From Methanosphaerula palustris E1-9c (GTDB taxonomy: Archaea > Halobacteriota > Methanomicrobia > Methanomicrobiales > Methanospirillaceae), in assembly GCF_000021965.1 (NCBI RefSeq), contig NC_011832.1, positions 1,426,001 through 1,490,000 on the forward strand: 64,000 bases of DNA, read 5' to 3'. A program made the position numbers and the translations under genes. Shown piece after piece: positions 1-64,000 of this stretch; positions within the stretch are counted from its first letter, which is position 1, and each line of letters opens with the position of its first letter. Under the pieces are notes generated by a model. It saw only the letters and a list, made by a program, of their open reading frames with translations, made no database searches and had not been told where the DNA came from.

Positions 1-183
1 CGGGGTCAGGTAAATGCCATCGGGGTTCGCCGCGTCGAGCGCCTCGATCGCCTTCGCGGCGACGTCGAGGTCGTCGAAGTAGCCGGAGGCGATGCGATCG
101 CCCGTCCAGCTCCGGACCTCGAAGACCTGGCCCGGAGCGAGCAGCACCTCGAGACCCTGCCGGATATCAGAGCCGGGAGGCAT
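1..183 (-). CDS. Primase/replication-type protein, N-terminal part (runs off the left edge)
   Basis: The minus-strand frame is open from an ATG at 183 to the window edge, giving 61 residues. It starts MPPGSDIRQGLEVL and continues with a GQVFEVRSW / SGYFDD / AIEALDAANPDGIYLT pattern. This resembles the N-terminus of phage and plasmid primase-polymerase or VapE-like proteins, where 'GxVxEVRaxxxxxxxxSGYFDD...aaaalDg...GvYvTLNP' recurs. That match is from memory of the family, not a search. The start overlaps the 3' end of the upstream gene (167-556) by 17 nt, so the two are probably translated together. The catalytic part would lie outside the window. Confidence 0.5.
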   Translation of the reverse strand, partial: MPPGSDIRQGLEVLLAPGQVFEVRSWTGDRIASGYFDDLDVAAKAIEALDAANPDGIYLTP

Positions 184-556
184 CGTTCTCACCAATTTCC
201 TGAATTCCACCGGGGTAGACGGCGAAGTACCGCCACCGGTCCGCCGTGGACCAGATCCAGAGATCGGCGGCAACGATCGACGAGATATACCGCCGGAGTT
301 CATACAGATCCTCGGCATACACCTTTGCAACCTGGGCGAGGATCCCGGCCGGCTTCTTCCGTCGCCTGACGCAGACGAACCTGAAATGGTCGCCTTTCAT
401 CGCAATCAGGTTCACGCCCGGGTAGCGGCCGTCGGTCCGGATCACCCCGTACCCGAGGCCCCGCAGACGAGAGGCCGCTTCATGTTCGATGGCGTGCCGT
501 CGGAGGTAGGGAAAGAGCGGCTCCGCTCCGGTATCTTCCACAATTTCGGTTGACAT
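167..556 (-). CDS. Small nuclease-like hypothetical protein of a phage-like cluster
   Basis: 129 residues starting MSTEIVEDTG. The middle has a helix with an acidic residue (RHAIEHEAASRLRGLGY), then a strand pair (GVNLIAMKGDHFRFVCVRRRKKP). That layout recalls Hjc-type or PD-(D/E)XK nucleases of archaea (E...D...(E/Q)xK). The usual Asp and Glu/Gln-x-Lys are not clearly present, so activity is uncertain. It overlaps the start of the primase-like gene by 17 nt, which suggests an operon for replication or recombination of a mobile element. It could also be a non-catalytic DNA-binding protein. Confidence 0.5.
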   Translation of the reverse strand: MSTEIVEDTGAEPLFPYLRRHAIEHEAASRLRGLGYGVIRTDGRYPGVNLIAMKGDHFRFVCVRRRKKPAGILAQVAKVYAEDLYELRRYISSIVAADLWIWSTADRWRYFAVYPGGIQEIGENDASRL

Positions 557-565
557 ATCGCACCC

Positions 566-880
566 TCACACCGAAGGCATCGGATCGAACCGGGACCTGG
601 TTAGCCCGCGAGCGGCATCTACAAGAGCCGGCCGAGGTACAATATACCTGAGTTCAGACGGGAGACGAATCGCAGTCCCGCTGGCATCATAAATGACTGC
701 CGTGTCCCGCAGGACCAACAGATCGCGCAGGGCGTTGTGATCGATGTGTACAGCCCGGTCGGCGTGATAGAGCCGAACCGTGCCGTTCAAGCCAGGGACG
801 AGGGTGATGGCCCTGCCCGGATCCTCTACAGCACCCGGGATCGCTCCACGCATGCCTGATGAAAAAACTGATTCGCTCAT
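566..880 (-). CDS. Hypothetical protein upstream of the nuclease-like gene
   Basis: The chosen start (MSESVFSSG) has a GGGGAG ribosome site 5 nt upstream. A longer frame to 919 exists but has no such site. The product is 104 residues with no membrane segment and no motif I recognise. The middle (ITLVPGLNGTVRLYHADRAVHIDHNALRDLL) looks like a short beta-rich domain. It ends 9 nt before the next gene of the minus-strand cluster and probably belongs to the same mobile-element operon. Function unknown. Confidence 0.55.
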   Translation of the reverse strand: MSESVFSSGMRGAIPGAVEDPGRAITLVPGLNGTVRLYHADRAVHIDHNALRDLLVLRDTAVIYDASGTAIRLPSELRYIVPRPALVDAARGLTRSRFDPMPSV

Positions 881-971
881 TATTTCTCCCCAAAAGCGAT
901 AGTAACATCGCGATTCCAAAATTATTCACATCAGAGTATAAACCTATCGATTCGGGGGATGATAGTAAATT

Positions 972-2456
972 ATGACCATAATCATTTCTCAAAAAAATTG
1001 CCCGGTTCCAGAGAAAAATAACGCCGATATCGTCCTGGATGGGGAGACAGATTTTGCGAAAATCGCCGCTGAAGCCGGGAAACCTGACAGGTGCATCAAA
1101 ATTCTGGCCGGCACACTTAATGGTAACGGTGGTTTCGCCCCTGACGGATCCCGGTATCTCCGGCCCGGTCCGGGGGTCACGATCATGGGGGCCGGACCCG
1201 GCCAGACGATCATCGAGGCGGCCGGATCGCCGTGCCGGATCGAGATCCCGGAGACCTCGCCGGGCGTCACGCTCGGCGGGTTCAGCGGTGTTGGTTACTT
1301 CGGGATCCAGAACTACGCCAGTCGGTTCACCTGCGAGGATGTCGAGATCGCTCACACCCTCGACGGCCGGACCTACCTCCCGTTCGGGAAGGCCGGCGGC
1401 TGCACGGCCGCGTTCATGAACTGGGGGAGGGACGGTCAGGTCCTCAGCGATCTGGTGTACCGGCGGTGTACCGCCCGGATGGCCTACCATCACGGCTTCT
1501 CCTGCAACACGACCGGCGCCGGCGCTGCCACGTTTCAGCGGGTCACGTTTGAGGAGTGCCAGGCGATCGCGTGCGGGAGCGGGCAGGAGGGGGACGGTGT
1601 GAGGGACTGGTCCTGCGGGTTCGATCTGATCGATACCGGTCACCTCCTGGGGCTCACGGTTCGAAAGTGCAGGGCGTTCGACTCCTGGCAGTCCGGGTTT
1701 CACACCGACGGCTCCTGGGAGGGGCACGAGCAGCGGACCGCCGATCTGCTCTTTGAGGATTGTGTAAGCGAAGGGAACGGCCAGCGGTCCGGGACCACGC
1801 CGGCCGAGCTGTACCAGTGCGGCTATTACCTGCAGGACCATGTGACCCTGAACCGGTGTCAGGCGAAGGGGAACCGGAAGGCTGGCTACCTATTCAAGAA
1901 CGAACGGCCGAAGTCAGTCGTGCTCGCGTCATGCAGTGACGACGGGAGCGCCTACGGCCTGGTGATCGAGTACGGCGGGGTCGGCATCATCGCCCGGCAG
2001 TTCGTCTCGACCGGTGCGACCCGCCGGGCCCTGCAGGCGACCGCGATCGATGCCGACCTGGAGATCGGGATTGTCAACTTCGCCGGCGATGGCCGGCCCG
2101 TGCTGCTCGGTATCACCGAACGGCTGGACTTCGTCGATGCTCCGGCCCACGCAGCCGACCTTGCCCGGTACCGGGCGATCGGCCGGCCGTTCTCCAGGTC
2201 TTTGATTTTGGAAGTGCCTGCCTCTGTTCCGATCTCAGATCTGGTCGAGGTTCATCCGCCTTCAGCCTCAGCGGTTGATCTGTCCGGGGTGACGGTCCGG
2301 GTGCGTGAGGATTTTGGGCCCCGGCCGCCTGTTCCACCGGCTCCTGTCGTCACGGCCGGCCCGATCTCTGGTGGGGTGGTGTCTCTGACGATGGCGGATG
2401 GGGAGGTTGAGGTATACGAGCTGGTTCGGCAGGCCGGCGTGAATCGGAGGGGATAG
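972..2456 (+). CDS. Right-handed parallel beta-helix protein
   Basis: 494 residues with no obvious signal peptide. Residues about 60-380 show the repetitive short-strand pattern of a pectate-lyase/Pbl-type beta helix: CEDVEIAH, VYRRCTARM, VTFEECQAI, LTVRKCRAF, LLFEDCVSEGN, VTLNRCQAKGNRKAG. Cys and Asn often sit at the same place in each turn. The C-terminal ~110 residues (from about LDFVDAPAH to the end) form a separate Pro-rich and beta module that recurs as a broken copy at 9290-9592. Such proteins serve as surface or phage-tail carbohydrate-binding or -cleaving proteins; no catalytic residues can be assigned. The GC content is much higher than that of the zinc-ribbon genes to its right. 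No strong Shine-Dalgarno is seen before the ATG. Confidence 0.7.
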   Translation: MTIIISQKNCPVPEKNNADIVLDGETDFAKIAAEAGKPDRCIKILAGTLNGNGGFAPDGSRYLRPGPGVTIMGAGPGQTIIEAAGSPCRIEIPETSPGVTLGGFSGVGYFGIQNYASRFTCEDVEIAHTLDGRTYLPFGKAGGCTAAFMNWGRDGQVLSDLVYRRCTARMAYHHGFSCNTTGAGAATFQRVTFEECQAIACGSGQEGDGVRDWSCGFDLIDTGHLLGLTVRKCRAFDSWQSGFHTDGSWEGHEQRTADLLFEDCVSEGNGQRSGTTPAELYQCGYYLQDHVTLNRCQAKGNRKAGYLFKNERPKSVVLASCSDDGSAYGLVIEYGGVGIIARQFVSTGATRRALQATAIDADLEIGIVNFAGDGRPVLLGITERLDFVDAPAHAADLARYRAIGRPFSRSLILEVPASVPISDLVEVHPPSASAVDLSGVTVRVREDFGPRPPVPPAPVVTAGPISGGVVSLTMADGEVEVYELVRQAGVNRRG

Positions 2457-2773
2457 CGAGGAGTGAGGATTCACACATCAGGATTGTAAGATCGATCCGC
2501 AAGGAGATTAACGAGGAGTGGGTGACTGGCAAAAAGTATTGACAATGGAGGAGAGAGGATCAGATACAGATTCGAGGCTTATTAAATATACAGCACATTT
2601 GGGACGCTACCCCATATCCTTGCACTCGCAGCAGGATTTGGCCTTTTCATGACGATTACATGTTTGTGGAAGTCACGATTATCCATTCCATTTCTTTTTT
2701 AGGAGTCATAACCGGGTCTCAAGTTGTGGAAACATTTCGGAAGGTTCATCGGCTCATACGAGGACTCCCTTGA
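2457..2773. other. Gap holding a decayed zinc-ribbon gene tail
   Basis: There is no intact gene in this stretch. About 2630-2691 matches the last 20 codons and 3' flank of the zinc-ribbon membrane gene ending at 9159. Both encode AGFGL.M.ITxLWKSR and share the DNA string around 'tttgtggaagtcacgat'. In this copy the stop codon is changed and the frame runs on for a short distance. The rest of the stretch shows no feature I can support. Confidence 0.5.
2630..2691 (+). pseudogene. 3'-end remnant of a zinc-ribbon membrane protein gene
   Basis: The frame reads AAGFGLFMTITCLWKSRL, against VAGFGLSMMITGLWKSR-stop at the end of the 8452-9159 gene. The DNA is close to identical over about 55 nt. Nothing upstream in this frame is intact, so this is only a gene tail. 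It lies 80 nt before another zinc-ribbon gene, as if a family member was partly deleted or only its tail was duplicated. Confidence 0.5.
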
Positions 2774-3508
2774 ATGCAATGCCCTCACTGCGGCAAGGAG
2801 ATCCGGGACATCTACAAGATCTGTCCGTATTGCAAGAATATTGTTGATTCGCCCTTGGGCACGAAAGAAGTGTCAGCGAAGACGTGTCATATCTGTGGAA
2901 CAGTCATCCCCGTTAACTCGTCATTCTGCATGAAATGTGGGGCAAATGTCCTACAAGGATCTACAGAGCAGCAACCGCAATCCCCCCCGTTACGACACAA
3001 TCCATCCCCCAGATCACCGCCTCAGGGAGGCGTCTCGATGGGGGTCCACGTCATAAAATTCGTAGTAAAAGGGGTCATAGTACTCGTCGTTGGTTTAATA
3101 TTACTTGGGATTATATTTGGATCGGGCTCCTCCACCCCTGCCACTACCGCATCATCTAGCGGTTTGACCGTTAATCAACTCAAATCCACAGCGATAGTTG
3201 TCCCTTATGATGATCTCTTCCGAAATAACGAGCAATATATCGGAAAAATCGTGAAGATCCAGGGGAAGATCATTCAGTCTCAAAATTCAGGAAGCGATTA
3301 TGTCTTCCGGGTCTCAACCAAACCTGAGTATTATTACGAGGATCTCATCTACCTTAACTATAATGGTCCACGGTTTATTGAAGGGGATATCGTCGATATA
3401 TGGGGTAAGGTCGATGGGTTGAAGACCTACACAGCGGTGCTTGGAAACAGCGTGACAATCCCAGAGATCACCTCGAACCACCTGGAACTAGTACCACAGA
3501 CAAAATGA
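2774..3508 (+). CDS. Double zinc-ribbon membrane-anchored protein with an OB-like C-terminal domain
   Basis: 244 residues. Two zinc ribbons come first: CPHCGKEI...CPYC (residues 3-19) and CHICGTVIPVNSSFCMKCG (about 37-55). A Pro/Ser linker follows, then one membrane helix (about 95-115, VVKGVIVLVVGLILLGIIF). The outer or inner C-terminal domain (about 130-244) has the strand pattern NNEQYIGKIVKIQGKI...DIVDIWGKVDG, typical of small OB-fold domains in membrane-anchored zinc-ribbon proteins. The role is unknown; it is perhaps a membrane sensor or scaffold. No Shine-Dalgarno precedes the ATG. The base composition is more AT-rich than the beta-helix gene before it. Confidence 0.6.
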   Translation: MQCPHCGKEIRDIYKICPYCKNIVDSPLGTKEVSAKTCHICGTVIPVNSSFCMKCGANVLQGSTEQQPQSPPLRHNPSPRSPPQGGVSMGVHVIKFVVKGVIVLVVGLILLGIIFGSGSSTPATTASSSGLTVNQLKSTAIVVPYDDLFRNNEQYIGKIVKIQGKIIQSQNSGSDYVFRVSTKPEYYYEDLIYLNYNGPRFIEGDIVDIWGKVDGLKTYTAVLGNSVTIPEITSNHLELVPQTK

Positions 3509-3584
3509 CAGTACATCCTGCCACCAGCCGATGATCTCCATTTTTGAATTGCGGGTCAGGGCAGGATATTAGAACCTTAAATTG

Positions 3585-4307
3585 TCATTTCGGGGTGTGA
3601 GAAAAATCAGAGAGTATCGTCTGCTGATCTTCACTATCAAATTTTTCATCAAATTGAAATTGGCTGAAGATTCTGTATTTCCATATCTTCGATAATATAT
3701 ACTTGAGTTTACCATAACCGGATTTTGATGTCTCGCCTGTTTGTTCCACCGGAAGCAGATATGTCTTCCAAGTTTTTTGGAGCACTTGGGACCACTGTAT
3801 TAGAATAATGAATCCTATGAAAAGGGATACGAGGACAATTAGATGAAAAAGCGAGATTTGAATCATTGGACCGACAATCTGATCGACGAAAAAAATATGG
3901 TATTCTGGTCGAACCATTATTATTACTTCAAGTACGAAAAGAGCGAAAGCACCAATCAATAGCAGATATAACGCCGATGCGTACCATCGAAGCGCGTTAT
4001 TTTCACGTTTTTGTAGTGTCTCAAACCAATCCGGGGTGTTGTATTTAGTGTTTTTAGATTTGTAAATCCCTGAATTGATAGTCCCTATGCAACAGAATAT
4101 CGAAGCCAATAGCATTACTAATGCAAAACCGAATATCCATCGTGGAAGGATGTCATCAAGCATCTTTAAATTGGGATCACGAAAACCCAAGAAGGAAACA
4201 AGAAGACCTAATATAACACCATCTATCGTCAGGACTTTGTTCGCTTGATTTGATAGATTCTTAAGCGTTTTCTCCAACCTTTTGAACTTGTTAGGAGGAC
4301 TAGGCAT
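3585..4307 (-). CDS. Hypothetical multi-span membrane protein
   Basis: 240 residues; the start is supported by AGGAGG eight bases upstream. An N-terminal amphipathic stretch (KRLEKTLKNLSNQANKVL) is followed by four likely membrane helices: VLTIDGVILGLLVSFLGF, IFGFALVMLLASIFCCIG, ASALYLLLIGAFALFVLEVII, and LFHLIVLVSLFIGFIILI. A charged cytoplasmic tail of about 55 residues follows. The layout of a short helix, four membrane helices and a soluble tail is seen in small effector or sensor membrane proteins (for example SLATT-like proteins). I see no diagnostic motif and make no functional claim. It is transcribed opposite to its neighbours. Confidence 0.55.
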   Translation of the reverse strand: MPSPPNKFKRLEKTLKNLSNQANKVLTIDGVILGLLVSFLGFRDPNLKMLDDILPRWIFGFALVMLLASIFCCIGTINSGIYKSKNTKYNTPDWFETLQKRENNALRWYASALYLLLIGAFALFVLEVIIMVRPEYHIFFVDQIVGPMIQISLFHLIVLVSLFIGFIILIQWSQVLQKTWKTYLLPVEQTGETSKSGYGKLKYILSKIWKYRIFSQFQFDEKFDSEDQQTILSDFSHTPK

Positions 4308-4657
4308 GTTTTCATATCAGCGGTGCCGTTCTTACAAATTGCGTTTTTATCTGGTGCAACCATTACCGGAACCAGCCGACCACCTCCTATCCTGTTAAAA
4401 AATGGGGGTCATTTCATAGGATATCGCCTGTTTTTCTATCCGTTTCAGAATTTAAAGGCGAGGTGGATTTAAAAATCGCGAAATTGTGTTTTTAACTGTT
4501 TTTAAATCAGTGGGTCTGGGGGGAGACATTCCCGGCAGTTCACAGGGGGGGTGATGGTTGAGTGAACATAAGGATAGATTGAAGTAAATTTCTAAAAGAA
4601 TATTGGATAAAAAATGATACACCGGAATATATCACGTTGTAAAGAAAAAAGGGTAGC

Positions 4658-4825
4658 GTGCCGAAAGTGATCAGACGGTTCCTCTGCAGGTTCTGGAAGT
4701 ATCTCCCGTGGATGCTCCTGCTACTCGTGGTCGCCGCAGGCGTCGCGAAGCTGATGACTCCGAACCCGGCGCAGTGGCTCACACCGATCGGTGATGCGGC
4801 AATCACTTCGGAATGCTTAAGGTGA
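4658..4825 (+). pseudogene. Short hydrophobic frame, possible permease fragment
   Basis: A GTG-initiated frame of 55 codons begins VPKVIRRFLCRFWKYLPW and continues MLLLLVVAAGVAKLM. That is one basic segment and one membrane helix, the kind of start seen in small permease subunits. There is no clear ribosome site and no partner gene. The frame's GC-rich codons stand out against the AT-rich surroundings, which suggests a fragment of a lost gene. It could also be chance. Confidence 0.25.
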
Positions 4826-4859
4826 TATCCAACACATTCCCGACTATAGTGATGCGGCG

Positions 4860-4926
4860 ATGAAACAGTGCCCCAAATGTGGGGAGCTGGCACAAAACGG
4901 ACGGATCCTGTGCTCCCGTGTCGTAA
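4860..4926 (+). pseudogene. 5'-end remnant of a zinc-ribbon protein gene
   Basis: The first codons read MKQCPKCGELAQNGRILC and align with the starts at 7716, 8452 and (minus strand) 43296. The upstream 20 bases also match the family's leader, including a GTGATG ribosome-binding motif. The second CxxC is incomplete and the frame then leaves the family and ends at 5051 inside the NHL gene. It is therefore a truncated copy, not a functional gene. Confidence 0.5.
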
Positions 4927-4947
4927 GAATTATTTGTGGTGGTTTTA

Positions 4948-7077
4948 ATGAAATTGAAATTATTAATTTGTGCTATTCTTCTTTTGTGTGGGGTCATTCA
5001 GGTTGTAACAGCAACCGAGACGTATCAATTCACAACGCAGTGGGGAGGTAATGGTTCGGAGAGCGGCCAGTTCTCAGCACCATCCGGGATCACTGTGGAT
5101 GAATTGGGAAATATATTTGTTGCAGACACGAATAACAACAGGATCCAAAAGTTCTCATCAACCGGTGCCTTCATTAATGCATGGGGAAGTAAGGGGATTG
5201 AGAATGGACAATTCAAATCTCCACGTGGCATCGCTGTTGATAAAACAGGCAACATTTTCATTGCTGATACGGGCAATTATCGGATTCAAAAATTCTCATC
5301 GACGGGGCAGTTCCTTATAAAATGGGGGAGTCCGGGAATTGGGATAGGGCAGTTTGCCGCCCCCGAAGGGATCTGTGTTGATGATGCAGGGAATGTATAT
5401 GTGACGGATTGGGGTTACAACCGGGTACAAAAATTCTCATCCGATGGTACATATATCACTTCATGGGGCAGGGGGTATATGAGCAGCCCTTTCGGTATCG
5501 ATGTAGACAATACAGGTAACGTCTACGTAGCCGATACCGCAAACCATCGAATTCTAAAATTCACAGATGATGGCTCATTAATTGATACCTGGGGTGTCAC
5601 ACCCGGTCCTTGGGACGGCCATTTCGTCGCTCCCTATGGTGTCACCGTCGACGATGCGGGTAATGTTTTTGTTACGGATACCTATAATTCTCGAATTCAG
5701 AAGTTCTCGTCAGTTGGTACCTTCATTACAAAATGGGGAACAGGAGGCACTGGAGAGGGGCAGTTTGGACTTCCATCGGCTACTGCAATTGATACATCAG
5801 AAAACGTCTATGTAGCCGATACAGCCAATAACCGAATCCAAAAATTTACTTCCCAAGGTACCGCTCCGACCATTACCCAAACGACATCGACACCTACCTC
5901 TACAGCAACCCCAACGCAGACCCCAACCTCTACTCCGAGCCCAACTCTAACCACCAACCCGAGAGATATCACTGCTCCCAGAACCATCAATGAACCTGGA
6001 GAATATCATCTTGTCAATGATATCTCGAATTGTTCCACGGATTGTATTGTGATTTCCGGCTCCGATATCATTATCGAGGGAGATGGACACTCGATATCAG
6101 GAATAGGATTCATCCCACCCGGCGCCGATCCTCGCATACTTTCCGCAGGGATCAAGATTGGATCATCACAACCAGTCCATAATATAGTGATCCGCAATAT
6201 CACTGTTGTTAATTTTGGACTTGGGGCTTATGTGAACCAACTGACTGACGGAGTTATTGAAAATTGTTCATTTTCTCACGGGTATGTTGGCACTATCTTC
6301 ACCTATACTACGAATCTTATTATCAAAAAATGCCATTATTCAGACAACTCTGAGGTGGGTATAGATTTAGAGTATTATTCTCATGACTGCTTTATCGACA
6401 ACAATAGCATTGACCGGGACAGGATTGGTGTTAGTCTTCACGAGAGTGGTGGACATCATCTCGTAAGCAATAACACGATAACCAATAATCGCTACGGTAT
6501 CTGCACATGGTTCACAGGGGAAGGTATGAAATCCTGGCAGAATACCATCATCAACAATCACATTGAAGGAAATGATGTCGGGATTGACGGAGCAAAAGAC
6601 TACGTCATCACGAACAACTATCTGAATAACTCTAAAAATATCGATCACATTCTGTCCCCCAACCGCTGGAATTCTACACCGGTTTCTGGAGAGAATATCG
6701 TGCAGGGGAGTGCTCTTGGAGGAAATTATTGGGGTCAGCCTGATGGAAATGGGTTTTCTCAAACCGCAGTAGACAATGACCGTGACGGGTTCGCTGATAC
6801 ATCCTTCATTATCGCATCTCAAAATACGGACTATTATCCTCTGAGCCTTCCAGTTATCCGTGTGGTGCCTGGGAGCAGGAACCCGCCCAAGGCTCTCAAT
6901 GGCGATGGTTTGAATAATGATGTGAACGGCAACGGGGGACTTGACTTCAATGATGTGGTACTCTTCTTCAACAATATGGACTGGATCGCCGCGAATGAAC
7001 CTGTCTCTGCCTTCGACTTCAACAGGAATGGACAGATCGACTTCAATGACGTCGTCCTCCTCTTTAACCAGATCTAA
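4948..7077 (+). CDS. Secreted NHL-propeller / beta-helix protein with C-terminal EF-hand (dockerin-like) module
   Basis: 709 residues from MKLKLLICAIL, a signal peptide ending near ATA; this start is preferred over an ATG 12 nt upstream. Residues about 25-310 hold six NHL repeats (GIAVDxxGNIFVADTxNxRIQKFSSTG...W). A Thr/Pro linker (TSTPTSTATPTQTP) follows. Residues about 345-620 form a right-handed beta helix of the NosD type (ITNNRYGI, IINNHIEGNDVGI). The last 60 residues carry two EF-hand-like loops (DVNGNGGLDFNDVVLFF, DFNRNGQIDFNDVVLLF), as in dockerins. It is probably exported, and the tail may bind calcium and a partner at the cell surface. No cohesin-like protein is seen nearby. A run of seven T follows the stop. 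Confidence 0.8.
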   Translation: MKLKLLICAILLLCGVIQVVTATETYQFTTQWGGNGSESGQFSAPSGITVDELGNIFVADTNNNRIQKFSSTGAFINAWGSKGIENGQFKSPRGIAVDKTGNIFIADTGNYRIQKFSSTGQFLIKWGSPGIGIGQFAAPEGICVDDAGNVYVTDWGYNRVQKFSSDGTYITSWGRGYMSSPFGIDVDNTGNVYVADTANHRILKFTDDGSLIDTWGVTPGPWDGHFVAPYGVTVDDAGNVFVTDTYNSRIQKFSSVGTFITKWGTGGTGEGQFGLPSATAIDTSENVYVADTANNRIQKFTSQGTAPTITQTTSTPTSTATPTQTPTSTPSPTLTTNPRDITAPRTINEPGEYHLVNDISNCSTDCIVISGSDIIIEGDGHSISGIGFIPPGADPRILSAGIKIGSSQPVHNIVIRNITVVNFGLGAYVNQLTDGVIENCSFSHGYVGTIFTYTTNLIIKKCHYSDNSEVGIDLEYYSHDCFIDNNSIDRDRIGVSLHESGGHHLVSNNTITNNRYGICTWFTGEGMKSWQNTIINNHIEGNDVGIDGAKDYVITNNYLNNSKNIDHILSPNRWNSTPVSGENIVQGSALGGNYWGQPDGNGFSQTAVDNDRDGFADTSFIIASQNTDYYPLSLPVIRVVPGSRNPPKALNGDGLNNDVNGNGGLDFNDVVLFFNNMDWIAANEPVSAFDFNRNGQIDFNDVVLLFNQI

Positions 7078-7086
7078 CTTTTTTTA
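7076..7086 (+). terminator. T-rich terminator after the NHL/beta-helix gene
   Basis: A run of seven T lies directly after the stop codon, in the pattern of archaeal oligo-T termination. No stem is needed and none is evident. Confidence 0.4.
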
Positions 7087-7162
7087 CAAGAGGGTGAGGA
7101 GGAAAATCTAAAAATGCAGTTCAGAAAGAGGTGATGCCTCAGGCACATTCAAAAAACCAGGG

Positions 7163-7459
7163 TCATTTATATTTGTGATTGATGTTGTGCCATGACCTTC
7201 CTTCTTTTGATTGTTGGGTCACCTTTCCAAAGGACTTTTTAGCCGATCCACCTCTAATAGACCAGTAATTCTTTACACCATCATCTCTATCAGAGTAACT
7301 TTCCGTCGTCCGCCGGCTTGCGTCCCATCGGGAAACAGGTCTACTGGTGTTCGTTGAATGGGTAGTTCTTTTTGCCTTCTTCCCCTTCTGGGATAGATAA
7401 TTGAGACCCCACAACAGGAGGCCAAGCACAACTATTGTTAAAATTACAACGAGTTCCAT
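7163..7459 (-). CDS. Single-pass membrane protein, function unknown
   Basis: 98 residues: an N-terminal helix (MELVVILTIVVLGLLLWGLNYL) followed by a basic, Ser/Thr-rich soluble tail (QKGKKAKRTTHST ... HNINHKYK). It has the shape of a signal-anchor protein with a charged cytoplasmic or surface tail. It lies convergent to the NHL gene. No motif is recognised; a small real gene is plausible because of its codon use and clean hydrophobic segment. Confidence 0.45.
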   Translation of the reverse strand: MELVVILTIVVLGLLLWGLNYLSQKGKKAKRTTHSTNTSRPVSRWDASRRTTESYSDRDDGVKNYWSIRGGSAKKSFGKVTQQSKEGRSWHNINHKYK

Positions 7460-7715
7460 ATTTTGACCTTAAAATATCAATTGTTGCATATCACAGCATA
7501 ATATTTTCTAAATGATTTTTTGGGCTATCCCCAATTCAGCCGTAATAGTCAGATATAATGGAGAGTAAGGAGTCGTGGTCATCATGAATTCTCCCCATGA
7601 TGGCTGCGGAGGCATCGCAACCTTGAGGCGATACAATATGAGGGGAGAAATCAAAAATGCATTTCAGAAGGTTTAACGTAATATCGAACGCATCCTCTGC
7701 TATGGTGATGCTGGG

Positions 7716-8198
7716 ATGAAGCAATGCCCCAACTGCGGAGCAGATGCGCAGGATGGGTGGATCCTGTGCCCCTCATGTGGGATTGACATGCGGAAGGCTG
7801 CGGAACGCCTCGGACGAGATCACTACATTTCGCCCGGGTCTGAACAGGTAGTTTCCACACCGGAGATCCCTTTACAGCAGGAAACAACGACACAGTCACG
7901 ACCCCAAGTGGGTCGTCTTACACTTCTCTTTCTCGTTATCTTTTTGGGAGTTATCGATGGTTTGTTTTATAATTACATAAAAAATATATCTTATTATATA
8001 ATATTTTTATTTATAATTATAGCCGTAATATATACTTTTAAAACCGAGGGGGAGGTCGCAACGACTCGTCACCCAAATAATCCAATTACATCTTTTGATC
8101 AAGGGGGATTGATGATTGGCGTGGTAATTTTAATGTTTATTTTTCTATTAATTGGAATATATATTGGTAATGCAATATTGGGCTTTTTTGTGAGGTAA
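7716..8198 (+). CDS. Zinc-ribbon membrane protein (family copy 1)
   Basis: 160 residues. One zinc ribbon at the N-terminus (CPNCGADAQDGWILCPSC, residues 4-21) is followed by a short helix, a variable linker and four hydrophobic segments (about 68-83, 87-103, 126-148). The first ~100 nt, including the GGTGATG ribosome site 8 nt before the start and ~45 nt of leader, match the 8452 gene almost base for base. The membrane part is unrelated in detail and very AT-rich. The zinc ribbon may sense or bind a partner in the cytoplasm while the helices anchor it. Confidence 0.6.
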   Translation: MKQCPNCGADAQDGWILCPSCGIDMRKAAERLGRDHYISPGSEQVVSTPEIPLQQETTTQSRPQVGRLTLLFLVIFLGVIDGLFYNYIKNISYYIIFLFIIIAVIYTFKTEGEVATTRHPNNPITSFDQGGLMIGVVILMFIFLLIGIYIGNAILGFFVR

Positions 8199-8224
8199 TT
8201 AAAGCTCAAACACTTCAATCATTA

Positions 8225-8403
8225 GAGGTCATCCCAAAACGACTATGAGACCTGTGGTCACAGGCTCAACCAATGAAAATCCTCACTTATCCACACTCAT
8301 TTTTCTGATTTTCATGCTAAACTCTTATTGATTCCACATATCACTGAACACGAGCCATTCCAGCAACGTGATGGGGGGTTGTGATCAGTTTTGGGATGAC
8401 CTC
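8225..8403. mobile_element. MITE-like element, 179 bp with perfect 16-bp inverted ends
   Basis: The left end reads GAGGTCATCCCAAAAC (8225-8240) and the right end is its exact complement (8388-8403). There is no coding capacity inside. An internal imperfect hairpin (cctgtg/cacagg) lies near 8250. The size, perfect termini and lack of a gene fit a miniature inverted-repeat element derived from an insertion sequence. No target-site duplication is evident. Homology between the leaders of the two zinc-ribbon genes starts just after the right end (aaggtttaacg). Confidence 0.65.
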
Positions 8404-8451
8404 AAGGTTTAACGTAATACCGAATGCATCCTCCGCTATGGTGATGCTAGG

Positions 8452-9159
8452 ATGAAGCAATGCCCCAACTGCGGAGCAGATGCGCAGGATGGGTGGATCC
8501 TGTGCCCTTCGTGTCGGGTGAACCTGCAAAAAGCCGCGGATGTACTCGGTCGGGATTATTATATCTCCCCAGGATCAGAACCGTTGTTAACGAACCAGAC
8601 ACCCCCTCATCTACAGGAAACAGTGATGCAACCACAATCCGTGGAGGGGTCTCCTCCTCCGGTCATCACAGGCAATGATCCTCCGACCTGGGTGCTGTTC
8701 TTGCTCATCTTATTTGGGATACCCCTAGCTGTCCTCTGGTGGTCGCTGATAATCGGGGGGCTTATCTTATATTTTATCATAGCAATCATCATCAGTGTCG
8801 TCATTTTCATAGATGCCACGGTTCTTAAGGCTGGGCGTGGTCAGAAGGAGACAAGAGATTCGTTGACGTGGAGTCCAACATCGTGGGCGGGTCTCGCTGG
8901 TGCGGTCTTCTTCATCGGTATACCACTCTACCTCTACCGGCGCCCGCAGATTGCTGTATTACAGCTCGAGCTGAGTAATGTTCAGAATCCAACCGACGCT
9001 CTGAAACAAACCTACAAAGATTTGAGATGGGAAGGCCCACTCCTTTCTGGAATATGTCTGCTTGCGATAATCAAATGGCCAGGGCACAGCACTATCTTTA
9101 CAATTGTAGCAGGATTTGGCCTTAGCATGATGATTACAGGTTTGTGGAAGTCACGATAA
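8452..9159 (+). CDS. Zinc-ribbon membrane protein (family copy 2)
   Basis: 235 residues. The N-terminal zinc ribbon (CPNCGADAQDGWILCPSC) is identical to the 7716 copy over its first 18 residues. Membrane helices follow at about 83-130 (WVLFLLILFGIPLAVLWW, LILYFIIAIIISVVIFI), 145-160 and 197-232. A soluble loop (about 160-190) contains a QLELSNVQNPTDALKQTYKDL stretch. The start has the same GGTGATG ribosome site as the 7716 copy. The 3' end (AGFGLSMMITGLWKSR) recurs as a remnant at 2630-2691. Function unknown. Confidence 0.6.
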   Translation: MKQCPNCGADAQDGWILCPSCRVNLQKAADVLGRDYYISPGSEPLLTNQTPPHLQETVMQPQSVEGSPPPVITGNDPPTWVLFLLILFGIPLAVLWWSLIIGGLILYFIIAIIISVVIFIDATVLKAGRGQKETRDSLTWSPTSWAGLAGAVFFIGIPLYLYRRPQIAVLQLELSNVQNPTDALKQTYKDLRWEGPLLSGICLLAIIKWPGHSTIFTIVAGFGLSMMITGLWKSR

Positions 9160-9200
9160 TCCACTCGCCTCCCCCGGTACGCCTTTCTCCTTCCGATACC

Positions 9201-9319
9201 GGAAAGAAACAGCGGGAGCAGATCACACAGCCCCATCATCGGGCACGAGCCGCCATACCCCCTGAGCGATCAGCCGGCGTGCCCACACCTCCAACCAAGT
9301 GGCTGGAGTTCGTAGACGC
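9201..9319 (+). repeat. Dispersed noncoding repeat, copy A (partner at 11299-11400)
   Basis: Both copies share 'gggcacgagccgccatac', 'ccctgagcgat' and 'agccgg', then a 'ggctgga(g/c)ttcgt' end, with small indels. No intact frame is common to both. In this copy the repeat leads into the beta-helix tail remnant; in the other it leads into an EF-hand tail remnant. It may be a conserved linker from secreted protein genes that has been copied along with gene tails. Confidence 0.5.
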
Positions 9320-9592
9320 CCCCGTCCACGCAGCCGGCCGTTCTCCGGATCCCTGGTCCTTGAGGTGCCGACCGCAGCCCAGGTCAGCGACCTGGTCGAA
9401 GTCCATCCGCCGTCGGTCAGGTCGGTCGACCTCTCTAGGGTGACGATCCGGGTGAGTGAGGATCGGGGACCCCGGCCGCCGGCCCCACCCGCTCCCGTCG
9501 TTACGGCCGGCCCGGTATCCGGCGGGACGGTCTCTCTGACGATGGCGGACGGGGAGGTTGAGGTTTACGAGATGGTCCGGAAGCCGGCATAA
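9290..9592 (+). pseudogene. Remnant of the beta-helix protein C-terminal module
   Basis: The frame from about 9345 encodes SGSLVLEVPTAAQVSDLVEVHP ... MADGEVEVYEMVRKPA, matching the end of the 972-2456 protein over about 80 residues with good identity. A short upstream part (WLEFVDAPVHAAG) is in another frame. Compared with the intact gene, 28 nt (the LARYRAIGR codons) are missing at the junction, which shifts the frame. No start codon or beta-helix part is present, so this is a truncated duplicate. Confidence 0.65.
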
Positions 9593-9688
9593 TTAATAAA
9601 TTAATATTTCCCTTTTTTCATCATTCACGATCCAGTTTACCCTATGTGCCCTGACTTCGATTATCAAAGGTGCATCTTGGCGTCTTAC

Positions 9689-9706
9689 AAGATTAGCGAA
9701 CTACTG
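9689..9706. repeat. Solo end of an ISH3-like insertion sequence
   Basis: The string gattagcgaactactg matches 15 of 16 bases of the right end of the element at 61557-62873 (aattagcgaactactg). No transposase or second end is found near it. It is either the scar of a deleted element or a short chance match; the length and exactness favour a scar. Confidence 0.4.
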
Positions 9707-9760
9707 TGTCTACCGCGTTTTGTTCAGTGTTCGGGAAAGATCGGATACCCGGTAACCCAA

Positions 9761-9770
9761 TTTATATAAC
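9761..9770 (+). promoter_or_regulatory. Probable TATA box for the radical SAM gene
   Basis: The sequence tttatataac follows an A-rich BRE-like stretch (cccaa) about 78 nt before the ATG. It would place the transcript start near 9790 and leave a leader of roughly 45-50 nt. This is an inference from sequence only. Confidence 0.35.
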
Positions 9771-9838
9771 AGGAGTGACATTATTTGTCCTGAACATGTG
9801 CCGAATCTACCCCATAAATAAGCCACTTCCGTGATATT

Positions 9839-10972
9839 ATGAACAAATTAGCCAGCTTGAGTTTTTTCAGAAACCATTTGTCTAATCGTATTGTTACTTC
9901 TGCCAAGCGCCCGACCTATGCGTATATATCCATTACGTCTTTGTGCAATTCCCGGTGCAGGTATTGTGACTCGTGGAAAAATAACGGAGAGAGCGAGCCG
10001 GATACTGACGAATGGAAAAAAATTATCGATGAACTGGTAAACCTTGGTATTGTGACATTGACGTTTAGTGGCGGAGAGCCATTTATTCGCAAGGATTTGT
10101 TCGAGCTCGCGTCATATGCAAAATCACGGGGATTAATCACGATGGTTGTTACCAACCTGAGTTTATTCAAAGAAGTTCATATACAAAAAATAGCGGAGAG
10201 TTTCGATTTTTTCGGCATTTCAATAGACAGTACACGGCCAGAGATTTATAAGGAAATCAGAGGCGTTGACTGGTTGGAACGAATCAAAGAAAATGTTCAG
10301 GTACTGATGATCGGTCTGGCCGGGCTAAAAGCTGATGTTCAGGTTTGCGGGATGGTTACCCTGAATAATAAAAATGCATCTGAAATGCACGAAATACTTC
10401 ACATGATTTTTGATGATCTCGGAATGGATACCATATCTTTTAATGTATTAGACCCGAACGGGGGCGCAACTGCCCGGGAACTTTCACCGACCCCGGAACA
10501 AACAGCGTATATTAAAACGGTCATTTTTGATCATAAATCATCGTATCCAATCAGTAATTCTACCCGATTCCTCAGTCAGCTGGGAAAATTTGATTACCGG
10601 TGTAATCCCTGGAAAAGTGTTCAGATAAATGAACAGGGTTTTTTGCAATCACCCTGTCTTTTCATTTCAGGGAGATCTGACATTTTCCCGGATGGAAAAA
10701 AAACTGACCTGCGCAAAAATAAATTATCGGATGTATGGAGAGAGGAACAGAAGATCTATTCTCACTATGCCGATTGTAAATTATGTAACCTTGGTTGCGT
10801 GGTAGAATCTGCATGGTCGACGTATGATTTGAAATTTGTCATTCAGGATAGTTTTTTTGGCACGATCTTACCTACCATGAAAAGAATAAGCAAGCGAAAT
10901 AATAGAAGGGAAAAATCCAAAATCTTGTATGTGGCAGCAAGCCCAAAGATGGAACAGGGAGCGAAGAAGTGA
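9839..10972 (+). CDS. Radical SAM enzyme with a SPASM-like C-terminal cysteine cluster
   Basis: 377 residues. The 4Fe-4S/SAM motif CNSRCRYC gives Cys36, Cys40 and Cys43. A 'FSGGEPF' motif follows at about 79-85 and 'SIDSTRPEIY' at about 127. The C-terminal half has CNPW, SPCLF and a CKLCNLGC cluster, as expected for an auxiliary (SPASM/twitch) iron-sulfur cluster. Such enzymes modify peptides, cofactors or heme; the neighbourhood gives no peptide substrate. The remaining C-terminal 40 residues are basic and may contact the membrane or nucleic acid. It stands alone with its own promoter, and the codon use is more AT-rich than the multicopper oxidase downstream. Confidence 0.8.
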   Translation: MNKLASLSFFRNHLSNRIVTSAKRPTYAYISITSLCNSRCRYCDSWKNNGESEPDTDEWKKIIDELVNLGIVTLTFSGGEPFIRKDLFELASYAKSRGLITMVVTNLSLFKEVHIQKIAESFDFFGISIDSTRPEIYKEIRGVDWLERIKENVQVLMIGLAGLKADVQVCGMVTLNNKNASEMHEILHMIFDDLGMDTISFNVLDPNGGATARELSPTPEQTAYIKTVIFDHKSSYPISNSTRFLSQLGKFDYRCNPWKSVQINEQGFLQSPCLFISGRSDIFPDGKKTDLRKNKLSDVWREEQKIYSHYADCKLCNLGCVVESAWSTYDLKFVIQDSFFGTILPTMKRISKRNNRREKSKILYVAASPKMEQGAKK

Positions 10973-11298
10973 TTCTTTTCGGGTTCTTTGCACCCGGGGG
11001 CGATTGATAGTTTCCCTATGGATAGATGCAGGAAATTATACCTTGTATCAAATTTTGAAAAGATAGATAAATGGTGTAAAACTCCCTGCAATCGTATAAT
11101 GCACCCTAATATTAAAGAAGTACTGAGGATCTGAAAAGCACGCCCGAACGACGAATACGAATTCATTCAGTTCCACATTCGGCACGCAACCAACCCTTCC
11201 ACCATCGACCGTTCTGCTACCGACCGACCGGCACCTCCAGAACAGACCGTCGACGCGGTTGTCTTCGTTATCCGGATCATGCCTCGTCGTCGACAACC

Positions 11299-11400
11299 GG
11301 ATGAAAACAACGGGAACAGATCAGGGCACGAGCCGCCATACGCCCTGAGCGATGAGCCGGCCGCCCACACCAGCAACCAAACGGCTGGACTTCGTCAACA
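11299..11400 (+). repeat. Dispersed noncoding repeat, copy B (partner at 9201-9319)
   Basis: This copy lacks about 14 bases present in copy A after 'cagatca', but otherwise keeps the same order of blocks (gggcacgagccgccatac, gccctgagcgatgagccgg, cccacacc, caacca, ggctggacttcgtc). Confidence 0.5.
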
Positions 11401-11419
11401 TTCAATCCCACACGACCGG

Positions 11420-11490
11420 CCCGTTCGACGACAACGTCGACAGCCGTATCGACTTCGCCGACGTGGTCTGACTCTTCAACATGCTCTGAT
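11420..11490 (+). pseudogene. EF-hand/dockerin-like gene tail remnant 1
   Basis: The frame reads DDNVDSRIDFADVV-stop-LFNML-stop and aligns with the end of the NHL proteins (NGQIDFNDVV(L/W)LFNQI-stop). A TGA replaces the codon before LFN. The rest of the gene is missing. A second remnant with a stop at the same codon lies at 36885-36950. Confidence 0.55.
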
Positions 11491-11625
11491 AGGCCTCTGC
11501 GCAGCCGGAAAATCCCCAGATTCTTATTCTAAACCCTCTCCAGACATCCGTCACCTTCCACATACACAATATATACCATTATATATTCTAAACAGCATGG
11601 TTCGCCACACAGGGATATACCAGGA

Positions 11626-11647
11626 CTTTCCGAAACCTTTCCGAAAC
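11626..11647 (+). repeat. Perfect 11-bp tandem repeat in the leader of the multicopper oxidase gene
   Basis: Two adjacent copies of ctttccgaaac lie 35-56 nt before the start codon, downstream of TATA-like tracts near 11570-11590. The position suits a regulator or RNA-binding site, but a chance slippage product is equally possible. Confidence 0.5.
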
Positions 11648-11681
11648 CTGATGCGCCTGGCAATTTTTACTGGAGAATCAA

Positions 11682-14600
11682 ATGACCATGGACACCCATC
11701 CACATACTGGGCGCTACCCCCAATTGATCATAGCCGGACTGCTCATTGCACTCCTGCTCCTCTGCACAGGCGTAATCGGTGCAGCCGGTGGCACAGATCC
11801 AACCCTCAGCACAGCCGGGACCAGTCAGCCAACCACGGCCCCTGCCATACTGGCGACGCAGACAACACCGTCGGGCGAGGACCTGAATGCAACGGTGAGT
11901 ACGGGCGAGGACCTGAACGCAACGGTGAGCACCGACGAGGCGACCGGGCTCAAATACAAGGGCAAGACCACACCTGAGGAACGAGAGGCCGCTGCCGACC
12001 GCTATCGCCAGACTGAGCAGGCCGCCCGCGCTAACGCCACCATCAAGAATACCGGTATCAACGCCGTCTCCACCCCGGCCCCGAGCGACCCGCTGCATTA
12101 CTACGGCCCGTACCCGAACTACGCCAACAGCCCCATGCCGAAGGGCTCAATCGCCACCGTCACCATAACCGACGGAGGCACCGGGTACTTCGCCCCGGTG
12201 GTTGAGATCGTCGACCTCTACAACACCGGCTCGGGCGCCACGGCCACGGCCACGGCCGACCCGGCGACCGGCACCATCACGGGCGTTAATATCACGAACG
12301 CCGGCTCGGGCTACACCGCCCCTGTCGTCTACGTCTCGAACGCCACGGCCCCGCAGGGCGCCAACGCCCAGCTCGACGCCACCATCGGCGGCGCACTCTC
12401 CGGCGGCATCCGGAAGTTCATAAGCGCACTGCCGAGCCTCTCCGTCGCCGTCCCGGACACGACGACCTATCCCGGCGCCGACTACTATGAGATCGAACTC
12501 CGGCAGTACACCGAGCAACTGCACCCCGACCTCCCGGCGACCACTCTCCGCGGATACGTCCAGGTGAAGAACGGTCAGGACGTCTCGCCGATCTCCTACC
12601 TCGGCCCGACGATCGTGGCCCAGCGCGACCGGCCTGTCCGGGTCAAGTTCACCAATAAATTGCCCACCGGCGCCGGCGGCAACCTCTTCCTGCCCGTCGA
12701 CACCACCGTCATGGGCGCAGGCATGGGCCCGCTCGGCATGGACGCCATGCCGATGGATTACACGCAGAACCGTGCGAACATCCACCTCCATGGTGGCGCC
12801 ACCCCCTGGATCAGCGATGGCACGCCGCAACAGTGGATCACCCCGGCCGGTGAGAACACGCCGTACCCTAAGGGTGTCAGTGTCGTGAACGTCCCCGACA
12901 TGCCCGATCCGGGCGCCGGGGCGATGACCTTCTACTACACCAACCAGCAGAGCGCCCGGCTCATGTTCTACCACGACCACTCCTACGGGATCACCCGCCT
13001 CAACGTCTACGCGGGCGAGGCAGCACCGTACCTGGTCACCGACAAGATCGAGCAGGACATGATCGCCGGCACCAACAACTCCGGGGTCAACCCGACAGGT
13101 GCAAAGGTCCTCCCCGATGCGGGCATCCCGCTGGTCATCCAGGACAAGACCTTCGTCGACGCCACCACCATCGGCTTCCAGGACCCCACCTGGGCATGGG
13201 GCTCGACGCCGGGTAAGGCGCACACCGGCGACCTCTGGTTACCCCATGTCTACATGACCAACCAGAACCCGTACGACAGCTCCGGCACCAACCCCTATGG
13301 CCGGTGGCACTACGGCCCGTGGTTCTGGCCGCCGACGACCGTCCTCCACGGCCCGACCGCGAACCCCTACTACAATCCTTCGAATCCCAGTTCATCCGAA
13401 CCGGCCCTGATCCCGGGCGTGCCGAACAACTCCATGGCCATGGAATCCTACATGGATACCCCGCTCGTCAACGGCGAGGCCTACCCCTACCTTGACGTGC
13501 AGCCCACGACCGTCCGGTTCCGCATCCTCAACGCGGCCGACGACCGGTTCGTCAACCTGCAGCTCTATGTGGCCGACTCGAACGTGACAACTGCAGACGG
13601 CCGGACGAACACCGAAGTGAAGATGGTTCCGGCCCAGGACGGTCGCGAGGGTGGTGTGCCCGATTCAGCAACGGCCGGCCCGAGCATGATCCAGATCGCC
13701 AACGAGGGCGGGTTCCTGCCCGCGCCGGTGGTCCTCCCGAACCAGCCGATCGGCTGGAACTTAGACCAGACCAACTTCGACTTCGGAAATGTCAACCAGG
13801 GCACACTCATCCTCGGCACGGCCGAGCGGGCCGACGTGCTCATCGACTTCTCGAAGTACGCGGGCAAGACCCTGATCCTCTACAATGATGCGCCTGCACC
13901 GTACCCCGCCATCGATCCACGCTACGACTACTACACCGGCAAGCCGGACCTGACCGGCACCGGCAGCACACCGACGACGCAGGCCGGGTACGGCCCTAAC
14001 ACCCGCACGATCATGCAGATCCGGGTAGCGGCCACAACTCCGGCACCGGCGTACAACCTCGCGACCCTGCAGTCGGTCTTTGCCAAGACCACCGGCAAGC
14101 TCGGCGTCTTCGAGGCCGGCGAGGATCCCATCATCGTGCCGGACGCACGCTACGACTCCGCCTACAACGCGACCTTCCCGACCGAGCAGTACGTGCGGAT
14201 CGCCGAGACGACCACGCACACCTACAAGAACATCACAGGCGCGACGGTGACCTCGACGCTCGACGCCAAGGCCCTCCATGACGAGATGGGTTCGGCGTAC
14301 GAGACGGATTACGGCCGAATGAGCGGCTTCCTCGGGCTCGAACTGCCCGCCTCCACCGCCACGACCCAGAACTTCCTGCTCTACCCATATGCGGGCCCAC
14401 CCGTCGAACTGATCAAATCGTCCGGGATCTACGGCACGTTCCTCGGGAACACCACCGATGGGGTCCAGTTCTGGAAGATCACGCACAATGGCGTGGACAC
14501 GCACACCATCCATACGCATCTCTTCGACGTCCAGGTGATCAACCACGTCGCCTGGGACAACGTGATACGGCCGCCTGATGCGAACGAGCTCGGCTGGAAG

Positions 14601-15500
14601 GAGACTGTCCGCGTGAATCCGCTCTCGGACACGATCCTCGCGTTCCGGCCGGTCACGCCGACGACACCGTTCGAGGTGCCGAACAGCATCCGACTGCTCG
14701 ACCCGACCATGCCCGAGGGCGCAACCCTGCAGGGGCCTCCGGGCGGGTTCACGGACCCCGCGGCCAACCCGGTCACGGTCACGAACCACTACGTCAACTT
14801 CGGCTGGGAGTACGTCTACCACTGTCACCTCCTCTCGCACGAGGAGATGGACATGATGCACTCGATGGCCTTCGCCGTCGCACCGCGACCGCCCTCGAAC
14901 CTGTCGGCCGCCCGCCTCAACGGGAACCAGGGAATCCAGCTGACCTGGACCGACGCCTCGACCACCGAGACCGGGTTCGTGATCCAGCGGGCCACGGACG
15001 CCGGGTTCACGAATAGCCCGACCACCTTCACCGTCGCTGCCAACACGAAGACCTACACCGATGCCACGGCCGCCCAGGCCACGCAGTACTTCTACCGCGT
15101 GCTGGCCCGGAACCTGGTCGGCGACACGGTCACGCCCGGGTTCCCGACCCTGGCCGGCGACTCGGCCTGGTCCAATACGGCCTCGCCCGGAGGGGCAACC
15201 CCGTCGACCTCACCGAAGAGCGTGACGGCGACGGCAGCCCGCGTGAACAACAACTTCGACCGGGTCACGCTGACCTGGACCGACACCTCGACCACCGAGA
15301 CCGGCTTCCGGATCCAGCAGGCTACGGATAGCGGATTCACGGCGAACGTGGTGACCAGTACGGTCGGGGCGAACATCGTCCAGTTCCGGACATTGAACCT
15401 GCCACTCCGCACGAACTACTACTTCCGGGTTCAGTCGTTCAACGCCGCGGGCGCCTCCGCATGGGTGAACGCAGCGCCGTTCCCGGTGCTGGCACCCTGA
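11682..15500 (+). CDS. Large secreted multicopper oxidase with C-terminal fibronectin type III domains
   Basis: 1272 residues. A basic stretch and membrane helix (about 14-34) form the export signal. A Thr-rich region with two copies of a GEDLNATVSTG motif and two G(T/S)GYxxPVV repeats precede the oxidase (about 210-1065). Copper ligands are visible: HLH (368, 370), HDH (431, 433), HTIHTH (941-946) and HCHLLSHEEMDM (1047-1058). His1047/Cys1048/His1049 bridge the T1 and trinuclear sites and Met1058 is the likely T1 axial ligand. Two FN3-like domains end the protein (about 1070-1165 and 1180-1270). The start has a GGAG site. Family members oxidise metals, phenols or bilirubin with O2, which is odd in a strict anaerobe. 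The gene is strongly GC-rich compared with its left neighbour. Confidence 0.85.
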   Translation: MTMDTHPHTGRYPQLIIAGLLIALLLLCTGVIGAAGGTDPTLSTAGTSQPTTAPAILATQTTPSGEDLNATVSTGEDLNATVSTDEATGLKYKGKTTPEEREAAADRYRQTEQAARANATIKNTGINAVSTPAPSDPLHYYGPYPNYANSPMPKGSIATVTITDGGTGYFAPVVEIVDLYNTGSGATATATADPATGTITGVNITNAGSGYTAPVVYVSNATAPQGANAQLDATIGGALSGGIRKFISALPSLSVAVPDTTTYPGADYYEIELRQYTEQLHPDLPATTLRGYVQVKNGQDVSPISYLGPTIVAQRDRPVRVKFTNKLPTGAGGNLFLPVDTTVMGAGMGPLGMDAMPMDYTQNRANIHLHGGATPWISDGTPQQWITPAGENTPYPKGVSVVNVPDMPDPGAGAMTFYYTNQQSARLMFYHDHSYGITRLNVYAGEAAPYLVTDKIEQDMIAGTNNSGVNPTGAKVLPDAGIPLVIQDKTFVDATTIGFQDPTWAWGSTPGKAHTGDLWLPHVYMTNQNPYDSSGTNPYGRWHYGPWFWPPTTVLHGPTANPYYNPSNPSSSEPALIPGVPNNSMAMESYMDTPLVNGEAYPYLDVQPTTVRFRILNAADDRFVNLQLYVADSNVTTADGRTNTEVKMVPAQDGREGGVPDSATAGPSMIQIANEGGFLPAPVVLPNQPIGWNLDQTNFDFGNVNQGTLILGTAERADVLIDFSKYAGKTLILYNDAPAPYPAIDPRYDYYTGKPDLTGTGSTPTTQAGYGPNTRTIMQIRVAATTPAPAYNLATLQSVFAKTTGKLGVFEAGEDPIIVPDARYDSAYNATFPTEQYVRIAETTTHTYKNITGATVTSTLDAKALHDEMGSAYETDYGRMSGFLGLELPASTATTQNFLLYPYAGPPVELIKSSGIYGTFLGNTTDGVQFWKITHNGVDTHTIHTHLFDVQVINHVAWDNVIRPPDANELGWKETVRVNPLSDTILAFRPVTPTTPFEVPNSIRLLDPTMPEGATLQGPPGGFTDPAANPVTVTNHYVNFGWEYVYHCHLLSHEEMDMMHSMAFAVAPRPPSNLSAARLNGNQGIQLTWTDASTTETGFVIQRATDAGFTNSPTTFTVAANTKTYTDATAAQATQYFYRVLARNLVGDTVTPGFPTLAGDSAWSNTASPGGATPSTSPKSVTATAARVNNNFDRVTLTWTDTSTTETGFRIQQATDSGFTANVVTSTVGANIVQFRTLNLPLRTNYYFRVQSFNAAGASAWVNAAPFPVLAP

Positions 15501-15663
15501 ACGGGGATCGCCCGCGGGGCGATACCCCGCTCATCCTCTCCGCCCGACGACCCGGGCAAGTGTTCACACGGCCCGGTCGGTGGAGAGGGGAGAGCATTCA
15601 AGGGCTGAATGGGAAAATCATATCGGTTACAGTATTATTTACAGGGTTCAACGGAGGATTCGT

Positions 15664-16839
15664 ATGAAATTGATCACTATCATCGGTATTTTACTGGTCC
15701 TGATGGCGGGCATTCAAGCCGTCGCAGCGGCCGAAACGTACGTCTATGCGGCGCAGTGGGGTAAGGCCGGCGGCGGTTCCGGCACCGGGAACGGGGAGTT
15801 CAATCAGCCGGCCCGGATTTCGTTCGACACCCACGGCAGCGTCTTTGTGGATGACATGAACAACCACCGGATCCAGAAGTTCACTACCGTGGGCGGCTTC
15901 ATCACCGCGTGGGGGAGCAAAGGCGTGGCTGACCCGCCGTCCGCAGCCGGGACGTTCCTGTCCCCGCTGGGTGTTGCGGTGGATAGCCAGGATTACCTGT
16001 ATGTCGCCGATCGCGACATCCACCGGATCCAGGTCATGGACCCCTCCCGGATCTGGACCGTCTTCGGGCCCAACGGGACCGGAGAACTTCTTCAGCCGAG
16101 CGACATCGCGGTGGACAGTTTCGATAACGTCTATGTGGTCGACTGGGGGCACAACCGCATCCGCAAGTTCGACCTCCAGGGGACCCCGCTCGGCGAGTGG
16201 GGCACCCTCGGATCGGGAAACCTGCAGTTTAATGGGCCCCGCGGCATCGCCATCGACAACGCCGACAACGTCTATGTGGCCGACACCGGCAATAACCGGA
16301 TCGAGAAGTTCGACAGCAACGGCGCTTACCTCGCAACGATCGGCACGTCAGGCACGGGCAACGGGCAGCTCTCCGGGCCATGGGGCGTGGACGTGGACAC
16401 CGCCGGCAATGTCTACGTGGCCGACACCGGCAATAACCGGGTCGAGAAGTTCAACCGGAGCGGTGCCTTCCTCGCGACGATCGGCACGTCAGGCACGGGC
16501 AACGGGCAGTTTTCGATGCCTTACGACGTCTCGGTGAACAGTGTCGGGATGGTCTACGTGGCCGACACCGGCAACAATCGTATTCAGTTCTTTTTACCGA
16601 AGACCGTGAATACAACGCCCCTGCTCGTGCCGGGCGGTGTCGGGGTGCCGACGGACACCAACGGTGACGGCCGCTATGATGATGTCGACGGCAACCGGGT
16701 GCTCGACTTCAACGACGTGGCCCTCTACTTCAACCAGATGGACTGGATCGCCGCGAACGAGCCCCTGGCCGCGTTCGACTACAACGGGAACGGACAGATC
16801 GATTTCAATGATGTGGTCTGGCTCTTCAACCAGATCTAA
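15664..16839 (+). CDS. Secreted NHL-repeat protein with C-terminal EF-hand (dockerin-like) module
   Basis: 391 residues starting MKLITIIGILL (signal peptide to about AAA). The start is chosen over an upstream in-frame ATG because of a GGAGG site 5 nt away. Six NHL repeats follow (VDSFDNVYVVDWGHNRIRKF; ADNVYVADTGNNRIEKF and so on), making a beta-propeller. The last 60 residues hold two EF-hand-like loops (DVDGNRVLDFNDVALYF, DYNGNGQIDFNDVVWLF), almost the same as in the 4948 gene, but without its beta-helix. It probably works at the cell surface as a binding protein. Repeats 4-6 are near copies at DNA level (gtggccgacaccggcaataac), so they have expanded recently. Confidence 0.8.
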   Translation: MKLITIIGILLVLMAGIQAVAAAETYVYAAQWGKAGGGSGTGNGEFNQPARISFDTHGSVFVDDMNNHRIQKFTTVGGFITAWGSKGVADPPSAAGTFLSPLGVAVDSQDYLYVADRDIHRIQVMDPSRIWTVFGPNGTGELLQPSDIAVDSFDNVYVVDWGHNRIRKFDLQGTPLGEWGTLGSGNLQFNGPRGIAIDNADNVYVADTGNNRIEKFDSNGAYLATIGTSGTGNGQLSGPWGVDVDTAGNVYVADTGNNRVEKFNRSGAFLATIGTSGTGNGQFSMPYDVSVNSVGMVYVADTGNNRIQFFLPKTVNTTPLLVPGGVGVPTDTNGDGRYDDVDGNRVLDFNDVALYFNQMDWIAANEPLAAFDYNGNGQIDFNDVVWLFNQI

Positions 16840-16979
16840 CCCATTTTTGTCGAAACGCCGGCAACCCCGTATTCACCGTGAACCATGGTATTGACGCCAC
16901 CCTGTCGCAATCCCTCTACCAGACCGAAGAGGGGAACCTCATTCAATCTGCTGTCGATTGTCGGTCTGTAAGCACTGAC

Positions 16980-17552
16980 CTACTGTTTCTTCATGACCAC
17001 AGCTCGGTGGACGAAGTAGAACGACCGGTCAATCTGCTGGAACCCGGCCTCCTCAGCACATACAACGTATTCCTGAAACTCTTTTCCTGAGACGATGACC
17101 GGTTCGGTAGAGTACAGTATACCGCCTGGTTTCAGGAGCCTCGCAATCTCCTGGAATAATTTCGCCGGACTGGGTACCTCGTGGACGACAAACATCGTGA
17201 AAGCGGCGTCAAAGGTCCCGTTCATCTCAGGGGGGAGGTCTAGGGAGTCCGGTCTGCAGTGATGTACCTGGATCCGCCTCATCAGGCCTTCGGGTTCAAG
17301 TTTCCCTCGGAGGATGGCGAGCATCTCCTCCTGCAGGTCGACGGCGCAGACCTGCCCCTTCTCCCCGACACGCCTGGCAAACTCGCGGGTGAAGAAACCC
17401 GGCCCGCACCCAACGTCGAGCACGCGATCTCCGGGGTTCACATACATCTCTGCGAGCCTGTCGGGGCGATAGAGGAACCATCGCAGACGAATATCGAGGA
17501 TCGAGGCTTTCTTTGCTGGAAAAACATCATGGCGACGATTATTCGAAACCAT
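16980..17552 (-). CDS. Class I SAM-dependent methyltransferase
   Basis: 190 residues from MVSNNRRHDVF; a longer open frame upstream has no family similarity. The SAM-binding motif I is VLDVGCGPGFF, preceded by RLAEMYVNPGDR; motif II follows as CAVDLQEEML, and the LLKPGGILYSTEP block lies further on. This matches the UbiE/Coq5-like Methyltransf_11/31 group. The substrate cannot be told. It is convergent with the NHL gene and divergent from the small gene at 17800. Confidence 0.75.
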   Translation of the reverse strand: MVSNNRRHDVFPAKKASILDIRLRWFLYRPDRLAEMYVNPGDRVLDVGCGPGFFTREFARRVGEKGQVCAVDLQEEMLAILRGKLEPEGLMRRIQVHHCRPDSLDLPPEMNGTFDAAFTMFVVHEVPSPAKLFQEIARLLKPGGILYSTEPVIVSGKEFQEYVVCAEEAGFQQIDRSFYFVHRAVVMKKQ

Positions 17553-17799
17553 GGAATATTGTACGAACACCGGGGAGATAACAGTTCGCCGGCGATGGCC
17601 GGTCCGTGCCGCCGCCCTCTCTCTAACTGCGAGAACCAGAACCTGAACGCCGTCGCCGTGCTTCTCCAGCACAGGATAGCCCGTCGATCTCCCTTTTAAT
17701 CGCGTCCACGGCCTTTTCTTCAATGTCGACACAGAATATATGCAGGGATAAGGAACATGGTACTTTGTGTGAGCACCCCTCGGCCGCACGGGAGAAACC

Positions 17800-18057
17800 A
17801 TGATTGAAACGCAGGGGGACATGATCCTGACCCTGGTCGGGATCGTCGGATCGTTCGGCATCGGCTGCTGGCTCGGTCAGCGCCGGGTCTGTGCAATTCT
17901 GGATGTGATCGACGCATTCCGGGACCAGTCCCGGACCTACTACGAGGCGGCCGGCGACGGCGAGATCTCCGACGAGGACGCCCACGCGATCGCGAAGGTC
18001 ACGCAGAAGTTCTTCTGCCGGCTGGACGCGGCCGTGGCTCTCTTCTCGAACCGGTGA
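17800..18057 (+). CDS. Small membrane-anchored hypothetical protein
   Basis: 85 residues; GGGAG lies about 5 nt before the ATG. A hydrophobic N-terminal helix (MILTLVGIVGSFGIGCWLG) is followed by a soluble helical part (VIDAFRDQSRTYYEAAGDGEISDEDAHAIAKVTQKFF). Similar small GC-rich proteins occur in phage-like islands of methanogens, but I cannot name a function. It could be a holin-like or accessory protein of a former mobile element. Confidence 0.45.
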   Translation: MIETQGDMILTLVGIVGSFGIGCWLGQRRVCAILDVIDAFRDQSRTYYEAAGDGEISDEDAHAIAKVTQKFFCRLDAAVALFSNR

Positions 18058-18433
18058 TCGGTCCCCGGTTCTTTGGGGTCGGCGGTTCATCAGGCCGGCC
18101 GGCCAGCCCTCTCGTTCTCGTTTCAATCTTTAATTATTCGCAAATTCTCAGTAGTGCTCCTGAGAACAACGGGGATGCCCAGGTCCCACTTTTTCAATCA
18201 GGGTGTACGGAAAATAGATCTTATATCCGAGATACCCGGACTCCTGGAGCGTTCGCGGAGTCCAATCTCCATAACCTGCCCAAACCCGGATTGTCAGTAC
18301 TTTCTGACTGTCGTCCGTCACAGATCATGGAGGGTACCATCGCAAAGGATGATATCCAGAGGGGATGATATTTCCTCCGATCTTTTGTTCCGAAAGACGA
18401 AGGATCTGCCGCTCTGATGCGGGGGTATGGATA

Positions 18434-19789
18434 ATGGACACCACGGAAATGTACCAGGAGAGGTTCAAAAGGATTATCGAATTGCTCGAGCAACACGCAT
18501 CCACGGGCCTGACCATAACCGCTGTCGCCCAGAATCTCGCCATCCCCCGGAATTCTGCCTCCAAATATCTCGCACTCCTCGCTTCGAAAGGAGATGTGAG
18601 TGTAGAGCAATTCGGCCAGAAGAAGTTCTATCGCCCGATGCCGCGTGTACCGCTATTGGATATCTTCGACCGCCTGCCGTATGCTATCGTGATCCTGGAC
18701 GCCGACCTCCAGGTTCGGATGGTGAACATGAGTTTTGTCACCGAACTCGGCATCCTTCCCGGGCGCAACATCATAGGCATCCCGCTCTTCGACCTGGATC
18801 TCCCGATCTTCGCCGAGCCAGTGGTGCAGCGGAACATTGAGCGGATCAAGCAGTCGCAGACGTACATTGCTGATATGCAGCTGATCACTGAGAAAACTGA
18901 TAAGATCTATAACCTCGGTTTCTCCCCTGTCGTCATGCAGATCGACAAACCGGGCATCATGGTCAGCTTTCATGATATCACCGCACGGCGAAAAGCGGAG
19001 ACCGCGTTGAAGGACTCGGAGCGGAAGATCGAAACCCTCTTCGAAACGGTCCCGAGCGGGATTATCATGTTCACCGCCGACGGGGTGATTGTGAACGCCA
19101 ACCCAGCAGCCCTGCAGATCTTTGCTCTGCAGAACTTCGAAGAACTGAGCACTGTGAACGCTTTCGATCTCACCTGTGCCCCGGGGAGGCTGCAGTCACT
19201 GATTCAGAAAGGACGAGTGGACGAGACCGAACTCGCGTGCGACTTCGACCGCATGAAGCGAGAGCAGGGGATCTTGAGCACGAAATCCGGCGTGGCTTGC
19301 TTCAACGTAGTCTTCACACCGATCCGCCCGGACAATGGCGGCCAACCGACCGAGTTCGCGATCCTCTTCAAGGACATCACCCGGGACCGGCAGGAACGAA
19401 AGGAACTGACCTCCAGGGAGACCCGGTATCACTCGTTCTTCGAAAACTCCTTCAACGGCGTAATCATCTATGAGCCGTTCGATGGGGGGTCTGACTACAC
19501 CTTCAAGGACCTCAACCGGGCGGCAGAAAAAATCCTCCGTGTACCGAAGGCAGATCTGGTCGGCCGGAACGCCACTGAGGTGTTCCCCGATCTCGATGTC
19601 CCTGTGATCCGTGAGGCCGTGGCGCGAGTTATGACTACGGAGAACCCGGAGTTCCTCCCTCCCCTCCATTACTGGAGGGGCCAGGGTGCCTGGATCCTGC
19701 ACTACCTCTTCAAACTCCCCTCAGACGAGCTCGTCTCCCTCATGGTCGACGTCTCTGAAGAACTCCGTGAGGATCGCGACGATATCTGA
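18434..19789 (+). CDS. Winged-helix/PAS regulator, alcohol module A
   Basis: 451 residues from MDTTEMYQERF. Residues 1-75 are a helix-turn-helix/winged-helix domain (GLTITAVAQNLAIPRNSASKYLALLASKGDVSV...). PAS domains follow: about 80-195 (LPYAIVILDADLQVRMVN), about 205-325 (LFETVPSGIIMFTADGVIVNAN) and about 335-440 (RYHSFFENSFNGVIIYEP). There is no kinase or receiver domain, so it is a one-component sensor-regulator: the PAS part senses and the N-terminal domain binds DNA. It lies 266 nt upstream of the alcohol dehydrogenase on the same strand. Homologues with the same layout lie at 23601 (head only) and 29722, always next to the alcohol/F420 genes. Confidence 0.75.
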   Translation: MDTTEMYQERFKRIIELLEQHASTGLTITAVAQNLAIPRNSASKYLALLASKGDVSVEQFGQKKFYRPMPRVPLLDIFDRLPYAIVILDADLQVRMVNMSFVTELGILPGRNIIGIPLFDLDLPIFAEPVVQRNIERIKQSQTYIADMQLITEKTDKIYNLGFSPVVMQIDKPGIMVSFHDITARRKAETALKDSERKIETLFETVPSGIIMFTADGVIVNANPAALQIFALQNFEELSTVNAFDLTCAPGRLQSLIQKGRVDETELACDFDRMKREQGILSTKSGVACFNVVFTPIRPDNGGQPTEFAILFKDITRDRQERKELTSRETRYHSFFENSFNGVIIYEPFDGGSDYTFKDLNRAAEKILRVPKADLVGRNATEVFPDLDVPVIREAVARVMTTENPEFLPPLHYWRGQGAWILHYLFKLPSDELVSLMVDVSEELREDRDDI

Positions 19790-19917
19790 TCAACAGGGAA
19801 ACGGTGCGGCGGAGACCGATGAACGCATTTTATGCTATTACTGGTAAACAGTAGCTTTGGTTTTTGTCGACGATACGGAGTGTGGATCCGCGCGAACGGC
19901 CGATCTTTGGGATTAGG

Positions 19918-19926
19918 TATATAAAT
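19918..19926 (+). promoter_or_regulatory. Probable TATA box upstream of alcohol dehydrogenase A
   Basis: The string tatataaat follows 'gattagg'. A second TATA-like tract (catatatat) lies near 19982. One of them should drive the dehydrogenase at 20056; which one cannot be decided by eye. Confidence 0.3.
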
Positions 19927-20055
19927 GAGATTAATATCTGAAGAATTACCCATAACTTCTGGCCGGCGCCGTTGTTCTCAAACATATATATCACCCTTTT
20001 AGTGACTGGCGGTAAAACAAATCCCTATGTACTGGTGCATCCTCTTTTTCCTTGT

Positions 20056-21114
20056 ATGAAGGGATTAGCAAGAACAGGTCGTGGAGCACCCGGCTGGGTT
20101 GAGAAGGTCAAGCCCGTCGCAGGTCCACGTGACGCAATCATCAGAGCCATAGCTATTGCACCATGCAACTCAGATGTGCACTTAATCTGGGGAGAGATGG
20201 GCGACTTTCTGCCAAGCGACCGCATCTTCGGCCACGAAGCAGTCGGTGTCGTCGACTCGGTCGGCAACGATGTCAAGGACTTCAAGGTAGGGGACCGGGT
20301 TGTCGTCCCCGCAATCACGCCGGACTGGGGCACTGTCGCCTCGCAGCAGGGCAATCACCAGCACTGCAGTGGGCCGCTCACAGGCATGCCGTTCGACATG
20401 CTCAAGGACGGCACCTTCGCGGAGTACTTCCACGTCAACGACGCAGACGCCAACCTCACGTTGCTCCCAGACGGTGTCACCCTCGAGCAGGCCGTTATGG
20501 TCGTCGACATGATGACTACGGGCTTCTACGGCGCCGAGATGGCCGACGTCAAACTGGGGTCGACCGTCGCCGTCTTTGGCATTGGGCCGGTCGGACTGAT
20601 GGCCGTGGCCGGTGCTCATCTGATGGGCGCCGCACGGATCCTCGCCGTCGGCAGCCGCTCGAACTGTGTGGATCTCGCCAAGGAATACGGGGCTACCGAT
20701 ATCGTTGATTACCACAAGGGCGATACGGTCAAGCAGATCATGGATCTGACCGATGGCAAGGGCGTGGATGCCGTGGTGGTGGCCGGGGGGAACGCCAGCA
20801 CCATCGGCGAAGGCCTTGAGGTCCTGAAGTTCGGTCACACTCTTGCCAACCTGAACGTCATGGAGGAAGCGATGTTACCCATCCCCCTAGCACCCATGGC
20901 ATTCGGTCTCGGCGGCAAGACCATCAAGGGGAATTTGTGTCCCGGTGGAAGGGCCAGGATGGAGCAGATGCTCGCCCTCGTGAAGGCCGGCCGGGTCGAC
21001 CCGGGTAAGCTGATCAATTACCGGTACACGAAGTTTGAGGATCTCTTACCGGCCCTGATGGTCATGCACGACAAGCCGAAGGATCTGATCAAGTCTGCAG
21101 TGATCCTCGAGTAA
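20056..21114 (+). CDS. NADP-type zinc secondary alcohol dehydrogenase A
   Basis: 352 residues from MKGLARTGRGAPGWVEK. The sequence follows the Clostridium beijerinckii/Thermoanaerobacter isopropanol dehydrogenase family throughout: APCNSDVH with Cys37, FGHEAVG with His60/Glu61, and MVVDMMTTGFYGAE with the third zinc ligand Asp. The nucleotide-binding GIGPVGLMAVAG and VGSRSNC segments also match; an SR pair here favours NADP over NAD. The reaction is secondary alcohol to ketone (also ethanol to acetaldehyde). The paralogue at 32628 is clearly diverged. The F420H2:NADP oxidoreductase follows after 31 nt, so the pair would send electrons from the alcohol to F420. No Shine-Dalgarno is visible before the chosen ATG. 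Confidence 0.85.
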   Translation: MKGLARTGRGAPGWVEKVKPVAGPRDAIIRAIAIAPCNSDVHLIWGEMGDFLPSDRIFGHEAVGVVDSVGNDVKDFKVGDRVVVPAITPDWGTVASQQGNHQHCSGPLTGMPFDMLKDGTFAEYFHVNDADANLTLLPDGVTLEQAVMVVDMMTTGFYGAEMADVKLGSTVAVFGIGPVGLMAVAGAHLMGAARILAVGSRSNCVDLAKEYGATDIVDYHKGDTVKQIMDLTDGKGVDAVVVAGGNASTIGEGLEVLKFGHTLANLNVMEEAMLPIPLAPMAFGLGGKTIKGNLCPGGRARMEQMLALVKAGRVDPGKLINYRYTKFEDLLPALMVMHDKPKDLIKSAVILE

Positions 21115-21145
21115 TGCGAAGAGAACATTATGGGGAGTGCAAATT

Positions 21146-21826
21146 ATGAAAGTTGCAGTAATTGGAGGAACCGGAGGACAGGGTCTCGGTATCGCGACCC
21201 GGTTTGTAGTGGCAGGGGAAGAGGTAATCATCGGCTCGAGAACGCTTGAGAAGGCCCAGGCCGGTGTGGACAAAGTAAAGGAACTTCAGGGTGACGTCAA
21301 GAACGTGAAGGCTGCAACGAACCCTGACGCGGCCAAAGAAGCCGATGTGCTGATCATGACCGTGCCGCTCGCAGCGCAGAAGGATACCCTGCTCTCGATC
21401 AAGGAAGGCGCAGCCGGCAAGCCGTTGATGGATGCGACGGGGCCCCTGGAATCCTGCATCGGTGGTTCCGCAACAAGATGCCTCAACCTCACTGAGGGGT
21501 CCGCGGCGCAGCGGGCACAGGCGATCTTACCTGATGCAAAGGTGATCTGTGCGTTCAACAACATCTCGCAGACCTGGTGGATGCAACTCGAGGAGCCGAT
21601 CGACTGTGACTGTCTCATCTGCGGTGACGACAAGGACGCCAAGGCGATCGTAACGCCGCTGATCGAGAAGGTTCCCGGCATCAAGGTTGTCGACTGCGGG
21701 ATGCTTGAGCGGGCCAGCATCATCGAGAAGATCACACCACTCCTGATCGGGCTGAACATCCGGAACAAGTGCCAGTTCGGCGGGATCCGGATCACCGGCC
21801 TCGACAAGGGTCGGGTCTGTAAGTAA
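21146..21826 (+). CDS. fno: F420H2:NADP oxidoreductase-like protein A
   Basis: 226 residues from MKVAVIGGTGGQGLG, with GGGGAG upstream deciding this ATG over a GTG three codons before. The Rossmann motif GGTGGQG (residues 7-13) and the SRTLEKA segment that holds the NADP phosphate are present. The core ITVP-like strand (LIMTVPLAAQ) and the PDAKVICAFNNIS block agree with the archaeal Fno/NpdG family. The enzyme moves hydride between NADPH and F420. Its last ~45 codons are nearly identical in DNA to the second copy at 31901. A third, short tail copy lies just downstream (21859-21951). Confidence 0.85.
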   Translation: MKVAVIGGTGGQGLGIATRFVVAGEEVIIGSRTLEKAQAGVDKVKELQGDVKNVKAATNPDAAKEADVLIMTVPLAAQKDTLLSIKEGAAGKPLMDATGPLESCIGGSATRCLNLTEGSAAQRAQAILPDAKVICAFNNISQTWWMQLEEPIDCDCLICGDDKDAKAIVTPLIEKVPGIKVVDCGMLERASIIEKITPLLIGLNIRNKCQFGGIRITGLDKGRVCK

Positions 21827-21858
21827 TCTCATCGATGATGCAGACGGAGATCATTGGA

Positions 21859-21951
21859 ATGAACACGGCCCTGCCCATCGGGCTCACCCTCCGGACCCCG
21901 TGCGGGTTCGGCGGGAACCGGATCGCGAGCCCCGGCAACGGCAGGGCCTGA
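21859..21951 (+). pseudogene. Orphan tail of an F420H2:NADP oxidoreductase gene
   Basis: A 30-residue frame reads ALPIGLTLRTPCGFGGNRIAS...GRA. It mirrors the end of the intact gene (PLLIGLNIRNKCQFGGIRITG...GRVC) position by position, with many substitutions. It sits in the 165-nt gap between fno and the SDR gene. It is best read as a degraded tail from an older tandem duplication; a small real peptide gene is less likely because no ribosome site is clear. Confidence 0.55.
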
Positions 21952-21991
21952 TTGTGCTACCATTCGAACCCTAAACTACAGAGGAATCATC

Positions 21992-22741
21992 ATGGGAAGA
22001 TTAAACAACAAAGTCTGTATTGTCACCGGATCCACCAGCGGTATCGGTGAAGCATGTGCGAAAGACATGGCAGCTGAGGGCGGCAAGCTCGTGGTCTCCG
22101 GCCGGAACGAGAAAGAGGGCGCCAGGGTCGTCAACGAGATCAAGGCAATGGGGGGCGAGGCGATCTTCGTCCGGGCGGACGTCGTCAGCGAAGACGATAT
22201 CAAGAATCTCATTGCGAAGGCCGTCGAGGCCTTCGGGAAGCTGGATGTCATGGTCGCCAACTCAGGCATCGCCATCCTGGGCGATCCTCACGAAGTGGAA
22301 GTCGACGACTGGGATAAGGTTCTCAACGTAAACCTGAAGGGGGTCTTCCTCTGTGACAAGTATGCTGTCATTCAGATGCTGAAACAGGGAAACGGCGGAG
22401 CAATCGTGAATACCGGTTCTATTCACAGTTTTGTCGCCAAGCCGGGCACCACTTCGTATGCCGCGGCCAAGGGCGGGGTCGCCATGCTGACCAGAACGGT
22501 CGGCACCAGTTATGCGACGAGGGGAATCCGCGCGAATTTCGTTGCCCCCGGGTATGTGGACACCCCTCTTCTCTCAGCCCTTCCGCCGGAGGTCTACCAA
22601 GACCTAGTAAAACTGCACCCGATCGGGCGACTGGCCAAACCGGTAGAGGTCGCGAAGGCTGTCACATTCCTTGCGAGCGATGACGCCTCCGATATCACCG
22701 GCACCAGCCTGCTGGTCGACGGCGGGTACTCTGCAGTATAG
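21992..22741 (+). CDS. Short-chain dehydrogenase/reductase
   Basis: 249 residues with a GAGG ribosome site. All classical SDR marks are present: TGSTSGIG (residues 12-19), NSG at 90-92, Asn114, Ser143 and the YAAAK pair Tyr156/Lys160, plus a PG motif after the active site and a TGTSLLVDGG end. The SGRN segment after the second strand suggests NADP. It is the third gene of alcohol module A and may reduce or oxidise a keto product of the dehydrogenase or work on another carbonyl; the substrate is unknown. Confidence 0.85.
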   Translation: MGRLNNKVCIVTGSTSGIGEACAKDMAAEGGKLVVSGRNEKEGARVVNEIKAMGGEAIFVRADVVSEDDIKNLIAKAVEAFGKLDVMVANSGIAILGDPHEVEVDDWDKVLNVNLKGVFLCDKYAVIQMLKQGNGGAIVNTGSIHSFVAKPGTTSYAAAKGGVAMLTRTVGTSYATRGIRANFVAPGYVDTPLLSALPPEVYQDLVKLHPIGRLAKPVEVAKAVTFLASDDASDITGTSLLVDGGYSAV

Positions 22742-22860
22742 TCATCCATATACCTCATCGGACAGGGTCTTTGGGCGTAACGGAGTGAGCCTGGGGGGGA
22801 TTACCTCCGCTGGCACCTCCCGGGCGCCTTTAAAAAAAATCATGATTATCGACAGGAGGT

Positions 22861-23472
22861 ATGAAAAACATGGAAGAAAATGGAACAAGGGTTTCCTCAT
22901 AGGCGGATCCGTCCGCAATCGGCACCTTACTACTCGGGATATTCATCATCTTACAGGCATCGTTTTTGCTCGGACTCGTTGACTCCATCACCATTATTGA
23001 TTGTGGGATCTGGGCTCTCGCGATGGTGCTCCTCTTCTAGATTGTGATCGTCATGCAATTCCATGCCGGCGACCTCATCGGGGGCACTGTCAATGGCGTC
23101 CTTGGCGGCGTTCTGCTGCTCTGCGAGTATCCCAGTCGGTGGTTCGTCGCGGCGATCTGGATCGGGGCCATCGGGTTCCTGCTCGCAGCAGCAGCCATGT
23201 TCGGGTTCGGCCCGATGCTGGCCGTCTACGGCGGCGCTTTTATCGAAACCCTGGGAGTCTGGTTCCTGTACATGGGTATCGCCCAGTTAATGAACGGGGC
23301 ACTGCAATCCCAGAAACTTCAGGTAGGTGACCCGTTGTTCCACCCGTCTGCTGCGGCAGAGTCAATCGGACAACCGGGCAGGGTGACCCTTGCCGGTCAT
23401 CTCACCCGGGATGCATGCCAGTCCAACGGCATGAGGGGCGGAGCTGGACGGGCCGTTGGAGATACACCTTGA
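22861..23472 (+). pseudogene. GPR1/FUN34/YaaH-type (acetate) transporter gene broken by two in-frame TAG codons
   Basis: One continuous frame from ATG 22861 (or 22870, better placed after AGGAGG) encodes a small polytopic protein. Hydrophobic segments read GTLLLGIFIILQASFLLGL, IWALAMVLLF, VLGGVLLLCEY, FVAAIWIGAIGFLLAAAAMFGF and so on. An ADPSAIG start and the AMVLLFQ-like second helix recall the SatP/YaaH family. TAG occurs at 22900-22902 and 23038-23040 without loss of frame. After about 23320 the frame loses family character. I read this as a pseudogene. TAG read-through (for example pyrrolysine) is an alternative but not supported by anything else in the window. Confidence 0.45.
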
Positions 23473-23600
23473 ACCACTGCAGCATCGGATGGGAGAGTCC
23501 TCGATTATCTCAGAGATCTGCCGGAAGCCGCATGTTCCGGTCCTCCGACCACATCTCCTCGTTCTCACCTGCAACCGTGGAGATTCTCGGCAGTGAACGC

Positions 23601-23972
23601 ATGAAAAGGTACAGGGAGCAGGTGGATCAGATCGCGAAACTGCTCGAGGAGCACGCAGCCACAGGCATGTCCGTGACGGCGATCGCCCGGGAGCTCGGGA
23701 TTGATCGAAAGACCGCTGCGAAGTACCTCGACCTCCTTGCCGCGAGCGGCGACGTGAGCATGAAGCGGTTCGGTCAGAAGAAGTTCTGCCGTCCTGCCCG
23801 CTCGTTCTCTTTGGGGTTCGCGGCGGCCCTTTTTCACCTCGGGATCGACGGCCGCTCTTCGTATCTGTGCCGGCAATGTGCTGCTGGCTGGAGGCACGAT
23901 GAACGAAAGCCTCTCTGGCCCTACACAAGCTATATAATTACTCTCAGTAGATTTACCAAACAGGTGATCTGA
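23601..23972 (+). pseudogene. Truncated winged-helix/PAS regulator (DNA-binding part only)
   Basis: From MKRYREQVDQI, the first ~62 residues match the winged-helix domains at 18434 and 29722 (ATGMSVTAIARELGIDRKTAAKYLDLLAASGDVSMKRFGQKKF). After FCRPAR the PAS part is missing and the frame continues as unrelated sequence to 23972. It could still make a small DNA-binding protein that competes with the full-length regulators. Its stop overlaps the ATG of the next gene. Confidence 0.6.
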
Positions 23973-24456
23973 TGGAAAATGCTACCGGAAAGGCAGGGCG
24001 GTCGACAATAATCAGGCATCACATCAATGCACCCCGGGCGATAGTCTATCGTGCACTTCTTGATGCACATGCGGTTGCGACGTGGATGGTGCCGACCGGC
24101 ATGACCAGCACCGTGCATTCGTTCGATGCCCGCGAAGGCGGCTCGTTTCGGATCTCGCTCACGTACGACACTCCCACCGGGACCGGCAAAACGACCGCAC
24201 AGACTGACACGTTTCACGGCCGTTTTGTCAAACTCGTACCGAATGCTCAAGTTGTTGAAGTGGTTGAGTTCGAGACCCCAGACCCCACACTAAGCGGCGA
24301 GATGACGATTTCGTACACCCTTTCAGATGCAAATGGCGGCACTGATATCTTGCCGTGCACGATAGGCTCCCGCGTGGCCTGTCTGCCGCTGACAACGAAG
24401 TCGGTTGGCGGATGTCACTGGAGAAACTCGCGACGCTCGTTGAGCAGGGCTCATGA
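23972..24456 (+). pseudogene. SRPBCC/AHSA1-type protein with a frameshift
   Basis: The start follows an AGGTGATC ribosome site. The first ~125 residues are typical of the Activator of Hsp90 ATPase-like START family (ATWMVPTGMTSTVHSFDAREGGSFRISLTYD). Near 24346-24350 the frame shifts: the expected ending (LAVHDRLPRGLSAADNEVGWRMSLEKLA..., stop at 24454) lies in another frame and needs one inserted base. As given, the frame reads on to 24595 through low-complexity sequence. It is either a recent inactivation or a sequencing error. Confidence 0.65.
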
Positions 24457-24822
24457 TCTTCCGGCCCGGGCGTCCGCCAGGGATTCCCCGCGGGTTGCAG
24501 TGAACAGTTCTTCGAGCGCTCTCGGTTCGAAGACACTGAGAAAACCTGGTAACCCCAGAGTATTTGTTCCACCGAATCGGTATACACGTCCATGATTCTA
24601 CCTGCCTTCTGGATGGGATCTCCGTCGGATTCTGGAGAAAGTAATACCTCTGGACGGCATCCGAGATACTCTGGGTCACTCGTGCGACGTTAACAGCAAT
24701 CTCCTCCGGGCATTCTGTGGTAAAAAAACCTTTCCTCTACGCCTTTCTGGATACTTGATTCGCAAATCTTTGAGATCTAACCGATCGACGTTGCAGCCAT
24801 CTTCTCGTGGAACAGGGCATTC
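24457..24822. other. Gap without a recognisable gene
   Basis: The minus strand holds a short frame ending near 24454 with protein-like content (LPGFLSVFEPRALEELFTATRGESLADAR), but it has no start and I cannot name it. Nothing else is supported. Confidence 0.3.
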
Positions 24823-24992
24823 TCATCGGTATTCCGCATCCTCAGGAGACTCCCGATCAGGAACACGGAAATTCAGACAATCTACGTCGCCATCAAAGGT
24901 GACGTAGCCATTAATATTGACTCGCTTGCATACCCTCCGGGGATGGTTATGTTCCCGGAGAATTTCAGATCACTTCTCTCTTCTGTGCTCAT
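24823..24992 (-). pseudogene. Bactofilin-like (polymer-forming) gene remnant
   Basis: It begins at an ATG at 24992 with GGAG upstream and reads MSTEERSDLKFSGNITIPGG. The continuing similarity lies in another frame (KRVNINGYVTFDGDVDCLNFRVPD), stopping at 24823. The pattern 'LKxSGxxxIxGG...vxInGxvxxdGDVxc.xfrv' is that of DUF583/bactofilin beta-helix proteins of archaea. The rest of the gene is missing. A frameshift near 24930 separates the two parts. Confidence 0.45.
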
Positions 24993-25343
24993 GTTTTCAC
25001 TCCTCATCCCCGTTTAATCTTCAGGTCTTCCATACAATCCCTAACAGATGGATACTCCAATTTTTCTGAAAAATACGATTTCACCGTTCTATCCCTCGTA
25101 TTTTTACAATTGCCGGCCAGCGTCTCTGCGGGATCGTGCCTTCATCGATGCTTATGGTGCCGGAAACAGCACTCTTTCAATCCTTTTTTTTAGAACAGAT
25201 CAACCGCACGCATACAATCCGACCCGTCTGCACCATTTTCTCTCAATGCCCCGGGTCCGCTCAATCGTAAAAAGAGGACGGGTTCGCACCTTCATGCTTG
25301 ATCAGATGACAGGGAAGACTGATCCTCTCAGGGGAAGTACTTC
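24993..25343. other. Gap without a recognisable gene
   Basis: A plus-strand frame overlaps here but it is a shadow of the hydrolase gene at its right end. I see no motif, repeat or hairpin worth calling in this stretch. Confidence 0.3.
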
Positions 25344-26135
25344 TCAATCACGAAAGAAATCCACAAGTACCGGTGCAAGAACCTCCGGGCTGACATCATG
25401 TGTCTGGCCCTCCAGCATCCGGAACCGGGCGTGGGGCATGATCGTGCTCAGGGTTTCGGCGGTCGCCTTCATGAACGGGAAACTGGCGCCGCCACTCATG
25501 ACCAGCACGGGGACCGTCACGTGGGCGGCAATGTCACAGGGGACGGCAGCCTCAGGGCCAAGGATAGCAGTATGGTCATAGGCGAGAGTGGGAGCCATCG
25601 CTTCCATTGCCGGCCAGAATGGTGCATGGCGCATACCCGCGATCTGCCCTGCTGGTATACCCATCAACTGGAGGAAGAGGACAACCGCATCACCGGTTTT
25701 CCCGTCAGCCAGCAACCGGGTTATCTTCGAGATGTACTCTTTCCAGGCAGCCTTCGCCTGCGGGTCATCGTTGTAGGGTACTTCGTAGAGGGCAAGTTTT
25801 TTTATGGTGCTGCCGGGTTGTGCCGCTGCCTGGAGTGCCAGAGCCCCGCCAGACGAATGGCCATAGACATACGCCCCGCCCCCCGCTGCGTCGATCAGGG
25901 TCGCAAGATCTTCGAATTCGCGCTCTACCGCATAGGGCAGCGTGTCTCCACTCTCACCCTTTCCGCGGCGATCGTAATGATAGACGGTGAAATGTTCTGC
26001 AAGCAGTTCAACAAGGTGAGGGGTGGATGCGAAGGTGTGAATAGTAAGTGCGCCTGAAACGATGATGAGAGCTGGACCACTGCCATGCTTTTCGTACGCT
26101 ATCCTGGTACCATCACGGGATGTTATCGTAACCAT
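25344..26135 (-). CDS. Alpha/beta-fold hydrolase
   Basis: 263 residues; GGAGG lies upstream of the start. The nucleophile elbow is GHSSG (Ser94), the oxyanion region is PALIIVSGAL, and YHYDRRGKGES precedes the first helix. The general base lies in EGQTHDVSPEVLAP. A catalytic acid is not obvious: the usual position reads VLVMSGGAS. Family members hydrolyse esters, lactones or haloalkanes. It starts 18 nt after the DHFR-like gene and probably shares its transcript. Confidence 0.8.
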   Translation of the reverse strand: MVTITSRDGTRIAYEKHGSGPALIIVSGALTIHTFASTPHLVELLAEHFTVYHYDRRGKGESGDTLPYAVEREFEDLATLIDAAGGGAYVYGHSSGGALALQAAAQPGSTIKKLALYEVPYNDDPQAKAAWKEYISKITRLLADGKTGDAVVLFLQLMGIPAGQIAGMRHAPFWPAMEAMAPTLAYDHTAILGPEAAVPCDIAAHVTVPVLVMSGGASFPFMKATAETLSTIMPHARFRMLEGQTHDVSPEVLAPVLVDFFRD

Positions 26136-26153
26136 GGTGCGCCTCCAAAAGTG

Positions 26154-26735
26154 CTATGACGTATCCCGTCCCGCTGGCTGGTAGGTAAGGAGGACCCTTC
26201 CGCTCTTCTGGAAAACCCTCGTCCCGGTCAGCGTCAGGTTCATCCGGTTCACATCCCTGAACAGGTATTTGCCGGAGCCCAGAATCACCGGGACTACCAT
26301 CAGCTGGTACTCGTCAATGAGGCCGAGAGTCGTCAGTTGTTGCACGATAGTACCGCTGCCAAGGATTGTGATGCTCCCCTGCTTTTTCAGGGATAGGACT
26401 TCCTCTGGCCTGATCTCATGAATGACCCGGACGTTCTTCCAGACCGGGCCGTCCTTTTCGGGATCCATGGTCTTCGAGAAGACAATCTTAGGCGTGCGAT
26501 TCATCATACCGGCTGTAACCGGGTCGGCCTTGATTGCGACCGTGGTCGGCCAGTAACTCTTCATCATCTCATACGTCGTCCGGCCGAAGATCAGCAGGTC
26601 GGCTTTCTTTGACGACTCGGCCGAGAATTCCTTCTCTTCGTCGCTGTGTTCATCCTTAAACCAGTCGATCTCTCCGTTGGGCCCGGCAAAATACCCATCC
26701 ACTGAGACAATGGTGAATGCATTAAGGTTCCCCAT
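26154..26735 (-). CDS. Dihydrofolate reductase-like (RibD C-terminal family) protein
   Basis: 193 residues; GAGGA lies before the ATG. The start matches the family (MGNLNAFTIVSVDGYFAGPNGEIDW), then DLLIFGRTTYEMMKSYWP, KIVFSKTM, ITILGSGTIVQQL and LIDEYQLMVVPVILGSGKYLF. The last two are the cofactor loop and the DEYxLxxxPVxLGxGxxLF signature. These proteins are NADPH reductases of unclear substrate. A broken paralogue lies just upstream (26836-27438). Confidence 0.85.
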   Translation of the reverse strand: MGNLNAFTIVSVDGYFAGPNGEIDWFKDEHSDEEKEFSAESSKKADLLIFGRTTYEMMKSYWPTTVAIKADPVTAGMMNRTPKIVFSKTMDPEKDGPVWKNVRVIHEIRPEEVLSLKKQGSITILGSGTIVQQLTTLGLIDEYQLMVVPVILGSGKYLFRDVNRMNLTLTGTRVFQKSGRVLLTYQPAGRDTS

Positions 26736-26835
26736 AGGTACTTCCTCACAACTCGCTAATTCTCGGGAACGGCTGATAAACCTTGGGATAGTACCACACG
26801 GCCCATGTGGCAGGGATGCAGCAGGTCATCTCTCT

Positions 26836-27438
26836 TCATTCACCGTACCGACACAGGGATTGCCGAGGCTCCGTCCAGGAGAGTACAGGCCGGAACACAT
26901 GAGCAATCGTCCCGGAATCAAAGATCTTCGCGTCAATAAGTTTCAGATGAAGCAGTTCTGGGAGTACAGAAAATAATGGTAACCCGGCCCCGAGCGCTAT
27001 CGGGTGGACGATGAGTTGATATTCACCGATAAGCCCGGTTTTCACCAGTTCGCGTGCAAATCCGGCTCCTCTGTGTCAGGAGATCCCTGCCCGGTTGCTC
27101 TTTCATGCGGACGATCTCTTCGTGGAGCTCGCCGCTCATAATAATGGGATTTGCCCAAGCTCGCTGTACGCGGGCCATGGATTCGTGCAATATTTGCATC
27201 ATTAGCGTTCCTGACCTGTGTTACATCGTTGAACGCAGGGGAAGGTTCTCCTGAATCCCGGCACGAATCTTTTTTCGTGAAGACGGCCTTGGGAATCTCA
27301 TTCATGGGTGCTGCGAAAAGTTCGGCTGAATACAGCCAGTACGCCGCCATGTTCTGGAATGTGCGCCTGCCCAGAATATGCACTCCCGCCTGCCAGAGCA
27401 TGTCAACGGTCCAGGCGGGTACGCCCTCATCCCTGTGA
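26836..27438 (-). pseudogene. Broken DHFR/RibD-like gene
   Basis: Two fragments in different frames make up one family member. The 5' part (27042-27438) has MLWQAGVHILGRRTFQNMAAYW and FAAPMNEIPKAVFTKK. The 3' part (26836-27045) has TGLIGEYQLIVHPIALGAGLPLF and IAHVFRP. Between them the sense continues through changes of frame (a GELHEEI-like block is out of frame). The first ~40 codons are missing. At least one frameshift and a 5' truncation make it non-functional. Confidence 0.7.
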
Positions 27439-27574
27439 GGAGGGGGATTGTATGACTAAAAAAACTCTTGAAAGAGGGGGGACCCTAATCTCCCTTGTAA
27501 ACTTACAGAATACCCAGGGAAAGGGAGAGATGTATGAAGGATCCTTCATCTAAAAATTCTTTTTTATATAGTCC

Positions 27575-28597
27575 TCACCGGGAATAATAATCGGCAAGTA
27601 AGGAGAATGCTTTCTTGGGAACCCATGGCATATTCCGGCATGACGGCTCACTTCCCTTCGCAAGCATCTTAACGATGCCATAACCAGCCATATCCAGGTC
27701 GTACTTCGGGTTTTCGTCGGACACGTACGATGGCTGGACAAACGTGAACACGAAGGCCCCGGCGACCGGCTCGTCAGAGAAAATATCGAGCAGTTCCATA
27801 AGGTACTCCGACTGGACCGATTCATCCCGGACAAAATTCCCTTTCAGTTCAGGGCGGTCCCGGTCCCAGTCGACGATCATCCACCCGGCTGGCCCCTTGT
27901 CCTCGGCTCCCCGGTAGCAGCAACATCCGAATTCCAGGACCACGACCGGCTTACCATGCCGGAAATACCCCTTCAACTGATCCCGGTACAGGGACCGGTT
28001 GTACGATGAGCGGTAATGATCGATACCAACGAGATCGAAAAGACTCCAGTCCACAGATTCCCAGGTCCCGGATGCATAGGTGACCTGCCCCCCGAACAAC
28101 TTCTTGATCTCAGGCAGCATTTTTCTGAAGAACATATTCAGGTTTTTGTTATACCCGCGGGGGATCCCGGCGGCGTTCATGAGGATCGAAAGCGGCCCGA
28201 ACATCTGCCGCAACCGGGCCTCTGTCGTATCTCCGCGGATAAAGCCCTGCGAGAAGAGACTCAGCTCGCATCCCGCTACATAGATGACCTTTTCGTACTT
28301 CACCCGCAGTTCTTCTGCTGCCAGTGCTCCCCGGAGAATATAGTCTTCCGTCTCTTTACGGGAAGCATTGATGGTGGACGGGGAGAAAAAGACCGTCAGA
28401 TCGTGCGCCAGCGCATATTCTGATGCTACGACCAGCCGGGAGATATCGTAGCCGGAGATCCGGATTGCATTGCAGTGCAATTCGGAATCGATGATCCCGA
28501 TCTCCTGTTCGACGACTGCCGGATCGAACTCTTCCCGGGATGATCTTCCCTGTCGGTAATTTGTCCCGACGTCGTAGTTTATTCCCCGGTACTTCAT
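27575..28597 (-). CDS. TIM-barrel glycoside-hydrolase-like protein (group often labelled 'abortive infection')
   Basis: 340 residues from MKYRGINYDVGTNYRQG. This start is preferred because it matches the family start I remember (KYRGINYDVG); the frame upstream has no such similarity. The alternating strand/helix pattern (NAIRISGYDISRLVVASEYALAHDLTVFFSPST; YEKVIYVAGCELSLFSQGF; SLFDLVGIDHYRS; KPVVVLEFGCCCYRGA; GAFVFTFVQPSY) fits a (beta/alpha)8 barrel with Glu residues at the ends of strands 4 and 7 (AGCEL, LEFG), like a retaining glycosidase. The label 'abortive infection protein' attached to such sequences is, as far as I know, not based on experiment. The start has no clear ribosome site. 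Confidence 0.6.
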   Translation of the reverse strand: MKYRGINYDVGTNYRQGRSSREEFDPAVVEQEIGIIDSELHCNAIRISGYDISRLVVASEYALAHDLTVFFSPSTINASRKETEDYILRGALAAEELRVKYEKVIYVAGCELSLFSQGFIRGDTTEARLRQMFGPLSILMNAAGIPRGYNKNLNMFFRKMLPEIKKLFGGQVTYASGTWESVDWSLFDLVGIDHYRSSYNRSLYRDQLKGYFRHGKPVVVLEFGCCCYRGAEDKGPAGWMIVDWDRDRPELKGNFVRDESVQSEYLMELLDIFSDEPVAGAFVFTFVQPSYVSDENPKYDLDMAGYGIVKMLAKGSEPSCRNMPWVPKKAFSLLADYYSR

Positions 28598-29721
28598 GGA
28601 TTTCTGCTTAAAACCGGTCGGGTAAATACCTGTCGCACTCCTATACCCGGATAATCTTTTCCATCGCCCCAGGTTCATAAAATAACCGGCGTTTCAGTGC
28701 TATCATCACCAAACATTGACGATGGGCCTGGTACTAAATCCGGTCCCGGGTCCGCTCAATCACTGAGAGCCCGGCCCCCGGCCCCACTTCACGCGGGCCG
28801 GCAGGGCAAGATTTGTCCAACCCGGTGTTTTTTAAACCTCTTTTCTCTGGTTCAGGCATCCAGACCGGTGTTTGACCGAATAATTTTTATTACAATGGAG
28901 AGGTGCAGTCTTAAAAGAGAGCTAAATATAGTCTTCGTACAGGTTTATCGGGCATTTTGCAGTTGCACTGCTGTTGATCGACCTGTTTCCCGGGATCCCG
29001 CCCAAGGGGAAGGGGCTCCGATTTACCACAGTTAACACCAGTTGGTGATCCCAACATGCCACCTCTTGCCTTCCAATCCCTCCGTTCTCTCGTTCTAGTG
29101 TTGCCCCCCCTCGCCGATCAGGTGGAGGTCCACGTTCCCACGTTCCCACGCTCCGGCCGGCTTCCACTCCGCCGCCTCCATTACGCAGACTGGACGATCG
29201 GGCCGCCCGGATTGGACGTGGACCCATTCCAGGCTCCCTCTATGCCCCGAAGGGCATTACACCTCTGCCTCAAATTATGATCAATCTGGGTGTAACCGTC
29301 ACCCCAAGGAAATATTCTATGGAAATATTCTATTCAAATCAGAGAATCAGAACCTTTTCGTCTTGATAGAGCAACTCTACATCAGGTGACTTTGTGTGAG
29401 CGAGGAAATAGTAGTCCCCAAGGAAGTGCTGGTCCATGGGGCCTGGTGCCCGGTCCCTGTCACTACGACGCATCGCAGGATTTACGACAGGATTCGTCAC
29501 CTTCAAAACAGAAACCTCAGCCCGGGTTTTACATCTTCATGGTTCAAATCCATGTATACTGATCACCGGCGGTCCAGAAGTACCGGCTGCAATAACCACC
29601 CTCGAAAAAGACCCTTGATCTCGCATTTACAGCGCTCCTTGTCATTCGAAGATCTTGGTCACCACTCATCAGAAAAGATGATGCCGGCGAAGGGGGAACG
29701 GTCTCAGGACGGGAGCATACC
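28598..29721. other. 1.1-kb gap with a dispersed repeat
   Basis: There is no gene I can support. About 29060-29260 is the first copy of a dispersed repeat shared with 37085-37300. A tRNA T-arm-like hairpin (catgg/ccatg around ttcaaat, 29538-29554) stands alone. The remaining sequence is Pro/Arg-rich in every frame, as expected for noncoding GC-rich DNA. Confidence 0.35.
29060..29260 (+). repeat. Dispersed GC-rich repeat, copy A
   Basis: It shares ordered blocks with 37085-37300: tccgttctctcgt, a ccctcgc block, acgttcccacgctccgg, a gccgcctcca block, then a tggac/ggattggacg stretch and ggaccc. Identity is partial with indels. The two copies are 8 kb apart and both lie in gene-free gaps just upstream of large genes. 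Confidence 0.45.
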
Positions 29722-31512
29722 GTGACAGACGACGCGACCACGTACCAGGAGATGCGCGACAGGATTCTCGGCCTGCTTCAGCAGCACGTGCCCAGGGCGG
29801 TCCCGATCCAGACGATTGCCCGGGAACTCGAGATCGATCGGAGAACTGCTGCCAAGTATCTCGATTTCCTCGCACTGAGCGGGGATGTCAGTATGGAGCG
29901 CTTCGGACCGAAGAAGCTGTACCGGCCGTCGAAGCGCCTGCCCCTGCTCGAGATCGTCAACCACCTGCCGGTTGCGCTCGTGATCCTGGACGCAGACCTC
30001 CAGGTGAACATGGTGAATGCGAGCTTCGTCGCTACCCTCGGCCTCCACCCCGGCCACACGCTGGTCGGCGCCCCGCTCTTCGACCTCAACCTCCCTTTTT
30101 TCTCGGACCCTGCGGTCCAGCGGAACATCGAGCGGATCCGCCGATCGGAGATATACCTGGATAAGATGCAAATGATGGACGAGCGGACGGACAGGGTCTT
30201 CCTCGCAGCGTTCGCGCCGATCGTCTCCCCGACCGCCGGCGAGGGGATCATGGTCAGCCTCCAGGACATCACGGCGGTGAAAAATGCCGAGACCGATCTC
30301 AAGGACTCGGAGAAGAAGATGGCGACCCTCTTCGAGTCTGTTCCGAGCGGGATCATCCTTTTTGCGGCAGACGGGGCGATCCTCAACGCGAACCACGCGT
30401 CGCTGCAGGTTCTCGGTCTGCGCACCCCCGCCGATATGCGGATCACGAGCATCTTCGACATCGCCTGTTACCGGACGAAACTGGAGTTGCTGATCCGGGA
30501 GGGGCGGGCTACCGAAACCGAACTCGCCTGCGACTTCGAGCGGTTGCGTCGGGAGCAGGGGATCCAGAGCACGAAGAGCGGCATCGCCTATTTTGATGTA
30601 GCCTTTACCCCGGTCCTTCACGACAGCAGGGGGGCAGCGAAGGAGTTCGCCATCCTCTTCAAGGATATTACGGCTAAGAGGCGTGCGGAGAAGGAACTGA
30701 AGGAGCGGCTCGCGGGCGTCTCCAGTAACCTCCCCGGAATCATCTACCAGTTCTACGCCAGAGATACCGGAGAATGGGGCATTTACTACGTTGACGCACG
30801 CTCCGCAGATATCTTCGGTCTCAACCCCTGGCCGGTCCGGGACTGGTTCCAGCGGTTTTCCGCGTGCATCGCCCCTGAGGACCGCGACTGGTGGGACGAA
30901 TCGACCCATGAGACTGTTCACAGGCGCGTCCCCTGGGACTTCGAGGGCAAGTTCCTCAAGCCGTCGGGAGGCGAGATATACTTCCGTGGCATTTCGCAGC
31001 CCGTCCGACTGGAGCACGAGACGGTCTGGAACGGAATCTTCCTTGACATCACCGACCGCAAGATGGCAGAGGAGGCGCTGCAGCAGAGCCATTTTCTGGA
31101 AACCCGGTACCGTTCGTTCTTTGAGGACACCTGCAACGGCATCCTGATCTACGAGCCTGTCGACGAAGGCAGGGACTACCTCATCACCGACGCCAACAGG
31201 GTAACGGCGAATCTCCTCCGCACGAACCGGGCCGACCTGGTTGGCAAGCGGCTCTTCGAGGAGTTTCCTGACCTCTCGACCCCCGAGATCCACGCGCTCT
31301 TGCTGCGAATACTGACTACAGAGCGGCCCGAGGCCGTCGCGCCGCTCCGGTACCGGGAGCGGGACGACTTCCCCCTGATCTCCCACTATGTCTTCAAGCT
31401 CCCGTCGGGGGAACTTGCATCGTTCATGATAGATGTCTCCGAGGTGCTGGAGGGAGCGGAAGGGCTACCACCCGCTGTTAAGGACGCTACCAACAGATCA
31501 AACTGCGACTGA
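29722..31512 (+). CDS. Winged-helix/PAS regulator, alcohol module B
   Basis: 596 residues; a GTG start with GGGAG upstream. The N-terminal winged helix (IQTIARELEIDRRTAAKYLDFLALSGDVSMERF) is followed by four PAS-type domains: about 80-195 (LPVALVILDADLQVNMVN), about 205-325 (LFESVPSGIILFAADGAILNAN), about 330-460 (a PAC-like one, PGIIYQFYARDTGEWGIYYVD) and about 465-580 (RYRSFFEDTCNGILIYEP). Compared with the module A regulator it has one extra PAS domain in the middle. Like that protein it has no kinase part. It lies 388 nt upstream of the second fno gene and most likely controls module B. Confidence 0.75.
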   Translation: MTDDATTYQEMRDRILGLLQQHVPRAVPIQTIARELEIDRRTAAKYLDFLALSGDVSMERFGPKKLYRPSKRLPLLEIVNHLPVALVILDADLQVNMVNASFVATLGLHPGHTLVGAPLFDLNLPFFSDPAVQRNIERIRRSEIYLDKMQMMDERTDRVFLAAFAPIVSPTAGEGIMVSLQDITAVKNAETDLKDSEKKMATLFESVPSGIILFAADGAILNANHASLQVLGLRTPADMRITSIFDIACYRTKLELLIREGRATETELACDFERLRREQGIQSTKSGIAYFDVAFTPVLHDSRGAAKEFAILFKDITAKRRAEKELKERLAGVSSNLPGIIYQFYARDTGEWGIYYVDARSADIFGLNPWPVRDWFQRFSACIAPEDRDWWDESTHETVHRRVPWDFEGKFLKPSGGEIYFRGISQPVRLEHETVWNGIFLDITDRKMAEEALQQSHFLETRYRSFFEDTCNGILIYEPVDEGRDYLITDANRVTANLLRTNRADLVGKRLFEEFPDLSTPEIHALLLRILTTERPEAVAPLRYRERDDFPLISHYVFKLPSGELASFMIDVSEVLEGAEGLPPAVKDATNRSNCD

Positions 31513-31900
31513 GGGGATCCGGGTCTCATCAGCCCAATATGAACGGCGGGGTCGTGAACATAGTGGACCGTCAGCTCCATTTCACATTCTCTTCGGACGA
31601 CGTCGAGAGCTGGCGGGCCACATCGAAAGCCGGTCTCATTCTGAGAGCAGTTATCTGAAGAATGGCGGAGTGTTCCTGGACCGGAATCCATTTGCAGGCG
31701 TCACCGAAAGGTCTCCACCAGATCATCATCCGCAGTGTGATGGGGCCTCTCCGTGCTTTCGGGGTTCTGTCTCCCCGACAGGTTGGTGGAATAGAGCTTC
31801 TCGGTATTTTAATCAAGGGGGGTCTTTGATCCACAGAGAATCGCGCCTTTAAGGGATCCATCGTCAATTTTGGTAGTGTTATAAATATTAGAGGTGAAGT
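31513..31900. other. Regulator-to-fno gap with promoter-like sequence
   Basis: No gene is supported. A TATA-like tract (ttataaatat, 31879-31888) lies only 13 nt before the GTG start, too near for a normal leader; either translation starts on a leaderless transcript or the true promoter is further upstream. Confidence 0.3.
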
Positions 31901-32578
31901 GTGAAAATTGGAGTAATTGGTGGAACAGGCGGCCAGGGGCTCGGCATCGCGACCCGGTTCGCACAGGCGGGAGAGGAGATCATCATCGGCTCGCGGACGC
32001 TCGAGAAGGCCCAGGTCGGTGTGGACAAAGTCAAGGAGCTGCTCGGCGACATCAAGAACGTCAGGGCCGCGACGAACCAGGACGCGGCGAAGGAGAGCGA
32101 CGTGCTGATCCTGACCGTGCCGCTCGCGGCGCAGAAGGACACGCTCCTTTCGATCAAGGAAGGAGCAACCGGCAAGCCCCTGCTCGATGCAACAGGCCCA
32201 CTGATGTCCGCCATCGGCGGCTCGGCCACACAGTGCATGTTACTGCCCGAAGGCTCTGCCGCGCAGCGTGCGCAGACGATCCTGCCGGCGGCGAAGGTGA
32301 TCTGCGCGTTCAACAACATCTCGCAGACCTGGTGGATGCAGCTCGACGAGCCGATCGACTGCGACTGCCTGATCTGCGGCGACGACAAGGATGCCAAGGC
32401 GATGGTGACGCCGCTGATCGAGATGGTCCCCGGCATCAAGGTCGTCGACTGCGGTGCGCTTGAGCGGGCCAGCATCATCGAGAAGATCACGCCCCTGCTC
32501 ATTGGGCTCAACATCCGGAACAAGTGCCAGTTCGGCGGGATCCGGATCACCGGCCTCGACAAGGGTCGCGTCTGCTAG
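31901..32578 (+). CDS. fno: F420H2:NADP oxidoreductase-like protein B
   Basis: 225 residues starting at GTG with GAGGTGA upstream. GGTGGQG, SRTLEKA, LILTVPLAAQ and ICAFNNISQTWWMQL are all conserved as in copy A, and the whole protein is close to it. In DNA the last ~115 nt (from gagcgggccagcatcatc) differ from copy A at only a few bases, far fewer than the neighbouring dehydrogenase genes, which suggests gene conversion or recent copying. The gene order is reversed compared with module A: here fno comes before the dehydrogenase. Confidence 0.85.
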   Translation: MKIGVIGGTGGQGLGIATRFAQAGEEIIIGSRTLEKAQVGVDKVKELLGDIKNVRAATNQDAAKESDVLILTVPLAAQKDTLLSIKEGATGKPLLDATGPLMSAIGGSATQCMLLPEGSAAQRAQTILPAAKVICAFNNISQTWWMQLDEPIDCDCLICGDDKDAKAMVTPLIEMVPGIKVVDCGALERASIIEKITPLLIGLNIRNKCQFGGIRITGLDKGRVC

Positions 32579-32627
32579 TACCGACATTCGAACATCAACA
32601 ATCGGTCAAACAACAAGAGGTCATATC

Positions 32628-33686
32628 ATGAAAGGCTATGCAATGATTAAACTCGGAGAAGCAGGGTGGGTAAACAAGATAATGCCGAAGTGCGGTCCCC
32701 GCGACTGTATCTGCCGGCCGCTGGCCCTTGCACCGTGCACATCAGATGTCCACGTCGTGTGGGAGAACGCGATCGGCGAGTTACCCGGCCGTATCCTGGG
32801 GCACGAGGCCCTGGGGATTGTCGACGAGGTCGGGAGCGAGGTCAAGCTCTTCAAGCCCGGTGACAGGGTCATCGTGGGCGCCATCACGCCGAACTGGGAT
32901 AACGAAGCCGCTCAGCGCGGTTTCTCCTCCCAGACAGGCGGCATCATGGGGGCCTATGAATTCACGGCCAAGAAGGACGGCACCTTCGCTGAGTACTTCC
33001 ACGTGAACCAGGCGGACAACAACATGGCGATGCTGCCGGATGGCATGGACCCCGTCGCGGGCGTCATGATCACCGACATGATGACCACGGGCTTTATGGG
33101 TGCAGAGAACGCGGGCATCCAGCTCGGCGCTGACGTCGCGGTCATCGGTATCGGGCCGGTCGGCCTGTGCGCTATCGGTGGCGCGAAGATGCGGGGCGCC
33201 AGCAGGATCTTCGCCGTCGGGTCCCGCCCGACTCCCGTCAAGGTCGCGAAGATGTACGGCGCGACGGACATCATCGACTACCACAACGGCGACACGGCCC
33301 AGCAGATCATCGACGCAACGGATGGAGCGGGCGTTGACGCCGTTGTCGTCGCCGGCGGCGGCCCCGACATCCTGATGGACGCCATCAAGATGGCGAAGGC
33401 CGGGTCGAAGATCTCGAACTGCAACTTCTTCTCGGGGGCAGACACCCTGCCGCTCCCCCGCCTCGACTGGGGGAGCGGCATGGCGAACAAGGACATCATC
33501 ACCGGCCTGTGCCCCGGCGGACGGGTCCGCCTGGAGCGGCTGGCCAAGCTGATCACCTATGGTCGCTTCGACCCGATGCCCATGGCGACGCACGTCTTCC
33601 ACGGGCTCGACCACATCGAAGAGGCCCTTCTCATGATGAAGAAGAAGGCCGGCGACGTTATCAAGCCCGTCGTCATCTGCGAGTAA
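32628..33686 (+). CDS. NADP-type zinc secondary alcohol dehydrogenase B
   Basis: 352 residues from MKGYAMIKLGEAGWVNK; GAGGT lies before the ATG. Zinc ligands follow the isopropanol dehydrogenase pattern exactly: Cys37, His59/Glu60 (LGHEALG) and the Asp of MITDMMTTGF. GIGPVGLCAIGGAKMRGA and VGSRPTP fit an NADP site. The C-terminus (HVFHGLDHIEEALLMMKKKAGDVIKPVVI) is closer to the clostridial enzymes than copy A is. The two dehydrogenases may prefer different alcohols. It follows fno by 49 nt in the same operon. Confidence 0.88.
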   Translation: MKGYAMIKLGEAGWVNKIMPKCGPRDCICRPLALAPCTSDVHVVWENAIGELPGRILGHEALGIVDEVGSEVKLFKPGDRVIVGAITPNWDNEAAQRGFSSQTGGIMGAYEFTAKKDGTFAEYFHVNQADNNMAMLPDGMDPVAGVMITDMMTTGFMGAENAGIQLGADVAVIGIGPVGLCAIGGAKMRGASRIFAVGSRPTPVKVAKMYGATDIIDYHNGDTAQQIIDATDGAGVDAVVVAGGGPDILMDAIKMAKAGSKISNCNFFSGADTLPLPRLDWGSGMANKDIITGLCPGGRVRLERLAKLITYGRFDPMPMATHVFHGLDHIEEALLMMKKKAGDVIKPVVICE

Positions 33687-33901
33687 AAGCTCTGTACAGG
33701 ATGGCACCTCAAACGATCGTGCAGCACGGTCACGGTCATAACGGTGGAGACGGGACCCCGCAGCGCGGGTTCCTCCTCCGCTGTTTTATGAGAATATCGC
33801 TGTTTTCGACGCACATCTGTTCAGAGAGATCACGCAGGACCGGTACAGGCGCAGAGGCCTGGCTTTCCAGGAGGTCCGGGACCCCTCATAACGGAGATAG
33901 T

Positions 33902-34810
33902 ATGGTAATGGTTGGCATGCAGGGGCGGGGGGTGGCCGTCACGGGCGCTCAGTATGGAATCGACGTGCTGATAGGCAAAGGATCTGCACAAGAAGATGAT
34001 AATGGGCGCCTTCACGCGGCGTTCATTGGCGGAGAGGACCACAGTTCATCTGTACTGCGGGTCGGGCTCCTCGGCTGCGGCAACATCGGATTCCTGATCG
34101 CGGCACACGCCGACGGTTTCGAGGTCGCGGCTCTCTACGACCAGGCGCCCGGGCTGGCGCCAGAACTCGCAGGCCGCTGTGGAGGGACGGCATACGACTC
34201 GTTCGAGACGTTCGTCAGTGCCGACGTCGACCTCGTGGTCGAGGCCGCGTCGCCGGCAGCGGTGCGGGTATACGGCGAGGCCGTGCTCCGAGCCGGCAAA
34301 GACCTCGTTGTGATGTCTGTGGGGGCACTCGCCGACCCCGCCGTCCTTGGGCGGCTCCGCGAGGCGGCGATCGCATCGGGTCGGCGTGTCCGCATCCCGA
34401 GCGGCGCCGTGATGGGCCTGGACAATCTCAAGATTGGGCGCATCGGTGGGATCGACCGCCTCGTCCTGCGGACGACCAAGAACCCGGCGTCGCTCGGCCT
34501 TACGGTCGCCGAACGGGTGCTCGTCTTCAAGGGGCGGGCCGAGGAGTGTGTCAGGGCCTTTCCGAAGAACATCAACGTCTCGGCCGCGATCGCGATCGCG
34601 GCCGGGCAGGAGATCGAGGTCGAACTCTGGGCGGACCCAACCGTTGACCGGAATATCCACGAGATCTTCGCCGAGGGCCCCTTCGGCGATGCCTGTCTCC
34701 AGGTCCGGAACGTGCCGAGCCCGGATAACCCGGCGACGTCGTACCTCGCAGCCCTCTCGGTTCTGACCCTCCTCCGCGACCTTTCCGAGCCGATCGTGGT
34801 GGGGACGTGA
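33902..34810 (+). CDS. nadX: L-aspartate dehydrogenase
   Basis: 302 residues if the ATG after ACGGAG is used. The family core starts about 55 residues later (LRVGLLGCGNIGFLIAAHADGF), and no start codon is present nearer than a GTG at about residue 22, so an N-terminal extension of 30-50 residues seems real. The core has the GxGxxG NAD site, VEAASPAAV, MSVGALAD, PSGAVMGLDNLKIG, the TTKNPASL block and ADPTVDRNIHEI with the catalytic His. The enzyme makes iminoaspartate from aspartate for NAD synthesis (replacing NadB). The stop overlaps the start of the next gene by 4 nt. Confidence 0.8.
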   Translation: MVMVGMQGRGVAVTGAQYGIDVLIGKGSAQEDDNGRLHAAFIGGEDHSSSVLRVGLLGCGNIGFLIAAHADGFEVAALYDQAPGLAPELAGRCGGTAYDSFETFVSADVDLVVEAASPAAVRVYGEAVLRAGKDLVVMSVGALADPAVLGRLREAAIASGRRVRIPSGAVMGLDNLKIGRIGGIDRLVLRTTKNPASLGLTVAERVLVFKGRAEECVRAFPKNINVSAAIAIAAGQEIEVELWADPTVDRNIHEIFAEGPFGDACLQVRNVPSPDNPATSYLAALSVLTLLRDLSEPIVVGT

Positions 34811-35049
34811 AGCTCGATACGATCCGGATGGTCGAGGAGTTCATCCACGAGCACTCGGGCGACTTCAAGCGTCGTGCTCTCTGGGAAGCATTGCCGCGTC
34901 GGATGATGTACCAGACATTCAAGCAGATCATCGAATATCTGCTCGAGTCGGGTAAGATCGCCCTGAACCGTACGGGATACGTGGTCTGGATTCACAACCC
35001 CGAACTCTTCGCCCAGTATCACGGACGCGAGGACCTCCGTATCCGATAG
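34807..35049 (+). CDS. Small winged-helix-type protein, probable antitoxin-like partner
   Basis: 80 residues, GTG start overlapping the end of nadX by 4 nt (translational coupling). It reads MKLDTIRMVEEFIHEHSGDFKRRALWEALPRRMMYQTFKQIIEYLLESGKIALN...YVVWIHNPEL, a three-helix plus beta-hairpin shape like a small winged helix. From memory, similar small proteins in methanogens stand just before a RelE-like gene; here such a gene begins 28 nt downstream but is broken. It may be the antitoxin or DNA-binding half of that pair. Confidence 0.6.
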   Translation: MKLDTIRMVEEFIHEHSGDFKRRALWEALPRRMMYQTFKQIIEYLLESGKIALNRTGYVVWIHNPELFAQYHGREDLRIR

Positions 35050-35076
35050 ACTCTGAAGAGTATCGCCATCCCTCTG

Positions 35077-35463
35077 ATGAGCATCGAGATATACATCGCC
35101 ATGGATCGCCTCGCAGAGTACGAGGCATTGAAGAATTCTGCCCGAAGCGAGGATCAGCGAATCTTTGCAATGCTTGAGAAGGCAGCAGATATCCTTAAGG
35201 AGAATCCGTATGCCGGCGATCGGATTCGCCGCCGGCCTGAGAAATGTTCGCGAACCGATCACCGCACCCGGCTACGGCGCCGAGCGCATGATCGAGATTC
35301 TGACCGAGCACGCCGAGCACCTGACCTTCACGGTCAACACCCTGACTCATCAGGTCCGCGATCTGGAGATCGCCCGCGATGCCGTCGAAACTCCGGCCCA
35401 GCGCCACCCCTCGCGGGATGTCTGGCGGGCCGCAGTCGCCTCCTGCGATCAGGTCTGCCTTGA
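35077..35463 (+). pseudogene. Truncated RelE-like toxin gene
   Basis: The first ~48 codons (MSIEIYIAMDRLAEYEALKN, then ARSEDQRIFAMLEKAADILKENPYAGDRI) match the start of an archaeal RelE/ParE-type toxin family. The rest, which should contain the core strands and the Trp/Lys/Tyr-rich end, is missing: after about 35222 the frame reads Arg-rich GC-rich sequence that belongs to the overlapping gene at 35210. The junction looks like an insertion or deletion by a phage-like segment. Confidence 0.55.
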
Positions 35464-35695
35464 GGCTCAGGAGATGGTGTACGACACCGAGCCGGCCGAC
35501 GTGGCCGCGGGGATCCGGCGGGTGGCTGAGGTCCTCGCCGATGCGATGGAGGGGACCGATGCGGCCGAGATCATGGAGTCACGCACCCGGGCGTTCGATG
35601 CGACCCGGTATCTGCAGGGCCTGGGGCCGATGGGGGGAGATCTGAGATGGCTTCCTCCTCTTTTTGTCGGCGGGATGCCTGCCCTGTGTATGTGA
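35210..35695 (+). CDS. Hypothetical helical protein of a phage-like segment
   Basis: 161 residues from MPAIGFAAGLRNVRE, with AAGGAG 7 nt upstream; an inner start at MIEILTE (35288) is also possible. The protein is mostly helical (EHLTFTVNTLTHQVRDLEIARDAVE; VAAGIRRVAEVLADAMEGTDAAEIMES). It resembles small hypothetical proteins of GC-rich mobile elements, such as the one at 17800. No function can be assigned. Its ribosome site lies inside the broken toxin frame. Confidence 0.45.
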   Translation: MPAIGFAAGLRNVREPITAPGYGAERMIEILTEHAEHLTFTVNTLTHQVRDLEIARDAVETPAQRHPSRDVWRAAVASCDQVCLEAQEMVYDTEPADVAAGIRRVAEVLADAMEGTDAAEIMESRTRAFDATRYLQGLGPMGGDLRWLPPLFVGGMPALCM

Positions 35696-35791
35696 AAGAA
35701 ACCAACAAGCGATTGTCGGGGAACATGGGTGAAGACAATCGCCCGTGAGCAGTGGCCGGCAGGGAGGCGTATCGGTACTGTTGTTTACGAT

Positions 35792-36778
35792 TTATAACCG
35801 GGCATGGTCACGAATCCAGCGTGTGATGACCGTTAGAGCCGCAGCGTCAAGCACTCGATCTTCGCTGTTGTAGTGTGCCCCGACCTCGGCGGCCGCGAGC
35901 ATCTCCCGGGGCCGGTCCTCATGTTTCAGGACGTGGTCGGCCTCCTCCGGGTACGCGAACTCGACGTTGCCGTTCCCAAAGGCCGCCTGCTCCAGCGGGC
36001 CATCGTCGGTCTTCCAGTCGACCTGGATGTCTTTCTTGCCGATCACGACCAGGATGGGCTCCTGCACCTTTGCGATGAGGTCGGACGGATTGGTCGACCA
36101 GAGTTCTCGCGCGAACGGCAGGTTTGCAGGAGTCGTAAGACTGAGGAGCAGGACCCGCAGCCCTTCGGGGAGCGATGGATCGGGCTGTATCGACTCGCCG
36201 GCCTCGAATGCAGCGATGGCCGCATCGTACTGGTCCATCATCAGATCTCCGTTTGGCAGGTCTCTCACCTGTGCGAGTATCTGGCTACGGGCAACCTGCC
36301 CGATGGAACGGCCAGGTGCGCCGGTGAGCACGAGGCCCGAAAAGCGCCTCTCCGTCGCCTGCACCTGATAGTTCAGGGCGTGGATGGTTCCCTCGCTGTT
36401 CGTCAGCACGAATAGTCGGGCGGGATCCATTGCGCCGTCGGCGAGCAGGGCGTCGACCGCACCTGACAGCTCGTCGAGGTGACTCTGCATGCTGATCCTG
36501 CCCACGAGCTGCCGGGCGTTCTCCTGTCCATGCGGTCCAGAAGCCCGTTTATCGTAACGCAACGTCATGAATCCTGCTCGGGTGAGGTCTTCAGCCAGCA
36601 GGCGACCACTGCCATTGGTTCCCGGTATTAAGGGTGAACACCAGTCCCGATCGGTCGGTCCGCTCCCGGCGACAAAGACGATCCCCGGGTGAAGGCCCTC
36701 ACCCGCCGGCCGTGTCAGGGTGCCCTGTACAGGAATTCCGTCCACGTTCCAGGCGATCTCCTCAGATGTGATCATCAT
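35792..36778 (-). CDS. Alpha/beta-fold hydrolase (dienelactone hydrolase/peptidase-like)
   Basis: 328 residues (start MMITSEEIAWNV; the second Met is equally possible). FVAGSGPTDRDW is the oxyanion-side segment and LRYDKRASG precedes the next helix. The nucleophile elbow reads VLTNSEG (Ser128), with Thr in place of the first Gly. VVIGKKDIQVDW gives the acid and ADHVLKHED the His. These features agree with the acyl-CoA thioester hydrolase/YqkD-like group of COG1073. The substrate is unknown. It stands alone on the minus strand. Confidence 0.75.
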   Translation of the reverse strand: MMITSEEIAWNVDGIPVQGTLTRPAGEGLHPGIVFVAGSGPTDRDWCSPLIPGTNGSGRLLAEDLTRAGFMTLRYDKRASGPHGQENARQLVGRISMQSHLDELSGAVDALLADGAMDPARLFVLTNSEGTIHALNYQVQATERRFSGLVLTGAPGRSIGQVARSQILAQVRDLPNGDLMMDQYDAAIAAFEAGESIQPDPSLPEGLRVLLLSLTTPANLPFARELWSTNPSDLIAKVQEPILVVIGKKDIQVDWKTDDGPLEQAAFGNGNVEFAYPEEADHVLKHEDRPREMLAAAEVGAHYNSEDRVLDAAALTVITRWIRDHARL

Positions 36779-36884
36779 GAAGCATTCTTGGATTGAAAAT
36801 AGTATAATACCTACTCAGGGGTGTCTAAAGTGCGAAGAGCGACAGTTCACAGGACTGGATCTGGAGAACATGCATCTTCGACGT

Positions 36885-36950
36885 GTCGACGACTACAGCA
36901 ACAGCCGGATCGGCTTCGCTGACGTCGTCTAACTCTTCAACTCCCTCTGA
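36885..36950 (+). pseudogene. EF-hand/dockerin-like gene tail remnant 2
   Basis: The frame reads VDDYSNSRIGFADVV-stop-LFNSL-stop. It aligns with remnant 1 (11420-11490) and with the ends of the NHL proteins. A TAA stands where remnant 1 has TGA and the intact genes have Leu or Trp. Confidence 0.5.
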
Positions 36951-37084
36951 GACCCTCAGCTCATTTTTTCTTCACTTCTGATGGTCAGATGCGATACGGT
37001 CTGCGTCCGTCGACCTGTCGTCTGGGACTTAAGGCCGCGACGTGAAAAGGGAGTTCGGCCGGCTCACAATCTCCGGTCGGCGGT

Positions 37085-37300
37085 TTTTCATCCTCTCCGT
37101 TCTCTCGTCCTGGCGTTGCTCCCCCTCGCTCTCCCGCTCACCAGTCGCCTCAGCCGGCGACCGATTCGCTGATCTGGTGGTGGTCTAGGTCAACGTTCCC
37201 ACGCTCCGGCTCCGTCGCCTCCACGATGCTGACCGGATGGTCTGGCTGCCTGGGTTGGACGCGGACCCTCTCCGGCATACTCGCCCGCCTGCCTGTTGGA
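37085..37300 (+). repeat. Dispersed GC-rich repeat, copy B
   Basis: This is the partner of 29060-29260 (see there). It carries an extra ~45 bases (cagccggcgaccgattcgc and neighbours) between the ccctcgc and acgttcccacg blocks. Confidence 0.45.
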
Positions 37301-37404
37301 GGACCTCACCTCATCCGTCCGGACCACACCCCCACGCTTCTACGCTCGGTCGGCTCGGTTGGTTTCCCTCAATTATTAGGGGACTGAAGATAGCCGAGGG
37401 GTAC

Positions 37405-37414
37405 CTATAAATAT
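37405..37414 (+). promoter_or_regulatory. Probable TATA box of the PKD/NHL gene
   Basis: ctataaatat is preceded by a GC-rich stretch and followed by AT-rich DNA. A transcript from about 37435 would have a leader of about 75 nt. Confidence 0.3.
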
Positions 37415-37509
37415 GAATTTTCTATGGAATTACTGAAGATCCTAAGAAATCTAAATAACAAGGATTATACTGAGAAAAGTCAATTCAAAGATCGTCTTGG
37501 TGGTTCTAT

Positions 37510-40302
37510 ATGAAATCTTCATATTCTTTGTATATTATCTGTGTCCTGTTCCTCCTCTGTAGCAGCGTCCAGGTCGTTTCGGCTGAAGGAGGGTATGCGT
37601 ACGCCACACAATGGGGCAGTTCAGGTTCTGGAGATGAACAGTTCTCCTCTCCATCTGGTGTTGCAGTGGATAGCGTCGGGAACGTCTACGTCGCTGACGT
37701 GGGCAACAACCGGATCCAGAAGTTCACGTCGACCGGGACCTTCATCAAAAAATGGGGCAGTTCAGGTTCTGGAGATGGACAGTTCTCCTCTCCATCTGGT
37801 GTCGCAGTAGATAGTGCTGGTAATGTCTACGTGGCTGACACGGGAAATAACCGGATCCAAAAGTTCACGTCGATGGGGATATTTATCAAACAATGGGGCA
37901 GTTCGGGTTCTGGAAACGGACAGTTCTTCTCTTCTCCATTTGGTGTCGCAGTAGATAATGCTGGTAATGTCTACGTGGCTGACACGGGAAATAACCGGAT
38001 CCAGAAGTTCACCTCTGATGGTGCGTTTGTCACCAATTGGTGGGTGAACGAACCAAATGGACCAGATGGTGTTACAGTGGATAGCGCCGGCAATGTCTAT
38101 GTGGTTGACGTATCCTATATTGACCGGGTTCAGAAGTTTACATCATCTGGCACGTTCATCGCGAAATTTGGCAGTGATTACATTCATGACAGCGCAATGA
38201 GTTATCACACTAGTGTCGCAGTGGACAACGCTGGAAATGTATACTTCAGGGGGCCTGTTAGTGGAATCCAAAAGTTCTCGTCGACTGGGGCACCTATAAC
38301 AAAATGGGGTAATTATGGTTCAGGAATGTACTATGGTCCGGGTGATGTGGCAGTGGACAGCACCGGAAATGTATATGTCAGCGACACCCAGAATGCTCAG
38401 ATTGTAAAGTTTACCCCTGATATCCCTCTCATTCCCGGTTTCACCGCGACACCGACCACAGGCGCCGCCCCGCTGACTGTGCAGTTCACTGACACCACAA
38501 CCGGGAGACCGACCTCCTGGTACTGGAATTTCGGGGATGGGTACGCCTCCGGTGCTCAGAACCCGAGCCATCTGTATAGTACTGCCGGCACTTACTCGGT
38601 CACGCTGACTGCCACCAATGCTGTTTCGGGGAGCAAATCGATCACAAAGACAGGGTACATCACCGTCACAGAAGCCCCAGCCATTACACCGGTCGCAGAC
38701 TTCACGGCAACCCCATCCAACGGTGCTGCACCATTGGCAATCCAGTTCACTGACCGGTCGACAAATGCAAAACAGTGGTCCTGGACCTTCGGCGACGGCA
38801 CAACCTCGACCGAGCAGCACCCCTCACATACCTACACCACTGCCGGTACATACACCGTCGTGCTCACCGTCAGAAATGCAGCCGGCCAATCGAACACCAA
38901 GACCCAGACGAACCTGATCTCAGTTACATCCCCAGTCAGTGAAACACCGGCTGCAGACTTCACGGCCACCCCGACATCGGGAACCGGCCCGCTCACCGTC
39001 AGGTTTACAGATACCTCAACCGGTGTCCCGACAGGCTGGTACTGGTTCTTTGGGGATGGTTACTGCGCATTCGAGAAGAACCCCTCACACATCTTCGCAC
39101 AGGCCGGCACCTATACGGTACAGCTCTATACGTTCAATGCAAACGGTAACTCGCTGAAGACAAAGACGGACTATATTACGGTCAGCGCGGTCGGTGGGCT
39201 TAATGCAAGTTTTGCTGCCACGCCGACCTCGGGGACAGCCCCTCTTAACGTTCAGTTCACAGACACGTCGACTGGAGGAGCGACCTTCTGGTCCTGGAAT
39301 TTTGGTGACGGGGCAGCCTCCACTGATCAGAGTCCGAGCCACACCTACTCTCTGGCTGGCACGTACACGACCTCATTGACAGTCCGGAACAGTTCTGGTC
39401 TGACGAGCATCAAGGAAGGGACGATCACCGTCACCGCCCCACAGCAGACCCTCCAGGCAGCGTTCACGATTAATACGCAGACTGTGATAGCCGGGCAGAC
39501 AACAGTAACCGGCATCGATACATCCACCGGGTCCCCAGCCACCTGGTACTGGGACTTTGGTGATGGGTATGCGTCATCGGCCCGGAACATCAACCACGTC
39601 TACACCACCGCCGGCTCGTACACCCTGAGTCTGACCGTCACGAGCGGCTCACAGACCAGCACGACCAGCAAAACGATCACCGTAACCGGTGAATCTGTAA
39701 TAACACCTCTGGCCAATTTCACGGTCACACCCCAGGGGGGAGTCGGCTCGATGGGTATCCTGGTCCTCGACACCTCGGTGAACGTGACCTCGGTGTTGTA
39801 TGACCTCGGCGACGGCACGACCACCACCTATTCGAACTTCCGGTACACCTACTGGCAACCTGGCACGTATACGATCAAACAGACCGCGACCAGTGCAACC
39901 GGGTCCTCGATAAAGACGATTACCGTGACCGTACCAGCCACGAATTCACCGGTCTCACCGACGGTAACCATGACTATGACCCCGACCGTCTCACCAACAG
40001 GGACCGTGAGTGTGACCCTGACTCCCACTCCAACCGATCAACCCCAAACCAGGGCAGCAAGCTTCAACGTTAGTCCGACCTCCGGCAAGAGATCATTCAC
40101 TACTGCACTCATAGACACCACTACCGGCGGTAACCCAGTCTCCTGGAAGTGGACCTGTGGAAACGGGCAGTCCTTCTCTGGGAAGAGTGTTGGTTTAAAC
40201 AGAATCTGGTACAACAATGCAGGTACCTACACCATCATCCTGACCGTGACAGATCAGGACGGTTCAACAAGGACCGCCACGCATACTGTCACTGTCCTGT
40301 GA
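37510..40302 (+). CDS. Secreted NHL-propeller / multi-PKD surface protein
   Basis: 930 residues; signal peptide MKSSYSLYIICVLFLLCSSVQVVSA. Residues about 28-305 hold six NHL repeats (GNVYVADTGNNRIQKFTS...). Seven PKD-type domains follow, starting near residues 310, 395, 477, 560, 640, 735 and 850. Each has the xWxFGDG core and an HxYxxAGTYTVxLTV end; the later two are diverged (LYDLGDGTTT; WKWTCGNG). A Thr/Pro linker (TPTVSPTGTV) precedes the last one. It is probably a long cell-surface or envelope adhesion protein. There is no sortase-like or membrane anchor, and unlike the other two NHL proteins no EF-hand tail. Confidence 0.85.
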   Translation: MKSSYSLYIICVLFLLCSSVQVVSAEGGYAYATQWGSSGSGDEQFSSPSGVAVDSVGNVYVADVGNNRIQKFTSTGTFIKKWGSSGSGDGQFSSPSGVAVDSAGNVYVADTGNNRIQKFTSMGIFIKQWGSSGSGNGQFFSSPFGVAVDNAGNVYVADTGNNRIQKFTSDGAFVTNWWVNEPNGPDGVTVDSAGNVYVVDVSYIDRVQKFTSSGTFIAKFGSDYIHDSAMSYHTSVAVDNAGNVYFRGPVSGIQKFSSTGAPITKWGNYGSGMYYGPGDVAVDSTGNVYVSDTQNAQIVKFTPDIPLIPGFTATPTTGAAPLTVQFTDTTTGRPTSWYWNFGDGYASGAQNPSHLYSTAGTYSVTLTATNAVSGSKSITKTGYITVTEAPAITPVADFTATPSNGAAPLAIQFTDRSTNAKQWSWTFGDGTTSTEQHPSHTYTTAGTYTVVLTVRNAAGQSNTKTQTNLISVTSPVSETPAADFTATPTSGTGPLTVRFTDTSTGVPTGWYWFFGDGYCAFEKNPSHIFAQAGTYTVQLYTFNANGNSLKTKTDYITVSAVGGLNASFAATPTSGTAPLNVQFTDTSTGGATFWSWNFGDGAASTDQSPSHTYSLAGTYTTSLTVRNSSGLTSIKEGTITVTAPQQTLQAAFTINTQTVIAGQTTVTGIDTSTGSPATWYWDFGDGYASSARNINHVYTTAGSYTLSLTVTSGSQTSTTSKTITVTGESVITPLANFTVTPQGGVGSMGILVLDTSVNVTSVLYDLGDGTTTTYSNFRYTYWQPGTYTIKQTATSATGSSIKTITVTVPATNSPVSPTVTMTMTPTVSPTGTVSVTLTPTPTDQPQTRAASFNVSPTSGKRSFTTALIDTTTGGNPVSWKWTCGNGQSFSGKSVGLNRIWYNNAGTYTIILTVTDQDGSTRTATHTVTVL

Positions 40303-40383
40303 GCATCTGCTCACCAGGACCATTTTTAATAAACAATCACAAATAGAAAGATTGAAGATATCCTGCGAAATGATACATATCTT

Positions 40384-41151
40384 ATGCGAACATCCCTGCT
40401 TCTAATAATCTGTCTCTTATTTTGTGGTCTCCTGATATCTGGCTGCACCTCTCTAGCGACAACAACAAAGGAAACGACCCCCACGATGCAGGTGATAACC
40501 ATTAATACAGCAGTTCCCTCATCGATCCCTGTTGTCTCTACGTCGCCAGTCTCTACATCGCCAGTAGCCTCTGTAAATCCGGTCTCCAACGGAATTGGTC
40601 CGGTTAATAACCCGGTAACAACGACCCAGACCAATGCGGCCTCTGCGGCGGATCAGGCCTCTAATGGGATTGGTTCGGTTAATACCCCTGTAACAACGAC
40701 CCAGACTATAATCACCACTGCCTTGAACGAGGTGCCTACGATTACGATTCCTCCGGAAATTCTGGCTAATCTGACCAATTTATCCACTCCAGTCACCTCT
40801 GCCTCAAGCGAAGTGCCTACCATTCCTCCAGAAATTCTGGCCAATCTGACCAATATATCTACAATTGTCCCCGTCAGCACGATCACCTCTCAATCCTCGA
40901 TCACAACATCGACGACAGTGACAAAGACTCCGTCATCGGGGTCGACGCAGGGCGATGTTATAATCAGATCCCCATCCTCGTCACCGACGACGGTGACGAC
41001 CTCGGTACCAACCACCGTGAAAACCACGACCTTGACCACTGTACCGACTACAAAACCGACTACTGTACCAAGTGTGCCAACTGCAACGCATTCTGCGACC
41101 CCACTCCCATCGCCAACTCAGTCCACGATTCCGACGCCTCTTCCGGCCTAA
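40384..41151 (+). CDS. Ser/Thr-rich lipoprotein
   Basis: 255 residues. The signal peptide MRTSLLLIICLLFCGLLISGC ends in a lipobox (LISGC, Cys21). The rest is Thr/Ser/Pro-rich low complexity, with a repeated segment (PPEILANLTN, twice) and a repeated NGIG(P/S)VN.PVTTTQT unit. It is likely a membrane-anchored, glycosylated spacer or stalk. It follows the PKD protein by 81 nt and could be expressed with it. A degenerate relative lies at 63083. Confidence 0.65.
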   Translation: MRTSLLLIICLLFCGLLISGCTSLATTTKETTPTMQVITINTAVPSSIPVVSTSPVSTSPVASVNPVSNGIGPVNNPVTTTQTNAASAADQASNGIGSVNTPVTTTQTIITTALNEVPTITIPPEILANLTNLSTPVTSASSEVPTIPPEILANLTNISTIVPVSTITSQSSITTSTTVTKTPSSGSTQGDVIIRSPSSSPTTVTTSVPTTVKTTTLTTVPTTKPTTVPSVPTATHSATPLPSPTQSTIPTPLPA

Positions 41152-41515
41152 CCTGGTTCTCTCTTTTTTGTTTATGTCATGTGGCTCAGGGATCTGTTTG
41201 GGACATATTTGTTGCCTTTTTTAATCAGTAGACTTTTTAAGAGAGTGATAAGGTTGGCGGTCTGTGTGATTCAACAGATCGGCCGGCCTGGATTTGATTG
41301 GAAGGCTGACGGGGATCTGATAAACCGTTCATTTGCTTGCTGGCTGATACTCAGGAATGGGAGAATTTATCGATAAGTCTGTTTTTTTAATCTCTTCGCC
41401 ACAGGTAGATCTGATCGGCAGGCTGCCGGCCCGTAATAGTACGAGAACCTGAATGATACCCGGCCGGCATCCATCGGGAATATTCCTCATCTTGTGCCAG
41501 GGCGATACACTGGAT
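41152..41515. other. Gap without a recognisable gene
   Basis: A run of six T (41166-41171) after the lipoprotein gene may end its transcript. The rest of the stretch has no supported feature. Confidence 0.35.
41166..41171 (+). terminator. Oligo-T terminator after the lipoprotein gene
   Basis: Six T follow a CT-rich stretch 15 nt after the stop codon. Confidence 0.35.
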
Positions 41516-42021
41516 ATGGGAGAACTCAAAGAATTGTCGGTCGTCAAGATCGCAGCACGGAAGTTCGTAACACCGCTGGCAGACCTCGCAGCCCTCACCA
41601 GCATTGTAGATGGTGTGTTAGAAAACAACCCGTTCGAGTGCACCGCCTACCAGGTCGGAACGACCAGCCATCTGCCAGTGGAGAAGAGCAAGGAGATCTA
41701 CACCGCCCGGATCGCCTACCTGGACGCCGACGCCAAAACGATAGGATCAGTGAGTATAGGACGTCCACCCCCGCCAGTTACACCTCGGCGATCACGGCCA
41801 TCATCATGAATTCAGTTCTCCGGACAGCGATCGGTGCGGCGGCAGTGAGCCATAACCCCACGGATGATACCTTCTCGGTGACGCTGACGTGTCACGATCA
41901 GAACGGGGAGACCTATACCGTCACTTTCACCAGGGACATGATCACAGTGGCTTCGTATGCCGACGAGGGGATCCGTGGACAGATCACCTTCTGGGCAGAT
42001 ACCTCCCCAGCGCTCGCATGA
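41516..42021 (+). pseudogene. Tandem paralogue 1, frameshifted
   Basis: The start frame encodes MGELKELSVVKIAARKFVTP ... FECTAYQVGTTSHLPVEKSKEIYTARIAYLDADAKTIGSVS. Similarity to paralogue 2 then continues in another frame (SAITAIIMNSVLRTAIG ... YTVTFTRDMITVASYADEGI ... TFWAD). By alignment one base is missing between about 41757 and 41790, a stretch with a five-C run. The joined protein would be about 168 residues: a helix pair followed by a beta-rich domain. I do not recognise the family. Confidence 0.6.
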
Positions 42022-42209
42022 GTCGGCCCCAATGCAATTTTTAAAAACCTGATCTGTTTCGTTGTGCCTGCAGCCAGCAATCACGCAATGGGACGAGCAT
42101 CCGCAACTGATGAAAGAACGCGTGAATAATTAGGTATCTATCCGTCAATGATTTCAGTGTCGGCTGACTTCTGCGAGGGGGCAGAGGCCAGCCGTACGGA
42201 GCAATCATC

Positions 42210-42714
42210 ATGGGAGAATTTCTTGAATCGTCCATCACCAAAACCGCAGTGAGGAAGCTCGCTGCACCGATCGCGGATCTTTCCGCGTTCAACACCATCA
42301 TCGATGGTGTGGGTCTCAGGTAACCCCTGGGCATGTACCGCCTACCAGGTTGGTTCAACCACCTACAACCCGGTCACCACAAGCAAGCAGGCATATACCG
42401 CCCGGATCGCCTACCAGGACGGCGACGCGAAGACCGTCGGGACGGTGTCGGCGAAGGCACCCACCACGGCCAGCTTCAATGCTGCGATCACGGCCATCAC
42501 CGCAGATACGGCGCTGCAGACCGCGATCGGTGGCACCCCGTCTCACAACCCGGCCGACGACACCTATTCGCTCACGCTGAAGTGCCACGACGCGAACGGC
42601 GAGGTCTATACGGTCTCCTTCTCCAAGGACCGCGTCACGATCGCATCGTACACCGATGACGCGATCAGGACGAAGATCGAGACCTGGGCGGACGGAGTGC
42701 CGGCCCTGGCCTGA
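42210..42714 (+). pseudogene. Tandem paralogue 2, frameshifted at another place
   Basis: The start frame reads MGEFLESSITKTAVRKLAAP ... FNTIIDGV, then stops at TAA (42323). Similarity resumes one base off (VSGNPWACTAYQVGSTTYNP ... ARIAYQDGDAKTVGTVS ... YTVSFSKDRVTIASYTDDAI ... ETWADG). Removing one G from the GTGGGT run near 42308-42313 restores a full frame of about 167 residues aligned with paralogue 1. The second part has its own ATG (42304), so reinitiation is possible. Confidence 0.6.
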
Positions 42715-42900
42715 GTGGGGAGGTAACCACCTCACTCATTTCATCTCGTTTATCCAGTCCCGTGGCGTCATATCCTTCACTGTTCAGAGCACGTCACCAT
42801 CAAATAATGGAAAAATCGTCGCAGGCTTTTGTCATAGGACCGTTATTGCGACGGCCCTTTTTTTTGTTCTCTTTCAGGGATCTTTGCATCACGCACCTAT

Positions 42901-43296
42901 CTAAAAAACGAAAACCTGATTAACCGGGAACAGTAATAGGTACCTGCCTACGGCTCCAGGGCGTTCATTAATGAACCACATCCCCAAAATGCGAAACGGA
43001 GCCATTTTCCTTTGATCGTGTAACTCTTCTCGTAGAATAACCTCTGCATTTTGCTCTCCTGGCCGGCGACGTATTAGAATCGTTCTGCTCCACATCTGTT
43101 CTTCGCCACACCCCGGGCAGATAGTCGGATCGGCAGGAATGGGATTTACCACGATAGTTGAGCCCTCCGGTGAATTGGGTGCGACATAATTACTACAGCC
43201 GATGATACGCTCGGCCTCCTTCAGGTTTATTGTGCACTTGGGACAGGCCACCCATCCGTCTTGGACTTCGGTCCCGCAATTCGGGCACTGCTTCAT
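42901..43296 (-). CDS. Zinc-ribbon protein (family copy 3), soluble
   Basis: 131 residues from MKQCPNCGTEVQDGWVACPKC. The start agrees with the 7716 and 8452 genes for 20 residues, including the ERIIGCSNYVAPNS segment that follows the ribbon there (ERLGRDHYISPGS). A second ribbon-like CPGCGEEQMW follows at about 57. No membrane helix is clear except a short hydrophobic end. The C-terminal part is not similar to the other copies. The upstream leader keeps a ctatgat stretch similar to the other copies' ribosome-site region. Confidence 0.6.
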   Translation of the reverse strand: MKQCPNCGTEVQDGWVACPKCTINLKEAERIIGCSNYVAPNSPEGSTIVVNPIPADPTICPGCGEEQMWSRTILIRRRPGEQNAEVILREELHDQRKMAPFRILGMWFINERPGAVGRYLLLFPVNQVFVF

Positions 43297-43451
43297 CGCA
43301 ATATCATAGATGAGGGATATTGGTTGATGGTTCCAATAACCTTGTGAAATGATTCCCACGAACCACCGGAGATGATCCACTGCAACGAAGCCGGCCGCAC
43401 CCACTCCGAAGCCGATGTTAAGGCAGCCTTCGGGGTCGAATGACTCTGTGA

Positions 43452-43718
43452 GAACACACAGACCGGGCAAAGAAAGACCTCCAGAAGATCGAGAGAGAGG
43501 ACGCACAGCGCATTATCCGAGCGCTCGGACGAGGAAAGGAGGATCCCCGAGGCCATATCAAGAAGTTGAAGACCTCGGCGCCCGAGGCGCCCGTTTACTC
43601 CTTTCACGCGGGGGGGTTCCGCGTTCTGCTTGAGATCGTAGACGATCGATTCTTGGTCCTGGTCCTCAAGGTACACCCCCGAAAAATCTCATATCGGGAC
43701 TTCTCGTCCCCACTTTAG
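43452..43718 (+). pseudogene. 5'-truncated RelE/ParE-like toxin gene
   Basis: The plus-strand frame is open from 43452 with no start codon. It reads DRAKKDLQKIEREDAQRIIRAL ... HIKKLKTSAPEAPVYSFHAGGFRVLLEIVDDRFLVLVLKVHPRKISYRDF and stops at 43718. That is the standard order of a RelE-superfamily toxin: two N-terminal helices, then KxL and the (Y/F)R(V/L)L strands. The first ~8 codons are missing. No antitoxin is next to it. Confidence 0.6.
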
Positions 43719-43754
43719 ACCTCTTCCTGTCAGTGTAAAGATTGGAAAAAGTCG

Positions 43755-43958
43755 AGGACGGGCGGGGTGCCGGGGTTGCCTCCGCTCGCGTGTGAGTACC
43801 GGCACCGTGGCCCCGGTGAACGTGTACGAATGCTTCGCCCCTTCATCGGTCAACGTCCAGCCGGCCAGATTCACTGAGGACGAACCGCTGTTCGTGATCG
43901 TCACCGCCTCGTCCTCCTCGTCGTTCCCGCAGGCCTTCGCCGGTCGCTCGTACATCAC
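43755..43958 (-). pseudogene. Lamin-tail-domain fragment
   Basis: The minus frame reads NDEEDEAVTITNSGSSSVNLAGWTLTDEGAKHSYTFTGATVPV. This is the core of the lamin-tail (LTD) domain found in secreted proteins (EYVxIxNxGxxxVxLxGWxLxDxxxxxxxxF). The expected continuation is frameshifted (an Arg/Pro-rich end), and the 5' part with a signal peptide is absent. It is a domain-sized relic. Confidence 0.5.
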
Positions 43959-44232
43959 GAAGTCAGGTCACCGTCCCGACCCGCCGCCCCACGAGGCGTG
44001 ATGGCAGCAGGCCCGATTGCGAGGTCGTGGGATTAGGAAAGGGACGAGAGCGTCTGGTACCTCTGAAGGAACCTCATCGGATACCGGCTGACCCCATGCG
44101 TTGAAATGGTATGGCGTGTTATTCACAACAAGTGCTCTGACAGGATGATAGACGAGAGGGAGTATCCGTAAAGAGCCGGCATCCTGCGAACATCCGTCTC
44201 TTCCAGCAGAGATCGAAAGGAGACGCGAACGT

Positions 44233-45774
44233 ATGCAAAAAATTAAACTGACAGGCTCTATCCTGGTACTCTGCCTGGTCCTCATTGGTTTTTCCTTCCT
44301 GGCGGGATGTACCCAGAAGGAGCAGCCGGCAACCGGTGTGGTGAAGATCGACAGCGGAAACATCTCTGGAACAGGTGAGAACGGACTCCAGATCTACCGT
44401 GGGATTCCGTTCGCGGCTCCCCCGGTCGGAGACCTGCGATGGAAGCCGCCGGCGCCGGTACAGCCCTGGGACGGCGTCCGGGAAGCGAAGAACTTTTCAG
44501 CCGATCCTCCCCAGCCAGGGGCTTCGGCCCCCATACCCGGCGTAGCTTCAGTCAACACGAGCGAGGACTGCCTGTACCTCAATGTCTGGACCCCGGCAAA
44601 CAGCAGCGGTGAAAAACTGCCGGTGATGGTCTTCTTCTATGGCGGGGCGTTCGGACAGGTGGCCGGTTCGACGCCGGCGTACAACGGAACCGCCCTGGCC
44701 CAGCAGGGGGTCGTCGTCGTCACGACCAACTACCGGATCGGTGCGCTCGGGTTCCTCGCCCATCCCCAGCTGGACAACGAGTCCCCGAACAACACCTCGG
44801 GCAACTACGGCCTCCTCGATCAGATCGCAGCCCTCCAGTGGGTCCAGCGGAACATCAAGGCGTTCGGCGGTGACCCCTCCAAGGTGACCATCTTCGGCCA
44901 GTCGGCAGGAGCTGAGAGTGTCCTCATCCATCTCGTCAGCCCGCTCAGCAAAGGGCTCTTTCAGCAGGCGATCGTCGAAAGCGGCACCTTCTGGGAGAAC
45001 GGTGCGATCATCGACGCCGAATATTCAAAAGCCGACGCCGAGAAGTTAGGGGAACAGTACGCACAGAGCCTGGGATATACCGGCCCGGATGTGATTACGC
45101 AGATGCGGAAGCTGAGCGCCCAGGACCTGATCAATGCGACAAACTGGCCGGCCTCCTCATTCCAGATCGTGAACACCCCTCATTTCGAGCCGACGATCGA
45201 CGGCTGGGTCCTCCCCGACTCCCTGGACAATCTCTTCGGTCTTCACCGTCAGAGCCCGGTTCCACTCATCATCGGCACGAACGCCGATGACGGGGTCACC
45301 CTCTCTGCGAATGCAAACATGACCGTTCCAGAATACCGGACGTTCATCCAGAACCGGTTCGGAAAGGACACGGATGCAGTCCTCGCCAAATATCCTGCCA
45401 ACTCGACCGCCGAAGTCCAGATTCAGTTGGCCCGGATCATGACCGACTACGACTTCTCCGATGCCGCGAAGTTTGTCGCAGGGTCGATGGCCGACCTGAA
45501 CCAGAGCGCGTACCTGTACCGCTACTCCTATGCCCTTCCCGGGCAGTCCCTCGGGGCGTTCCATGGCAGCGAGACCCTCTTACTCTTCAGGGTCCTGCCG
45601 AAACTGGACCCCGCGACCACCTCGGTCGCTGATAACCTGGTGGACCTCTGGACCCGGTTCGCAAAGACGGGAGACCCGAACGGCGGGATGAATGTCACCT
45701 GGCCGAAGTACACCAACCAGACCGGTCAGTATCTCGATATCGGGAATGTATCGACAGTGAAGAGCGGGTATTAA
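44233..45774 (+). CDS. Lipoprotein carboxylesterase type B
   Basis: 513 residues. The lipoprotein signal ends FLAGC (Cys26). The family signature segments are present: YRGIPFAAPPVGDLRW, EDCLYLNVWTP, and the nucleophile FGQSAGAES with Ser224. A His lies in LGAFHGSETL and the Glu/Asp acid should be near NADDG. Type B carboxylesterases cleave carboxylic esters (for example acetyl- or aryl-esters); this one would work outside the cell, anchored to the membrane. The start is ATG after AAAGGAGAC. The gene is long and complete, with a T7 run directly after its stop. Confidence 0.85.
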   Translation: MQKIKLTGSILVLCLVLIGFSFLAGCTQKEQPATGVVKIDSGNISGTGENGLQIYRGIPFAAPPVGDLRWKPPAPVQPWDGVREAKNFSADPPQPGASAPIPGVASVNTSEDCLYLNVWTPANSSGEKLPVMVFFYGGAFGQVAGSTPAYNGTALAQQGVVVVTTNYRIGALGFLAHPQLDNESPNNTSGNYGLLDQIAALQWVQRNIKAFGGDPSKVTIFGQSAGAESVLIHLVSPLSKGLFQQAIVESGTFWENGAIIDAEYSKADAEKLGEQYAQSLGYTGPDVITQMRKLSAQDLINATNWPASSFQIVNTPHFEPTIDGWVLPDSLDNLFGLHRQSPVPLIIGTNADDGVTLSANANMTVPEYRTFIQNRFGKDTDAVLAKYPANSTAEVQIQLARIMTDYDFSDAAKFVAGSMADLNQSAYLYRYSYALPGQSLGAFHGSETLLLFRVLPKLDPATTSVADNLVDLWTRFAKTGDPNGGMNVTWPKYTNQTGQYLDIGNVSTVKSGY

Positions 45775-45781
45775 ACCGCAC

Positions 45782-45788
45782 TTTTTTT
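45782..45788 (+). terminator. Oligo-T terminator after the carboxylesterase gene
   Basis: Seven T lie seven bases after the stop codon, the clearest oligo-T terminator in the window. Confidence 0.45.
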
Positions 45789-45988
45789 AACAGTTATACC
45801 TGAATATCGATGATTGAGGGTCTATCCAGGCGTCCTACAAAAATGGATGACGACGCTGTCTAATAATTGAGCCGGTTCCATTTCCATCAGGCTGTAGATG
45901 TAGGAGGGAGAGCGTCATGATCATCATCAGCGCTTCAATTTGTGAGGGTTAAATAGGAAAATCGGGAACTCGCCGGTTCCTCCCGAAA

Positions 45989-46048
45989 TTTTCATCCTGT
46001 ATGCTTGTGGCCTTCGGCATCGTATCTATTTACTGCGGAAAGACAGAT
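45989..46048 (+). repeat. 60-bp direct repeat, copy 1
   Basis: It runs from ttttcatcctgtatgcttg to actgcggaaagacagat. Copy 2 (48018-48077) differs at 4 of 60 positions. The copies stand on either side of the 46419-47960 gene in the same orientation. There is no coding frame in common with the gene. Confidence 0.75.
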
Positions 46049-46418
46049 ATTCATAGAAAACCTGGAATTCTTCCGACCCGGAAGAGTGATTGATAACAGA
46101 ATCCACCCTATAAACGGTGTTTATCTCTAGAAAATGAAAGGATTCACAAACATATCCTTTCTGATTTTTAAACCATCACGCCACAACGGTTCTCATCGGT
46201 TACAGGAGCATGGTCCAAAATTGTGAAATCCAGAAGTATGACCATATCAATCGGTAATTTACTGTTCAAACCATTTATATTTTTTTATCGATTTTCCACT
46301 ATATCTGTCGATGTGACAGAAAATGACCACAGAATACGCAATTCATACGAACAGACCACCATCCCCCGATTCCCTGGTAGAAACTGTAATTAGGGAGAGA
46401 TACTTTTCTTTTTTTTGA

Positions 46419-47960
46419 ATGTCACAATCATCTCCCTCGGTAATTCTAACTGCTGATGAGACCATGATGAGCCAGTACCGCGGGGGCATCTTCACCGGTT
46501 TTACCATGTGTGCACCGAGCGGTCTCCTCCCTGATTGGATCTTTTTCCAGGCCTTCGGACCCCCGGTTCCTCGCAAGGGCGGAGTGGCACTTTTTGCAGA
46601 CGGCGGGATACGATCGATCGAGGCATCCCTGCTCAAGTACGGTTTTTCAGAGGACGAAGTAGCGGTTGTTCATCCCCGGGATCTTTCACGGATAGCCGGA
46701 AAGGAGACCCGCATTGTCTCGATCTCAGGTCACGATTTCCTCGGGATCAACCCTCCGACATCGACATTTACCGACTTCATTCGCACGGGCCCACCCTACA
46801 ACCGGATGAAATTTTTCGAACTGATGCACCATCCCGTCATGAGTCGGGTAACAACAGTGGCCGGCGGAAAGAGCGCCTGGCAGGTGGCATCCCCCTACAT
46901 GATGGAGCGGCTCCACCTCGACCATGTGCATCTCGGAGAGGGAGAACGGACGGTGCCCAGGGCCTTTGCCGCTATCCTGGCCGGCGAGGAGGTTCCGCCG
47001 ATCATCACCGGAGAAGAGGTTCCGGTGGAGGAGATCCCGCCGCTTGTTCACCCCAATATCCGCGGGCTGGTGGAATGCTCTCGCGGATGCGGGCGGGGCT
47101 GTGCGTTCTGCACTCCCACGCTCCAATCCCTCCGTCACAAATCGGCCGACCAGATCATCCATGATGTGACCGTCAACGCCCATGGGGGAAGCAAGAGCAT
47201 CATCCTCCATGCAGAGGACATGCTCTGTTACGGGGGCACACCCCTTCATCCCGATCCAGAACGCCTTCTCCCCCTGGTCAGGCGAACTGGCGAGGTGGAA
47301 GGGATTACCAATATCGGATTCTCACATATCGCCCTGGCCACCGCGTACCATCACCCCCACATGGTCGAGGAGCTCTCCGAATATCTGCTCACGCTCCCAG
47401 ATATGCCCTATATCGGAGTGCAGACCGGTATTGAAACCGGGAGCCCCCAGCTTATTGCGATGCACATGCGGGGCAAACCGGCACCAGCTCCCCCAGAAAA
47501 GTGGCCGGAGATCGTCGTTGAGGCCCTCGGGTTGCTGCATGACCAGAACTGGGTCATCGCAGGAACGCTGGTCTCCGGGCTTCCCGGCGAGACCGAGGAT
47601 GATGTCCAGGCGAGCCTGGAACTGATGGACCGGATCAGGGGGCTCCGGGTGCTCGTGGTACCGTTAAATTTCGTCTCAATGAACCCGGCACGTCTCTCGG
47701 ATCAGGACTCATTCACGGCAGATAAGATGACTCCGGCTCACTGGCAGCTCTATGGGGCCTGTATCGAACATGATGTCAGGATAGGCCGGGAACTATCGCA
47801 CCTGATGGTAGGTGGAAATGTCATCACCCGAAACCTCGGTAAATTCGCCCTTAATTTTATCATGCGAGGCGCAGAGCGGTATACCAGTGCTCTAAAGGAA
47901 GGCCACCCGCCAGAGGATTTCGATCTTGGAAAACGAAGTTTTCTCATCCCCGACCTGTAA
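46419..47960 (+). CDS. Radical SAM enzyme of the B12-binding type
   Basis: 513 residues. The cluster motif is CSRGCGRGCAFC; Cys224, Cys228 and Cys231 form the CxxxCxxC, with an extra Cys220. Residues about 1-190 form an N-terminal domain of the kind that often binds cobalamin (GGIFTGFT, PPVPRKGGVALFADGGIRSIEASLLKYG, LGINPPTSTF). The radical SAM core follows: LHAEDMLCYG, SHIALATAY, QTGIETGSPQLI, VSGLPGETEDDV. The family is archaeal. A role as a cobalamin-dependent methyltransferase acting on a methanogenesis protein (for example methyl-coenzyme M reductase) is possible but only an idea. The ATG follows a T-rich tract with no near ribosome site. Confidence 0.75.
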   Translation: MSQSSPSVILTADETMMSQYRGGIFTGFTMCAPSGLLPDWIFFQAFGPPVPRKGGVALFADGGIRSIEASLLKYGFSEDEVAVVHPRDLSRIAGKETRIVSISGHDFLGINPPTSTFTDFIRTGPPYNRMKFFELMHHPVMSRVTTVAGGKSAWQVASPYMMERLHLDHVHLGEGERTVPRAFAAILAGEEVPPIITGEEVPVEEIPPLVHPNIRGLVECSRGCGRGCAFCTPTLQSLRHKSADQIIHDVTVNAHGGSKSIILHAEDMLCYGGTPLHPDPERLLPLVRRTGEVEGITNIGFSHIALATAYHHPHMVEELSEYLLTLPDMPYIGVQTGIETGSPQLIAMHMRGKPAPAPPEKWPEIVVEALGLLHDQNWVIAGTLVSGLPGETEDDVQASLELMDRIRGLRVLVVPLNFVSMNPARLSDQDSFTADKMTPAHWQLYGACIEHDVRIGRELSHLMVGGNVITRNLGKFALNFIMRGAERYTSALKEGHPPEDFDLGKRSFLIPDL

Positions 47961-48368
47961 AGCAGGATGCCTGGCTGCAACCACCGGGCAGGCCCTGTGC
48001 CCTGGTGCCTCCTTTTGTTTTCATCTTGTATGCTTGTGGCCTTCGGCTTCGTGTCTGTTTACTGCGGAAAGACAGATTGAACAACAGGGACCCGGGGTAC
48101 CCAGTGGTTAACCCTGAGTGTACGGAATAGTTATATCATTTCCGGGATACTGAAACACATGGTGCGTTCGCGGGGTCGAATCGGCTTGATCGCCTGAAGG
48201 TCGGATACGATAGAGATATCATCCCTGAGCTGGGATGAGGTAAACATGGTGAGCCAGCTCAAGAATGAATCTGATTGTGCACAGTCCGGATTCGGATATC
48301 GTTCACTACAGAACAACCGATGACAAAAAAAACTGGCGTTTGGGTCTGGATTTATCAGGAGAAAAAAT
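47961..48368. other. Gap with 60-bp repeat copy 2
   Basis: No gene is supported. Copy 2 of the repeat lies 58 nt after the radical SAM gene. Upstream of pgk I see no clear TATA box. A GGAG site precedes the pgk start. Confidence 0.4.
48018..48077 (+). repeat. 60-bp direct repeat, copy 2
   Basis: It is the partner of 45989-46048 with four single-base differences and no indel, 2.03 kb downstream in the same orientation. Confidence 0.75.
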
Positions 48369-49565
48369 ATGCAGAAAAAGACGGTGAGGGATGAAGATGT
48401 CAGCGGAAAGCGGGTACTGGTGAGGGTCGACTTCAATGTGCCCATGGACCAGAGTGGTACGATCGAAGACGACACCCGGATCCGGGCCTGCCTCCCCACG
48501 ATCACGTACCTGATCGATCATCAGGCCCGGGTCATCCTCTGCTCCCATCTCGGGAGACCCCATGGCAGGGTCGACGAGCACCTGCGGCTGGGGCCGGTGG
48601 GCCGGCGCCTGTCGGAGCTCGTGCAGAGGCCGGTCGAAGTGCTGCGGGAGGCGGTCGGGCCCGGGGTTGTGCGGGCAGTATCTGAGATGCAGGACGGGGA
48701 CCTCGTCCTGCTGGAGAATCTGCGGTTCTACCCGGGCGAAGAGGAGAACGATCCGGTGTTCGCCCGCGCGCTCGCTAGTCTCGCCGACCTCTTCGTCAAT
48801 GACGCCTTTGGCGCGAGCCATCGGGCACATGCCTCCGTCGTCGGGCTGGCAGCCCATCTCCCCTGCGTCGCCGGCCTCCTCATGGAGAAGGAGATCGAGC
48901 AGATGAGTGGTCTGCTCGAGGATCCAGCCCGGCCCTTCGCCGCCGTCATGGGCGGAGCGAAGGTGGGGGAGAAGATCGGGATCCTGAAGAATATCCTGCC
49001 GAAGGTGGACCTCGTTCTCGTCGGGGGAGGCATGGCTGCCACGTTCCTGAAGGGCAGGGGCGTGGACGTCGGCATCTCTCCGGTCGAGTCCGACAGGATG
49101 GCCCTGATCGGGACGATCATGCAGGAGGCGGAGACGCTCGGGGCAAGGGTTCTGCTTCCGGAGGACCTGGTGGTCGCCGGAAGCCTGGAAGCCGGTGCGA
49201 ATGCCCGGGTCGTGAGTGCAGGGCAGATCCCTGCGGACTGTATGATCGCCGATATCGGGCCCCTGACCATCGCGGCGTTCACGAAAGAGCTCGAAACCTG
49301 CCGGACGGTGGCATGGAACGGGCCGATGGGGGTATTCGAGATCCCGCAGTTCTCCAACGGGACAACATCCATCGCCCAGGTCCTCGCCGGCCTCAATGCC
49401 ACGACCGTCATCGGGGGCGGGTCCACGGCAGAGGCCGTCACGCAGCTCGGGCTGGCCGGCCGGATGACGCATGTCTCCACCGGCGGGGGAGCCTCTCTCC
49501 AGTTCCTCTCTGGAAAGGTTCTGCCTGGGATCGCAGTCCTCGCCGACAGGGAGACGCATCATTGA
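48369..49565 (+). CDS. pgk: Phosphoglycerate kinase
   Basis: 398 residues, the usual length. The N-terminal substrate site shows [27 protein letters not shown] and [16 protein letters not shown]. The block [41 protein letters not shown] is characteristic. The ATP site includes [22 protein letters not shown] and GGGSTAEAV. It converts 1,3-bisphosphoglycerate plus ADP to 3-phosphoglycerate and back, serving gluconeogenesis in methanogens. The start follows GGAG. A broken phosphoglycerate mutase and a phosphomannomutase follow closely on the same strand. Confidence 0.93.
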
Positions 49566-49590
49566 GCAGCGATCAGAGAGGAGAGAAGAG

Positions 49591-49861
49591 ATGGTACCGG
49601 TAGTTCTGCTGCGGCACGGTGGGAACCTGTGGAATCGGGAGAACCGGTTCACCGGGTGGACGGATGCGGACCTGCCGGCCGCCGAATCCCTGCAGGACAT
49701 CCTGGCACGACAACAGCATCCGTGCCCTTATCAACTACCTCGACGATGTACCCGATGACGAGATCGCCGGGATCACCATTCCGACCGGGTTCCCGCTGGA
49801 GTACGACCTCGATGAGACCCAAAACCCGGTCCGTCACCTGGGCGACCAGGCGGCGATCTGA
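49591..49861 (+). pseudogene. gpmA: Internally deleted 2,3-BPG-dependent phosphoglycerate mutase
   Basis: The start frame encodes [27 protein letters not shown], the typical beginning of gpmA-type mutases except that RHGES has become RHGGN. It then jumps to ESLQDILAR from far inside the protein, and, in another frame, to [26 protein letters not shown] ... [14 protein letters not shown], the family's end. About 400-500 nt are missing in at least two places. The product cannot be active. Another mutase outside the window must serve the pathway. A bacterial-type gpm beside pgk suggests horizontal gain followed by loss. Confidence 0.8.
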
Positions 49862-49900
49862 AAATAGCGAGAATCCTATTACCATGTCAGAGTTATCACC

Positions 49901-51262
49901 ATGACCGGCATATTCAAGGCATACGATGTCCGGGGTTCCTACCCGGATGAACTGGACGAGACGATGGCAGGCAAGATCGGGTACGCGTTCGCCCGGGTGT
50001 TGAAGAACAGCCGTATCGTGATCGGTCGCGACGTGCGCCTCTCGTCGCCGGCCCTGGCCCGGGCTTTTACCGGGGGGTATACCGCAGCAGGCGGTGCGGT
50101 CACTGATATCGGGATGGTCAGCACGCCGCTCCTCTATTATGCGATCATCGAGGGAGAGTTCGACGGGGGCGTCATGGTGACGGCATCCCACCTGCCCGGG
50201 GAGATGAACGGGTTCAAGCTCTGCCGGGGGAATGCGGTCCCGTTGAGCAGTGATACGGGACTGCCCGAACTCGAACAGATCGCCAGGGGCCTGCCCCCGA
50301 TCCCCCTGGTTGCGTCCAGCAACTCCCCGGAGAACACCGGGATGACCGAACGCTACCTGGCGAAACTGGCCGGGTATGTCCAGGGGCAGAGAGCATTGAC
50401 GATCGTCGTCGATGCCGGGGACGGGGCTGCCGGCCCAGAGTTGAGCAGGCTCTTCGATCGGGTGCCGGCATGGAACCTGATCCCGCTCAACAGGGAACCC
50501 GACGGGCGGTTCCCCCATCACGGGGCCAACCCGTTCGTCGGGGGTGCCGCACGGGAACTGGAGGAGCGAGTCCCCGCAGAGCGGGCCGATATGGGCGTCG
50601 CCTTCGACGGGGACGCCGACCGGTGCCTCTTCGTCGACGAACAGGGCCGGCAGGTCCCCCCTGATATCGTGACTGCGCTGATCGCGGAATTCTTCCTTGC
50701 ACGGGAACCAAGAGCCAGGATCCTGTACGATCTCCGTTCGAGCCGGGTCGTTGCCGAGACGATCCAGCATCTTGGCGGAACTGCAATCCGCTGCCGGGTC
50801 GGCCATGCATTCATCAAGGCACAGATGCGAGAGGAGAGGGCGCCCTTCGCCGGCGAACTCTCCGGCCATTATTACTTCCGGGACCTGGGGTTCATCGACT
50901 GCGGCCTGATGGCCATGATTGCGATGGCGAACGTGCTCTCCATGAACGGTAAGCCACTCTCGTCTCTGGTCCGACCCCTCCTGAAATATCGTTCGACCGG
51001 CGAATTGAACCTGCAGGTCGAGCAAAAGGACGCCATCCTCGATTCCCTGGCGAACAAGTACAGGGACGCGAAGATCGACAGACTTGACGGCCTCACCGTC
51101 GAGTACGATACCTGGTGGTTCAATCTCAGGTCATCGAATACGGAGCCGGTGATCCGGCTCAACCTTGAAGCGGAGACCGAATCCCTCCTGAACCAGAAGA
51201 AGGAAGAAATCCTCGGGGTAATCCTCGGTGCAGACCCGTCGATGCACCTGAAAACCGAGTGA
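49901..51262 (+). CDS. Phosphomannomutase/phosphoglucomutase
   Basis: 453 residues. It starts MTGIFKAYDVRGSYP as the family does. The phosphoserine loop reads TASHLPGEMNGFK (Ser96); most relatives have TASHNPxxYNG, so Leu and Glu-Met are unusual. The metal loop is FDGDADRCLF (around residue 233), the sugar loop GELSGHYYFRD and the phosphate-binding end RSSNTEPVIRLNLEAE. It interconverts sugar-1- and sugar-6-phosphates (mannose or glucose) for surface glycans. It follows the gpm remnant by 39 nt and may be cotranscribed with pgk. Confidence 0.88.
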   Translation: MTGIFKAYDVRGSYPDELDETMAGKIGYAFARVLKNSRIVIGRDVRLSSPALARAFTGGYTAAGGAVTDIGMVSTPLLYYAIIEGEFDGGVMVTASHLPGEMNGFKLCRGNAVPLSSDTGLPELEQIARGLPPIPLVASSNSPENTGMTERYLAKLAGYVQGQRALTIVVDAGDGAAGPELSRLFDRVPAWNLIPLNREPDGRFPHHGANPFVGGAARELEERVPAERADMGVAFDGDADRCLFVDEQGRQVPPDIVTALIAEFFLAREPRARILYDLRSSRVVAETIQHLGGTAIRCRVGHAFIKAQMREERAPFAGELSGHYYFRDLGFIDCGLMAMIAMANVLSMNGKPLSSLVRPLLKYRSTGELNLQVEQKDAILDSLANKYRDAKIDRLDGLTVEYDTWWFNLRSSNTEPVIRLNLEAETESLLNQKKEEILGVILGADPSMHLKTE

Positions 51263-51484
51263 ACTCCTGTGGATTTCAACCGGCTATCGTCGATTTTTAC
51301 CATTTGTTTTTAATCTACCATCATCGATCGCTCGTCCGCTGCTGTTGTCGGCGGAAGGTTTTTCAAAGTGCCGGTCTGGTATGACAGTGAACGGGAATTT
51401 AGCGAGACGATTGTTGGATCTCGCGTCATACCTGACAGCAGGCATGCAGCCCCGGATGAGACTGTACAACTGGGAGACTTGGAT

Positions 51485-53905
51485 ATGAGCACTGCACAAT
51501 ATATACGATGGTTTGAGGAGATCAGGAACGAAGATGTCGACAGTGTCGGGGGAAAGAACGCTTCGCTTGGTGAGATGTATCAGGATCTCACGAAGGAAGG
51601 CGTCAGGATCCCGAACGGGTTTGCAATCACCTCCGATGCGTACTGGCATGTTTTGAAATCGAGCGGCATCATCGACGGGATCAAAGATGCATTAGCCGGC
51701 CTTGACAAGACCAGTATCGCCGATCTTGCGATCAGGGGGAAAAAAGTGCGGGACCTGATCATCGGAGCCGGCATACCTGACGATATCTGGAGCGAAGTCA
51801 GGTCTGCGTATGACAGGCTCTGCGAAGAGTACGGCCCTGACACCGATGTCGCAGTCAGGAGTTCTGCTACTGCAGAAGATCTCCCCACCGCTTCTTTTGC
51901 AGGCCAGCAGGAGACCTACCTGAACATCCGCGGATATCTCGCGCTCAGGGAGGCCTGTAGCAAATGTTTTGCGTCCCTGTTCACCGACCGGGCCATATCC
52001 TACCGGATCGACCAGGATTTCGATCATTTCAAGGTAGCGCTCTCCATCGGGGTCATGAAGATGGTCCGCTCCGACCTGGCTTCAAGCGGAGTCATCTTCA
52101 CCCTCGATACCGAGACCGGATTTCGGGATGTTGTCTTTATCACTGGCTCGTATGGTCTTGGCGAGAACATCGTGCAAGGGGTTGTCAACCCCGATGAGTT
52201 CTATGTATTCAAACCGACGACCCGGACTGGCCACAACGCCATTGTCAGAAAAAACCTTGGCGATAAGAAGATCAAGATGGTGTACGGTCAGGGGACCTCC
52301 AAGGACCTGACGAGGAATGTCGAAGTCCCTGAATCGGACAGCCGGCGTTTCTGTATTACGGATGATGAAATCCTCGTGCTGGCACGGTACGCTCTCCAGA
52401 TTGAGGATCACTATTCGCAAAAGGCACACCAGCCAGTCCCGATGGATATTGAATGGGCAAAGGACGGAATAACCGGGGAACTGTTCATCGTGCAGGCACG
52501 TCCTGAGACCGTCCATTCCCAGGATGCCAGGGATGTCCTCCTGACCTACTATCTTGAAGAACGGGGGCCGGTGCTTGCAAAGGGAAGAAGCGTCGGCGAA
52601 AAGATCGCGTCCGGCAGGGCACGGGTGATCGCCGATGTGAGCCGCCTCCACGAATTCATGCCCGGGGAGATCCTGGTCTCTGATACAACGAACCCAGACT
52701 GGGAACCGGTCATGAAGACCGCTGCAGCGATCGTTACCAACCGCGGGGGACGAACCTGCCATGCAGCAATAGTCAGCCGGGAACTCGGCCTTCCAGCTGT
52801 GGTCGGAACCAATGATGCTACAGAAAAGATCCGAACCGGGCAGGACGTTACCGTCAACTGCGCTGAGGGAGACGAGGGCGTCGTGTACGAGGGTATCCTG
52901 TCGTTTCATGTCGAAAAAATTTCCTTAACTGGCCTCAGGCGCCCGAAAACAGAGATCATGATGAATCTTGGGGAGCCGGACGAGGCATTTTCCTTTTCGA
53001 TGATTCCGAATGACGGCATCGGTCTTGCAAGGATGGAGTTTGTCATCAGTAATTATATCAAAATTCACCCGATGGCTCTTGTCCACCCGGAAAAAGTCAC
53101 CGACGAGCGTGTGAAGGCACAGATTGGGGCACTCACGTACGGGTATGATAAACAAGAAGAGTATTTTATCGAAAAATTGTCACAGGGCATCGGAACGATC
53201 GCAGCGGCTTTTTACCCGAAGCCGGTTGTGGTCCGGATGAGCGACTTCAAGACCAATGAGTACGCCAACCTGCTCGGGGGGAGTTTTTTTGAGCCACAGG
53301 AGGCTAACCCGATGCTCGGTTTCCGTGGTGCGTCCCGGTACTATGATGAGCGATACCGCGAGGGTTTTGCTCTCGAATGCCGTGCGATGAAACGGGTTCG
53401 GGATGATATGGGGCTTGGGAATCTGATCATCATGATCCCGTTCTGCCGGCGTGTCGACGAGGCTGAAAAAGTTCTGGCCGAGATGGCACAGAACGGGCTT
53501 GTGCGGGGGGAGAATGGGCTCGAGATCTATGTGATGTGTGAAATCCCGAACAACATCCTTCTTATCGATGAATTCAGCCGGTTGTTCGACGGGTTCTCGA
53601 TCGGGTCGAACGACCTGACCCAGTTGACACTCGGGGTCGACCGGGACTCCGGGCTGGTCGCCCACGATTTCGACGAACGTGATCCGGGCGTGATGAAGTT
53701 TGTATCCATGGCAATACAGGGCGCACGACGGAACGGGCGTCACAGTGGGCTCTGCGGACAGGCACCAAGCGATTATCCTGAGTTCGCCGAATTCCTGGTC
53801 AGGGAGGGCATAGAATCTATCTCTCTCAACCCGGATTCGGTGATGAAGATCACCCGGAATGTGGTTGAGATGGAGGAGCGTCTTGACCGGGAGAGAACAG
53901 AATGA
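51485..53905 (+). CDS. ppsA: Phosphoenolpyruvate synthase
   Basis: 806 residues from MSTAQYIRWFEEIRNED; the upstream 39 codons of open frame are ignored because GGGAG precedes this ATG. Domains in order: the ATP-grasp pyruvate-phosphate dikinase part (about 15-360; VAVRSSATAEDLPTASFAGQQETYLNI), the phosphohistidine domain (about 385-470; GGRTCHAAIVSRELG, His426) and the PEP-binding TIM barrel (about 500-800; SIGSNDLTQLTLGVDRDS and a GLCGQAPSD Cys). It makes PEP from pyruvate and ATP for gluconeogenesis. It has its own promoter region after the mutase. Confidence 0.93.
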   Translation: MSTAQYIRWFEEIRNEDVDSVGGKNASLGEMYQDLTKEGVRIPNGFAITSDAYWHVLKSSGIIDGIKDALAGLDKTSIADLAIRGKKVRDLIIGAGIPDDIWSEVRSAYDRLCEEYGPDTDVAVRSSATAEDLPTASFAGQQETYLNIRGYLALREACSKCFASLFTDRAISYRIDQDFDHFKVALSIGVMKMVRSDLASSGVIFTLDTETGFRDVVFITGSYGLGENIVQGVVNPDEFYVFKPTTRTGHNAIVRKNLGDKKIKMVYGQGTSKDLTRNVEVPESDSRRFCITDDEILVLARYALQIEDHYSQKAHQPVPMDIEWAKDGITGELFIVQARPETVHSQDARDVLLTYYLEERGPVLAKGRSVGEKIASGRARVIADVSRLHEFMPGEILVSDTTNPDWEPVMKTAAAIVTNRGGRTCHAAIVSRELGLPAVVGTNDATEKIRTGQDVTVNCAEGDEGVVYEGILSFHVEKISLTGLRRPKTEIMMNLGEPDEAFSFSMIPNDGIGLARMEFVISNYIKIHPMALVHPEKVTDERVKAQIGALTYGYDKQEEYFIEKLSQGIGTIAAAFYPKPVVVRMSDFKTNEYANLLGGSFFEPQEANPMLGFRGASRYYDERYREGFALECRAMKRVRDDMGLGNLIIMIPFCRRVDEAEKVLAEMAQNGLVRGENGLEIYVMCEIPNNILLIDEFSRLFDGFSIGSNDLTQLTLGVDRDSGLVAHDFDERDPGVMKFVSMAIQGARRNGRHSGLCGQAPSDYPEFAEFLVREGIESISLNPDSVMKITRNVVEMEERLDRERTE

Positions 53906-53958
53906 ATGTTCCGGCACCATTCCGTGAGTCTGGAGACCTGAACTGAATTTGCAGTTGT

Positions 53959-53979
53959 GTATCAGGATATACCTGATAC
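53959..53979 (+). promoter_or_regulatory. Palindrome after ppsA (8-bp arms)
   Basis: GTATCAGG and its exact complement CCTGATAC are separated by 5 nt. It is 54 nt after the ppsA stop and could be part of the transcript end or an operator-type site. Confidence 0.45.
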
Positions 53980-54184
53980 CATCTTTTGGGAAAACCGAAG
54001 GTTGATAATTCGACAGTTGACAAATACCAGATTTTTTAGTGTCTGAATCATTTGAGTCTACGGTTGGTCAGGAACACATCGTTCAACATCCCAATTCATC
54101 TCCATTTTATCCGATCGACCGCATGGGTTGTACACTTTTGGAAACCATGTCCGATTTCACATTTTTCAATACTTGCATCAGAGG

Positions 54185-54214
54185 AGATCCTTTTTAACTC
54201 TTCAAAAAGGATCT
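54185..54214 (+). promoter_or_regulatory. Hairpin with 11-bp perfect stem upstream of the SulP gene
   Basis: AGATCCTTTTT and AAAAAGGATCT flank an 8-nt loop (aactcttc). The hairpin lies about 170 nt before the SulP start. It could be a terminator for an upstream transcript in either direction or a leader structure. Confidence 0.5.
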
Positions 54215-54381
54215 ACTGTTTGATTTATCGCGCAGATGAATCACACGGATTCGTTGTCACTTCGCGTTCAGAAGATTGTACTCACGTGCTTCCTTTCACA
54301 TCGGGAAGATCCAGAGCAGCGGTACTATGGGACAGCACAGAGAGACAATTGCAGCGGTACACTGTGATTTCATGGAGAATC

Positions 54382-56085
54382 ATGCCACAATCTGAAGAGA
54401 TAGTAAAGAAAATAAAAAAATTCCCTGTTCTTTTGGGAATTCTTCCGATCAAACGATCCCAGGTGCCACTGGATAGTATTGCGGGCATTTCCCTCGCTGC
54501 CCTTGCAATTCCCGAAGTGATGGGATATGCAAAAATTGCAGGTATGCCGATCGTATCCGGCCTTTATACCCTTCTGATCCCCCTGGCACTGTTTGCTATC
54601 TTCGGATCTTCACGCCACCTTGTGGTTGGGGCAGATTCTGCCACTGCAGCGATCCTTGCCACTGCGCTGGTGACCATGGCTCTGCCCGGATCTTCTCAAT
54701 ATAGTGCCCTTGCAGGAATGGTTGCACTGCTTGCCGCGGGATTTTTAATCCTTTCCCGTATCTTTAAGCTCGGTTTTATTGCAGATTTTCTCTCCCGCTC
54801 GGTCCTTATCGGATTTCTGACGGGTGTTGGGATCCAGGTTGCTCTGAGCCAGATTCCCGGTATGTTCGGGGTACCGAACGAGGTGCAGAATCCCATTCTT
54901 CAGTTAGCGCATATGGTCGCAACAGAAATCCCCCAGATGAACGGGATAACCATCATCCTTTCGATCCTTGTTCTTGTCATCATTATGGGTGGAAACAGGG
55001 TTATGAAAAAATTGCCCTGGGCATTTCTTGTGGTAATCGGGACGATCGTCACGAGCTGGGCGCTGAACCTTACCTCCCTTGGAGTGGCAACGATCGGCAC
55101 CGTGCCAGGTGGCTTTCCGTTGATTGCATTTCCTGCCGTGCCGCTCGACCAGGTCCCCAACCTCCTTGGCGTCGCGGCTGCCTGTTTTATTGTGATTCTT
55201 GCTCAAAGCGCAGCAACGTCACGGGCATATGCCGTGCGATACGAAGAAAAATTTGATGAGAATGTCGACCTTGTCGGTCTCAGCCTGTCCAATCTGGCTG
55301 CCGGCCTGTCAGGTTCATTCGTTATCAACGGGAGCCCCACAAAGACCGAGATGGTAGACAATGCCGGGGGAAGATCCCAGCTTGCACAGATTGTTACGGC
55401 TGGAGTCGTGCTCATCGTGCTGCTGTTTGTCACGGCGCCGCTCTCCTACCTGCCCAGTGCAGTGCTGGCCTCTATTGTATTCACCATCGGGGTTAATCTC
55501 ATCGATCTCAACGGTTTGAGAAACCTCCTGTACCGCCGTCCGGTTGAATTTATGGTGGCGCTCATCACGGCATTGACGGTGATCTTTATCAGTGTGGGAT
55601 GGGGTATCGCCCTCGCGGTCGTGCTCTCCATCATTGCTCATCTTCGTCACAGTTACCGACCTCTGAATTTTCTCCTGGTCGAATCCCCGGACCGGGGATG
55701 GGCGTTAACTTCCATCCAATCCCGGAGGCAGGCTGCACCGGGACTTGCGGTGTACCATTTCGGAGCAAACCTGTATTATGCCAATGAAGCACGATTCACC
55801 AGTGATATCCTTGAGATCGTAAAAAACGCCAGTCCCTCGTTGAGATGGCTGTGCCTGTCTGCTTCATCGATACAGGATATTGATTATTCCGGCTCTGAAG
55901 CGCTAAAACAACTTCACGGGGAACTCAAAAAACGGGGTATCGTGCTGGTCCTGAGCTCTGTCGAAGACCAGGTCATGCACCAATTAGAGCGGGACAACCT
56001 CATCGATCTGATCGGAAAAGAACACATATTCGAGTTCACCAGAGATATGATCGTTGCGTATCAAAAATTACCGGAGAGATCGTGA
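54382..56085 (+). CDS. SulP-family anion transporter with STAS domain
   Basis: 567 residues from MPQSEEIVKKIKKF; GGAG precedes this ATG and the frame upstream lacks protein character. Membrane helices begin near residue 30; the first-helix pattern DSIAGISLAALAIPEVMGYAKIAGMP is the SulP signature. Further helices run to about residue 425. The C-terminal ~130 residues form a STAS domain (VYHFGANLYYANEARFTSDIL ... LCLSASSIQDIDYSGSEALKQLHGELKKRGI). It likely imports sulfate, bicarbonate or another anion by proton or sodium symport. It stands alone. Confidence 0.9.
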   Translation: MPQSEEIVKKIKKFPVLLGILPIKRSQVPLDSIAGISLAALAIPEVMGYAKIAGMPIVSGLYTLLIPLALFAIFGSSRHLVVGADSATAAILATALVTMALPGSSQYSALAGMVALLAAGFLILSRIFKLGFIADFLSRSVLIGFLTGVGIQVALSQIPGMFGVPNEVQNPILQLAHMVATEIPQMNGITIILSILVLVIIMGGNRVMKKLPWAFLVVIGTIVTSWALNLTSLGVATIGTVPGGFPLIAFPAVPLDQVPNLLGVAAACFIVILAQSAATSRAYAVRYEEKFDENVDLVGLSLSNLAAGLSGSFVINGSPTKTEMVDNAGGRSQLAQIVTAGVVLIVLLFVTAPLSYLPSAVLASIVFTIGVNLIDLNGLRNLLYRRPVEFMVALITALTVIFISVGWGIALAVVLSIIAHLRHSYRPLNFLLVESPDRGWALTSIQSRRQAAPGLAVYHFGANLYYANEARFTSDILEIVKNASPSLRWLCLSASSIQDIDYSGSEALKQLHGELKKRGIVLVLSSVEDQVMHQLERDNLIDLIGKEHIFEFTRDMIVAYQKLPERS

Positions 56086-56180
56086 GGGATTCGCGAATCG
56101 GGGTTCATACCGACAAACATATTTCGGCATGCATTAGATTACGGCAATGATAGCAGGCGTCGTTGAGGCCGGCCCGAACA

Positions 56181-56190
56181 ATCTATATGT
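56181..56190 (+). promoter_or_regulatory. Probable TATA box of the HIT-MFS operon
   Basis: atctatatgt lies 36 nt before the first ATG of the operon, allowing a very short leader. Confidence 0.35.
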
Positions 56191-56225
56191 ACCGGCGATC
56201 GAATCTGATCGATGAGGGTTGACGA

Positions 56226-56606
56226 ATGGAGGAGATGACAGGGTGTCCGTTCTGCGGGCCGGCAGATGAGGAGATCGTGCTGCAGGGCCGGCTCTGGTAC
56301 GCGAGATGGGACCGGTTCCCGGTCAGCCCCGGCCACCTGCTCGTGATCCCCTTCCGGCACGTCGCCGGCCTCTTCGAGGCGACCGAAGAGGAGATGGCCG
56401 AGCTCCCCCGGCTGCTGCACGAGGCGAAGGCGATGGTCGACGGAACGTTCCACCCGGACGGCTACAATATCGGGGTGAACTGCGGAGAGGCCGCCGGCCA
56501 GACCGTGATGCACCTCCATGTCCACCTGATCCCGCGGTACCGCGGGGACATGGACGACCCCCGCGGTGGTGTCCGGGGCGTGATCCCGGGTCGACGGGTG
56601 TACTGA
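56226..56606 (+). CDS. HIT-family nucleotide hydrolase/transferase
   Basis: 126 residues. An N-terminal CPFCGPADEE pair may bind zinc. The HIT motif is HLHVHLIPR near residue 100, preceded by NCGEAAGQTVM as expected. These proteins hydrolyse or transfer nucleotidyl groups (diadenosine polyphosphates, AMP-lysine). It is the first gene of a four-gene set on the same strand; the next starts 51 nt later. Confidence 0.88.
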   Translation: MEEMTGCPFCGPADEEIVLQGRLWYARWDRFPVSPGHLLVIPFRHVAGLFEATEEEMAELPRLLHEAKAMVDGTFHPDGYNIGVNCGEAAGQTVMHLHVHLIPRYRGDMDDPRGGVRGVIPGRRVY

Positions 56607-56657
56607 ACGGACCGGCGATCCACACCCTTTATCCCGGAGTGAAACCAACCCGTTTCG

Positions 56658-57290
56658 ATGAGTCAGCTTGACCTCGAACGGTTCGACTTCCTCCGGGAGG
56701 CAGCCGAGGAGATGGGGGCACTGCAGGCCAGGGTGATCCCGGCTGACCTGATCGTCGTCGAGCACCACGTCACCCTGAAATGCAGGTCAGGGTGCAGGAG
56801 TTACGGGAACAAACTGACCTGCCCCCCCCACGTCCCGACCCCGAAAGAGTTCGTGAAGATCCTCAAGGGGTACTCCGTCGCCCTGATCGTGAAGTTTCCA
56901 TCGCCGGCCCAGGCCGACGACGAGTTGATCCTTTCGATCTCCAGGTCCTGGCTGGATCCCGACTCCCCTAAAGAGACGACTGAGGAGACGACCCGGTTCT
57001 GGTCGGAGTACTTCACCGATGCCACGCTGATCCTCGATCTGATGCTCGACCTGGAGAAACTCGCCATCGACCACGGCCATGCCTTCGCCCTCGCCATGGT
57101 GAACGCCTCTTGCCGGCTCTGTGAAACCTGCAACATCAAAAACGGCGTCTGCCTCAATCCAACCCGGGCCAGGATCCCTGAACATGCGGTCGGGATCAAC
57201 ATAAAACGGACCGCTGAGAAGGCAGGGATGCCGATACGCTTCTCGATATCTGGCCGGGCCGAACAGATGGCTCTGCTGCTGATCGAATGA
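56658..57290 (+). CDS. DUF2284 metal-binding protein
   Basis: 210 residues. Two Cys clusters are visible: CRSGCRSYGNKLTCPP (about 42-56) and CRLCETCNIKNGVC (about 155-168), a pattern that fits an iron-sulfur or zinc-binding protein of the DUF2284 family. The function of the family is not settled; it is common in anaerobes. Its stop overlaps the next start (ATGA), so translation is coupled. Confidence 0.8.
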   Translation: MSQLDLERFDFLREAAEEMGALQARVIPADLIVVEHHVTLKCRSGCRSYGNKLTCPPHVPTPKEFVKILKGYSVALIVKFPSPAQADDELILSISRSWLDPDSPKETTEETTRFWSEYFTDATLILDLMLDLEKLAIDHGHAFALAMVNASCRLCETCNIKNGVCLNPTRARIPEHAVGINIKRTAEKAGMPIRFSISGRAEQMALLLIE

Positions 57291-58213
57291 GAATACCGAT
57301 GACACCAGAGAACATACACCTCCGTCAGGCAGACCACCTCATGATCACCGTGCTCGTCGACAATCACGCCAACGCCCTGGTGACCCCGAGCGGAGGGACC
57401 GCCCCGCTCCTCGCCGAGCACGGCCTCTCCTGCCTGATCACGGTGCAGGCCGGGGACGAGACCCACAAAATCATGATGGACGCCGGCTTCTCGGCCACCT
57501 GCCTGCTGCAGAACGCGGAGAGTCTGGAGATCGACTGGAATGAAATTGAGGAGGTGGCGCTCAGCCACGGCCACTTCGACCACTTCGGCGGGGTGTATGC
57601 GGCCCTGCAGCGGATGGGAACACAGACCCCCCTGTCGCTCCACCCGGATGCGTTTCTGGAACGGCGGAAGAACGATCCGGTCGACGGGCCGGACCTGAGA
57701 CCCCGGCTGGACCGGGAAGCCCTTGAAGAGGCCGGCGCCGAAATCAGAACGGCCACCGGTCCCACACCGCTGGCCGACGGCCTCGTGCTGATGACCGGCG
57801 AGGTGCCCCGGACCACCACCTTCGAGCAGGGGTCCCCGTCATCAGAGGCGAGGATCGACGGAGCGTGGCAGCCTGACTCGTTCAGAGACGACCAGGGGCT
57901 GGTTGTCGACCTGAAGGGATTGGGGCTGGTGGTGATCAGCGGCTGTGCCCATGCCGGGATCATCAATACGATCAGGTATGCACAACACCTGGCCGGCACC
58001 GAACAGGTCCATGCCGTCATCGGCGGGTTCCATCTGAGCGGACCGGCCGGAGACCCCCTGATCGAACCAACGGTTCGGGCGATGCGGCAGATCGACCCGA
58101 CCTACCTGATTCCGCTCCATTGCACCGGCTGGAACGCCTCACGAGCGTTCGCCGACGCAATGCCGGACCAGTTCATCCTGAATACGGTAGGGACAACGTA
58201 CATCTTTCCATGA
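57287..58213 (+). CDS. Metallo-beta-lactamase-fold hydrolase
   Basis: 308 residues; the ATG overlaps the previous stop by 4 nt. The metal motif is SHGHFDHFGG (HxHxDH), with a C-terminal GCAHAGIINT and an IGGFHLSG block. That set resembles the group annotated 7,8-dihydropterin-6-methyl-4-(beta-D-ribofuranosyl)-aminobenzene 5'-phosphate synthase, an archaeal pterin-type enzyme. A role in methanopterin chemistry is only a family association, not shown. The stop overlaps the MFS start by 4 nt. Confidence 0.82.
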   Translation: MRIPMTPENIHLRQADHLMITVLVDNHANALVTPSGGTAPLLAEHGLSCLITVQAGDETHKIMMDAGFSATCLLQNAESLEIDWNEIEEVALSHGHFDHFGGVYAALQRMGTQTPLSLHPDAFLERRKNDPVDGPDLRPRLDREALEEAGAEIRTATGPTPLADGLVLMTGEVPRTTTFEQGSPSSEARIDGAWQPDSFRDDQGLVVDLKGLGLVVISGCAHAGIINTIRYAQHLAGTEQVHAVIGGFHLSGPAGDPLIEPTVRAMRQIDPTYLIPLHCTGWNASRAFADAMPDQFILNTVGTTYIFP

Positions 58214-59448
58214 CTCCCGCAACCCCGGTTCAAGACGGACCGATCCGAAGAGAGCAGCGGTACCTCGGCGATCGGGGCGTGATCGCCCTCGTCGCCCTGC
58301 TCAGTGCGTTCGTCCCCCTCTCCACCGATCTCTACCTGCCAGCCTTACCCACGATGGGGAACTACTTCTCGGTCTCGGTCCACCTGACCAACCTCACCCT
58401 GATCCTCTTCTTCATCTTCTTCAGCATCGGCCTGCTCTTCTGGGGTCCGCTCAGCGACAAGTACGGTCGCCGGCCGGTGCTGCTCGTCGGGCTGACCATC
58501 TATATCCTGGCAAGCGGCTCCTGTGCCCTTTCAGAGAACATCTACCTTCTGATCCTCTCCCGGGTGCTGCAGGCGATCGGGGGGAGTGCGGCCTCGGCCG
58601 TCGCCACCGCGATGGTCAAGGACCTCTTCGACGGGAGGCAGCGGGAGTCCGTGCTGGCCCTGGTCCAGTCGATGGTGGTGATAGCCCCGGCCGTCGCCCC
58701 GGTGCTGGGTGCCTATATGTTGAACTTCACCTCCTGGCGGGGGATCTTCTGGATCCTGGCCGGCATCGGTCTCTTCTCGATGGCCGGCTCGCTGGCGCTG
58801 AGTGAGACGCTCACGCACCGGTACACCGGCACCGTGGTCATGGCCATCGGCCGGCTGGGGACGGTGTTGAAGAATCCGGGATTCACCTCCCTGTTGCTGA
58901 CCTTCTCCCTGGTCAGTTCGGCCTCGCTGGCGTTCGTGGGCGCATCATCGTACATCTATCAGAACGGATTCGGTCTGAGCGAGCAGGGATTCAGTTACTT
59001 CTTTGCGCTGAACGCCCTGGGCCTGATCTCGGGACCGCTCCTCTATCTCCGTCTCTCGAGGAGCTTCAATCGAAATAGTATCATCACCGCCTGTTTTGTG
59101 GGGATGACCATCAGCGGCGGGCTGGTCTGCTGGTTGGGGAACCTGGGGCCATGGGCGTTTGCCCTCTCCCTGCTGCCGGCCTCGATCCTGGGGAGTGGAG
59201 CCCGTCCTGCCGGGGCGCACCTGATGCTGGAACAGCAGAAGGAGGATACCGGGTCGGCCTCGGCGTTGATAGGCTGTGCCGGACTGTTGCTGGGGAGCCT
59301 CGGGATGATTCTGATCTCACAGGACTGGGAGAACACCATTCTGGTCCTCGGACTGGTCAACCTCGTCATCGGGGTTCTCTGCGGAAGTCTCTGGCTGCTG
59401 ATCTCAAAACTGAAGATCGCCCAGGACGTCCCCGATTCTGTACGGTGA
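58210..59448 (+). CDS. MFS transporter, Bcr/CflA drug-resistance type
   Basis: 412 residues with 12 likely helices. The start overlaps the previous stop by 4 nt. The motif LSAFVPLSTDLYLPALPTM is typical of the Bcr/CflA family, and the helix 2-3 loop reads GPLSDKYGRRPVLLVGL. It probably exports small organic compounds by proton exchange. The tight coupling with a metallo-beta-lactamase and DUF2284 protein suggests export or detoxification of a compound handled by these enzymes. Confidence 0.87.
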   Translation: MTPATPVQDGPIRREQRYLGDRGVIALVALLSAFVPLSTDLYLPALPTMGNYFSVSVHLTNLTLILFFIFFSIGLLFWGPLSDKYGRRPVLLVGLTIYILASGSCALSENIYLLILSRVLQAIGGSAASAVATAMVKDLFDGRQRESVLALVQSMVVIAPAVAPVLGAYMLNFTSWRGIFWILAGIGLFSMAGSLALSETLTHRYTGTVVMAIGRLGTVLKNPGFTSLLLTFSLVSSASLAFVGASSYIYQNGFGLSEQGFSYFFALNALGLISGPLLYLRLSRSFNRNSIITACFVGMTISGGLVCWLGNLGPWAFALSLLPASILGSGARPAGAHLMLEQQKEDTGSASALIGCAGLLLGSLGMILISQDWENTILVLGLVNLVIGVLCGSLWLLISKLKIAQDVPDSVR

Positions 59449-59813
59449 ACGGTGGGAATGGGAGTTAGCCGGCGGGCATCCTTTGAGTTATTGTGAATCT
59501 GTCAAATACTCGAATAATTTTTGGTTATGGTTGAGTTGAGAAAACAGGTCAGTTTATATCCAGAGATCAGTATCAATCACGACTTATAGGTCGTTGTATC
59601 TCCAATATAACAGCTGAATATCGGCCCAAGTTGGCAGAAGACTATATCAAAAAATCCATTGATGCCGCAGGCAATCACTCAACCACACAGGAGAAAAACA
59701 TCACTCGGGCGGTCGCCCCGGTTGACACAGCCTGATCGGTCTGGGGACTTGAAATGAATAGGATAACTCCATTTTTGAGGGTTTCAACAGAGCTGAAATT
59801 CTTACATATATCT
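59449..59813. other. Gap with possible short remnant
   Basis: A 20-codon frame (MVELRKQVSLYPEISINHDL, from 59527) stops, and a protein-like frame without start follows (ITAEYRPKLAEDYIKKSID ... TRAVAPVDTA, to about 59733). I cannot assign either. No other feature is supported. Confidence 0.25.
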
Positions 59814-61379
59814 CTAACGCGTGAATCTCCTCACAAATATCGAGATGAACGATGCCCACATGAACGTCCCCAAGAGAGCTTCAATGGAAGCAATTATTTC
59901 AGGAATCCCCGAGTTGGGGTACATCCCTCCATATCCAGGAGTCATGGCATTGACGATGCTGAAATATATATAACCAGATGGATTGGGTGATGGAAGGGCC
60001 TGTAGCATCCAGAAAAATCCAGCAAAGATACCGATTACTGCCATCCATATAATGAACGTATTGAGCGGCTTTACACCATAACAAAAAAATTTTTCAAGAA
60101 ATATCCAATCGAGAGATCTGATCACCGCGTTCTTTTTTTGTTTCCTTTTCGCAACCATTTCTTTAAAATAATATTCATCAGCTCGTTGTTTATTTCCCGC
60201 CTCTTCACACGCCCGTTTCGCCCTTCGAAAAGCCTCTTCCTGAGAACTATACTTTTCAAAAGTGTTTGGGGAGAAAATAAAACTTCCAGTTATTTTTGAT
60301 TTTTTAAAAGTGGCATCGCCTGTAATTGTTGATTTTGAGAGGTCTAAATCGTTGGATATATCTGTTCCAGAAAAAGAAATATTTTTTATTTTGCAGTTAT
60401 CAAAGCAAATTTTTCTCTGAATATTTGCATTATTAAAAATCGCATTATTAAATCGGGTCGGTTTTGTTCGATCCGCCGCTGTAAACGAGACATCTTTCTT
60501 GAAGGTCGCCCCATTAAAACCGGCATCTCCGTCGAAGGTCGTCTTATTAAACCTGGCATCTCCATCGAAGGTCACCCCTTCAAAATTGGCATCTCCGTGG
60601 AAGGTCGCCCTATTAAACCTGGAATTCCCGTCGAAGGTCGCTCCGTTAAAACCGCCAAATCGGTTGAAGGTCACCCCATTAAAACTGGCATCTCCGTCGA
60701 AGGTCGTCTCATTAAACCTGACATTTCCGTGGAAGAACACCCCATTAAAACTGGCATTTCCGTCGAAGGTCGCCCTATTAAACTTGGAATTTCCGTCGAA
60801 GGTCGCCCCATTAAAACCGGCAAATCTGTCGAAGGTCGCCCCTTCAAAACTGGCACCTCCTTTGAAGTTCGCCTCAACAAAACTGGCACCTTTGGTGAAG
60901 ATCGCCCCCTTGATCCAGGTATCTCTGTCAAAGGTCGTCTCATTAAACCTGGCATATCCGTAGAAGGTCACCCTATTAAAACCGGCAAATCTGTCGAAGT
61001 TCGCCCCTTCAAAACTGGCATCTCCTTTGAAGTTCGCCCCTTCAAAACTGGCACCTCCTTTGAAGTTCACCTCAACAAAACTGGCATCTCCTTCAAAGGT
61101 CGCCCTATTAAAAATTGGGCGAAGTAATAATTTATCCTTAAAAAAATCCGATTCCGGAATTTTCGCCCCTTCAAAATTAAAATCGCTTTTGGTAATCTTA
61201 TCATTTATTTTCTTGATTTTCAACTCATTTATCATAGCATATTCTGGACTTGATTTGTCAGGGAAATCGATATGAAGGATACAAAAATCCGCTCCTTCTA
61301 ATGGTTCCTCATCGCAATCGTTGCCATCGCTAAATTTGTATTTACACATTACTAAAAATAAAGAGGAAGCCGACTCCAT
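59814..61379 (-). CDS. Pentapeptide-repeat protein fused to a two-helix ion channel
   Basis: 521 residues from MESASSLFLVMCKYKFS; GAGG lies before this ATG, while the next Met (61349) matches the family start better. A short Cys-containing head (CKYKFSDGNDCDEEPLEGADFC) is followed by about 30 pentapeptide repeats (A(N/T)F.G.A.F..). This makes a right-handed quadrilateral helix from about residue 70 to 350. The C-terminus has a helix (PLNTFIIWMAVIGIFAGFFWML), a pore loop with AMTPGYGG (compare TVGYG of potassium channels) and a last helix (IEALLGTFMWASFISIF). It is likely a membrane channel gated or scaffolded by the repeat domain. The repeat DNA is itself a degenerate 15-bp repeat. Confidence 0.8.
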   Translation of the reverse strand: MESASSLFLVMCKYKFSDGNDCDEEPLEGADFCILHIDFPDKSSPEYAMINELKIKKINDKITKSDFNFEGAKIPESDFFKDKLLLRPIFNRATFEGDASFVEVNFKGGASFEGANFKGDASFEGANFDRFAGFNRVTFYGYARFNETTFDRDTWIKGAIFTKGASFVEANFKGGASFEGATFDRFAGFNGATFDGNSKFNRATFDGNASFNGVFFHGNVRFNETTFDGDASFNGVTFNRFGGFNGATFDGNSRFNRATFHGDANFEGVTFDGDARFNKTTFDGDAGFNGATFKKDVSFTAADRTKPTRFNNAIFNNANIQRKICFDNCKIKNISFSGTDISNDLDLSKSTITGDATFKKSKITGSFIFSPNTFEKYSSQEEAFRRAKRACEEAGNKQRADEYYFKEMVAKRKQKKNAVIRSLDWIFLEKFFCYGVKPLNTFIIWMAVIGIFAGFFWMLQALPSPNPSGYIYFSIVNAMTPGYGGMYPNSGIPEIIASIEALLGTFMWASFISIFVRRFTR

Positions 61380-61500
61380 ATAAATGCCTCGAATTAATTC
61401 TTGTCGATCTCCGATTTCACGCTGCAGTATGAACATGCTCTGGTCATGAAAATTCCATCGTACCTTTTACCAAAAGGGGATAATAGATAATATATAGTTC

Positions 61501-61518
61501 CGATAGTTCGCTAATTTA
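61501..61518. repeat. Solo IS end next to the ISH3-like element
   Basis: cgatagttcgctaattta resembles the terminal repeat of the neighbouring element (cagtagttcgctaatttt read from its right end) and points in the same direction as its left end, 56 nt away. It may be the trace of an earlier insertion. Confidence 0.4.
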
Positions 61519-61556
61519 GTACGGTGCCCGGAAGTACCATTGATCATCAATATCCT

Positions 61557-62873
61557 CAGTACTTAGCTAATTTTGCTCCGTGTCTTTTTCATTCATCAGC
61601 GTTCCAAGTCTCCTTCAGTTATACTGGGTTTCTGAGGGCAGGAATTTTTATCACGACCTTTAAAATTACTCGTACGGCCTCCCAGACAAATAACTTGAAC
61701 TGATCAAATCTGAACGCGCCTATCTCAATAGTTCTTGGACCTTGTTTCACGGGTGAGAATCGTGCCCAAAGCACCGCCATCCAGAGATTTTTAAGCAGAA
61801 ACGAGATAATAGCAAAGAGATATCGGATCACCGGATTTCGGGTTGATGTCCTGGGTTTGACCAGGTTACGCATCCGGTACGACGACTCGATCGCAAACCT
61901 GGATCAGTAGGTCTTATGAATCCGCTGGGGATCCCAGGATATACCATGTACCACATATCCAAGGTTCTCGACCCCATGTTTCCCTCGTTTTCCTTTAGCA
62001 TACTTCACGTTTATTGCAATCTTCAGATGAAGCGAGGGTTTTCCACGCATAATATAATCTCCAAACCGTGATTTTGTTCCGTTCAGGAGTTTTTTCATTG
62101 CTCGACTGTGTTTTCTGACCGGGACGATGAATGGGATCTGAACGGTTGTCAGGAAGTCGATTACCTTTCGTGCGTAGAATTCCCGATCCAGACAGAGTGC
62201 CTGGATCCTCAGACCCGCTGTTGTGATTGCATCCAGACAGTGGGCGATATATGCGACCTTGGATGTACCCTGTGTCACAGGGTAGACCGCCAGGGTTACC
62301 TGGCGGTCCTGGGTGATCGCATAGATTGTAACGTAGGAATAGAACTCGTTCGTTGATTTCTTGAGCCGACTTCGGATGACATATCCCTCGTTTTCAGGTG
62401 AAACCGTCCCATAATATGGATCATTGGTGTAATCAATGGCGAACGTGTATGCCTTTCCAGGCATGAGGATCGCAGAGATCACATGAGTCAGAATCGTGGC
62501 ATTCGCAGATTAGAGATAATCCATCCGGAGTTTGGAAAGATGATACCGAAGTGAGGTTTCACATGGACTCTTCTCCAGAAGCGAGCTGATCGAATGGATT
62601 GACTGTCGCTCAACTGCCATCTCAACGAGTGTACGAAAGATAGTAGTTTGGGTTAGGGATCCCTGAATTGGAATATTCACATGACCGCTCAGAGCGGCTA
62701 CAGCCAGATCACAACATTCTTTCGGACGAACGTAAGAAACATCAGTGCAGAGTCTGCTCCCGGTTTGTAAGACCATAGGGGGCAGCCTGCAAAGTATAAA
62801 GATCTTCCTATTTTATCGATAAATTAATGATCAACTGCATATTTGAACGCTTTATAAAATTAGCGAACTACTG
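61557..62873 (-). mobile_element. ISH3-like insertion sequence, inactivated
   Basis: 1317 bp. The terminal repeats are 18 bp and match at 16 positions (left CAGTACTTAGCTAATTTT, right complement CAGTAGTTCGCTAATTTT). A 5-bp direct repeat ATCCT flanks both ends (61552-61556 and 62874-62878), as expected for the target-site duplication of ISH3/IS4-type elements. The transposase is on the minus strand and carries two in-frame stops. Confidence 0.75.
61619..62776 (-). pseudogene. ISH3-family DDE transposase with two nonsense codons
   Basis: One frame on the minus strand covers the entire gene; it starts MVLQTGSRLCTDVSYVRP, and TAA (62510-62512) and TGA (61904-61906) interrupt it without a frameshift. 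The DDE residues can be placed: Asp of AIDYTNDPYYG, Asp of LCLDREFY and Glu of FAIESSYRM, the last two spanning the second stop. The C-terminal helix (RYLFAIISFLLKNLWMAVLWARF) is intact. Without suppression the protein cannot be made in full, so the element depends on outside transposase. Confidence 0.75.
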
Positions 62874-63082
62874 ATCCTGGAAAATGGGAAGATCTATATC
62901 CATTGCATGCTGCCCATTATGGTCCTCCGATCCAGGAGCAGATCCTGGCCGCCCTAGTGACGATCGATCATCTTCGTGGATTTGATCCATTATCATAATC
63001 CAGATCCTCGTAACCCCCCGTTTTATCTTTACCATTACAAAAAAGAAGACTTGAAGAACCCCTACGGAAGAACATACTGTCT

Positions 63083-63343
63083 ATGCGAACGCCCCTTGTT
63101 CTACTCAGTCTCTTACTCTGTGGCCTCCGGATCGCCGGCTACACGTCGTCACCGAATACGACAACGGCATCCACACCTACAACACAAGCGCTCACCACTG
63201 ACACATCGGCCCCGGTCTCCATCACCCTGGCTGACATCGAAATGATAAAGCCGGCGCTGGAGTCCCCGACCTCCTCACCAGAGAATGTGAATGCATACCC
63301 GAAAAGAGATCGGGTTCATTCCTGCGACCTCTTCACCACATAG
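63083..63343 (+). pseudogene. Degenerate Ser/Thr-rich lipoprotein copy
   Basis: 86 residues starting MRTPLVLLSLLLCGLRIAGYTSSPN. It aligns with the start of the 40384 lipoprotein (MRTSLLLIICLLFCGLLISGCTS); the lipobox Cys has become Tyr and an Arg now lies in the hydrophobic core. The low-complexity part is cut short, and the 3' end overlaps the acetyltransferase gene on the other strand by 28 nt. It is probably not a functional lipoprotein. Confidence 0.5.
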
Positions 63344-63873
63344 AGGAGGGTTCCTTCTTCCATCCCCTCTCCACCGCCGGTCGTACCTGCCGGAAGGAAG
63401 CCTGTCTTCTCCAGAACCCGGATCGAAGCCTTCAACGCCGGGTAGGTGGTGGCAACGATCTGCCGGATCTTCGAGGACTGAAAGATCACCGGGATCAGGC
63501 TACGGAGCGCCTCGGTTGCCAACCCTCTGTTCTGGAAGGCGTCGATCACCGAGTATCCGATCATCACAGCGTCGGGTGCTGTTGGATACGAACAGAATCC
63601 GCTGCTGCCGATGAGGGTACGGGTCCTCTCTTCCGGGTCGGTAAAAATCCAGTACCACGAACTGAAATTGGGATCGGACCCGTCCGCCTGGATCCGGACG
63701 AATTCGGCGAGTGCTTCATCGTCAAGGAGCGGAGGAGGCCAGGCGCCGGGAATAGTCGCGTCGAGGAGCCTGCCGAGTTCCTCAGAATCGTGATGGAGAT
63801 CGCTCGTGAGAATCTCCTGACCGGCCGGTACAAGATCAAGCCTTTGTGTGTGAATGGTGAGTGATGATATCAT
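63316..63873 (-). CDS. GNAT-family (RimJ/RimL-type) acetyltransferase
   Basis: 185 residues from MISSLTIHTQRLDLVPAGQE; the longer frame upstream has no family character. The motifs TQRLxLxP, IGSSGF, MIGYSVIDAFQNRGLATEALRSLI (the acetyl-CoA motif, Q/RxxGxA) and ATTYPALKASIRVLEKTGF are typical of ribosomal-protein-type N-acetyltransferases. The substrate is unknown. No clear ribosome site is seen. Confidence 0.85.
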   Translation of the reverse strand: MISSLTIHTQRLDLVPAGQEILTSDLHHDSEELGRLLDATIPGAWPPPLLDDEALAEFVRIQADGSDPNFSSWYWIFTDPEERTRTLIGSSGFCSYPTAPDAVMIGYSVIDAFQNRGLATEALRSLIPVIFQSSKIRQIVATTYPALKASIRVLEKTGFLPAGTTGGGEGMEEGTLLYVVKRSQE

Positions 63874-64000
63874 GGGAATCAACGGGTTCCTGTCTACCTG
63901 GAGGTAAACTATTGGGCCGATGTCACAAATCCTTTTTCGGAACTGCTTCCCCTGAACCGATCGGGATCCGGAAATCTCCACCTGACGCCTTTTTGATAGA
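63874..64000. other. Right edge, no gene seen
   Basis: The last 127 bases lie upstream of the acetyltransferase. I see no promoter or gene that I can support in them. Confidence 0.4.

Follow-up and report, generated by a model that had tools for sequence, protein, structure and literature searches.

Predicted alcohol-to-F420 cassettes of two types, with a probably homogenised reductase, in the methanogen Methanosphaerula palustris E1-9c

Why should genes for a secondary alcohol dehydrogenase and an F420H2:NADP oxidoreductase (Fno) occur side by side twice, in opposite order, within 64,000 nucleotides of the Methanosphaerula palustris E1-9c genome (the window; NC_011832.1, positions 1,426,001 to 1,490,000)? 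The original prediction held that one such module had been duplicated and reordered into a switch between substrates, pairing a diverged dehydrogenase with a conserved reductase. We revisited this locus using family models, residue comparisons, phylogenetic trees, synteny and the literature.

Both adh/fno pairs were found where they had been predicted, with every gene on the forward strand. In module 1, the one-component regulator REG1 (18434..19789; 451 aa; Pfam PAS_4, PAS_8 and PAS_9) is followed by adh1 (20056..21114, with an ATG start at 20056) and fno1 (21146..21826, with an alternative GTG start possible at 21137). In module 2, the regulator REG2 (29722..31512; Pfam; 596 aa, with one extra PAS region) is followed by fno2 (31901..32578, starting with GTG) and then adh2 (32628..33686). 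The two adh copies share 51% identity and the two fno copies 88%. Although two modules do lie in the window, the genome total is three: a third, ordered regulator-fno-adh, sits roughly 1.44 Mb from these two (G000:C1 2,893,284-2,899,420), and a solo fourth Fno, merely 37% identical, is found at 1,052,473.

The pairing of an NADP-linked secondary alcohol dehydrogenase with Fno was borne out by family matches and catalytic residues. Both fno1 (225.5 bits; PDB 5n2i) and fno2 (221.9 bits) score >70 bits over the 149.8-bit cut-off of the npdG model TIGR01915, and the NADP-binding GGTG and GSR motifs are invariant in Fno. The best PDB matches of adh1 (1bxz, TbADH, E 2e-126 in a PDB sequence search) and adh2 (7f3p/1bxz, E 1e-132) are NADP-dependent secondary alcohol dehydrogenases. 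All three Adh copies keep the zinc ligands Cys37, His59 and Asp150 (plus Glu60), and the site for the NADP 2′-phosphate (Gly198, Ser199, Arg200 and Tyr218) is identical in adh1 and adh2, with Thr199 in adh3. Zinc ligands, proton relay and NADP-binding residues are those of the Thermoanaerobacter brockii and Clostridium beijerinckii enzymes (1YKF/1BXZ and 1KEV), from which adh1 differs at positions 110, 267 and 285 and adh2 at 110 and 267.

These differences fall in the substrate pocket. Alone among the three copies, adh3 keeps the whole small-alcohol pocket (Trp110, Tyr267, Met285, Leu294 and Cys295), which on residue identity appears to be a 2-propanol/2-butanol pocket; that of adh2 seems slightly altered (W110Y, Y267F and L107M) and is otherwise TbADH-like. 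The adh1 pocket carries W110M, Y267V and M285L, and since its clade shares the changes of Trp110 to Met and Tyr267 to Val or Ala, copy 1 is predicted to have a widened pocket that accepts bulkier secondary alcohols. The proposal that the modules serve different alcohols therefore gains from pocket residues that differ and predict different substrates.

Each pair also lies downstream of a regulator, as proposed, with clear PAS domains; the N-terminal helix-turn-helix (HTH) part gives only a sub-threshold Pfam match (weak TrmB/IclR), yet is strongly conserved. A search with the regulator against PDB returned no match at E 0.001. Directly 5′ of adh1, an alignment of seven type-1 promoters revealed a conserved block on the forward strand (20000..20029; TTAGTGA..CGGTAAAAC.AA..CTAT), within which GTAAAAC is invariant in all seven and which is a candidate operator plus TATA/BRE; a second block (31828..31852, forward strand; GATCCACAG..AATC....TTTAA) precedes fno2 in an alignment of six type-2/3 promoters. 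A decayed regulator copy, reduced to the HTH part (23601..23813, forward strand), aligns to the HTH of the intact regulators; it lies in frame within an ORF at 23415-23972 and shows 79.8% DNA identity over 109 bp to REG3, the regulator of module 3.

If one module had recently been duplicated and rearranged within this genome to build a two-way substrate switch, this would explain why two modules some 10 kb from each other have adh and fno in opposite order, but synteny and trees make such an origin highly improbable. Two cassette types in the same orientation, with gene orders unchanged, occur in other genomes: both are conserved among further members of the Methanoregulaceae, and type 1 extends to Methanoculleus. 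They are kept in G212, G214, G216 and G217, where REG2 orthologues lie 5′ of fno-adh, and in four Methanoculleus genomes; REG1 orthologues stand immediately 5′ of adh1 in six other genomes, across a gap of 219-271 bp. The ADH tree separates the cassette types with support of 99 and 100, the regulator tree splits REG1 from REG2/REG3 at 100/100, and adh dS is close to saturation. The ADH and regulator clades are either older than the split between Methanoregulaceae and Methanoculleus or have been exchanged between them. A recent tandem duplication within the genome is ruled out on the same trees and synteny, and the idea of one module duplicated and reordered gives way to one in which the modules, judged by tree and gene order, are of two old cassette types without inversion. 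Relatives carry a short-chain dehydrogenase (SDR) between adh1 and fno, and loss of that gene looks like the explanation for the type-1 gene order. An SDR adjoining module 1 (21992..22741, forward strand; Pfam adh_short_C2) is 82-83% identical to the SDR that three Methanoculleus genomes carry upstream of REG1 in divergent orientation.

The dehydrogenase has indeed diverged, as the original prediction stated, but its "conserved reductase" is better read as the product of homogenisation across modules. The Fno tree conflicts with the other two: it does not follow cassette type and groups by lineage, with fno1 and fno3 as sisters at 100/99 in the DNA tree. Monophyly of type-1 Fno was rejected by AU tests that compared two trees for a short protein (p 0.0099 for protein; a moderate 0.032 for DNA). 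Broken 3′ ends of fno lie beside module 1 (21850..21969, forward strand; matching fno 3′ ends at 73-77% DNA identity, with broken frames), beside module 3 and in relatives, while no clean gene-conversion tract was found in the three fno DNA sequences, whose longest identical run is 59 bp. Purifying selection acts on fno, as its dN/dS of about 0.1 indicates, but strong purifying selection alone would leave both the grouping by lineage and the tail remnants unexplained. Given these two observations, it is most likely that Fno has been homogenised through recombination between copies, with the dehydrogenases meanwhile diverging. A scan of the genome collection with an Fno alignment returned four loci only, but did name Methanoculleus UBA430 and Methanoregulaceae UBA288 and UBA11384.

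What might these cassettes do? We consider it fairly probable that they are regulated units in which alcohols are oxidised with NADP+ and Fno passes the hydride to F420; the direction of flux, the substrates and the regulator ligand are inferred. Each cassette, one of a family within the Methanomicrobiales, would combine a one-component HTH/PAS regulator, an alcohol dehydrogenase and a dedicated Fno. A TbADH-type zinc enzyme (or an SDR in some relatives) would oxidise the alcohol with NADP+, Fno would move hydride from NADPH to F420, and the F420H2 would feed CO2 reduction to methane; with plentiful H2, the reaction could run backwards as ketone reduction. A uniform Fno, kept alike by recombination between copies, would serve all three dehydrogenases, and regulator and dehydrogenase would move as a pair, diverging by cassette type. 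A point against alcohol oxidation is that M. bryantii, which has an ADH and Fno, did not grow on isopropanol under the conditions tried (PMC5563889); the reported substrates of this strain and the standard potentials given below also count against it.

That the cassettes run chiefly in reverse, with Fno making NADPH from F420H2 (derived from H2 or formate) and the dehydrogenases reducing aldehydes or ketones to detoxify them, to dispose of electrons or for biosynthesis, strikes us as rather unlikely, despite several points in its favour. The genome paper gives H2/CO2 and formate as the only reported substrates (PMC4645200). Standard potentials of about −290 mV for acetone/2-propanol and −340 mV for F420 make ketone reduction the favoured direction except at high alcohol or low F420H2, and the dominant direction of archaeal Fno in the review literature is NADP+ reduction (PMC8498797); the SDR partners of relatives also look like reductases. 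Yet the distant solo Fno is already there for NADPH supply, related dehydrogenases of a 2-propanol user have been assigned to alcohol oxidation, and three dedicated, separately regulated pairs seem excessive for housekeeping. Nor do we find it likely that the modules are decaying remains of an alcohol-using ancestor, silent in this strain: fno remnants, the decayed regulator, the transposase-like fragments that surround module 3 and the reported absence of growth on alcohol would fit, but the three modules have kept all nine of their core genes intact, catalytic residues included, and fno is under purifying selection. An F420-linked Adf as the alcohol route is ruled out, since the single luciferase-family (PF00296) match in the genome is Mer.

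Module 2 carries a further gene on the forward strand, 3′ of adh2: a second NadX (aspartate dehydrogenase, NAD synthesis; 34055..34810, start codon uncertain), scoring 292 bits against the 206.55-bit cut-off of TIGR03855. Across the order, extra NadX genes go together with these dehydrogenases, occurring in 10 of 47 genomes with the dehydrogenase and in 3 of 185 lacking it (p 9e-6); counted by genus, the proportions are 5/10 and 2/30 (p 0.006). Related dehydrogenases lie within ADH-Fno-NadX-NMNAT operons in G106 and in g25, which we take to be probably Methanocorpusculum, and within ADH-Fno-NadX in G087; our literature search found no paper on adh-fno-nadX clusters. A NadX near module 3 was rejected as an accessory copy, being part of the housekeeping nadX-nadC pair (2,904,863), 5 kb from that module and beyond the transposase-like fragments. 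The module-2 NadX probably enlarges the NAD(P) pool that the alcohol route would need. More tentatively, the Methanomicrobiales may possess a modular system: NADP dehydrogenases, each under a matching PAS regulator, would be exchangeable partners of an Fno core that recombines and stays homogenised, and cassettes would supply NadX themselves (NMNAT too in relatives), with the effect that switching on alcohol oxidation also enlarges the NADP pool.

Alcohol-using methanogens reportedly employ a pathway of NADP-dependent alcohol dehydrogenase and F420-dependent NADP reductase, described by Bleicher and Winter in 1991. The M. palustris cassettes share its two enzyme families and predicted electron route, but come in three copies and two types with PAS regulators and an Fno subfamily of their own, in an organism for which alcohol use is unreported. 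The route from alcohol through NADPH to F420H2 is in itself established (Berk and Thauer 1997, as cited by PMC8498797). Methanocorpusculum parvum, which grows on 2-propanol, has an NADP-dependent alcohol dehydrogenase (PMC5563889, PMC10035134), and likely relatives in its genus bear the TbADH-type ADH-Fno-NadX-NMNAT arrangement, whereas the M. palustris copies fall in other ADH clades, with another Fno subfamily and PAS regulators. The F420-dependent secondary alcohol dehydrogenase Adf of Methanoculleus thermophilus (1RHC) and Methanospirillum GP1 (PMC8359780) catalyses the same net reaction, from secondary alcohol to F420, but has a luciferase-like fold, reduces F420 directly and is missing from M. 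palustris.

In the pore waters of some wetlands, alcohol concentrations rise to the millimolar range (PMC6081815), and these alcohols may support methanogenesis. Surveys aimed at luciferase-type Adf or iron alcohol dehydrogenases would miss a regulated NADP/Fno route, here predicted in a peat fen methanogen thought limited to H2 and formate, and substrates predicted residue by residue make the question testable. A homogenised Fno beside a diverging dehydrogenase would likely be a case of concerted evolution in archaea.

Both alcohol-to-F420 modules of the original prediction, REG1-adh1-fno1 (module 1) and REG2-fno2-adh2 (module 2), are present as described and lie on the same strand of the single-contig M. 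palustris E1-9c genome (2,922,917 bp; PMC4645200). A whole-genome search revealed one more adh and fno (2,897–2,899 kb), preceded by a REG2-like regulator, giving three modules in total: one in adh-fno order and two in fno-adh order. Family assignments are firm: in a PDB sequence search adh1 and adh2 both matched structurally characterised secondary alcohol dehydrogenases that depend on NADP, fno1 and fno2 both scored above the curated npdG cut-off, and Pfam placed PAS domains in REG1 and REG2; the helix-turn-helix (HTH) of these regulators gave a weak Pfam match, yet is their best-conserved stretch. Spacing within the pairs is short (adh1-fno1, 31 bp; fno2-adh2, about 50 bp), consistent with operons. 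Between modules 1 and 2 lies the HTH portion of a decayed REG-type regulator (window 23601–23813). By eye, the window also encodes two large predicted extracellular proteins: one of 1272 aa with multicopper-oxidase-like motifs and fibronectin-like repeats (11682–15500) and one of 930 aa with NHL/PKD repeats (37510–40302).

Across the order Methanomicrobiales, a gene resembling Thermoanaerobacter secondary alcohol dehydrogenase (TbADH) occurs in 47 of 232 genomes and the Fno subfamily of these modules in about 20 of 232 (≥74% identity). Six further genomes carry the type 1 cassette of module 1 (REG1-adh1-...-fno): two from Methanoregulaceae (G212, G214) and four from Methanoculleus (G053, G054, G063, G074); a contig end cuts fno in the G212 and G214 loci, and adh1 is broken in one Methanoculleus. 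REG2-fno-adh cassettes (type 2/3) occur in G212, G214, G216 and G217, some split across contig ends. In type-1 relatives a short-chain dehydrogenase (SDR) sits between adh1 and fno and, contig permitting, a second follows fno by ~45 bp; this Fno-SDR pairing is seen at loci L106–L109 (Methanoculleus) and L116, L117 and L118 (G214), where G214 additionally has REG1-fno-SDR and fno-SDR units. Among these loci, such a pair stands once directly behind a REG1-type regulator. The recurring unit is therefore fno followed by a dehydrogenase, and the pairing suggests that Fno serves dehydrogenases besides ADH; the simplest account of the adh1-fno1 order in M. palustris would be that the SDR lying between the two genes in type-1 relatives was lost. 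The promoters that lie between REG1 and adh1 have a block in common, with GTAAAAC unchanged in all of them, immediately before a TATA-like element, and promoters upstream of fno2 and fno3 share another; these blocks may partly be ordinary TATA/BRE signal, with candidate regulator sites in them.

Regulator and ADH trees both split by cassette type (support 100/100, and 99 and 100, respectively). Fno phylogeny departs from the cassette types: fno1 and fno3, both from M. palustris, come out as sisters (DNA support 100/99), Methanoculleus copies cluster mostly by genome, and constraining type-1 Fno to group together was rejected (p = 0.0099, protein; 0.032, DNA). Other fno copies are 83–88% identical to fno1 in DNA and 88–92% in protein; adh copies, by contrast, are 51–66% identical. 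The fourth M. palustris Fno is solitary and 37% identical. Broken 3′ ends of fno are found immediately behind fno1 (window 21850–21969), between fno3 and adh3 (L011 10108–10282) and at the equivalent spot in G217 (L122 3974–4213); Methanoculleus has others (L107 8865–9002; L109 10096–10235). Several G214 and G217 contigs break off inside fno, as expected where copies share near-identical DNA. Tree conflict, remnants and contig ends together suggest that recombination has passed through fno repeatedly and would keep it uniform while regulator and dehydrogenase diverge. No clean conversion tract was found among the three M. palustris fno copies, so these events are probably old or repeated. Around module 3, ORFs that we read as transposase-like (L011 3964–4512, 8598–9005 and 15908–16351) stand between regulator and fno3, separating them by 2.2 kb, and between adh3 and a nadX-nadC pair; a 1 kb element is present as a repeat (93% identity).

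Pocket residues 110, 267 and 285 lend concrete support, at the level of prediction, to the suggestion that different modules handle different alcohols. Mapped onto TbADH numbering, all Adh copies retain the Zn ligands, Ser39, His42 and the NADP-phosphate site, except for Ser199 to Thr in Adh3. Adh3 keeps Trp110, Tyr267, Met285, Leu294 and Cys295, Adh2 carries W110Y and Y267F, and Adh1 with its entire clade carries W110M, Y267V/A and M285L; when Trp110 of the Thermoanaerobacter enzyme is engineered to Ala or Gly, the large pocket becomes bigger and bulky ketones can enter (PMC11680648).

Aspartate dehydrogenase (NadX) is single-copy in most genomes; M. palustris has a second copy directly after adh2 (window 34055–34810). 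Extra NadX occurs in 10/47 genomes with a TbADH-like gene and 3/185 without (p = 9e-6) and, counted by genus because members of a genus are not independent data points, in 5/10 versus 2/30 (p = 0.006). The g25 genomes, probably Methanocorpusculum, and G106 show the order ADH-Fno-NadX-NMNAT, and G087 ADH-Fno-NadX. These clusters have another Fno subfamily, another ADH clade and a separate NadX clade, so the NadX-ADH link has arisen more than once or been carried far. The NadX and NMNAT genes may enlarge the NADP pool. In Methanocorpusculum parvum, 2-propanol use goes by way of an ADH that depends on NADP (PMC5563889, PMC10035134). In L121 (G217) a shortened REG-type gene (1851–2810) lies downstream of fno-adh2, just before NadX, an order seen nowhere else.

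Use of only H2/CO2 and formate is reported for E1-9c (PMC4645200), and a different methanogen that has both ADH and Fno failed to grow on isopropanol (PMC5563889). The potentials of acetone/2-propanol (about −290 mV) and F420 (−340 mV; PMC8498797) allow both alcohol oxidation and the reverse. F420-dependent secondary alcohol dehydrogenase (Adf) was not found in the M. palustris genome, leaving ADH-Fno as the only recognised secondary-alcohol route there, if alcohols are used at all. The alcohol-NADP-F420 enzyme pathway is already known; new findings are the third module, how the cassettes are organised, the probable homogenisation of Fno and the association with NadX.
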